Assembly (NCBI GenBank): GCA_913056165.1
Contig: CAJXMD010000024.1
Location: 1 to 32,272, forward strand
Direction: 5' to 3'
Source: an uncultured Halieaceae bacterium
GTDB lineage: Bacteria > Pseudomonadota > Gammaproteobacteria > Pseudomonadales > Halieaceae
Length of the DNA: 32,272 nucleotides
A model generated the notes under the pieces. The model was not told the DNA's origin and made no database searches. It worked only from the letters and a program-made list of their open reading frames with translations. The first letter of the stretch is position 1; each line of letters starts with the position of its first letter. The position numbers and the translations under genes are program-made. Below are positions 1 to 32,272 of the stretch, piece after piece.

Positions 1-738
1 GATGGGCTGGCGGCCTGCTTTTCGCTCCATCAAGCCCGCCTTGGGGCTGGGCTAGACTGTTTGGGATTTCACTCCCCCGGTAGACTTGCCACCGATGCAC
101 TTTGCTCGGCGATTAGCTGGCTGACCAATGCCGATTCGTCAGCAAGCGGTATTCTGAGAGTAACCGTGACGCGTGGGTCTGGGCCAAGAGGCTATAAAAT
201 CCCCGCCGCCTCGACTGCGCGAATCGTCTCTAGGTTTTCTCGCACACCTTCAGTGGTTGCCGACCCCGCTCGAGTGGGTATAGCGCCTATTCACTATTCT
301 TCCCAACCACATTTCCGGGGGGCCAAGCTTCTCGCTCGTGTCGAACAGGTGCTGGGGACTTCGTGGGCTCAAGAACATGGATACGATGACGTCATTATGA
401 CGTCGGATCAGGGGGAGTGGGTGTCTAGCGGCAGCGGAAATATCTTTCTGCGTATCGACAAAACCCTGTACACCCCAAGGATTTTTGATAGGGGTATTGC
501 TGGCACCCGTCGGCAGTTGATTCTGTCTCGGCTCGCTGAGGCAAGTGGCTACAGCACTCTAATCAGTTCCTGTAATGAGGTGACGGCCGAGGCAGCTGAC
601 GAAGCCTTTTTGTGTAATGCCGTACTGGGGATACGTTCTATTAAGACGATAAATGAGCGAGAGTTTCTATCCACAGAAGCCGCATCAGAACTGTACTCAG
701 GGATTCACGATTGGGATGACGTAGGGCCTCGGGGTTGA
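1..738 (+). CDS. pabC: Aminodeoxychorismate lyase PabC (5' end outside window)
   Basis: PLP-dependent fold-type IV lyase. PabC splits 4-amino-4-deoxychorismate into p-aminobenzoate and pyruvate in folate synthesis, in the cytoplasm. The reading frame is open from base 1 with no upstream stop, so the true start lies outside the window; the TTG at 61 is internal. Visible family features are the TRGSGPRGY segment, the PLP-lysine region GAKLLARVEQVL and the C-terminal EAFLCNAVLGIRS stretch. The usual class IV segment with a conserved glutamate before SNLF (E. coli WVTEC...NLF) reads WVSSGSGNIF here, so that Glu appears to be Ser. The stop codon overlaps the mltG start (TGATG), as in the common gammaproteobacterial order pabC-mltG-tmk-holB. 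Family assignment is secure from context and sequence; the active-site change is my own hand alignment. Confidence 0.9.
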   Translation, partial: DGLAACFSLHQARLGAGLDCLGFHSPGRLATDALCSAISWLTNADSSASGILRVTVTRGSGPRGYKIPAASTARIVSRFSRTPSVVADPARVGIAPIHYSSQPHFRGAKLLARVEQVLGTSWAQEHGYDDVIMTSDQGEWVSSGSGNIFLRIDKTLYTPRIFDRGIAGTRRQLILSRLAEASGYSTLISSCNEVTAEAADEAFLCNAVLGIRSIKTINEREFLSTEAASELYSGIHDWDDVGPRG

Positions 739-1781
739 TGAGAAACCGACTTCTAAAACTGTGTCTGGGTGGTTTTCTGTTTGGAATATTCTGTTCGACT
801 GTCTGGGTGGCTACTGCGTTAACCGAGCCACTCGAGGGGCTGTCAGAGGACAAGCTGTTACAGGTAGCCGCTGGGGATAGCCTGACGAGAGTATTGATCA
901 GGGCGTCTGAAGAGAACTGGTTACCGAACCCTCGTCTTGTCTCCCTGTGGGCTCGTTTCAACAATATCGACCGTAGCATGAAGGCTGGAGAATACAGAGT
1001 GCCTGCTGGATCAAACGCACTGGATCTTTTAGCGCTTTTAGAGGAGGGGGAAGTCATTACTTATCGGGTGACGCTACCCGAGGGTATTACCCTTGAGGAG
1101 GCGATTAATCGCCTCAATGCCACGCCCAACTTGGTCAGCACGCTTTCCGGTCCGCTCGATCCCTCTCTGCTTGCGATCACGGAGATGGCTGGCTCTGCGG
1201 AGGGCTGGTTTCTCCCGGAGACCTACCAATTCATCGCGGGCAATAGCGATCTTGACATCCTCAAGAGAGCCCACGACGCAATGCAACAGGCATTGGAACT
1301 AGCATGGAATGAGAGGGCACCGGTCGTTGCCGTGAAGTCGCCCTACGAGGCCCTTATTTTGGCCTCAATCATTGAGCGAGAAACTTCAGTGGGTTCTGAA
1401 CGAAAGCGGATTTCAGGGGTATTCAGTCGCAGGCTTCAGCGAGGTATGCGCCTGCAGACAGACCCGACGGTGATTTACGGATTAGGTAATGCCTACGACG
1501 GGAACTTGACCCGAGCACACCTGCGCGATGAGAGCAATGATTGGAATACGTATCAAATCTTCGGTCTGCCTCCAACGCCAATCGCGCTGCCTGGATTGGC
1601 AAGCATCGAGGCGGCGCTCCATCCGGATCAAGGTGATAGCCTTTACTTTGTAGGAAGAGGGGATGGCCACCATGCGTTTGCGGATACGCTGGACCAACAT
1701 AACGAAAACGTTCGACGTTACCAGCTTGATCGGCGGGCGGACTATCGATCCACACCGGCTTCAAACAAGGATTCCCCATGA
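738..1781 (+). CDS. mltG: Endolytic murein transglycosylase MltG
   Basis: Inner-membrane lytic transglycosylase (YceG family) that cuts nascent glycan strands and so terminates peptidoglycan chain growth. The 347-residue product has an N-terminal membrane anchor (about residues 4-28), a LysM-like region and the catalytic domain. The signature ASIIERETSVGSERKRI is present; Glu213 corresponds to the catalytic glutamate of E. coli MltG (Glu218). Later signature pieces are RMRLQTDPTVIYG-like, NTYQIFGLPPTPIA and EAALHP. I chose the ATG at 738, which overlaps the pabC stop by one base (TGATG), rather than the TTG one codon earlier. The stop overlaps the tmk ATG (ATGA), which implies translational coupling. 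Length is normal. Confidence 0.95.
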   Translation: MRNRLLKLCLGGFLFGIFCSTVWVATALTEPLEGLSEDKLLQVAAGDSLTRVLIRASEENWLPNPRLVSLWARFNNIDRSMKAGEYRVPAGSNALDLLALLEEGEVITYRVTLPEGITLEEAINRLNATPNLVSTLSGPLDPSLLAITEMAGSAEGWFLPETYQFIAGNSDLDILKRAHDAMQQALELAWNERAPVVAVKSPYEALILASIIERETSVGSERKRISGVFSRRLQRGMRLQTDPTVIYGLGNAYDGNLTRAHLRDESNDWNTYQIFGLPPTPIALPGLASIEAALHPDQGDSLYFVGRGDGHHAFADTLDQHNENVRRYQLDRRADYRSTPASNKDSP

Positions 1782-2425
1782 CAGCGAAAACCCCGCCGCC
1801 ACCGGGCAAGTTCATCACCATCGAGGGAGGAGAGGGTGTTGGAAAATCCACCAACGCAGACCTGATCCAGTCTGTTCTGGAGTCACGTGGATGTGAAGTC
1901 GTGGTGACACGAGAACCTGGTGGAACCGCGTTGGGTGAGGCGCTACGTTCTATTCTATTGAGCGCCGATATCGAGTCGCCGGTTGCGATGGCTGAATTAT
2001 TAATCATATTTGCGGCCCGAGCGCAGCATCTGACGACGGTCATTGAGCCGGCGTTAGCGGCGGGCAAGTGGGTGCTGTGTGACCGTTTTACCGATGCAAC
2101 TTATGCCTATCAGGGTTGGGGGAGAAATATCGATCAGAGAGCGATAGCGTCTCTCGAGCAGCTAGTGCAGGGCGCGCGGCGGCCAGATTTGACCGTTTTG
2201 CTCGACATGGACCCGTCTCTGGGTCTTGCGCGTGCAAAGGAGCGTGCGGAACTCGATCGATTCGAGCAAGAAGAGTTGGCGTTCTTTAACCGAGTCAGAG
2301 AGGGTTATTTAGCGCGGGCAAAAGAGGAGCCGGCGCGCTGGCTTATTATTGATGCATCCAAAACGCTCGATGAGGTCACCACAGTAATTGGACAGGCTCT
2401 AAACGACTGGTTTGATAATGCCTGA
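1778..2425 (+). CDS. tmk: Thymidylate kinase
   Basis: Cytoplasmic kinase that phosphorylates dTMP to dTDP with ATP. The 215-residue protein shows the P-loop EGGEGVGKST at residues 16-25, the REPGG substrate motif shortly after, the DRF motif at 102-104 (family DR[YF]) and a LID-like segment RAKERAELDRFEQE. The start ATG overlaps the mltG stop in an ATGA, and the gene overlaps or abuts holB downstream. The tmk-holB pairing places dTTP synthesis next to a clamp-loader gene, standard for gammaproteobacteria. Nothing unusual. Confidence 0.97.
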   Translation: MTAKTPPPPGKFITIEGGEGVGKSTNADLIQSVLESRGCEVVVTREPGGTALGEALRSILLSADIESPVAMAELLIIFAARAQHLTTVIEPALAAGKWVLCDRFTDATYAYQGWGRNIDQRAIASLEQLVQGARRPDLTVLLDMDPSLGLARAKERAELDRFEQEELAFFNRVREGYLARAKEEPARWLIIDASKTLDEVTTVIGQALNDWFDNA

Positions 2426-3380
2426 GGGTACAGGTGCAGACGTGATGGGATATGACTTGATGCCCTGGCATGCAGAGATGCTGCTGCGGTTACTCGCCAC
2501 AGCTATCGACAAGAAGAACCCTCATGCAATTTTGCTAGCGGCACCGAAGGGCACAGGGAAAATCGATTCTGCCGGCTGGCTGGCAGCCGCGCTTCTGTGT
2601 ACGCAGGGTGAGCTGAGCGGTCCGTGCGGACATTGTGACGCGTGTGAGCTGTACGGTGCAGGGAGTCACGGTGATTTGCGGTGGCTGGAGCCTGAGGAGG
2701 GTAAGCGTGCCATCGGTATTGAGCCTGTTCGTGAGGCTGCACGGTTTCTACAGCAAACCGCTGGTTACGGGGAGCGCAAACTGCTCGTCATAGCCCCCGC
2801 TGAGGCGATGACCATTAGCGCAGCCAACGCCCTGCTGAAGACTCTTGAAGAGCCCCCTGGCGATTCGGTCATTGTGTTGGTATCAGATCGTCCCGATGAC
2901 CTGCCTCCCACGGTCCGGTCTCGCTGCCAGATCTTCGTAATGCCCTGTCCCAGCGAAGAGGAGTCGGTTGAGTGGTTGAGGGTACGCACAGAGTTTGCCG
3001 ATGATGATTGCAGGCGGGCGGTGAAGCTCGCTCTTGGTCGGCCGAAGGAAGCGTTGGCGCTTCTTGAGAGCGGCGCGCTCAATGAATGGGCAGCACTGGC
3101 AGATCAGTGTGCAAGCTTGCTTGTTGGTTGTCAGACCCCCAACTCAGTGGCAGAGGCGCTGCTTGCGTGGGAGCTCGATCCAGCGCTCACTCTGGTAGTG
3201 AGGACGGTAGACGAAGCAGTGCGCACCAGTGTTTCGGAAAACCCCAGAGGCATTTTGCACGCATTAGAGTCAAGAGACACCATTTTGGAGTGGCTATCAG
3301 CCCATAGACGAGGCGTTAATATAAGTCGGGATTTGGTGGTCCGAGAATGCTGTCAGATGTTGCATAAAGCGCTGGTCTGA
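2418..3380 (+). CDS. holB: DNA polymerase III delta' subunit
   Basis: Delta' subunit of the clamp loader, which with gamma/tau and delta opens the sliding clamp onto DNA. The zinc-binding cysteines are visible in LCTQ...PCGHCDACEL (C, then CxxCxxC), followed by the conserved AIGIEPVREA, NALLKTLEEPP and TVRSRCQ segments. The P-loop region APKGTGKIDSA has the usual GxGK but Ile-Asp in place of the Thr/Ser, fitting a subunit that does not hydrolyse ATP. Start is uncertain: ATG 2418 overlaps tmk by 8 bases without a clear Shine-Dalgarno; ATG 2445 would give MGYDLMPWH, closer to the N-terminus of known delta' proteins. Product length is 311-320 residues. Confidence 0.92.
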   Translation: MPEGTGADVMGYDLMPWHAEMLLRLLATAIDKKNPHAILLAAPKGTGKIDSAGWLAAALLCTQGELSGPCGHCDACELYGAGSHGDLRWLEPEEGKRAIGIEPVREAARFLQQTAGYGERKLLVIAPAEAMTISAANALLKTLEEPPGDSVIVLVSDRPDDLPPTVRSRCQIFVMPCPSEEESVEWLRVRTEFADDDCRRAVKLALGRPKEALALLESGALNEWAALADQCASLLVGCQTPNSVAEALLAWELDPALTLVVRTVDEAVRTSVSENPRGILHALESRDTILEWLSAHRRGVNISRDLVVRECCQMLHKALV

Positions 3381-3433
3381 TAACCCGGGCGGCTAGTCTA
3401 CATACCAGGTGATCAGTCGAAAAAGAGGGTGCG

Positions 3434-3778
3434 ATGAGCGAAGGCGGTCGTGAGGGGATTCTCTCGTTAACCATTAAAGATGCAGCAGACCTGCATTCAG
3501 CTTACATGCCGTTTCTTGAGAACGGGGGCCTTTTTGCGCCAACGAATCAAAAATACAGCATCGGTGACGAAGTTTTCATGCTGTTAACCCTCTCGGATGA
3601 TCCTGAGAAGATTCCAATTGCCGGGCGCGTAGTTTGGGTAACACCGGTTGGTGCGCAAGGAAATCGCCAGGCGGGAATCGGGGTTCAGTTCTCAGAGCAA
3701 GACGTTTCTGCCAACGCCAAAATAGAGAACCATCTAAATGGTGCGCTTAACTCAGAAAGGCAAACACACACCATGTAG
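3434..3778 (+). CDS. pilZ: PilZ-domain protein, type IV pilus PilZ type
   Basis: A 114-residue single-domain PilZ protein. In this operon position it corresponds to the founding PilZ of type IV pilus assembly, which works with PilB/FimX and does not itself bind c-di-GMP. The sequence has the PilZ beta-barrel pattern (GGLFAPTN, GDEVFMLLTL, IAGRVVWVTP, GIGVQF) but no RxxxR in front and no clear D/NxSxxG, consistent with the non-binding class. A purine-rich ribosome site AAAAGAGGG lies just before the ATG. The gene sits 53 bases after holB. In many relatives tatD follows; here it does not, and a non-coding gap with a candidate RNA comes instead. Confidence 0.88.
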   Translation: MSEGGREGILSLTIKDAADLHSAYMPFLENGGLFAPTNQKYSIGDEVFMLLTLSDDPEKIPIAGRVVWVTPVGAQGNRQAGIGVQFSEQDVSANAKIENHLNGALNSERQTHTM

Positions 3779-3954
3779 TCAGGGTTCACCTTAGCTTCTT
3801 CGTCCAATTGCCCGGGCGCTACCATTACAAGACCCACTAAAGCGGTCTGATGGAGAGTAGCGTGGATAAACCAACCTTTTCATCACCTGATACCGTTTAG
3901 CGTTAGCCACGGCGGCGCTCATGGCATGTTTTACCCCATTAAATTGAGGCCATT
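3779..3954. other. Gap without convincing gene after pilZ
   Basis: I see no convincing protein gene here. A 43-codon minus-strand frame beginning with the ATG at 3922 is too short and lacks any recognisable feature. No U-tract terminator is visible for the pilZ operon. The gap ends at the terminator of the minus-strand RNA candidate, so pilZ transcription and that RNA would converge here. Confidence 0.5.
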
Positions 3955-3976
3955 AAAAAGGGCCCCGAAGGGGCCC
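3955..3976 (-). terminator. Intrinsic terminator of the minus-strand RNA
   Basis: Perfect 7-bp stem GGGCCCC/GGGGCCC (3960-3966 with 3970-3976) around a three-base loop. On the minus strand it is followed by five Ts. On the plus strand the following bases are AACC, so it does not terminate pilZ transcription. Its direction is the main evidence that something is transcribed leftward from the gap. Confidence 0.85.
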
Positions 3977-4185
3977 AACCAAAGACTCGAAGGAGTAATG
4001 TATCGAAGGCCTGCTTCTTGAGGCAGGGCCCTCACTGAACACTTGGGATGTTCAGTATCTGCAAGCTGCGCTAGTCGCCTGCAGACGTGTTTAGTATGCC
4101 CGAAATGGGTCTCGTGTCCAGCGCTATTCACCACGGCGACGTGCAAAGACCTGTTTTGTCCGGGTTCGATGGGTCTTATTCCCAC
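3955..4185 (-). ncRNA. Candidate structured small RNA with own terminator
   Basis: Read on the minus strand, this segment folds as a closed multi-helix RNA. The closing stem pairs 4165-4177 (AAGACCCATCGAA) with 3982-3991 (TTCGAGTCTT), with a CCA bulge. Inside are paired arms 4147-4151 with 4108-4112, 4080-4085 with 4058-4063 (TCTGCA/TGCAGA), 4049-4055 with 4035-4041 (CTGAACA/TGTTCAG, loop 7) and 4023-4027 with 4010-4014. It ends in a 7-bp GC hairpin and five Ts. The upstream DNA (4186-4258) is extremely AT-rich, with possible -10 hexamers TATATT (4211-4216) and CATAAT (4193-4198). I do not recognise the motifs of RNase P, tmRNA, SRP or canonical 6S RNA. The 5' end is inferred, about 231 nt in all. 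The helices were found by eye and not tested by covariation. Confidence 0.5.
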
Positions 4186-4260
4186 TTAAATTATTATGAG
4201 ATTAAATCTTAATATAAATTTATAAACTACTGTTTTAAATGAACTATATGATTTAAATGG

Positions 4261-4331
4261 GGCGCTCGCTGTAAGCCAGCCTGAGGGGTGGTGAGAATCC
4301 ATAGGCCTCACCATTGCATGGAAACAGCGCC
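4261..4331. other. Nested palindromic segment upstream of tRNA-Leu
   Basis: Outer arms GGCGCT (4261-4266) and AGCGCC (4326-4331) enclose a 7-bp stem TGGTGAG (4289-4295) / CTCACCA (4307-4313) with an 11-base loop. There is no T-tract on either side, so it is not a simple terminator. It lies between the AT-rich region that would drive the minus-strand RNA and the tRNA-Leu gene. It could be part of a leader transcript or a second small RNA. Function unknown. Confidence 0.35.
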
Positions 4332-4395
4332 TGTGCGAATATCCGCGCCCTCAGATTCGACGCTCTTCGTCGACTATTCTCTGTTTTATGGCGCC

Positions 4396-4480
<85 letters not shown>

Positions 4481-4557
4481 TTTTGGGGCGCTTGGTTGCC
4501 AATAAAACAGTCAGGCTTAGTAAAAAGTGGGTTGGTTACCTTGAGCAGGAGACACTA

Positions 4558-5883
4558 ATGCGGGTTTCTATTGAGACGACATCAGGCTTGGAGCGCCGGC
4601 TAACAGTAGGCGTTCCCTGTGACCGTGTGGACGGCGCTGTCGAAAAAAAGCTTCGCGATGCAGCAAAAAATGTGAGGCTCCCGGGTTTTCGACCAGGCAA
4701 AGTACCCATGAAGGTCATGCACCAGCGTTTTGGCGCCGGTGTTCGCCAGGAAGTGATTGGAGAAGTAATCAGTCAGTCTTTTCAGGAGGCGGTGATCTCT
4801 GAGAACTTGCGACCGGCTGGGCAACCCCGCATTGAGGCCAAAAACTTCGAGGTCGGCAAAGACGTTGAGTATACGGCTACCTTCGAAATTATGCCGTCTC
4901 TCGAGGTCAACGAAGTATCAGGTTTCACCGTGGAAAAACCCGTTGCCGAAGTCACCGAGGCCGATGTAGACGACATTATCGAGATTTTCCGGAAGCAGCG
5001 TGGCGAGCTAAAAGAGGTTGATCAGGCCGCAGCTTCTGGGGACACGGTGGTTGTTGACTTCGAGGGTACCCGTGACGGCGAAGCCTTTGAGGGAGGCAGT
5101 GCCACTGACCAGAGCCTGGAGCTCGGTCAGGGGAAAATGATTCCAGGCTTCGAGGACGGGATCGTCGGCATGAAAGCTGGTGACGAAAAAACCATCGACG
5201 TGACCTTTCCGGACGACTATGGCTCTGAGGAGCTGCAGGGTGCCGACGCCAAGTTCAAGATTAGTTGTAAAGCGGTCAAGCAGCTCGAGTTGGCTCCGCT
5301 GGATGACGAGCTGTTCAGTAGCTACGGGGTCGAGGAGGGTGGAGAGCCTGTCTTCAGGGAAGAAGTGAAAAAGAACATGGAGCGAGAGCTTCGCAATGCA
5401 GTCCAGACTCACACCAAGAATCAGGTCATGGATGCCATTTTGGCCGCGCACGCAGATATTGAGGTTCCCGGCAGCTTGATTGCTCAGGAAGTTGAGGGGA
5501 TGCGGGGCCAGATGTTCCAGCAATTTGGAGGCCAACCCTCACCCGAGATGGATCTCAAAGCCATACTACCCGACGATATGTTCAAAGATCAGGCTGAGCG
5601 CCGCGTCCGATTAGGGTTACTTCTCGGCGAGATGATCGAAAAGTTGGAGTTGCGTGCCGACCCATCTAAAGTGAAGGCGTTTATCGAGGACATCGCCTCG
5701 ACCTACCAGGATCCGCAAGAGGTCATCAATTGGTACTATTCGGAAAATGAGCAGCTAGCGCAGATAGAGTCGCGGGTTCTTGAAGATCAACTGGTTGAAA
5801 AGGTGCTGGAGTCGGCCACGATCGAAGAAAAGGAAAGCTCCTATCAGGATGCGCTGGCAACGGCGCGCCCAGCCCAGGGTTAA
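4558..5883 (+). CDS. tig: Trigger factor (ribosome-associated chaperone/PPIase)
   Basis: Ribosome-bound chaperone that meets nascent chains at the exit tunnel and has FKBP-type prolyl isomerase activity. The 441-residue product (E. coli 432) has the N-terminal ribosome-binding domain with the signature PGFRPGKVP at residues 42-50, a central FKBP domain (about 155-245, with GDTVVVDFEGT, FEGGSATDQSLELG and MIPGFEDGI) and the helical C-terminal domain. The open frame extends upstream through the tRNA-Leu gene, but the start is the ATG at 4558 (MRVSIETTSG), preceded by AGCAGGAGA at good spacing. It may be read from the tRNA promoter or a weak promoter in 4481-4557. clpP follows after 48 bases. 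Confidence 0.97.
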   Translation: MRVSIETTSGLERRLTVGVPCDRVDGAVEKKLRDAAKNVRLPGFRPGKVPMKVMHQRFGAGVRQEVIGEVISQSFQEAVISENLRPAGQPRIEAKNFEVGKDVEYTATFEIMPSLEVNEVSGFTVEKPVAEVTEADVDDIIEIFRKQRGELKEVDQAAASGDTVVVDFEGTRDGEAFEGGSATDQSLELGQGKMIPGFEDGIVGMKAGDEKTIDVTFPDDYGSEELQGADAKFKISCKAVKQLELAPLDDELFSSYGVEEGGEPVFREEVKKNMERELRNAVQTHTKNQVMDAILAAHADIEVPGSLIAQEVEGMRGQMFQQFGGQPSPEMDLKAILPDDMFKDQAERRVRLGLLLGEMIEKLELRADPSKVKAFIEDIASTYQDPQEVINWYYSENEQLAQIESRVLEDQLVEKVLESATIEEKESSYQDALATARPAQG

Positions 5884-5931
5884 CAAAGGAATACAATGAG
5901 TGGCCTGTAACGTGGTCACAAGAGGACAAGC

Positions 5932-6567
5932 ATGAGTGACGACAGATTGGCTCCGCCAATAAAGAACCTTGGTTTGATTCCCATGGTCATCGAGCAGACA
6001 TCTCGCGGAGAGCGGTCTTTCGATATTTACTCGCGGCTTTTGAAAGAGCGCGTGATATTTGCGGTGGGCGCAGTCGAAGACAACATGGCAAACCTGATCG
6101 TGGCACAGCTGTTGTTTCTGGAGTCGGAAAACCCCGATAAAGATATCCACCTGTATATCAATAGCCCCGGAGGATCGGTAACAGCCGGGCTTTCTATCTA
6201 CGATACCATGCAGTTTATTAAGCCTGATGTAAGTACTATGTGTCTTGGACAGGCGGCCTCCATGGGTGCTTTTCTGCTCTCTGGTGGAGCCAAAGGCAAG
6301 CGTTTCATCCTGCCAAACGCTCGAACCATGATCCATCAACCGTCTGGGGGTGCTCAGGGGCAAGCGACTGATATCGATATTCAGGCGCGAGAAATCTTAA
6401 TTATCCGTGAACGCCTGAACAGGTTAATGGCCGAGCACACGGGGCAGCCGCTGGACGTTATCGAGCGTGATACTGAGCGCGATCGCTTCATGGACGCTGA
6501 GCAGAGCCGCGAGTACGGTTTGGTTGATGAGGTGGTCAATAGCCGAACTGCCGAACCAGACGCCTGA
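5932..6567 (+). CDS. clpP: ATP-dependent Clp protease proteolytic subunit
   Basis: Serine peptidase that forms the two-ring ClpP chamber and degrades substrates fed by ClpX or ClpA. The 211-residue product carries the triad Ser110 (GQAASMGA), His135 (MIHQP) and Asp184 (ERDTERDRF), each one position before the E. coli precursor numbering (111, 136, 185). SPGGSV and the Gly-rich NSPGG segment are intact. A short propeptide precedes the conserved LIPMVIEQ. The start ATG 5932 has AGAGGA at good spacing. It lies between tig and clpX, all on the same strand. Confidence 0.97.
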
Positions 6568-6661
6568 TACGACACAATTTTAGTCAGGACTTGCATTACG
6601 GCCCGAAACCAATCAAGGTTTGGGGTACAGACGTTGAGCATAGTCACCCGGGAAGGACGTA

Positions 6662-7942
6662 ATGGCGAAAGACAGCGCAGACGGCGATAAGCTCCTTTAC
6701 TGCTCGTTTTGTGGCAAGAGTCAGAACGAGGTCAGAAAGCTGATTGCAGGGCCGTCCGTCTTCATTTGTGACGAGTGCGTCGATCTTTGCAATGACATCA
6801 TTCGTGAGGAGGTTCAGGAGGCCGCGGCTGAGGCTGGCGCTGATCGCCTTCCAATCCCCCATGAGATCAACGCAATCCTTGACGAGTATGTGATTGGGCA
6901 GCAGCGAGCAAAGCGGGTCCTGGCCGTTGCCGTTTATAACCACTACAAGCGCCTGCGCTACGCACCCGACTCCAGAAACTCTGAAGACGTCGAGCTGAGC
7001 AAATCAAATATTCTCCTCGTTGGACCTACGGGCTCGGGGAAGACCTTGCTCGCTGAAACTCTTGCTCGGTTATTGGATGTTCCGTTCACGGTGGCAGATG
7101 CAACCACGCTCACCGAGGCAGGGTATGTGGGTGAGGACGTTGAGAACATCATCCAGAAGTTGTTACAGAAGTGTGACTACGACGTCGAGCGCGCCCAAAT
7201 GGGCATCGTTTATATTGACGAGATAGACAAAATTTCTCGCAAATCGGACAACCCATCGATCACCCGTGACGTGTCGGGCGAGGGGGTTCAGCAAGCCTTG
7301 CTCAAGTTAATCGAGGGAACAGTGGCGTCCGTGCCTCCACAGGGCGGTCGCAAGCATCCACAGCAGGAGTTTTTGCAGGTGGATACGTCCAACATACTGT
7401 TTATCTGCGGTGGCGCCTTCGCTGGGCTAGACAAAATAATCCGAAACAGATCTGAGAAGGGTGGTATTGGCTTTACTGCTGAGGTTAAGAGTAAGGACGA
7501 GACACGACGCTTTGGAGAAACCCTGACTGATCTCGAGCCTGAAGATTTGGTTCAGTACGGTCTGATTCCCGAGTTCGTCGGACGGCTGCCTGTCATTGCA
7601 ACACTCGAAGAGCTTGACGTTAGTGCGCTAGTGCGCATCCTGACAGAGCCTCGCAATGCCTTAACAAAGCAGTACGCGAAAATGTTCGATATGGAAGGCG
7701 TGGAGATCGATTTCCGAGAAGATGGGCTACGTGCCGTGGCGGAGAAGGCGATGGAGCGCAAGACCGGCGCGCGCGGTCTACGATCGATTCTTGAGAATGT
7801 GCTTTTGGAGTCCATGTACAACGTACCTTCACAGGAAAACGTGGCGAAGATAGTGGTTGATGAGAGCGTTATTCTGGGGGAGTCGGAACCACTCTTGGTC
7901 TACGAGACGCCCGAATCCGCCCGCGCCGCCTCCGAAGAGTAA
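6662..7942 (+). CDS. clpX: ATP-dependent Clp protease ATPase subunit ClpX
   Basis: AAA+ unfoldase that recognises tagged or native substrates (for example ssrA-tagged proteins) and threads them into ClpP. The 426-residue protein has the N-terminal C4 zinc finger (Cys14, Cys17, Cys36, Cys39), Walker A GPTGSGKT at 121-128, Walker B VYIDEID at 183-189, and the C-terminal sensor-2 segment [12 protein letters not shown]. The IGF-type ClpP-binding loop appears as GIGFTAEV. The ribosome site GGAAGGA precedes the ATG. The 94-base spacer after clpP contains no clear sigma-32 promoter, so it may be cotranscribed with clpP. Normal length. Confidence 0.98.
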
Positions 7943-8003
7943 AAGCGACGGGCTGTCGCGCCCGAGTTCATTACCTCAGACAACCAGAATGTTGTGAGCT
8001 GCG

Positions 8004-8033
8004 CTTGCAAAACCCGCGTATCATCCCCATATA
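8004..8033 (+). promoter_or_regulatory. Sigma-32 heat-shock promoter for lon
   Basis: The sequence CTTGCAA (8004-8010), a 14-base spacer and CCCCATATA (8025-8033) match the sigma-32 consensus CTTGAA - N13-17 - CCCCATnT closely. It lies 24 bases before the lon start codon, so the 5' leader would be very short. lon is a classical heat-shock gene, which supports the call. Confidence 0.82.
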
Positions 8034-8057
8034 TCAGGGAGTGAACCGGAGATTCCT

Positions 8058-10472
8058 ATGACTGACGTCGTTGCTACCGAACTGCCTTTACTACCCCTGC
8101 GAGATGTCGTGGTTTACCCACACATGGTACTGCCCCTTTTCGTTGGTCGTGAAAAGTCCATAGAGGCCCTAGAAGAAGCAATGCGGGGTGACAAGCAGGT
8201 ATTACTTGTCGCTCAGCGGAACGCCTCGGAGGACTCCCCGAGCGTTGACGACCTCTATCAAGTTGGCACGGTCTCCAACATCCTCCAATTACTGAAACTT
8301 CCCGATGGCACCATCAAGGTGCTCGTAGAAGGCGAATTCCGTGCCGCCATTGAATTGATGAATGACGATGGCCCCTTCACGGTGGCGCATTGCCGCCAAA
8401 TTGAAACAGACGACTTGCCGGAAGACGAGGCCAAAGAGCTCGTCGCCACCGTCGTTGAACAGTTTGAGAAGTACGTTGGCATGAGCAAAAAGGTACCCAC
8501 CGAGGTGCTGACTTCCCTTTCAGGGATCGAGGAGCCAGGCCGTCTGGCCGATACTATCGCCGCCCATATGAACGTTGATCTTGAGGAAAAGCAGCGGGTT
8601 CTGGAAATAGCGTCGCTTGGGGAGCGGCTGAATCATTTGCTTGGTTTGATGGACGCAGAAATTGATCTCTTTCAGGTAGAGAAGCGAATTCGCGGCCGGG
8701 TCAAGAAGCAAATGGAGAAAAGCCAGCGGGAGTACTACCTGAACGAGCAGATGAAGGCAATTCAAAAAGAACTGGGCGAGATGGATGATGCGCCTAACGA
8801 AGTTGATGAGCTCCAGACGCGTATCGACGAAGCACAAATGCCCGAGGAAGCAAGGTCAAAAGCGATTGCCGAGCTGAACAAGTTAAAAATGATGTCCCCC
8901 ATGTCTGCAGAAGCCTCGGTGCTTCGTGGCTACATTGACTGGATGGTGAGTGTTCCCTGGAAGAAGCGAAGTAAGATCAAGCACGATCTTGGTCGGGCGG
9001 CGAAGATACTCAATGAGGACCACTACGGACTCGAGGAGGTGAAAGACAGAATTCTAGAGTATCTAGCGGTTCAAAAGCGTGTACGAAAAATTAAAGGCCC
9101 GGTGCTTTGTTTGGTTGGGCCACCGGGAGTGGGTAAGACATCCCTCGGCGAATCTATGGCACGTGCAACCAACCGAAAATTTGTCCGGATGGCTCTCGGT
9201 GGAGTCCGCGACGAAGCAGAAATCCGCGGCCATCGGAGGACTTACATCGGCTCAATGCCGGGTAAGTTGCTCCAGAAAATGGCCAAGACGGGAGTGCGTA
9301 ACCCCCTCTTTCTATTGGATGAAATCGACAAAATGGGAATGGATCACCGGGGTGATCCAGCGTCGGCGATGCTCGAAGTGCTCGATCCGGAGCAGAACCA
9401 CGCGTTCAACGACCATTATCTGGAGGTCGATTACGATCTTTCGGACGTGATGTTCGTGTGCACCTCAAACACCATGAGCATTCCGGGACCTTTATTAGAT
9501 CGAATGGAAGTTATACGGCTTCCGGGCTACACGGAGGACGAGAAGCTTAATATCTGCGAACGCTATTTACTCCCGAAGCAGGTTCGACAGAATGGTCTCA
9601 AAGCAGGCGAGATGAGCATTGATGAGCAAGCATTGCTCGATGTGATCAGGTACTACACGCGGGAGGCGGGTGTCAGGTCTCTGGAGCGCGAAATCGCGAA
9701 GATATGCAGAAAGATGGTAAAGCGCTTCGCGACGGGCGAGTCGGATGGTTCCGTAACGGTCACCAGTGACATGCTGGCTGATTTACTTGGTGTGAGAAAG
9801 TTTAACTTTGGCATTGCCGAGGACGAGAATCACATCGGGCAGGTCACAGGATTGGCGTGGACCTCGGTCGGTGGGGAGTTACTCACGATTGAGGCGGCGG
9901 CGGTTGCTGGCAAAGGGAGACAAGTTAAAACGGGGTCCCTTGGTGACGTGATGCAGGAGTCCATCCAGGCGGCACTAACCGTGGTCCGCTCGCGCTCTCA
10001 GCAGTTGGGCGTGCCTGCTGCTTATCACGACCGTCATGATATTCATATTCACGTCCCCGAGGGGGCGACGCCAAAAGACGGCCCTTCTGCGGGCATTGCG
10101 ATGTGCACCGCTCTCGTTAGCGTCGCGACTCAAATCCCTGTGAGGGCGGACGTGGCAATGACCGGTGAGATTACCCTGAGGGGGGAGGTTCTTCCCATCG
10201 GTGGACTCAAAGAAAAGCTGCTCGCCGCGCGTCGGGGGGGTATCAAAACAGTCGTCATTCCGAAAGAGAACGAACGGGATCTTGCTGAAATACCTTCCAA
10301 CATCACAGAAAATTTGACCATCATGGCGGTGAAGTGGATTGACGAGGTGCTGGCTGTTGCCCTTGAACGAGTGCCCGACCCCTTATCCGACGAGGCTTAC
10401 CTAGCAGAGCCAGCGGTTAACTCGACCAGCATCGAAGCCGATGAGGAGCCGTTGCGTCCGCCAGCACATTAA
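8058..10472 (+). CDS. lon: ATP-dependent protease Lon
   Basis: Cytoplasmic AAA+ serine protease that degrades misfolded proteins and short-lived regulators. The 804-residue product has the N-terminal LAN domain (LPLLPLRDVVVYPHM onward), a coiled-coil middle region (EKSQREYYLNEQMKAI), Walker A GPPGVGKT at 354-361 and the C-terminal peptidase domain. The dyad is Ser677 (DGPSAG) and Lys720 (GLKEKL), two positions below E. coli numbering (679, 722). A sigma-32-like promoter precedes it, and GGAG lies just before the ATG. It is separated from clpX by 115 bases and followed by hupB. The C-terminal tail ending EEPLRPPAH is acidic and variable. Confidence 0.98.
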   Translation: MTDVVATELPLLPLRDVVVYPHMVLPLFVGREKSIEALEEAMRGDKQVLLVAQRNASEDSPSVDDLYQVGTVSNILQLLKLPDGTIKVLVEGEFRAAIELMNDDGPFTVAHCRQIETDDLPEDEAKELVATVVEQFEKYVGMSKKVPTEVLTSLSGIEEPGRLADTIAAHMNVDLEEKQRVLEIASLGERLNHLLGLMDAEIDLFQVEKRIRGRVKKQMEKSQREYYLNEQMKAIQKELGEMDDAPNEVDELQTRIDEAQMPEEARSKAIAELNKLKMMSPMSAEASVLRGYIDWMVSVPWKKRSKIKHDLGRAAKILNEDHYGLEEVKDRILEYLAVQKRVRKIKGPVLCLVGPPGVGKTSLGESMARATNRKFVRMALGGVRDEAEIRGHRRTYIGSMPGKLLQKMAKTGVRNPLFLLDEIDKMGMDHRGDPASAMLEVLDPEQNHAFNDHYLEVDYDLSDVMFVCTSNTMSIPGPLLDRMEVIRLPGYTEDEKLNICERYLLPKQVRQNGLKAGEMSIDEQALLDVIRYYTREAGVRSLEREIAKICRKMVKRFATGESDGSVTVTSDMLADLLGVRKFNFGIAEDENHIGQVTGLAWTSVGGELLTIEAAAVAGKGRQVKTGSLGDVMQESIQAALTVVRSRSQQLGVPAAYHDRHDIHIHVPEGATPKDGPSAGIAMCTALVSVATQIPVRADVAMTGEITLRGEVLPIGGLKEKLLAARRGGIKTVVIPKENERDLAEIPSNITENLTIMAVKWIDEVLAVALERVPDPLSDEAYLAEPAVNSTSIEADEEPLRPPAH

Positions 10473-10540
10473 TCCACCGTGAATAGGACTGCAGTTGGGG
10501 CGGAAAGGGTGATATACCCTCATAAAATGGCCGTTTAGCG

Positions 10541-10568
10541 TTGACCCCCAGCGGAAACGCAGTATAAC
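10541..10568 (+). promoter_or_regulatory. Sigma-70 promoter for hupB
   Basis: TTGACC (10541-10546), 16-base spacer, TATAAC (10563-10568). Five of six bases match in each hexamer. It lies about 65 bases before the GTG start of hupB, giving a leader of about 58 nt. An additional TATACCCT/CATAAAAT run at 10513-10527 might be a second -10. Confidence 0.72.
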
Positions 10569-10632
10569 CTTATCAAGCGTACGAAAAGCTACATCATTGT
10601 CCGACGCACTAACAACAAAGAGGGGTAACTCC

Positions 10633-10905
10633 GTGAATAAGAATGATCTAATTGATGCTATTGCTGCTGAAGCAGACTTGTCCAAAGCCTCAGCCGGTCG
10701 AGCGCTCGATGCTGCACTGGGCGCCGTTACTTCTGCGCTTAGCAAGCAGGAAACCGTATCACTTGTTGGTTTCGGCACCTTCCAAGTGAAGCATCGTGCA
10801 GCGAGAGAAGGCCGGAATCCGCGAACAGGGGATACGATACAGATTGCCGCCTCCAACGCGCCCAGCTTCAAGGCTGGTAAAGCACTGAAGGACGCCTGTA
10901 ACTAA
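10633..10905 (+). CDS. hupB: DNA-binding protein HU-beta
   Basis: Small nucleoid protein that bends and compacts DNA as a dimer. The start is the GTG at 10633, giving [11 protein letters not shown] and a 90-residue product, exactly the family length; the upstream ATG at 10597 would add 12 unsupported residues. AAGAGGGG precedes the GTG. GFGTF and the DNA-binding arm GRNPRTG are present. It has its own promoter and is followed by an intrinsic terminator, so it is a monocistronic gene between lon and ppiD, the usual order in Pseudomonas and relatives. Confidence 0.96.
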
Positions 10906-10961
10906 CAGGGCGTTTTAGTTAAAAGACAGTTTGGCGCTCTGGGAACCCGGAGCGTCTAATC

Positions 10962-10983
10962 AAGGCGCTTTGGCGCCTTTTTT
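10962..10983 (+). terminator. Intrinsic terminator after hupB
   Basis: Stem AAGGCGC/GCGCCTT around the loop TTTG (10962-10968 with 10973-10979), running into six Ts. A second imperfect GC hairpin lies directly upstream around 10933-10956. Confidence 0.85.
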
Positions 10984-11040
10984 ATGGTCGACGTTACCTA
11001 CGTTGGACCGTTGTGACTCGAGAATGGACGTAAACAAATT

Positions 11041-12915
11041 ATGATGCAGTCATTGAGATCCGGTGCACAGAGTACCGGGGCGCGCGTATTGGTATTGCTA
11101 ATAGTTCTGTCTTTTGCCGGCTTTGGTCTTGAGTCCGTCCTGTTCGGTGGCAGCGGTACCTCCGTGGCAGAGGTCAACGGTGTCGAAATAACCCCTCAGG
11201 AACTCCAGATTGCCGTTGAAAATCAAAAGCGGCAGCTCATGCAGATATTTGGCGAGGACATTGACCCCGCGATGCTCGATGATGATCGAATAAGTCCCCG
11301 GGCCCTAGAGGGGCTTATTGAGCGCAATCTGCTGCTGCAAGAGGCTGAAGGCCAATCTTTGGCGGCGTCAAGCAAAACGATTGGCGAGTTAGTTGCTAGT
11401 GTCGATGCATTTTTCGTTGATGGTCAATTTGACGCTGACCAGTACAGGGTCACACTGGCTAACGCGGGCTACACCCCCGAACGATTCCGGCGAGAGCAGG
11501 CTCAGCAAATTGTCCTCAAGCAACTTCAGGACGCGGTATCCACAACCGACTTTGCTACCGACTACGAATTGGATGTGGCTGCGGCTGCCGGTGCGGAAGA
11601 GCGTGATGTGCGGTATTTGTTGATCCCAGAGGAAGCAATCGAGAGTGCAATCGAGGTGGGTGAGCAGGAAATTGCTGCATTCTATGGTGCCGATTTGGAT
11701 CGATTCGTTTCCGAGGAACAGGTAGTTGCCGATTATATTCTTTTATCGGTGGAAGACTTTTTCGCACCGGTTGACGACGCCTTGGTTGACGCACAGTTTG
11801 AAGACGTAAAAGCCGATTATGTGGTCAACGATCAGGCGAGCGTGTCACATATTCTACTGATTCAAGCAGAGGATGAAGCACCCGCCGAGTATGCTCGCAG
11901 GATCGATGATCTGGCGGCGCGCTTGGCATCTGGAGAGGATTTCGCGCTGCTGGCGGAGCAAGAGTCAGACGATATTGGCTCGGCGTCAGTGGGGGGGCAG
12001 TTGGGTTTCACAGACGGTTCGGTTTTTCCGGAGCCCATGGAGGATGCCATCGCAAGCCTCGGCGTGGGTGAAATTTCTTCAGCGGTGGAGACTGAGGCCG
12101 GCACTCACTTCATCAGGGTGGATGAGCGCACCGCCAGCGAAGAGCCAGATTATGAGGCATTGCGTGAGGAGCTGAGGGAGGCGATACAGCGTTCTGAGGC
12201 CGAGCAGAGTCTTTTGGCGACGGCGGATAGCCTCCGAGATCTGGTCTTCAATGCCGGAGATCTTGGCCAGCCAGCCGATGTTCTGGGTCTAAGCGTTGAG
12301 ACCGTCTCGGGGGTTAGCCGCACCACCGGTACTGCGCCCTTCGACAGCGCCGTAGTAAGGGATGCGCTGTTCGGAGAGGACGTGTATGACTTTGGCAATA
12401 ATTCGGCAGTGCTGGAATTATCCGATAACCGATTTTTGGTCACGCGAATTTCAGAGAAGTTGCCATCGAGGCAGTTGGCTCTGGATGAAGTGGAAGCGCA
12501 GATCCGTGAAGAGCTTACGGCCATTGCAAGAGACGCACAACGACAGGCTATCCTGACAGGCGTGAAGGAGCGAATAGCCTCAGGTGAAACGATCGAAGAC
12601 ATCGCAAATCAGGATAGTTACGAGTGGCGCGTTGAGATCGGTGCTCGGCGATCGGGAGGATTGCTCCCGCCAGAGGTGGCGAGACTCGCTTTCTCGATGA
12701 AGCTATCATCCGGACCAACGATCGATATGGTCGATCTTCCCGGGGGTGATTTGGCTGTCGTCGAGCTGGCCCGGTTGACGCCGGGGAAAGTTGATAACCT
12801 CGATCCTGGGGAGGCCGACCAGTTGGTGGCTCAGCTTGGTGAAGTGCAAGGGCAGCTTTCGCTTGTCGAATACCGACTGGCGTTGCGGCAGAATGCTGAT
12901 GTCGTGGTACGTTAA
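11041..12915 (+). CDS. ppiD: Periplasmic folding chaperone PpiD (SurA/parvulin family)
   Basis: Inner-membrane-anchored periplasmic chaperone that receives newly secreted proteins near the Sec translocon. The 624-residue product has one N-terminal membrane segment (about residues 15-34), a SurA_N-like region starting VAEVNGVEIT, and a parvulin domain (about 265-365; SHILLIQ, ASGEDFALLAEQESDD, GGQLGFTDG, ETEAGTHFIRVDE). Such PPIase domains are often inactive in PpiD. The start is one of two adjacent ATGs at 11041 and 11044; ribosome site is weak. It follows hupB and its terminator by 57 bases, so it needs its own promoter, which I could not identify. Confidence 0.93.
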   Translation: MMQSLRSGAQSTGARVLVLLIVLSFAGFGLESVLFGGSGTSVAEVNGVEITPQELQIAVENQKRQLMQIFGEDIDPAMLDDDRISPRALEGLIERNLLLQEAEGQSLAASSKTIGELVASVDAFFVDGQFDADQYRVTLANAGYTPERFRREQAQQIVLKQLQDAVSTTDFATDYELDVAAAAGAEERDVRYLLIPEEAIESAIEVGEQEIAAFYGADLDRFVSEEQVVADYILLSVEDFFAPVDDALVDAQFEDVKADYVVNDQASVSHILLIQAEDEAPAEYARRIDDLAARLASGEDFALLAEQESDDIGSASVGGQLGFTDGSVFPEPMEDAIASLGVGEISSAVETEAGTHFIRVDERTASEEPDYEALREELREAIQRSEAEQSLLATADSLRDLVFNAGDLGQPADVLGLSVETVSGVSRTTGTAPFDSAVVRDALFGEDVYDFGNNSAVLELSDNRFLVTRISEKLPSRQLALDEVEAQIREELTAIARDAQRQAILTGVKERIASGETIEDIANQDSYEWRVEIGARRSGGLLPPEVARLAFSMKLSSGPTIDMVDLPGGDLAVVELARLTPGKVDNLDPGEADQLVAQLGEVQGQLSLVEYRLALRQNADVVVR

Positions 12916-12929
12916 TCGGTAGAAGCGGC

Positions 12930-13520
12930 ATGCCTAGCGAGACAAACCTTCCCTCATCACTGGGCGATTTGGCCGCTGCCGCCTCTACTACTAGCATGCA
13001 CGACGGACTTCACGATCTGTTTGCTGGCCCTGATAGGGTCACCTCTCGGCCATCACTCCCTTTGGACAAATGGCACCCAAGCCATTGTGGTGACATCGGC
13101 ATGGAGATTCGCGGAGATGGATCCTGGTGGCATGCGGGCTCCCCGATACGCCGGCAGGAACTGGTTGCGCTCTTCGCGAGTATTCTCCGGATCGAGAGTG
13201 ACGGAGAGTATTATCTCGTGACTCCCGTCGAAAAAGTTCGGGTGTCAGTGGCCCTGCATCCTCTTCGTATCATTGATGCAGAGCCCTTGGTCGGCAGAAT
13301 CCCAGAGACCTTGATTTTAACGTTGAACACTGGTGGTCAGGTTCCCCTGGATGGCCGGCACTCGTTGTCCACCGAGCCAAAAGCCGGTAGTGCTGCCTAT
13401 GTGACCTTGGACAATGGGTTGACCGCGCTATTCACACGCGCTGCGTGGTACCGACTCGCTGAGCTGGCCGATGAGAGCGGCACCATCACCAGCGATGGCC
13501 GGCGGTTCTCGCTGGCCTAG
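12930..13520 (+). CDS. DUF1285 family protein
   Basis: Conserved protein of unknown function, 196 residues. The family pattern is clear: LDKWHPSHCGDIGMEI, GSWWHAGSPIRRQELVALF, the DGEYYLVTPVEKVRV segment, and the C-terminal LDNGLTALFTRAAWYRLAELA. The first 45 residues are poorly conserved and may be flexible. There is no signal peptide or membrane segment, so it is probably cytoplasmic. It starts 14 bases after ppiD and could be cotranscribed. Ribosome site is weak (GAAGCGG). I cannot assign a reaction. Confidence 0.8.
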   Translation: MPSETNLPSSLGDLAAAASTTSMHDGLHDLFAGPDRVTSRPSLPLDKWHPSHCGDIGMEIRGDGSWWHAGSPIRRQELVALFASILRIESDGEYYLVTPVEKVRVSVALHPLRIIDAEPLVGRIPETLILTLNTGGQVPLDGRHSLSTEPKAGSAAYVTLDNGLTALFTRAAWYRLAELADESGTITSDGRRFSLA

Positions 13521-13558
13521 TACGACCAGCGACACCCCAAGGGAGAGCGCTAAGGGCT

Positions 13559-15211
13559 CTACATGTTCGGGTAGTTGGGGCCCCCGAAGCCCTCTGGCGT
13601 GACCCAGGTTATGTTTTGCGCGGGGTCCTTGATATCGCAGGTCTTGCAATGCACGCAATTCTGAGCGTTGATTTGAAAACGCGGCCCGTTATCCTCTTCT
13701 ACAATTTCGTAGACACCAGCAGGGCAATATCGCTGCGCGGGTTCATTATAGGTTGGTAAATTTGCCGCGACGGGTATCGCCGAGTCAGCGAGCGTCAAGT
13801 GACAGGGCTGATCCTCCTCATGATTCGTGTTGGACAGGAACACCGAGGACAGTCGATCAAACGTCAAGACGTTGTCGGGCTTTGGATAGTTGATTGCTTT
13901 GGACTCCGCTGCTGTGTGCAAACAAGCGTGGTCTGGCTTGGTGTCATGTAGTGTGAAGGGCAGCCGGCCGCCGAACAGTGTTTGATCGAGCCACACCATG
14001 CCCGCACCCAGCATATAGCCAAATTTGTGCATGAATCCGGCAAAATTTCGCGTGGTGTAGAGTTCTTTACCCAGCCAAGACTGCTTGAGTCGCTGCTGGT
14101 ATTCCACCAGATTGGCCCGGTACTCGCTGTCTGAATCCAGCGCGGCCATCACGGTTTCGGCAGCGAGCATGCCACTCTTCATTGCCGTGTGGTTTCCTTT
14201 GATTTTTACGCTATTGAGTGTGCCTGCATCACACCCAATTAATAAACCGCCCGGAAAGTGCATCGTAGGCAGGGAATTCCACCCTCCCTTGGCCAGGGCC
14301 CTCGCTCCATAAGCGACCCGGCTCCCGCCCGCTAACACCTGCTGGGTCTCGGGGTGCGTTTTCCAGCGTTGAAACTCCTCAAAGGGACTCACGTGGGGAT
14401 TGCTGTAATTCAGATCGGTAATGAGCCCGATGTAAACCTGATTGTTCTCTGCGTGGTAGAGAAACGCGCCACCGGAGGAATTGCTTTCTGAGAGGGGCCA
14501 TCCCAGGCCGTGGACAACCTTCCCCTCTTCGTGCTGCTCGGCCGGAATCTCCCATATCTCTTTGATTCCAATGCCATAATGCTGAGGATCCTTGCCCTGA
14601 TCCAGGTCGAATTGCTGCATTAACTGCTTGCCCAGATGGCCCCGGCAGCCCTCGGCGAATAAGGTGTACTTCGCGTGAAGCTCCATGCTGGGAACGTAAC
14701 TGTCCTTGTGACTTCCATCTGCACCAACCCCCATCTCGCCTGTTGCGATGCCGGTGACATTGCCATTTTCATCGGTCAGGATTTCGGCTGCCGTGAAGCC
14801 GGGGTAAATCTCGACCCCCATGTTTTCAGCTTGCTCGGCCAGCCAACGGCATAGGTTGCCCATGGAGGTAATGTAGTTTCCGTCGTTGTGGGTGGGCTTG
14901 GGGATCAAGAAGTTGGGCAGCTTGATGGCCGATTTACTGCTGGTGTAAAAGAAGAAGGTATCACCGGTGACCGGGGTGTTGAGAGGGGCTCCCATCTCTT
15001 GCCAATTTGGTAGCAATTCGTCGAGGGCTCTTGGCTCGAATACCGCCCCCGATAGGATGTGCGCTCCAACTTCAGACCCTTTCTCAACCACGCAGACGGT
15101 TGTTTCTCGCCCGGCTTTCTCAGCTAGCTGCATGGTGCGTATCGCGGCTGACAGGCCTGCTGGCCCCGCACCGACAATAACGACATCGAATTCCATTGAT
15201 TCACGTTCCAT
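13559..15211 (-). CDS. Electron transfer flavoprotein-ubiquinone oxidoreductase
   Basis: Inner-membrane-associated flavoprotein with FAD and a 4Fe-4S cluster. It passes electrons from reduced ETF to ubiquinone, completing fatty-acid and amino-acid dehydrogenation. The 550-residue product shows the FAD-binding GAGPAGLSAA at 14-23, the HILSGAVFEP segment, GGAFLYHAENNQVYIG, and cluster cysteines Cys496 (YCPAGVYE), Cys519, Cys522 and Cys525 (CVHCKTCDIKDP). The start ATG 15211 has AAAGGAG at good spacing. The gene is divergent from etfB-etfA across 212 bases, which fits joint use. A TATACT on the minus strand near 15255-15260 is a possible -10. Often annotated etfD or etfdh. Confidence 0.96.
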   Translation of the reverse strand: MERESMEFDVVIVGAGPAGLSAAIRTMQLAEKAGRETTVCVVEKGSEVGAHILSGAVFEPRALDELLPNWQEMGAPLNTPVTGDTFFFYTSSKSAIKLPNFLIPKPTHNDGNYITSMGNLCRWLAEQAENMGVEIYPGFTAAEILTDENGNVTGIATGEMGVGADGSHKDSYVPSMELHAKYTLFAEGCRGHLGKQLMQQFDLDQGKDPQHYGIGIKEIWEIPAEQHEEGKVVHGLGWPLSESNSSGGAFLYHAENNQVYIGLITDLNYSNPHVSPFEEFQRWKTHPETQQVLAGGSRVAYGARALAKGGWNSLPTMHFPGGLLIGCDAGTLNSVKIKGNHTAMKSGMLAAETVMAALDSDSEYRANLVEYQQRLKQSWLGKELYTTRNFAGFMHKFGYMLGAGMVWLDQTLFGGRLPFTLHDTKPDHACLHTAAESKAINYPKPDNVLTFDRLSSVFLSNTNHEEDQPCHLTLADSAIPVAANLPTYNEPAQRYCPAGVYEIVEEDNGPRFQINAQNCVHCKTCDIKDPAQNITWVTPEGFGGPNYPNM

Positions 15212-15423
15212 GGGTGGCTCCTTTTGCCATATAAGGGTCCATACGCTCGTTAGAGTATAGGGCTATTTTTCCCATCTAACCCACGAGCTTGTGCTGATCC
15301 TGAGGGTGGCCAAAGCATTGGATAACCCTAAAGGACACCAGCATAGAGAGGCTTTTTGAACTTTGAGTATGTTACAATATGTGCCCGCAATTCGCATTAA
15401 TTCTGTGATTACTCGAGGACAAT

Positions 15424-16176
15424 ATGAAAGCACTGGTGGCAGTTAAGCGTGTCGTTGATTACAACGTCAAGGTCCGCGCAAAGGCCGATGGCTCTGATGT
15501 CGAGCTGAACAACGTCAAAATGGCAATCAACCCTTTTTGTGAGATAGCGGTCGAAGAGGCCGTGCGGTTAAAAGAAGCGGGTACCGTTGAGGAAGTAGTA
15601 GTGGTCTCCATCGGCGAAAAGTCTTGTCAGGAGCAGATCAGGACCGCCTTGGCGCTCGGTGCCGATCGGGGAATCCATGTGGAGGTTGATGGCAGGGTAG
15701 AGCCACTTGAGGTCGCGAAGTTGCTCAAGGGCGTAGTGGATCAGGAGCAGCCCAGCCTGGTGATTCTTGGTAAGCAATCTATCGATGGTGATAACAACCA
15801 GACCGGGCAGATGCTTGGAGCTTTGGCGAATATGGGGCAGGGCACCTTTGCGTCGGAGATTAAGATCGATGGTGACACCATCGCGGTGACAAGAGAAGTT
15901 GATGGGGGGCTGCAGACGCTAAAGCTTAATCTGCCTGCTATCGTCACCACAGACCTTCGCCTTAACGAGCCTCGTTACGCCTCTCTCCCCAATATCATGA
16001 AGGCCAAGAAGAAGCAGCTGGACGTCACCACGCCTGCTGATCTCGGCGTTGAGCTCATGTCTCATGTCGTACAGCTTAGCGTATCGCCGCCACCCGAGCG
16101 TGCGGCAGGTATCAAGGTAGAAGATGTAGCGCAACTCGTTGACAAACTGAAAAATGAAGCAAAGGTGATCTCATGA
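15424..16176 (+). CDS. etfB: Electron transfer flavoprotein beta subunit
   Basis: Beta subunit of the soluble ETF heterodimer, which takes electrons from acyl-CoA dehydrogenases and holds AMP. The 250-residue product begins [18 protein letters not shown] and carries the family segment [20 protein letters not shown], the [16 protein letters not shown] signature and the C-terminal [17 protein letters not shown] precedes the ATG. The stop overlaps the etfA start (ATGA), so the two subunits are coupled for equal synthesis. The upstream region contains TTGAAC and TACAAT but at a poor spacing, so I do not call a promoter. Confidence 0.97.
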
Positions 16177-17102
16177 GCACATTAGTTATCGCTGAACACG
16201 ACAATGCCACGATTAAAGTGGCAACTTTGAATGCCGTGGCTGCTGCTCAGGCATTGGGTGGGGATGTGGACATTCTGGTCGCAGGTAGCAGCTGCGATGC
16301 TGCCGCTCAGGCAGCAGCACAGGTGCCGGGGGTAGGCAAAGTTCTCTGCGCTGATAATGCCGCCTACGCCAATCAGTTGGCTGAAAACGTTTCCTTGCTG
16401 ATTGCGGATGTCGCGGCTAGCTACGACAACATCGTTGCGCCAGCAACAACCAACGGTAAAAACACGATGCCTCGAGTGGCTGCGCTCATGAACGTGGCAC
16501 AAGTTTCCGACATTATTTCCGTGGAGAGTGCTGATACCTTCAAGCGACCCATCTACGCAGGTAACGTTATTGCCACGGTTCAATCGACTGACCCTAAAAA
16601 GGTAATTACTGTCAGAACAACAGCCTTTGACCCCGTTGCTGCCGAGGGCGGAAGCGCCTCCGTGGAAGCAGTAGGCGCAGTACATGACGCAGGGCTCTCC
16701 ACTTTTGTAAGCGAAGAAGTGGCTGAATCTGACCGCCCAGAATTAACTGCTGCGTCTGTTGTTATCTCCGGTGGTCGCGGTATGCAAAATGGAGACAACT
16801 TCCAGTTGCTTGAGGGTATCGCTGACAAGCTGGGTGCCGCCATCGGTGCCTCCCGAGCCGCTGTCGATGCCGGGTTCGTGCCGAATGACTATCAAGTAGG
16901 GCAAACTGGAAAGATTGTCGCCCCAGATCTGTACATCGCAGTCGGCATTTCCGGCGCTATCCAGCATCTTGCGGGTATGAAGGATTCCAAGATTATCGTA
17001 GCGATCAATAAAGATGAGGATGCGCCGATTTTTCAAGTTGCAGACTACGGTTTGGTTGCGGACCTGTTCACGGCGTTGCCGGAATTCGAAGCTGCAATCT
17101 GA
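16173..17102 (+). CDS. etfA: Electron transfer flavoprotein alpha subunit
   Basis: Alpha subunit of ETF, which binds FAD. The 309-residue product has an N-terminal ETF domain ([11 protein letters not shown] onward) and a C-terminal FAD-binding domain (about 185-305) with [51 protein letters not shown] and the NKDEDAPIF segment. It overlaps etfB by four bases. A strong terminator follows 20 bases after its stop. Its partner quinone reductase is encoded divergently at 13559-15211. Confidence 0.97.
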
Positions 17103-17121
17103 GATAACCGCCCCCACTTCA

Positions 17122-17152
17122 AAAAAGCCCTCCTTTGTGGAGGGTTTTTTTT
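17122..17152. terminator. Bidirectional terminator between etfA and ppx
   Basis: Stem CCCTCC/GGAGGG (17128-17133 with 17139-17144) with a five-base loop, flanked by six As on the left and eight Ts on the right. It works on both strands, ending the plus-strand etfBA operon and the minus-strand operon that finishes with ppx. Confidence 0.9.
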
Positions 17153-17164
17153 GCGTCCACCAAA

Positions 17165-18679
17165 TCAACGCTGGTTACGAACGATGACCGAGACACCCAG
17201 CTTCGACATAGTTGTCTTGGATTTTTTTATCTCCCAAAGGGTAAGTGGATGGGTTTTTCTCCAGCCCGAGGGGACGTAGATGATGAGTCGTTTTTTGTCC
17301 GCCGCTATAGAAATATCGTCGATAGACTCAATCGATTCGCTCCACTTGAACAGGATTGCAAGTCGCAACAAAGCCGTCAGTCTTGCAAAAGAGTCGTGAA
17401 ACTTTTTTGGCAGATTTTCGAGCAACTCTGAGGGCAGTTTCCCTTGCTGTCCTCGCAGCAGCACGGCCATGATTTCTTGTTCGTCCTGAGAAAAGCCGGG
17501 CATGTCCGTATTCTGTATGAGGTACGCAGAGTGGTGATGATGGTGTTTCTGTGAAATGGCAACACCAATTTCATGACACCGACCTGCCCACGCCGCCAGC
17601 TCGATGTGTTGGTCGTTGAGGTTCCATGAGCGCGCGACGCTGGATGCAAGCCAGATGACCCTATCGCTCACGGACTGAGCCGCACCTTCGTCCGATCCAT
17701 ATCGGGACACCATCGCGGCGATAGAGCGCTCTCTTACGTCTTCGTGGGTGAGCCGCCCGACCAAATCGTAAATAACGCCCTCACGCAGCGCGCCTTTCGA
17801 CGTCCTCATGGTTTCAATTTTCAAGCCGTGGAATATAGCCATGGTGATGGCAACACCTGAAGCAATGACGTGTTTTCTCTTGTCACTCAGCCCTTCGAGG
17901 TCAATATCATCGGCATGCCGAAATTCCAGCAAGCGTTTCTTCAGTTTTTCCAGAGACTTTCTGTCAATTCCGCTCTCCAGCCAGCCCGCGTGTTGGATCA
18001 ATAGTTCGATCGCTTGAAGAGTACCGGAGGCACCCACCGCCTCGTTCCAATGTTTGGATTGATAGTTTTTTCGAATGTGGGAAACCTCGAGCAGGGCATG
18101 CTCGTAGGCTTGCCTGAAGTTTTTTGCGGTGATGCCGCCCTCAGGAAAAAATTGCTGGGCGTAACTCACACAGCCCAGCTGAAGACTTACCAACCGCTGA
18201 GGCTCAAATCGCTGACCCACGATGAACTCGGTACTACCTCCGCCAATATCGACAACAAGCCGGCTTGATTCGTCATCTGCAAGAGTGTGAGCAACCCCTA
18301 AGTAAATGAGGCGGGCTTCTTCTCTGCCGTACACCACGTCGATAGGTGCGCCCAGCACTGCTTCAGCTGCATCCGTAAATTCACGCCTGTTTTTAGCTTG
18401 GCGGAGAGCATGGGTGCCAACGATTCGAATGCCGGTAATCTCGACGCTCTCCAAAAGCTGGGCGAAGCGGGTCAAGCAATCTAGGCCTCTCGCCATGGCA
18501 TCCTCTGCTAGGCGACCTCTCTCGAAACCAGCTCCAAGCTGCACTCTCTCGCCGAGGGTGTGTATAGGTCTTATTTCCCCATGCTCCACCCTGGCGATAA
18601 TTAAGTGAAAGGAATTGCTCCCCAAATCTATTGCGCCAAGCAGACTGCCCTCAGCCGCAGATAGGCTTGATTCAACCAC
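17165..18679 (-). CDS. ppx: Exopolyphosphatase (Ppx/GppA family)
   Basis: Hydrolyses terminal phosphates from polyphosphate and possibly the pppGpp 5' phosphate. The 504-residue product has the actin-like fold motifs DLGSNSFHL at 18-26, the catalytic glutamate region GREEARLI (Glu120/Glu121; E. coli Glu121) and VVDIGGGSTEF at 142-152, followed by the C-terminal HD-like domain (HEIGVAIS, QHHHHHSAY-like). The start is GTG 18679, preceded by GGAGG. It is 33 bases downstream of alr on the same strand and may be the last gene of the long operon. There is no ppk next to it. Ppx is favoured over GppA by length (about 500 residues). Confidence 0.9.
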   Translation of the reverse strand: MVESSLSAAEGSLLGAIDLGSNSFHLIIARVEHGEIRPIHTLGERVQLGAGFERGRLAEDAMARGLDCLTRFAQLLESVEITGIRIVGTHALRQAKNRREFTDAAEAVLGAPIDVVYGREEARLIYLGVAHTLADDESSRLVVDIGGGSTEFIVGQRFEPQRLVSLQLGCVSYAQQFFPEGGITAKNFRQAYEHALLEVSHIRKNYQSKHWNEAVGASGTLQAIELLIQHAGWLESGIDRKSLEKLKKRLLEFRHADDIDLEGLSDKRKHVIASGVAITMAIFHGLKIETMRTSKGALREGVIYDLVGRLTHEDVRERSIAAMVSRYGSDEGAAQSVSDRVIWLASSVARSWNLNDQHIELAAWAGRCHEIGVAISQKHHHHHSAYLIQNTDMPGFSQDEQEIMAVLLRGQQGKLPSELLENLPKKFHDSFARLTALLRLAILFKWSESIESIDDISIAADKKRLIIYVPSGWRKTHPLTLWEIKKSKTTMSKLGVSVIVRNQR

Positions 18680-18712
18680 GTAACCTCCAGCGCGCAGAGC
18701 TTGCGTATTTCA

Positions 18713-19783
18713 TTAGGTTATCCACCGCCGGGCTGCTCGATCAGGTAAGCGTGTTAACAGTTCGTATCCAATGGTATCCGCTTTCGCAGCCACATCGTTA
18801 ACGGGCAAGTGCTGACCCCACAACTCAACCGAACTTCCTACCGCTACTGACGGATGGTCAGTGACGTCGACTGTTATCATGTCCATCGAAACGCGGCCGA
18901 CCAAGGGGCAGCGTTGACCCGAAATCAAGACCGGCGTGCCGTTGGCGGCGGTTCTGGGGTAGCCATCACCATACCCGACAGGGACTGTAGCCACTCGGCT
19001 TTCCCTCTCGGCCTGCCATCGACCACCATAACCAACAAATTCTCCTGCGGGAACTCGTCGAATCGCCATGACCGACGACTTTAACTGCATAACGGGAATG
19101 AATTTTTTCTCTGCCTTATCGGGTTGACCGCCAGCTCCGTAGAGGAGAATGCCCGGGCGCACCCAGTCACTGGAAACCGCGAAAGACTCAAGAAGTCCAG
19201 CGGAATTTAGAAGGCTTGTGGGCAAAGAGTGGGTTTCAACGGTGGCGCGCCAACGCTGTATTTGCATTTTAGTCATGGGCGATTCCGGGGATTCGGCATC
19301 TCCGAGATGACTCATTAATCCGGTTCGACGATGGCCCGATCGCTCTAGCTGGCGAAGCAGGGTCTCGAGATCGGCTCCAGCTAGTCCAAGGCGATGCATC
19401 CCGGTATCGATTTTTAGCCAAACCATACTGTCCGCCTGTAATCCCGCTGAGACTAGCAAGTCCAATTGGGCCGGGCTGTGAATGACGGTCTCAAGCCGAT
19501 TATTTGCGATGAACGTCGCGTCATCTTTATCGAAGGGGCCTTCTAGGATGTTAATTGTGCAGTCAAAACCCGCGTCGAGCAGTTGCGATGCCTCCTCGCA
19601 GAACGCCACGGCTAAACCATTGGCATACTCCGCCAACACCTGGGCACACTGTGTCATGCCGTGACCATAGGCGTCGCCCTTAACCGCGGCGCTCACCTTT
19701 CGGTTTCCCGCTAGTGAGCGTGTCAGCACAGCGTTATGCCTGAGCGCGCCGAGATCGATGTTAATGTGAGTGGGTCTCGTCAA
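18713..19783 (-). CDS. alr: Alanine racemase
   Basis: PLP enzyme interconverting L- and D-alanine for peptidoglycan. The 356-residue product has the PLP lysine Lys35 in VKGDAYGHG, KIDTGMHRLG at 124-133, the catalytic Tyr252 in VGYGGRW and the SMDMITVDV segment at 299-307. The only usable start in frame is TTG at 19783 (preceded by AGGGG), giving MTRPTHINIDLGALRHN, which matches family N-termini. It begins 8 bases after the Dat-like gene, so the two are very likely cotranscribed. Position suggests it feeds or drains the D-alanine made or used by the transaminase. Confidence 0.95.
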   Translation of the reverse strand: MTRPTHINIDLGALRHNAVLTRSLAGNRKVSAAVKGDAYGHGMTQCAQVLAEYANGLAVAFCEEASQLLDAGFDCTINILEGPFDKDDATFIANNRLETVIHSPAQLDLLVSAGLQADSMVWLKIDTGMHRLGLAGADLETLLRQLERSGHRRTGLMSHLGDAESPESPMTKMQIQRWRATVETHSLPTSLLNSAGLLESFAVSSDWVRPGILLYGAGGQPDKAEKKFIPVMQLKSSVMAIRRVPAGEFVGYGGRWQAERESRVATVPVGYGDGYPRTAANGTPVLISGQRCPLVGRVSMDMITVDVTDHPSVAVGSSVELWGQHLPVNDVAAKADTIGYELLTRLPDRAARRWIT

Positions 19784-19791
19784 GAGGGCCC

Positions 19792-20661
19792 CTAGTAATC
19801 AAAGCGATGAAGATTGAGTAAGCTCTGGGCCATCGACCAAACAGGTCCCGGTTCGCCAGATCCCACCTTGCAGCCGTCAATCTCAGTAACCGGCGATAGC
19901 TCCTTGGTTGAGCTGGACAACCAAACCTCATCTGCTGTCGCGACCTGCTCACGGCTGACCGCCATCTCGTGGCATGGGACAGTCCCGTGATCCCGCAAAA
20001 TATCAATCAACATGTTTCTGGTTATTCCGCCCAGTTTCTGATGGTCAAGTGGAGGCGTGTATATTTCCCCGTCTTTCACAATAAAGACATTACTCGTTGA
20101 GGCCTCGGTAAGCTCGTCGTTATCGTTGAACAGCAAGATTTCCTCGCAGCTCTGTGCAACCCCCTCCATCATGTGCAACACGTTACCAAGTAGTGATACG
20201 GATTTGATATGGCAGCGACTCCAGCGCAGGTCCCGTCTTGTGATAACACGAAAGGTTTCTGACTGTTCCGGGTCGCCGGTTTTGGGCGCTGGGATACTAA
20301 ATGGAAATGCAAAGCTGGTGTGTGTCACCGTATCCGGGAACCTGTGGTTACGCTGTGGCTGCTCTCCGCGCGTGATCTGGAGGTAGAGCCCAAGGTTGCC
20401 CTCACTATTTAGGGCTGAATTTTGATTAAGCAGGTTGGTAAGTATTTCATGGAGTTTTTTCGGTGAAAACGGCATGGACAAACCAATCGCCCCAAGCCCC
20501 TCGCACAATCGATCTTTATGCCGATCAAAGCCAACCAGCCTCCCACCGTAGCTGGGAATTACCTCGTAGATGCCGTCTCCGAATAAAAAACCACGGTCCA
20601 TCGGGGAAATTCTGGCCTCCTCCAGAGGAAGATAGTCTCCATTTAGGAAGGCGATCGCCAT
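19792..20661 (-). CDS. dat: D-amino acid transaminase-like (class IV PLP aminotransferase)
   Basis: Fold-type IV aminotransferase of 289 residues. D-amino acid transaminases exchange the amino group between D-glutamate/2-oxoglutarate and D-alanine/pyruvate. Features are MDRGFLFGDGIYEVIPSYGG near the N-terminus, the PLP lysine Lys152 in RCHIKSVSLLGNVL, and LTEASTSNVF with Glu185. The RxxRCxIKS pattern and the lack of branched-chain-specific features favour Dat over IlvE or PabC, but specificity cannot be fixed by eye. The start ATG overlaps the DUF4392 stop by one base (TAATG). Neighbouring alr, cyclase-type and 5-oxoprolinase genes strengthen a D-glutamate/D-alanine role. Confidence 0.75.
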   Translation of the reverse strand: MAIAFLNGDYLPLEEARISPMDRGFLFGDGIYEVIPSYGGRLVGFDRHKDRLCEGLGAIGLSMPFSPKKLHEILTNLLNQNSALNSEGNLGLYLQITRGEQPQRNHRFPDTVTHTSFAFPFSIPAPKTGDPEQSETFRVITRRDLRWSRCHIKSVSLLGNVLHMMEGVAQSCEEILLFNDNDELTEASTSNVFIVKDGEIYTPPLDHQKLGGITRNMLIDILRDHGTVPCHEMAVSREQVATADEVWLSSSTKELSPVTEIDGCKVGSGEPGPVWSMAQSLLNLHRFDY

Positions 20662-21497
20662 TAGGTGGTGTCCTTTGTAAACAAGTTCATTAAGGTCTGC
20701 AAAAGTCGTTCCGTCTCATCGTTTGTCAGTCCATCTTCGGTTGCTTCTGGTCGCCCTGTGACCCCGTCGACGCCGCCGACACCCGCGATGAACGATAGCA
20801 GGGAGATCGGATTGATATTAGGTAAATTCTTGTGGTCACAGCAGTATGCGCTTAGCAGAGCCAATGCGTAGGCCCCCCAGTTTGAGACGTCCGCAACAAG
20901 TAGCTCGTCACATTTCACGACTGAAGGGTTGATATTGAGTTGTTGGGCCGCTGTGACGACATTACCCATGCCTACCTCATTCCCGCCGTCGCCAATTGCA
21001 ATATGAGGGCAGTCGGCTGCTTCCAGGAATGGCACGACGGACAGGCATTGTTCGGAAATATTATGGCCTTTGATGTTGTAGAAATGGCCGTCAGCCGCCT
21101 CGCCGGGCCGCTCGATACTGATAATGAGATCCGGTGCAAAGGTGTGAAGGTGGCCCAGATTCTTGTCTTGGCTGGTCGAGTCCAAGACGAGTGTGTTGGC
21201 CCGCTGGCCTAACCCATTTACTAGGTTTTCTTCCGCAAGAATCCATGGGGAAGCCCCTTTGCTTCGCAGGAAGTCATGCAAGACCAGCGCACCCGGTGGG
21301 CCGTCGGTTTCAAAGGTGCCCGAGACTGGAAATCCAGTGATGATAAATACATTGCCCGTCACTTGATTCAGCAGATCAGCAGCCCGTGCGTATGAGCCCG
21401 GCTCCAGTGCCTGACGCAGTGTGGCCATGCCTCGATGGTTTTTTGACACCAATAAGGTTTCGATGGCAAGGCCAATCGCCTGCATCTCGTTTGTCAT
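20661..21497 (-). CDS. DUF4392 protein (C-terminal half of D-glutamate cyclase type)
   Basis: A 278-residue protein of the DUF4392 family. In vertebrates this domain forms the C-terminal part of mitochondrial D-glutamate cyclase (DGLUCY), which turns D-glutamate into 5-oxo-D-proline. Visible family features are GNVFIITGFPV at 48-58 followed by TDGPPGA, SIERPGEA at 127-134, the NIKGHNIS segment and IGDGGNEVGMGN at 168-179. There is no signal or membrane segment. The start ATG 21497 overlaps the pxpC stop (ATGA), and the stop overlaps the transaminase ATG, so it is translated as part of the operon. I chose 21497 over the upstream frame extension because it removes a long overlap with pxpC. Exact catalytic role is inferred. 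Confidence 0.82.
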   Translation of the reverse strand: MTNEMQAIGLAIETLLVSKNHRGMATLRQALEPGSYARAADLLNQVTGNVFIITGFPVSGTFETDGPPGALVLHDFLRSKGASPWILAEENLVNGLGQRANTLVLDSTSQDKNLGHLHTFAPDLIISIERPGEAADGHFYNIKGHNISEQCLSVVPFLEAADCPHIAIGDGGNEVGMGNVVTAAQQLNINPSVVKCDELLVADVSNWGAYALALLSAYCCDHKNLPNINPISLLSFIAGVGGVDGVTGRPEATEDGLTNDETERLLQTLMNLFTKDTT

Positions 21498-22453
21498 AGA
21501 GCCCCCAAGGCGGAGAGGAGGGTGTCTTGATAGTGACATGAAAGCCATTGGAGGCGCTCCGCCTGTTCAAGGGGCACCAGTTCAAAGTTGACCGTGCAAC
21601 CCGGACGCGACTGTGCGAGGCGAATGCAATCAGCCGGCGTGATCGCCCCAAACTTCGGATATCCCCCTATAGTCTGTCGGTCGTTCAAGAGCACTAACGG
21701 CTGACCATTTCCAGGGATTTGTAAGCAGCCATAGCACGTACCCTCAGACCAGACTTGCGTTATTCCTGTGCTCACCACCGGTCCTTTAAGTTGGATCGCC
21801 ATTCGATTTGAGGCACCCGTCACTTTGAAGTCTGAATAAAGCAGCTGACTAACTGCCGCTGGATCGAAATCCTCATAATCGAACCCCGGTAAAATACGCA
21901 GGGTTAGGTGAGAGTAGTTTGTGCGCAGACAGCCTTCGCTAATTGGCTCGGGAAAATTCGAGCTCCTCGGGGTAAAAAATGCGCTTTTATCGATGGGGAT
22001 GCGATCGCCATTTCTGAGAGGCCGCCCTGAGATTCCCCCAAGGTGCTCACGTGCTACTGTGCTTCTGCTCCCTAAAACCGCTGGTGAGTCTACTCCCCCC
22101 GAAATTGCCAGAAAGCTGTACACACCGTGATGGCATTGGCCAACCCGAATTAAATCACCTGTTCGTATCGTATGGCGACAAGCCATTTCTACCGGGACAT
22201 CATTCACAAATAAATCGCAGGAGGCGCCCGTCACTGAAATCCAGCAGTCCAATGCTGACTCCAGAACCAATCCACCGTAAGCGATCTCTATACCCGCAGT
22301 CTCGGGCAGATTGTTAACTAGCAGGTTCGCTAGCTTCATCGATAATGGATCAGCTGCACCTCCCTCGGTAAAGCCCAGTCGCAGGTGTCCAAACCGGCCT
22401 CCATCCTGAATGGTTGCTTCGGTGCTTACTTGCTTAACCACGAGATGGGTCAA
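21494..22453 (-). CDS. pxpC: 5-oxoprolinase subunit C (KipA family)
   Basis: Subunit of the ATP-dependent prokaryotic 5-oxoprolinase PxpABC, which opens 5-oxoproline to glutamate. Features are ATIQDGGRFG near residues 13-22, GFTEGGAADPLSMKLAN, FLAISGGVDSPAVLGSRST and SNRMAIQLKGP, all of the KipA/AHS2 family. The open frame extends upstream into pxpB, but the true start is either TTG 22453 (four-base TTGA overlap with the pxpB stop, GGGGGG upstream) or GTG 22441, which best matches the E. coli N-terminus. The product is 315-319 residues. Older annotations call this a biotin-dependent carboxylase-like or allophanate hydrolase-like protein. Confidence 0.92.
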   Translation of the reverse strand: MTHLVVKQVSTEATIQDGGRFGHLRLGFTEGGAADPLSMKLANLLVNNLPETAGIEIAYGGLVLESALDCWISVTGASCDLFVNDVPVEMACRHTIRTGDLIRVGQCHHGVYSFLAISGGVDSPAVLGSRSTVAREHLGGISGRPLRNGDRIPIDKSAFFTPRSSNFPEPISEGCLRTNYSHLTLRILPGFDYEDFDPAAVSQLLYSDFKVTGASNRMAIQLKGPVVSTGITQVWSEGTCYGCLQIPGNGQPLVLLNDRQTIGGYPKFGAITPADCIRLAQSRPGCTVNFELVPLEQAERLQWLSCHYQDTLLSALGAL

Positions 22454-23130
22454 GGAATACCCCCCATTTCCATAAACTCCTGTCGTGTTATGGGGTAGAA
22501 CTGGACTCGGTCGCCAACCTGAATCTTTACTGGAATAGGCCAATCCAACGAAACGAGAGGGATAGGGCAGCGACCCAAAAGTCTCCAGCCGCCCGGCGAT
22601 GCGGTCGGGTACACCGCGGTCTGGTTGTCTGCAATGGCAACACTGCCCGCGGCCACCAATCGCCGGGGAGTTGGCAACCGGGGAATGGTCAAGCGAGCAG
22701 GCGTCTGTCCGAGATAGCAGAAGCCTGGCGCAAAGCCAGTGGCCGCGGCGTCGTATATCGGTGCCGTGTGAAGCCTGACCAATTCGTCAATCGATATCCC
22801 GCACAAGTCAGCGACCTCCGCGAGGTCGGGTCCTGATTCTGGTGAGTACCAAACCGGAAGCCTTATCAGTTGGCCCTCACGCGTGTTGTCACAAGACTCT
22901 GGATCAAAGCGCTCAACAGCATCAAGCAGGGCAGAGCGATTGGCACTCTCGGGGCAGAAGAATACGACCAGTGAGCGATAGCCGATGACAGTGTCCGAAA
23001 TGAAAAGATTGGGATGGCTTCGAAGGTGGTCTTCCAGAGCCAGTAGCATAGATGTAGTGCCAGCCCCTGGACTCTCTTCCAGTCTGAGGTTAACGCCATT
23101 AGTACCGGCAGGACTGTGGGAGAACTTCAT
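22450..23130 (-). CDS. pxpB: 5-oxoprolinase subunit B (KipI family)
   Basis: Second subunit of PxpABC; its B. subtilis homologue KipI also inhibits the sporulation kinase KinA. The 226-residue product has the family segments LHTAPIYDAAATGFAPGFCYLG (with GFAPGFCYLG at 132-141) and the AGSVAIADNQTAVYP and SPGGW stretch at about 161-182. It starts 11 bases after pxpA and its stop overlaps the pxpC start. In some bacteria B and C are fused; here they are separate. Confidence 0.93.
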   Translation of the reverse strand: MKFSHSPAGTNGVNLRLEESPGAGTTSMLLALEDHLRSHPNLFISDTVIGYRSLVVFFCPESANRSALLDAVERFDPESCDNTREGQLIRLPVWYSPESGPDLAEVADLCGISIDELVRLHTAPIYDAAATGFAPGFCYLGQTPARLTIPRLPTPRRLVAAGSVAIADNQTAVYPTASPGGWRLLGRCPIPLVSLDWPIPVKIQVGDRVQFYPITRQEFMEMGGIP

Positions 23131-23141
23131 TTGGCCCGACC

Positions 23142-23933
23142 CTATCCCAAGGCCTCTCGGATAGCTTTGGCAATGGCTACGGCATCAGGGGTATCGCCAT
23201 GAACACAGATGGTGTCGGGGACGAGTTTCAGTCGCTTTCCCGACTGACTGCGCAGCTGTTGAGAGGATATGGCCAAGGCTTGCTCGACGGCTTTGTCAGC
23301 GCCAAGCACGGCTTTTGGATCGCAGCGGGGGATAAGGGTTCCCGAGGACGTGTATCCCCGATCGGCGAAGGCCTCGAAGCGCAGCGAGACGCCATATTCA
23401 ATGCCCATTTGTACCGTTTTCTTATCAGTCGGAGTCGCCATTACAACCAGATCAGCGCCGCGGAACCAGGTAGCGGCCGCTTTGATGATCGTCTCGGTGA
23501 GGTCTCTATCACCGACCATGTCGTTGTAGAGTGCACCGTGGGGTTTGAGGTAGGTCGGGCGAACCCCATGTGATCGTGCTATACCGTCGAGAGCTCCCAT
23601 TTGATAATGGATACAGTCGATTAACTCCTGACCACGGAGATTCATTGAACGACGGCCGAAGCCTTGAAGATCCGGGTATCCGACGTGCGCGCCGATTTCA
23701 ACTTTGTGGCGCTTGGCAAGCATCAGTGTTTTGCGCATGACGCTCGGATCGCCAGCGTGGAATCCACAGGCAATGTTGGCGCAATCAATCAGGCTCATGA
23801 TCTCTTCGTCATGGCCCATATGCCAGGGGCCAAAGCTCTCGCCAAGATCACAATTAAGCAGTGGCTTCTTTGTTGTCGTTACTGCTTTTGATTTGCGGCT
23901 TCTACGGCTGACGACTTGCTTTACCGATTTCAT
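23142..23933 (-). CDS. pxpA: 5-oxoprolinase subunit A (LamB/YcsF family)
   Basis: Subunit A of PxpABC, cytoplasmic. The 263-residue product has NCDLGESFG at 27-35, ANIACGFHAGDP at 52-63, the GAHVGYPD stretch at 81-88 and KPHGALYN at 130-137, all diagnostic. ATG 23933 is the only start codon in frame before the conserved region (AGGA six bases upstream). It gives a 24-residue basic lead (KSVKQVVSRRSRKSKAV) not usual in the family, and a 32-base overlap with the end of the DUF1445 gene. The lead may be flexible or an assembly aid; a targeting role is unlikely in a bacterium. Confidence 0.94.
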   Translation of the reverse strand: MKSVKQVVSRRSRKSKAVTTTKKPLLNCDLGESFGPWHMGHDEEIMSLIDCANIACGFHAGDPSVMRKTLMLAKRHKVEIGAHVGYPDLQGFGRRSMNLRGQELIDCIHYQMGALDGIARSHGVRPTYLKPHGALYNDMVGDRDLTETIIKAAATWFRGADLVVMATPTDKKTVQMGIEYGVSLRFEAFADRGYTSSGTLIPRCDPKAVLGADKAVEQALAISSQQLRSQSGKRLKLVPDTICVHGDTPDAVAIAKAIREALG

Positions 23934-24717
23934 GAAAGTCCTCGTGAGTGATATCTGTAATGAGCATATGACCCGGTGCATGGGTGAATGCCCTCGGTAG
24001 CTTCGCATTTTCCAACACCACCTGAGGTGTCACACCGCAGGCCCAGAAGATTGGAACCTCGTTCGGCTTGAGTGAAACGGGGTCCCCGAAATCTGGTTGC
24101 TCCAGATCAGCTATGCCTATCGCAAGGGGGTCTCCAGAATGGACCGGGGATCCGTGCGCTTCTGTATAGTCACCACTTATTCTCGTGGCCACAACAGCGT
24201 CCTCGGGCAGCATGGGACGCATGCTGACCACCATGTTTCCCTTGAAAGGGCCCACTTCAAAACACGGGATGGAGGTGCGGTACATCGGAATATTAGTATT
24301 TTGCGTCAGGTGCCGGAGCTCAATGCCCGCCGCGACTAGGGCTTCATCGAATGAAAATGAGCAGCCGAGAACGAAAGCCACATCCTCCGGTTCCCAGTAG
24401 TCCTTTAATGAAGGTGTCTCCGCCTCCAGAGCTCCATTCCTCCAGCAGCGATAACGGGGCAAATCGGTTCTTATGTCAATGTTGAGTCCAAGTGAGGGCA
24501 TGCTGGGATTCCCCGGGGTTGAGCTCCTAGCAAGCAGTGGGCAGGGCTTTGGGTTTGCTCGACAGAAGCCTTCGAACGCGTCGGCGAACGAGTTCGGCAC
24601 GATCACCAGGTTTCCCTGTAAGAACCCGCCCGCTAAGCCGCTTGTCGGGGATTGATAGTCCCCGCAGCGTATTGCTTCTCTCCACAGCGCTGGAGATGCA
24701 TCTTTGGACAATTCCAT
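23902..24717 (-). CDS. DUF1445 / YcsI protein (N-terminal half of D-glutamate cyclase type)
   Basis: A 271-residue DUF1445 protein, often labelled putative hydro-lyase. The domain forms the N-terminal part of eukaryotic D-glutamate cyclase (DGLUCY), and B. subtilis ycsI lies in the 5-oxoprolinase (ycsF-kipIA) operon. Conserved pieces are GDYQSPTSGLAGGFLQGN at 19-36, KPCPLL at 57-62, DLPRYRCWRNG at 85-95, GCSFSFDEAL at 118-127, WACGVTPQ at 225-232 and THAPGHMLITDI at 245-256. It is the first gene of the operon; GAGAG precedes the ATG. Upstream 237 bases, shared with a divergent gene, should hold the promoter, but I see only a weak CATAAT -10 candidate. Reaction is inferred from homology and context. 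Confidence 0.85.
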   Translation of the reverse strand: MELSKDASPALWREAIRCGDYQSPTSGLAGGFLQGNLVIVPNSFADAFEGFCRANPKPCPLLARSSTPGNPSMPSLGLNIDIRTDLPRYRCWRNGALEAETPSLKDYWEPEDVAFVLGCSFSFDEALVAAGIELRHLTQNTNIPMYRTSIPCFEVGPFKGNMVVSMRPMLPEDAVVATRISGDYTEAHGSPVHSGDPLAIGIADLEQPDFGDPVSLKPNEVPIFWACGVTPQVVLENAKLPRAFTHAPGHMLITDITHEDFHEIGKASRQP

Positions 24718-24954
24718 CTCTCAATATCCAGTCAGCGGTTCGAATGGGTCGTTTGATCCTCTGAGTGCAGAGTACCTTAAAACAGCGGTATTATGTTTTT
24801 GAAAGGCCCTTGTGGGGCGCTCTGAGAGGGGACAGATTCACACTGCATTCTCGATTTTGCATCTGATTTAATGATAAACATAGAGACCGTGGTCATTAAG
24901 TTAATCCGTCGTTTCGCCAAACAATTATAAACACCTAACCGTAAGGAATGCCCA

Positions 24955-26490
24955 ATGCCACATCTGTCTGTGACTGCAGCCGAAACCCCGAACAAGCCTG
25001 CGTTCATTCTGGCGAATTCGGGAGAAATCGTGACCTATGGTGAGCTTAATGATCGCAGTAATCAGATAGCGCAATTATTTCGCCTGTGTGGAGTGGCACC
25101 CGGTGATCACGTTGCGATGATGCTGGTGAACTGTCGGGAATTTCTAGAGGTTGTTGGGGGGGCAATGCGTGCCGGAGTCATTTTCACTCCCATTAGCACG
25201 CATCTCAAACAAGACGAGACAGCCTACATACTTGAGAATTGCGGAGCCAAGTTGTTCATTGCTTCGGCGTGTCTCGCGGAGGTTGCACAGACGATGGTTT
25301 CTGCAGCGCCGGGTGTGAGCCATTTTTATATGGTGGGAGGCGTGCAGCCGGGCTTCGAGTCGTTTGAGGAAACCGTGGATCTACTGCCCACTTCGCCAAT
25401 AGACGATCAGTGCATGGGAGCGCCAATGCTCTATTCCTCGGGCACGACCGGGAAACCCAAGGGCATTTTTATACCACCCCACACCGATCAATGGGATGCT
25501 CCGCTTGGGCTCACGGGGTCAATAGGCGCTGCATTTGGATTCGGTCCTGAAACCACCTATTTATCGCCAGCCCCGCTGTATCACGCAGCACCCCTGCACT
25601 ACAACATGGTTGTTCTGGACTCCGGAGGGACATCTGTTGTGATGGAGAAGTTTGACGCTGTCAGGGCCCTGGAGCTCATTGAACAGCATCGAATCACTCA
25701 CAGTCAGTGGGTGCCCATCATGTTTGTCAGGATGCTCAAACTTGATGAGGAAACCCGGAGCCGATTCGACCTGTCATCAATGCAGGTGGTGCTTCACGCT
25801 GCCGCGCCTTGCCCCATCGACGTAAAGGAAAAAATGATTGAGTGGTGGGGCCCCATCATCATCGAGTACTACTCTTCTAGCGAGGGTGCCGGGTTTACGC
25901 TAATTGATTCCAACGACTGGCTGTTGCACAAAGGATCCGTCGGTAAACCCCTATTCGGCGTACCCCATGTTTTGGATGAGGAGGGGCGTGAATTGCCAGC
26001 GGGTGAAGTCGGTACCATTTGGTTTTCGGAGATCCACACGCCCTTCGAATACCATAACGAGCCCGAAAAGACCTCGGAGGTCTACAACAAAGACGGCTGG
26101 ACTACGATCGGTGATGTGGGCTACTTGGATGAGGATGGGTATTTATTCCTCACGGATCGCCGTAACTTCACCATTATCACCGGTGGGGTCAACGTATATC
26201 CCGCGGAGATAGAAAATGTGCTGATCGGGCACGAGCGAGTTGCTGATGTGGCAGTTTTTGGTGTGCCTGATGATGAATTTGGTGAGATCGTACAGGCGGT
26301 TGTTCAGCCCGCCGACTGGTCTCAAGTTTCAGATGAACTAGCGGCAGACCTTATCGATTGGCTGAAAGAGCGCTTATCAAATCTTAAAGTTCCCAAGAGG
26401 CTGGACTTTATCGAGGAGTTGCCCCGAATGGACAATGGCAAACTATACAAGCGTCACCTAATGGAAGCCTATCGCAATCGTGATGTGTAA
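24955..26490 (+). CDS. AMP-forming acyl-CoA synthetase
   Basis: ANL-superfamily ligase that activates a carboxylic acid with ATP to an acyl-AMP and then a CoA thioester. The 511-residue product has the A3 P-loop YSSGTTGKPKG at 160-170, the A5 motif YYSSSEGAGF, the A7 segment GWTTIGDVGYLDEDGYLFLTD, A8 NFTIITGGVNVYP and the terminal NGKLYKR with the catalytic lysine. AAGGA lies before the ATG. Substrate cannot be read from sequence; FadD3/FadD13-like medium or cyclic acyl substrates are possible. It is divergent from the DUF1445-pxp operon and convergent with the permease gene after a 3-base gap. Confidence 0.9.
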   Translation: MPHLSVTAAETPNKPAFILANSGEIVTYGELNDRSNQIAQLFRLCGVAPGDHVAMMLVNCREFLEVVGGAMRAGVIFTPISTHLKQDETAYILENCGAKLFIASACLAEVAQTMVSAAPGVSHFYMVGGVQPGFESFEETVDLLPTSPIDDQCMGAPMLYSSGTTGKPKGIFIPPHTDQWDAPLGLTGSIGAAFGFGPETTYLSPAPLYHAAPLHYNMVVLDSGGTSVVMEKFDAVRALELIEQHRITHSQWVPIMFVRMLKLDEETRSRFDLSSMQVVLHAAAPCPIDVKEKMIEWWGPIIIEYYSSSEGAGFTLIDSNDWLLHKGSVGKPLFGVPHVLDEEGRELPAGEVGTIWFSEIHTPFEYHNEPEKTSEVYNKDGWTTIGDVGYLDEDGYLFLTDRRNFTIITGGVNVYPAEIENVLIGHERVADVAVFGVPDDEFGEIVQAVVQPADWSQVSDELAADLIDWLKERLSNLKVPKRLDFIEELPRMDNGKLYKRHLMEAYRNRDV

Positions 26491-26493
26491 ACC

Positions 26494-27873
26494 CTAGCGA
26501 ACGCCCAAGGCCGCGGCTGCGATGGTCACCATCGTCGCTACCACTGGTATGAGCACGGTGATAACGCCGACGTCACGATAAGCTTGTTTGTGAGTCAACT
26601 GGGTGATGGTGAGCATTGCTACCACAGCACCGCAATGTGGTAGGGAGTCGAATCCTCCGCTCGCTATGGTTGCAATTCGATGTAGCACATCGGGCTCTAC
26701 GCCCATCTCAAGATAGGTAGGCGCCAAGGTCTGCATGAATATCTGTAGTCCCCCTGATGCAGAACCGGTAATTGCCGAGATCAAGCTAATAGATCCGAAC
26801 ACGCTAAGTAGTGGCGGCAATCCAGAGCCGACCGCCAAGCCAAGGAACGCTTTAAAACCTGCGGTCTGTGTGACAACACCGGCGAAGCCAATTACGGCGG
26901 CGGTGTTTATGAGTGGGAGAATGGCATCCTGGGTTCCTTGGCCCATGACGTTCAACGCTGAGGACCGAACTCGAGAAAATAGAGAGACCGCGAGCGTGCT
27001 GCCAATAGCCAGTGCAATGCTCGGCCAAAGGACGGGTTGGCTGTTTGCAAATGCAAGGGCCTCACCAAAGCTGCCTTCCACTGATATGTTTGCAGCGACG
27101 ATGGCTCGAGGCAGCATGATAATGGATAAGACGACCACAAGCGGAAAGAGGGCGAGGAGCCAGTGGGGTAAAGCCCCAATGTCAGTATCAATGAGTTGGT
27201 CACGTGGGCCGGGCTCGAACCCCTCACCATTCTGGGCTGCCTGGCGTCTCTGACGCTCGAGATACCAGAGGCCGAGAGAGAACATAGTCATACCTCCAAT
27301 CACCCCCAGCCAGGGCGCTGCAAAGAGACTGGTGTTCAGCGCGGTTGCAGATATGACATTTTGTATCGATGGCGTTCCTGGCAGCGCGGTCAGGGTAAAG
27401 GTGCCTGCGCCAAGAGCCAGAGCGGCACAGAAAAGACGTTTCGGGATATTTGCCTCTTTGAGTAGCTGCAGCCCAAGGGGATACATAGCAAAAATCACAA
27501 CGAAAACCACGACGCCTCCATAAGTGAGCAAGGCACAGGCGAGGGTAGTCACCGTCAGGGCTCGCTCGGCCCCCATGCGGTTGATCAGTGCGGTGGCGAC
27601 AGAGGCGGCTGCGCCGGAGTCACCCATGACCCGGCCGAAAATAGCGCCTGCTGTGAAGAGCAAAAAGAACTTGCCGGCGAAAGTGAAAGCGCCCAGTTTT
27701 CCCAGAGTGAAACCATCGAGAAGGGCGTTTGCCAGTGGAAGCTGATTGGTGGCGATAATGACAACGGCGCTCAAAAGCGCAGCAAACACAATGTCAACGC
27801 CTCGCAGGGCCAGCCAAATAAGTAAAAAAACACTTGCCAATAAACCTAAATAACCTACGAAATCACTCGCCAT
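26494..27873 (-). CDS. GntP-family permease
   Basis: Inner-membrane transporter of 459 residues with about 11-13 hydrophobic segments spread over the whole length and a hydrophilic loop near residues 205-235 (ERQRRQAAQNGEG). The N-terminus (FVGYLGLLASVFLLIWLALRG, VDIVFAALL) and the ALPGTPSIQNVI and GFDSLPHCGAV motifs are typical of the GntP family. Members move gluconate, hydroxybutyrate or related hydroxy acids with protons. GGAG precedes the ATG. The substrate is unknown; neighbouring acyl-CoA synthetase suggests a short organic acid such as a hydroxybutyrate-type compound, which is inference only. Confidence 0.85.
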   Translation of the reverse strand: MASDFVGYLGLLASVFLLIWLALRGVDIVFAALLSAVVIIATNQLPLANALLDGFTLGKLGAFTFAGKFFLLFTAGAIFGRVMGDSGAAASVATALINRMGAERALTVTTLACALLTYGGVVVFVVIFAMYPLGLQLLKEANIPKRLFCAALALGAGTFTLTALPGTPSIQNVISATALNTSLFAAPWLGVIGGMTMFSLGLWYLERQRRQAAQNGEGFEPGPRDQLIDTDIGALPHWLLALFPLVVVLSIIMLPRAIVAANISVEGSFGEALAFANSQPVLWPSIALAIGSTLAVSLFSRVRSSALNVMGQGTQDAILPLINTAAVIGFAGVVTQTAGFKAFLGLAVGSGLPPLLSVFGSISLISAITGSASGGLQIFMQTLAPTYLEMGVEPDVLHRIATIASGGFDSLPHCGAVVAMLTITQLTHKQAYRDVGVITVLIPVVATMVTIAAAALGVR

Positions 27874-27969
27874 ACGTGCTCCAAGTTATTGTTATTAAAT
27901 TTAAAATGAGGTGAATTCAGCTCGGGAATCAATCCTGTATGCAATTCGTCTCTATCATCATCCAGCGGG

Positions 27970-27975
27970 TATACT
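27970..27975 (+). promoter_or_regulatory. Possible -10 element for patatin gene
   Basis: TATACT, five of six consensus bases, lies 34 bases before the GTG at 28010. No good -35 is seen (TTCGTC at 27945-27950 has a 19-base spacer). If used, transcription starts near 27982, which rules out the upstream GTG at 27911. Confidence 0.4.
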
Positions 27976-28009
27976 AACCCCTCTAAACGTTCTGCCAACC
28001 GAGGTATTT

Positions 28010-29695
28010 GTGGGCAACAAACGTAAGATGCGCAATCTTGATGCACGTTTAAACGCCGCAGAGAGTTACGAGCGCTGGTTCGAGATCGCCGCCGAACACG
28101 ACACCCTCAGCGGCATGGATCACTGGCGAGGTGAGGAAGAGACAGACCTTTACGATTATGCACAAATACGGCTGCGGCTGGATCGATTGAAGGCGCTGCG
28201 AAAAAGCAAAGACTATCAAGGCCTCCTTTTTGCTCTCAATGAGGGCATCCACGGGAACATGGGAGGTATGGGGAAGAGCGTTCTCTACCGCATGGCCAAA
28301 TGCGGGACAAAGCATCTTATTGAGGAATATATCGACGAGATAGATTCATCTCTTCGTCTGCTGGCGGAGTTGGATGACGACATTATTCCGATCCAGCAAA
28401 AAATAGAGTTCTTTTATCGGGCGAATATCTGCTTCGGCCGATCTGCGCTAATGCTAAGTGGTGGAGGTATTCTGGGCTTCCTGCACCTGGGGGTGGTCAA
28501 CGTGCTTGCCCAACAAGGCCTGCTGCCAAGGGTTATTTCGGGGTCCAGCGCGGGTGCCCTGGTGGCCGGAGTGCTGGCTTGTCTTAATGACGACGAGTTG
28601 CTGACACTTCAGGATCCAACCTTGCTTCACAGGGAGGCGGATCGTGAGGCCAGCTTCTTTCGTCGTATGCTTGGGGGCGGCTCACATATTAGCCTTGAAG
28701 ACCTCGAGGCGTTGGTTGATCGTCTGGTGCCTGATATGACGTTTCAGGAGGCGTACGCCAAGACCGGTAGGCAGGTAAGCATTACGGTGGCGCCCGCCGA
28801 GCCACACCAGCGATCCCGATTGTTGAATGCTGTTGCGTCGCCGAATGTGTACATTCGCTCTGCCGTGATGGCATCGTGCGCAGTGCCGGGCGTCTTTCCT
28901 CCTGTCATGCTTATGGCGAAGAATGTGCACGGAGAAGCTCAGCCCTACCTGCCAGGGCGGCGGTGGGTCGATGGATCTGTGGCGGACGACCTTCCGGCCA
29001 AGCGTCTTTCTAGATTATTCGGCACCAATCATCACATTGTGAGCATGGTGAATCCCATCGCCACGGCGTTTTTATCAAAAGATGAGGACAGACATCCACT
29101 CTCGAAAGCTGCCGGTACCTTTGGTGTGGGGCTTGGGCGTGAAGTCCTAAACTTTTACCGAGGTATTGCTCAGCGACAGGGGGATAGTTGGCCCCGTTTC
29201 AATATGATGATGCACGGTCTTCACGCCCTCATGGACCAGGAATATACCGGTGACATCAACATCATTCCCAGTTTCCGGATGGCAAATCCAGTAAAACTCC
29301 TCTCTCATATTGATGACAAGCAGCTGCTTGAAATCGTCGAGCATGGGCAGCGGGCTTGCTATGAAAAAGTTGAGGCAATAAGGCGCTGTACTGTAATTTC
29401 GCGCACCCTCGAGGAAATTTTGTATCGGTTTGAGTACGGTGATCTGCGCCCAGACGCACGGAAGTATCGTCGCCCACGCTCCTCCCGACGCAGGCCACCG
29501 CCAACCAAGCAGCAGCTGGAGGTGCTGAAGGCAAGTTCAAAAACGGATACGGATGGGGCGAAGGCCGAGAACCGAAAGAAGACTTCGCCGGCCAGCCCTT
29601 CAAAACGTGTAACGACACAGCGAGGAACCAGCGGAAAACGCGGGACGTCAAAGCGCGGGTCTGCGGCGGGAAGCCCGTCGCGAGTCACTCACTGA
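28010..29695 (+). CDS. DUF3336 patatin-like phospholipase with basic tail
   Basis: Serine lipase/acyl hydrolase of the patatin family, related to the yeast and plant triacylglycerol lipases Tgl3/4/5 and SDP1 through its N-terminal DUF3336 region (about 10-140). The catalytic domain has the oxyanion-hole glycines SGGGILGF, the nucleophile Ser180 in GSSAG and the Asp321 of the DG motif (WVDGSVADDLP). The start is GTG 28010 with GAGG six bases upstream; the upstream frame to 27911 lies before the probable promoter. The 561-residue product ends in a 75-residue tail rich in Arg, Lys, Ser and Pro, low complexity and not part of the family core. Convergent with the phosphotransferase gene. Likely acts on stored lipid or phospholipid. 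Confidence 0.88.
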   Translation: MGNKRKMRNLDARLNAAESYERWFEIAAEHDTLSGMDHWRGEEETDLYDYAQIRLRLDRLKALRKSKDYQGLLFALNEGIHGNMGGMGKSVLYRMAKCGTKHLIEEYIDEIDSSLRLLAELDDDIIPIQQKIEFFYRANICFGRSALMLSGGGILGFLHLGVVNVLAQQGLLPRVISGSSAGALVAGVLACLNDDELLTLQDPTLLHREADREASFFRRMLGGGSHISLEDLEALVDRLVPDMTFQEAYAKTGRQVSITVAPAEPHQRSRLLNAVASPNVYIRSAVMASCAVPGVFPPVMLMAKNVHGEAQPYLPGRRWVDGSVADDLPAKRLSRLFGTNHHIVSMVNPIATAFLSKDEDRHPLSKAAGTFGVGLGREVLNFYRGIAQRQGDSWPRFNMMMHGLHALMDQEYTGDINIIPSFRMANPVKLLSHIDDKQLLEIVEHGQRACYEKVEAIRRCTVISRTLEEILYRFEYGDLRPDARKYRRPRSSRRRPPPTKQQLEVLKASSKTDTDGAKAENRKKTSPASPSKRVTTQRGTSGKRGTSKRGSAAGSPSRVTH

Positions 29696-29704
29696 TGAGT
29701 GATT

Positions 29705-30721
29705 CTATTTTATAAAGCTCAGTCCGAGCTCGGCGAGGGGCGTCATTAGCTTGCCGCGTTCAACCGCTTCGGCACTCGAGGCGTTACCATCCAGGCCTCG
29801 TTTTTTGACCCCTTGGAGAATGGCCGCCAGGCGGAAGAAACAGAAAACGAGGTAGAAACTCCAGTTTTTTATCTCGTCTCTTCCGGTCCTCTCGCAGTAG
29901 GCCTGTATGTACTCGTTGTCTGTGGGTATCTGCAGTGCCTTTCTGTCTACCCCTGCCATCCCTGTAACCCCGCCAGTAGGAGGGAGTTGCCATGCCATCA
30001 CCTGATAGGCGAGGTCAGCGATAGGGTTGCCCAGGGTCGAAAGCTCCCAGTCTAGAACCGCGATGATTCGCGATTCGGTTGGGTGGAACATAAGGTTGTC
30101 GAGTCGGTAATCACCGTGCACTAGAGAAATCTTGCCATCGTCCGTCGGCATGTTCTCAGGGAGCCACGCAATCAGTTTTTCCATGGCATCAATGGTCTCG
30201 GTTTCCGAGGCTCGATATTGCTTTGTCCATCGACTCACCTGTCTCTCGAAGTAATTTCCAGGACGACCATAGTCGGTTAGTCCAGCCGCGGAGACGTCGA
30301 CTTCATGCAAGCATGCCAAGACGCGATTCATGTCGTCGTAGATTGCTCCACGCTCGGCATTCCCAACCTCCGGTATAGCGGGATCCCAGAAAACGCGCCC
30401 CTCCAGGTACTCCATCACGTAGAACATGGAACCGATAATGGTCTCGTCCTCGCAAAGGGCGATCGACTTTGGAACAGGGACATCGGTGTTCTGTAGCGAA
30501 GAAATTACTCTGAATTCCCGATCAACAGCGTGTGCCGAGGCGAGCAAGGCACCTGGCGGCTTGCGACGCAAAACGTACTGCGTGTCCCCGGCCGTCAATT
30601 TAAAGGTCGGATTTGACTGTCCACCGGGGAATTTCTCGGCGGTAATCGGCCCCTCAAAATCCCCGACTTGTTCACTTAGCCAGTCTCTGAGACGAGTGGT
30701 GTCAAGCGTTTGTGTATCCAT
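29705..30721 (-). CDS. APH-type phosphotransferase, acyl-CoA-dehydrogenase-linked family
   Basis: Kinase-like protein of 338 residues in the aminoglycoside-phosphotransferase/ACAD10-11 family. In eukaryotic ACAD10/11 a kinase domain of this type is fused to an acyl-CoA dehydrogenase and acts on 4-hydroxyacyl-CoA; bacterial relatives usually sit in lipid-degradation clusters. Visible are GGQSNPTF (ATP loop) at 33-40, YVLRRKPPG with the ATP lysine, HGDYRLDN at 202-209 (Brenner motif, catalytic Asp204) and VLDWELSTLGNPIADLAY with metal Asp224. I chose ATG 30721 (MDTQTLDTTRLRDWL) because the frame extension to 30781 has no ribosome site. It is divergent from the acyl-CoA synthetase at 30903. Antibiotic resistance is unlikely. 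Confidence 0.85.
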   Translation of the reverse strand: MDTQTLDTTRLRDWLSEQVGDFEGPITAEKFPGGQSNPTFKLTAGDTQYVLRRKPPGALLASAHAVDREFRVISSLQNTDVPVPKSIALCEDETIIGSMFYVMEYLEGRVFWDPAIPEVGNAERGAIYDDMNRVLACLHEVDVSAAGLTDYGRPGNYFERQVSRWTKQYRASETETIDAMEKLIAWLPENMPTDDGKISLVHGDYRLDNLMFHPTESRIIAVLDWELSTLGNPIADLAYQVMAWQLPPTGGVTGMAGVDRKALQIPTDNEYIQAYCERTGRDEIKNWSFYLVFCFFRLAAILQGVKKRGLDGNASSAEAVERGKLMTPLAELGLSFIK

Positions 30722-30902
30722 CAAAAACCATATCCCGTTTCTGTTTACCGTTTTGTCCCAGGCTTTCCGTCGTGCCGACATACTTGCAGTAAAAAAATTT
30801 GAACCTAGAGTATGCTGTGGTTATGCTCCTCAAGGCAAGAATCTATAAGCACCGAGAGACCGCAAGGGTTAAGCACGCTGACGGTGCCATAACGGAGATA
30901 GA

Positions 30903-32272
30903 ATGACTCGGATCAACCACTTCAATGAAGCGAGAGCGATGGTAACTGCTTCCGGGACTCTGTTGGAGGTGGGGCAAGTAGAGGTTGGCAGCCAATCCCT
31001 TCTTGGTTACGTCAATGCGCCAGCCACCCTGACTGATTTGTGGCGGCTGGCAGCAGGCTACGGCGATGCGGAGTACCTCATTTACGGCGAGGAGCGGCGG
31101 ACCTATGCGCAGGCCTCCGAAGAAGTGGCAGCCTTCGCTTGCTGGTTGCAGCGTCAGGGAATTCAACCCGGTGATCGTGTCGCCATTTCCATGAGAAATT
31201 ATCCCGAGTGGATGCTCGCTCATTGGGCAATCAACGCGGTTGGGGCGACTGTCGTCGGGATGAATGCATGGTGGGTTGCGGATGAGATGGCCTATGCGCT
31301 GAATGATTCAAAACCACGTCTGCTTATTGCAGACGATCGTCGTCTGGAGACCTTCGCCTCCATTCGTGATGAATTTCGGGACATCTCGGTTGTGACGGTC
31401 CGAACCCCAGAAAGCCCAGTAGCAGGCACTGACTGGCGAGAGGCGACAGCGGAGCCTGGCGAGTTGCCAAGCGTCTCTATTGATCCTGATTCGGACGCCT
31501 GTATTTTCTATACCTCGGGGACCACCGGGCGTCCAAAGGGGGCGCAATTAACCCATCGAGGCTGCGTTGCAAACGTCTTGAGTGTTGCAGCCATGGGCTC
31601 GATTTATGCGACGGCACGGGCTATGGAGCTCGGGGAGAAACCCGAGTCTGCCGTGAGTGCCCCTGCGCCGACAGCCCTTATTGCTACGCCCTTGTTTCAC
31701 GTCACTGCCAATAACTGCATCCTTCAGGGAGGCAGCGTTGCTGGAGGTAAGTTTATCCTCATGTATAAGTGGGACACCGAGGAGGCCATGCGACTCATCG
31801 AGGCGGAGAAAGTGACCACCATGAGTGCCGTACCCATGATGACCCGCGAAATTCTGTCCCACCCCGATAGAGATAATTATGACCTTAGCAGCTTGAGCGC
31901 TATGGGGGGCGGCGGTGCGGCGATGCAGCCGGATCTTGTGGGCAAAGTGGCTGAGGTAACGCAGCGAGCCAAGCCGACTCAGGGCTATGGCATGACCGAG
32001 GTTTGCGGAATCATTAGTTATATTGCGGGGGATATTTTTTTGGAGCGCCCCTCAAGCGCAGGACCTTTGGTGCCGGTACTTGAAGGCCGCTGCGTAGGCG
32101 AAGCTGGTGAACTGAAAGCACCGGGTGAGGTCGGTGAAATATGCGTACGCGGTACCCCAGTGATCAAGGGTTATTTGAACAGGCCTGAGGCGACAGCCGA
32201 AACTATTGTCGACGGCTGGTTGCATACAGGCGATATTGGGTATTTCGACGAGGATGGCTTTATTTATTTGGT
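30903..32272 (+). CDS. AMP-forming acyl-CoA synthetase (3' end outside window)
   Basis: Fatty-acyl-CoA-ligase-type ANL enzyme, incomplete at the right edge: the frame is open to the last base. The 456 visible residues start MTRINHFNEARAMV, and GGAG lies five bases before the ATG. Motifs are A3 YTSGTTGRPKG at 203-213, LIATPLFHVT, the A5 motif GYGMTE and the A7 segment WLHTGDIGYFDEDGFIYL. Only the C-terminal lid domain with the catalytic lysine is missing. It would make acyl-CoA for beta-oxidation together with the divergent APH-type kinase. Weak promoter candidates (TTGCAG 30784 and TAGAGT 30806, 16-base spacer) lie upstream. Confidence 0.92.
   Translation, partial: MTRINHFNEARAMVTASGTLLEVGQVEVGSQSLLGYVNAPATLTDLWRLAAGYGDAEYLIYGEERRTYAQASEEVAAFACWLQRQGIQPGDRVAISMRNYPEWMLAHWAINAVGATVVGMNAWWVADEMAYALNDSKPRLLIADDRRLETFASIRDEFRDISVVTVRTPESPVAGTDWREATAEPGELPSVSIDPDSDACIFYTSGTTGRPKGAQLTHRGCVANVLSVAAMGSIYATARAMELGEKPESAVSAPAPTALIATPLFHVTANNCILQGGSVAGGKFILMYKWDTEEAMRLIEAEKVTTMSAVPMMTREILSHPDRDNYDLSSLSAMGGGGAAMQPDLVGKVAEVTQRAKPTQGYGMTEVCGIISYIAGDIFLERPSSAGPLVPVLEGRCVGEAGELKAPGEVGEICVRGTPVIKGYLNRPEATAETIVDGWLHTGDIGYFDEDGFIYL

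What the first reader, a model, noticed from the sequence alone, without database searches (positions are those of the whole stretch)
18713..24717. Seven-gene operon combining D-glutamate cyclase halves, 5-oxoprolinase, D-amino acid transaminase and alanine racemase
On the minus strand DUF1445, pxpA, pxpB, pxpC, DUF4392, a Dat-like transaminase and alr are joined by overlaps or gaps of 32-nt overlap, 11, TTGA (4), ATGA (4), TAATG (1) and 8 bases. Known: DUF1445 and DUF4392 are the two parts of vertebrate D-glutamate cyclase; PxpABC hydrolyses 5-oxoproline; Dat exchanges D-Glu and D-Ala; Alr links D- and L-Ala. Inference: the operon is a dedicated module that either disposes of or salvages D-glutamate (for example from peptidoglycan) through two exits, 5-oxoproline and D-alanine. 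The DUF1445-pxp link is known from B. subtilis, but I am not aware of a description of the full set with Dat and Alr.
Basis: partly seen in the sequence, partly recalled or inferred. Interest (0 to 1): 0.8.

Follow-up and report, generated by a model that had tools for sequence, protein, structure and literature searches.

The report
D-glutamate supply-and-drain operon without MurI
A conserved seven-gene set in marine bacteria carries what looks like their only enzymes for making two mirror-image amino acids of the cell wall, beside a five-gene block that probably recycles surplus D-glutamate; this bacterial family seems to lack the usual enzyme that makes D-glutamate.

Summary
The set is not peculiar to this genome: all seven stand in order in 55 of 79 family loci fetched and in 13 of 20 loci from other families of the order. 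Context changes the reading. The usual D-glutamate maker, MurI, passes its cut-off in 1 of 140 family genomes but 173 of 244 in the order. Strong second alr copies are almost absent. In the order, 59 of 67 MurI-less genomes have a Dat, against 30 of 177 with MurI; this does not hold across the phylum. In one subclade the block DUF1445-pxpABC-DUF4392 is gone from the locus while dat-alr stays, a single event. [quoted passage not shown] the five-gene block is a separable, ATP-paid drain of surplus D-Glu through 5-oxoproline. The drain's direction and stereochemistry are inferred; the known PxpABC substrate is the L form.

The parts
23902..24717 (-). cycN: DUF1445 / YcsI-like, N-terminal half of vertebrate-type D-glutamate cyclase
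   Evidence: PF07286 210 bits; NF003969 358 bits, over cut-off 324; PDB 3db9 and 2pif
   Evidence: PF03746 288.5 bits; passes two subfamily models, fails three equivalog cut-offs
22450..23130 (-). pxpB: 5-oxoprolinase subunit B-like
   Evidence: PF02682 189.3 bits; TIGR00370 138.9 bits, just under cut-off 145.55
21494..22453 (-). pxpC: 5-oxoprolinase subunit C-like (TTG start at 22453; longest ORF from 22543)
   Evidence: PF02626 258.9 bits; TIGR00724 over cut-off, NF045499 214.8 bits under cut-off 500
20661..21497 (-). cycC: DUF4392, C-terminal half of vertebrate-type D-glutamate cyclase (ATG at 21497; longest ORF from 21548)
   Evidence: PF14336 189.4 bits; TON_0340 structures by sequence and predicted fold; six metal-ligand acids E80 D82 E146 D187 E191 D272 invariant in 21 sequences
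19792..20661 (-). dat: class IV, D-amino-acid-transaminase-like
   Evidence: PF01063; nearest PDB chains are D-amino acid aminotransferases; Y32, R104, H106, K153 align with Y31, R98, H100, K145 of 3daa and are invariant in 15 sequences; TIGR01121 231.4 bits, under cut-off 277.45
18713..19783 (-). alr: alanine racemase (TTG start)
   Evidence: PF01168 and PF00842; TIGR00492 321 bits, over cut-off 168
24718..24954 (.). spacer between divergent acyl-CoA ligase gene and cycN, the likely promoter region
   Evidence: 237 nt here; in most same-genus relatives 49-96 nt with a CACTATA/TACTATA box that is not evident in the window itself

Best explanation
A D-amino-acid supply-and-turnover operon. Alr makes D-alanine; the Dat-like transaminase turns D-alanine plus 2-oxoglutarate into D-glutamate and so replaces the missing MurI for wall synthesis. 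The separable five-gene block is a drain: the two cyclase halves (DUF1445 + DUF4392) turn surplus D-Glu into 5-oxo-D-proline, which is downhill, and PxpB/PxpC (phosphorylation) with PxpA (ring opening) spend ATP to give glutamate back. Shown here: gene identities, order, conservation, lack of MurI over cut-off, near-single alr, loss of the block as a unit. Inferred: the enzyme activities, that the two halves work together, the direction of flow, and that this PxpABC deals with the D-lactam.
For: MurI over cut-off in 1 of 140 family genomes against 173 of 244 in the order; alr over cut-off in 128 of 140, strong second match only in G042. Dat against MurI in 244 order genomes: both 30, MurI only 147, Dat only 59, neither 8; stratified by family p about 8e-6. 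Dat residues of the D-enzyme kept. S. aureus murI single mutants grow without D-Glu because dat remains; the double mutant does not (PMC5458566, passages). Block lost once while dat-alr stayed. Mouse protein with both domains makes 5-oxo-D-proline from D-Glu (PMC5339696, abstract to discussion). Lactam favoured, Keq [Glu]/[5-OP] about 0.035; PxpB/PxpC assumed to phosphorylate, PxpA to open (PMC13274462, passages).
Against: Known PxpABC acts on 5-oxo-L-proline; action on the D form is unproven. The block also occurs with MurI (G140, G215, G372; five named genomes) and without dat at the locus (for example Thiothrix L202, Leucothrix L250). Dat/MurI exclusion fails across the phylum (110/139/40/30, p 0.06). 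Dat is under the NCBIfam equivalog cut-off. Other MurI substitutes (MurL, DapF) were not tested. A DUF4392 protein was reported as a weak Mn-dependent phosphatase (PMC5132392, passages). No expression data.
Confidence: 0.58

Rival explanations
1. Catabolic salvage: the set disposes of D-Glu from peptidoglycan or seawater through 5-oxoproline and D-alanine, as food.
For: Both exits exist on paper from the gene identities. The block with dat also occurs in genomes that have MurI, where Dat is not needed for supply.
Against: MurI is missing in the family, so something must make D-Glu. dat-alr stays when the five genes are lost. No transporter belongs to the conserved set in the loci compared.
Confidence: 0.2
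2. Metabolite repair beside unrelated wall genes: PxpABC mends 5-oxo-L-proline that forms spontaneously, DUF4392 is a small-molecule Mn phosphatase, and the closeness to dat-alr is only shared expression.
For: Of 22 genomes searched, 20 have exactly one pxpB-family gene, G005 two and G002 none: 11 of 11 block-less genomes tested keep one, and the 10 fetched have a different pxpA-pxpB(-pxpC) set elsewhere, with an Nramp-like gene in the one scanned. TON_0340 phosphatase report (PMC5132392). pxpABC-dat-alr without DUF4392 in G149 (L186).
Against: The two domains are one enzyme with shown D-glutamate cyclase activity in mouse (PMC5339696). cycN-cycC-dat stand together without pxp genes in G273 (L161). 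The phosphatase activity was called very low.
Confidence: 0.2

Closest known systems
Vertebrate D-glutamate cyclase (mouse 9030617O03Rik, human GLUCM/C14orf159; PMC5339696)
   Same: Same two Pfam domains, PF07286 and PF14336; metal ligands of the DUF4392 fold kept
   Different: Two separate genes with pxpABC between them; activity untested. Split homologues of the human protein in gut bacteria are already listed (GLUCM_HUMAN, 6 split, 0 full; PMC11580864, passage)
Prokaryotic 5-oxoprolinase PxpABC, e.g. pxpTABC of Corynebacterium glutamicum (PMC13274462)
   Same: Three subunits encoded side by side
   Different: No uptake gene or GntR regulator; linked to cyclase halves, dat and alr; PxpB and PxpC under NCBIfam equivalog cut-offs. 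B. subtilis linkage of DUF1445 with pxp genes is recalled, from no call
Dat as D-Glu source beside MurI, e.g. Staphylococcus aureus (PMC5458566)
   Same: D-amino acid transaminase able to supply D-Glu when MurI is gone
   Different: Here a Gram-negative family without MurI over cut-off, with dat joined to alr in one operon
DgcN-DgcA route for D-Glu in marine bacteria (dgcN passages in PMC12363236; enzyme names otherwise recalled)
   Same: D-Glu turnover in marine bacteria at an energy cost
   Different: Unrelated proteins; DUF1611 (PF07755) over cut-off in 37 of 140 family genomes and not found in the window's genome, which is 86.7% complete

Membership tests
D-glutamate cyclase (DGLUCY type) | DUF1445 and DUF4392 domains both present | tested here: met
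   PF07286 210 bits, PF14336 189 bits
D-glutamate cyclase (DGLUCY type) | Both domains in one polypeptide, as in vertebrates | tested here: not met
   Two ORFs separated by pxpABC
D-glutamate cyclase (DGLUCY type) | Six acidic metal ligands of the DUF4392 fold | tested here: met
   E80, D82, E146, D187, E191, D272 align with E59, D61, E115, D157, E161, D246 of TON_0340 and are invariant in 21 rows
D-glutamate cyclase (DGLUCY type) | D-Glu to 5-oxo-D-proline activity | not testable with these tools
   needs an assay
5-oxoprolinase PxpABC | PxpA, PxpB and PxpC encoded together | tested here: met
   PF03746, PF02682, PF02626 adjacent
5-oxoprolinase PxpABC | NCBIfam equivalog cut-offs for PxpB and PxpC | tested here: not met
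   138.9 of 145.55 and 214.8 of 500; four other pxpC genes tested, 202.8-214.7, fail the 500 too, so I call it PxpABC-like
D-amino acid transaminase | PLP lysine and the Tyr/Arg/His residues of Bacillus D-amino acid aminotransferase (roles recalled) | tested here: met
   K153, Y32, R104, H106
D-amino acid transaminase | NCBIfam equivalog cut-off TIGR01121 | tested here: not met
   231.4 of 277.45, so I call it Dat-like
Alanine racemase | TIGR00492 cut-off and both Pfam domains | tested here: met
   321 bits of 168; PF01168, PF00842
MurI-free D-Glu supply | No MurI over cut-off in the genome | tested here: met
   own genome 26.6 bits of 146.65, a general Asp/Glu racemase-family protein; genome 86.7% complete
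MurI-free D-Glu supply | No other known MurI substitute (MurL with MurD2, bifunctional DapF) | not tested
   two Pfam accessions recalled for MurL are not in the library; DapF specificity cannot be read from sequence

The most novel reading that the evidence does not exclude
The five-gene block is a one-way, ATP-driven D-to-L glutamate converter: the split cyclase makes 5-oxo-D-proline, and the operon-type PxpABC, or one cyclase half acting as a 5-oxoproline epimerase, returns L-glutamate. With Alr and Dat this closes a D/L-glutamate cycle that has replaced MurI in a large group of marine Gammaproteobacteria, with supply and drain encoded in one operon.
Probability: 0.25. Interest if true: 0.85.

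Novelty: new variant of a known kind. Interest (0 to 1): 0.62.

Why it matters
D-glutamate is a standard part of the bacterial wall, and most Gram-negatives are said to make it with MurI (PMC5885031, passages). A Gram-negative family with MurI over cut-off in 1 of 140 genomes, and with alr and a Dat in one operon, points to another essential route that can be tested directly. It also offers a bacterial setting for the two halves of vertebrate D-glutamate cyclase and asks what happens to 5-oxo-D-proline. PMC12363236 (passages) reports a glutamate racemase in only 0.27 of bacterial cells of surface seawater; Dat operons of this kind may be part of the answer (inference).

Tried and rejected
Rejected: (1) that the arrangement is unique to this genome. 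(2) That Dat and MurI exclude each other across the phylum: 319 genomes, both 110, MurI only 139, Dat-like only 40, neither 30, p 0.06; other orders of the class 12/40/8/7 of 67, p 0.05. Outside the class, Dat-like genes at about 190-230 bits are common beside MurI. (3) That the block is tied to MurI loss: G140, G215 and G372 have all seven genes and MurI; so do, with block and dat, Oceanospirillum beijerinckii, a Neptuniibacter, Rheinheimera soli, R. faecalis and Arsukibacterium ikkense. (4) That block-less genomes moved the same pxp genes: theirs are 25-38% identical to the operon's. (5) Foldseek gave no fold relative for DUF1445 beyond 2pif, 3db9 and a weak MJ0159 match.

Choices in counts. 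In the order sample MurI counted as present at E <= 1e-20 (177; 173 pass the cut-off), and 14 weaker matches as absent. Of 95 genomes with a Dat match at E <= 1e-30, six whose best match was under 140 bits were not counted (G160, G249, G275, G286, G312, G344) and G301 was counted on two fragments. Fisher p-values ignore relatedness. The stratified test either leaves out the eight 'neither' genomes or places them by listing order, only G178 being labelled. The 79 family loci are my choice out of the 140 genomes searched; L120 (murI locus of G138) was left out. L055, L112, L115, L117 and L119 lie at contig ends, and L050 has broken frames. For G207 only a 3.8-kb stretch was seen (L140). Whether DUF1445 lies elsewhere in block-less genomes was not searched.

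Led nowhere: paper searches on 5-oxo-D-proline with oxoprolinase (0 papers) and MurL (0). The listings showed no description of the full set. All ten searches cover open-licence PubMed Central text only. The first PxpABC paper is not held.
Full report
WHAT IS THERE. The window is contig C24 of a 2.43-Mb genome in 114 contigs, 86.7% complete. Family f1, genus g1 of the search tool holds contigs that GTDB titles name Luminiphilus (L188, same length as G109:C5), so this is a Halieaceae-type marine gammaproteobacterium (inference). The seven ORFs are on the minus strand at 18713-24717 and Pfam confirms each. I call the DUF1445 gene cycN and the DUF4392 gene cycC. No interior promoter or terminator stands out over shuffles. 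The neighbours are a divergent acyl-CoA ligase gene (24955-26490) and a ppx/gppA gene (17165-18679).

THE PROTEINS. cycC matches TON_0340 by sequence and by predicted fold (pLDDT 91.6; 5gl2, E 1.5e-18). The six acidic ligands named for TON_0340 (PMC5132392, passages) correspond to E80, D82, E146, D187, E191 and D272, invariant in 21 sequences. That paper reports a very low Mn-dependent phosphatase activity, which counts against a pure cyclase reading. cycN matches 3db9 and 2pif. The transaminase's best PDB matches are D-amino acid aminotransferases; Y32, R104, H106 and K153 align with Y31, R98, H100 and K145 of 3daa and are invariant in 15 sequences. It scores 231.4 against a TIGR01121 cut-off of 277.45, so I call it Dat-like. 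PxpA passes two subfamily models; PxpB and PxpC fall under the equivalog cut-offs; Alr passes.

CONSERVATION. DUF4392 occurs in 114 of 140 family genomes and 68 of 78 good-quality ones. Of 79 family loci that I fetched, 55 have all seven genes in order on one strand, 15 dat-alr only, 3 cycN-pxpA-cycC-dat-alr, 3 all but cycN (one cut by a contig end), 2 cycC-dat-alr at contig ends, and 1 a lone diverged cycC. Of 20 loci from other families of the order, 13, from seven families, have all seven in order. Ten of those 13 genomes lack MurI over cut-off; G140, G215 and G372 have it. Of 80 named GTDB loci, 35 have all seven in order and 24 the first six without alr, some cut by contig ends; the 24 include Rheinheimera, Arsukibacterium, Neptunomonas, Marinobacterium and Oceanospirillum. 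In the five loci with a gene between cycC and dat that I scanned, it is a LysR-type regulator.

MISSING MurI. TIGR00067 passes its cut-off in 1 of 140 family genomes, G138; nine others have weak matches. The window genome's weak match, 26.6 bits, is a general Asp/Glu racemase-family protein. The same model passes in 173 of 244 order genomes and rings over cut-off in 8 of 14 controls. alr passes in 128 of 140 family genomes, with a match in 78 of 78 good ones; the only strong second match is a partial one in G042. In 78 of the 79 loci alr lies beside dat.

DAT AND MurI IN THE ORDER. With the operon Dat profile on the same 244 genomes: both 30, MurI only 147, Dat only 59, neither 8 (Fisher p 3e-25; 2.5e-21 without the own family). 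These values ignore relatedness. Stratified by family the association stays, p about 8e-6 with the eight 'neither' genomes placed by listing order, and 11 families hold both a MurI-less Dat genome and a MurI genome. Against a general rule: in 319 genomes of the phylum the counts are 110/139/40/30, p 0.06, and in 67 genomes of other orders of the class 12/40/8/7, p 0.05. Among 21 named genomes, MurI passes in 7: Oceanospirillum (two), Neptuniibacter, Rheinheimera soli, R. faecalis, Arsukibacterium ikkense and Leucothrix arctica. It does not in 14, among them Rheinheimera sp. D18, Halioglobus pacificus, Pseudohaliea rubra, Parahaliea mediterranea, Seongchinamella unica, Neptunomonas antarctica, three Marinobacterium and SAR92 HTCC2207; six of the 14 have weak matches.

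THE BLOCK IS SEPARABLE. Thirteen same-genus loci (L102-L113, L118) have dat, alr and ppx with no block; 12 of them show the acyl-CoA ligase gene just before dat, and L112 begins at a contig end. DUF4392 was not found in those genomes. In a FastTree of ligase, Dat, Alr and Ppx, the 12 such loci included form one clade, support 1.0, inside block-bearing relatives, so one loss as a unit is the simplest account. The short divergent spacer with a TACTATA-like box, 90-96 nt, then lies before dat; the window's own 237-nt spacer shows no clear copy of the box. Eleven of 11 block-less genomes searched keep one pxpB-family gene, and the ten regions fetched show another pxp set, 25-38% identical, with an Nramp-like gene in L168. 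Elsewhere pxpBC sit apart from the operon in G142 and G185 (L183, L184), cycN-cycC-dat stand without pxp genes in G273 (L161), and G149 has pxpABC-dat-alr with a phosphoribosyltransferase-like gene between and no cyclase (L186).

HOW IT MOST LIKELY WORKS. Alr and Dat make D-Ala and D-Glu. S. aureus with dat but no murI grows without added D-Glu (PMC5458566, passages), so a Dat can suffice. A transaminase sets D-Glu only by the ratio of its substrates, so a drain would help (inference). The mouse protein with both domains turns D-Glu into 5-oxo-D-proline (PMC5339696, parts 1-2 of 4 read). The lactam is favoured, Keq about 0.035, so opening costs ATP; PxpB/PxpC are assumed to phosphorylate and PxpA to open it (PMC13274462, passages). 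The weak point is stereochemistry: PxpABC is known for the L form. Either this PxpABC takes the D form, or there is an epimerisation, or PxpABC mends the L form in parallel. None is shown.

KNOWN OR NEW. Each enzyme kind is known, and split bacterial homologues of the human cyclase are listed in PMC11580864 (6 split, 0 full). The DUF1445-pxp link in B. subtilis is recalled. My ten paper searches showed no account of the full set; they cover open-licence text only. I rate it a new variant of a known kind: a MurI-free D-Glu supply operon joined to a split D-glutamate cyclase and a 5-oxoprolinase.

Noticed in passing
L148, L152, L155, L160, L164 between cycC and dat; by tblastn also L220, L221, L236, L254, L258, L259, L261, L263, L265, L267: A LysR-type regulator gene stands between cycC and dat in relatives such as Neptunomonas, Marinobacterium and Oceanospirillum; it may sense D-Glu or 5-oxoproline.
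   Followed up: partly
L186 8647-9225: G149 has pxpABC, a phosphoribosyltransferase-like gene, dat and alr in a row, with no DUF4392 in the genome.
   Followed up: partly
L067 and L158: Lone diverged DUF4392 genes (24% and 35% to the window's) without the other operon genes.
   Followed up: no
order sample: G178, G197, G214, G242, G292, G298, G333, G358: Eight genomes with neither MurI nor a Dat match; G178 is family f40. They must get D-Glu in another way.
   Followed up: no
L120 / L092 (G138 C53): The only family genome with MurI over cut-off also has dat-alr; the contig is short and the gene may be a transfer or contamination.
   Followed up: no
window 26494-27873, minus: GntP-family permease, weak Pfam match (25 of 22.5 bits), beyond the acyl-CoA ligase; found near the locus in only part of the same genus.
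   Followed up: no
window 61-12915, plus: Ordinary housekeeping run: class IV transaminase-family gene beside yceG (probably pabC), DNA polymerase delta', trigger factor, ClpX, Lon and a SurA/PpiD-like protein.
   Followed up: no
window 27911-29695 plus, 29705-30781 minus: Patatin-like phospholipase with DUF3336, and an APH-family phosphotransferase of unknown substrate.
   Followed up: no
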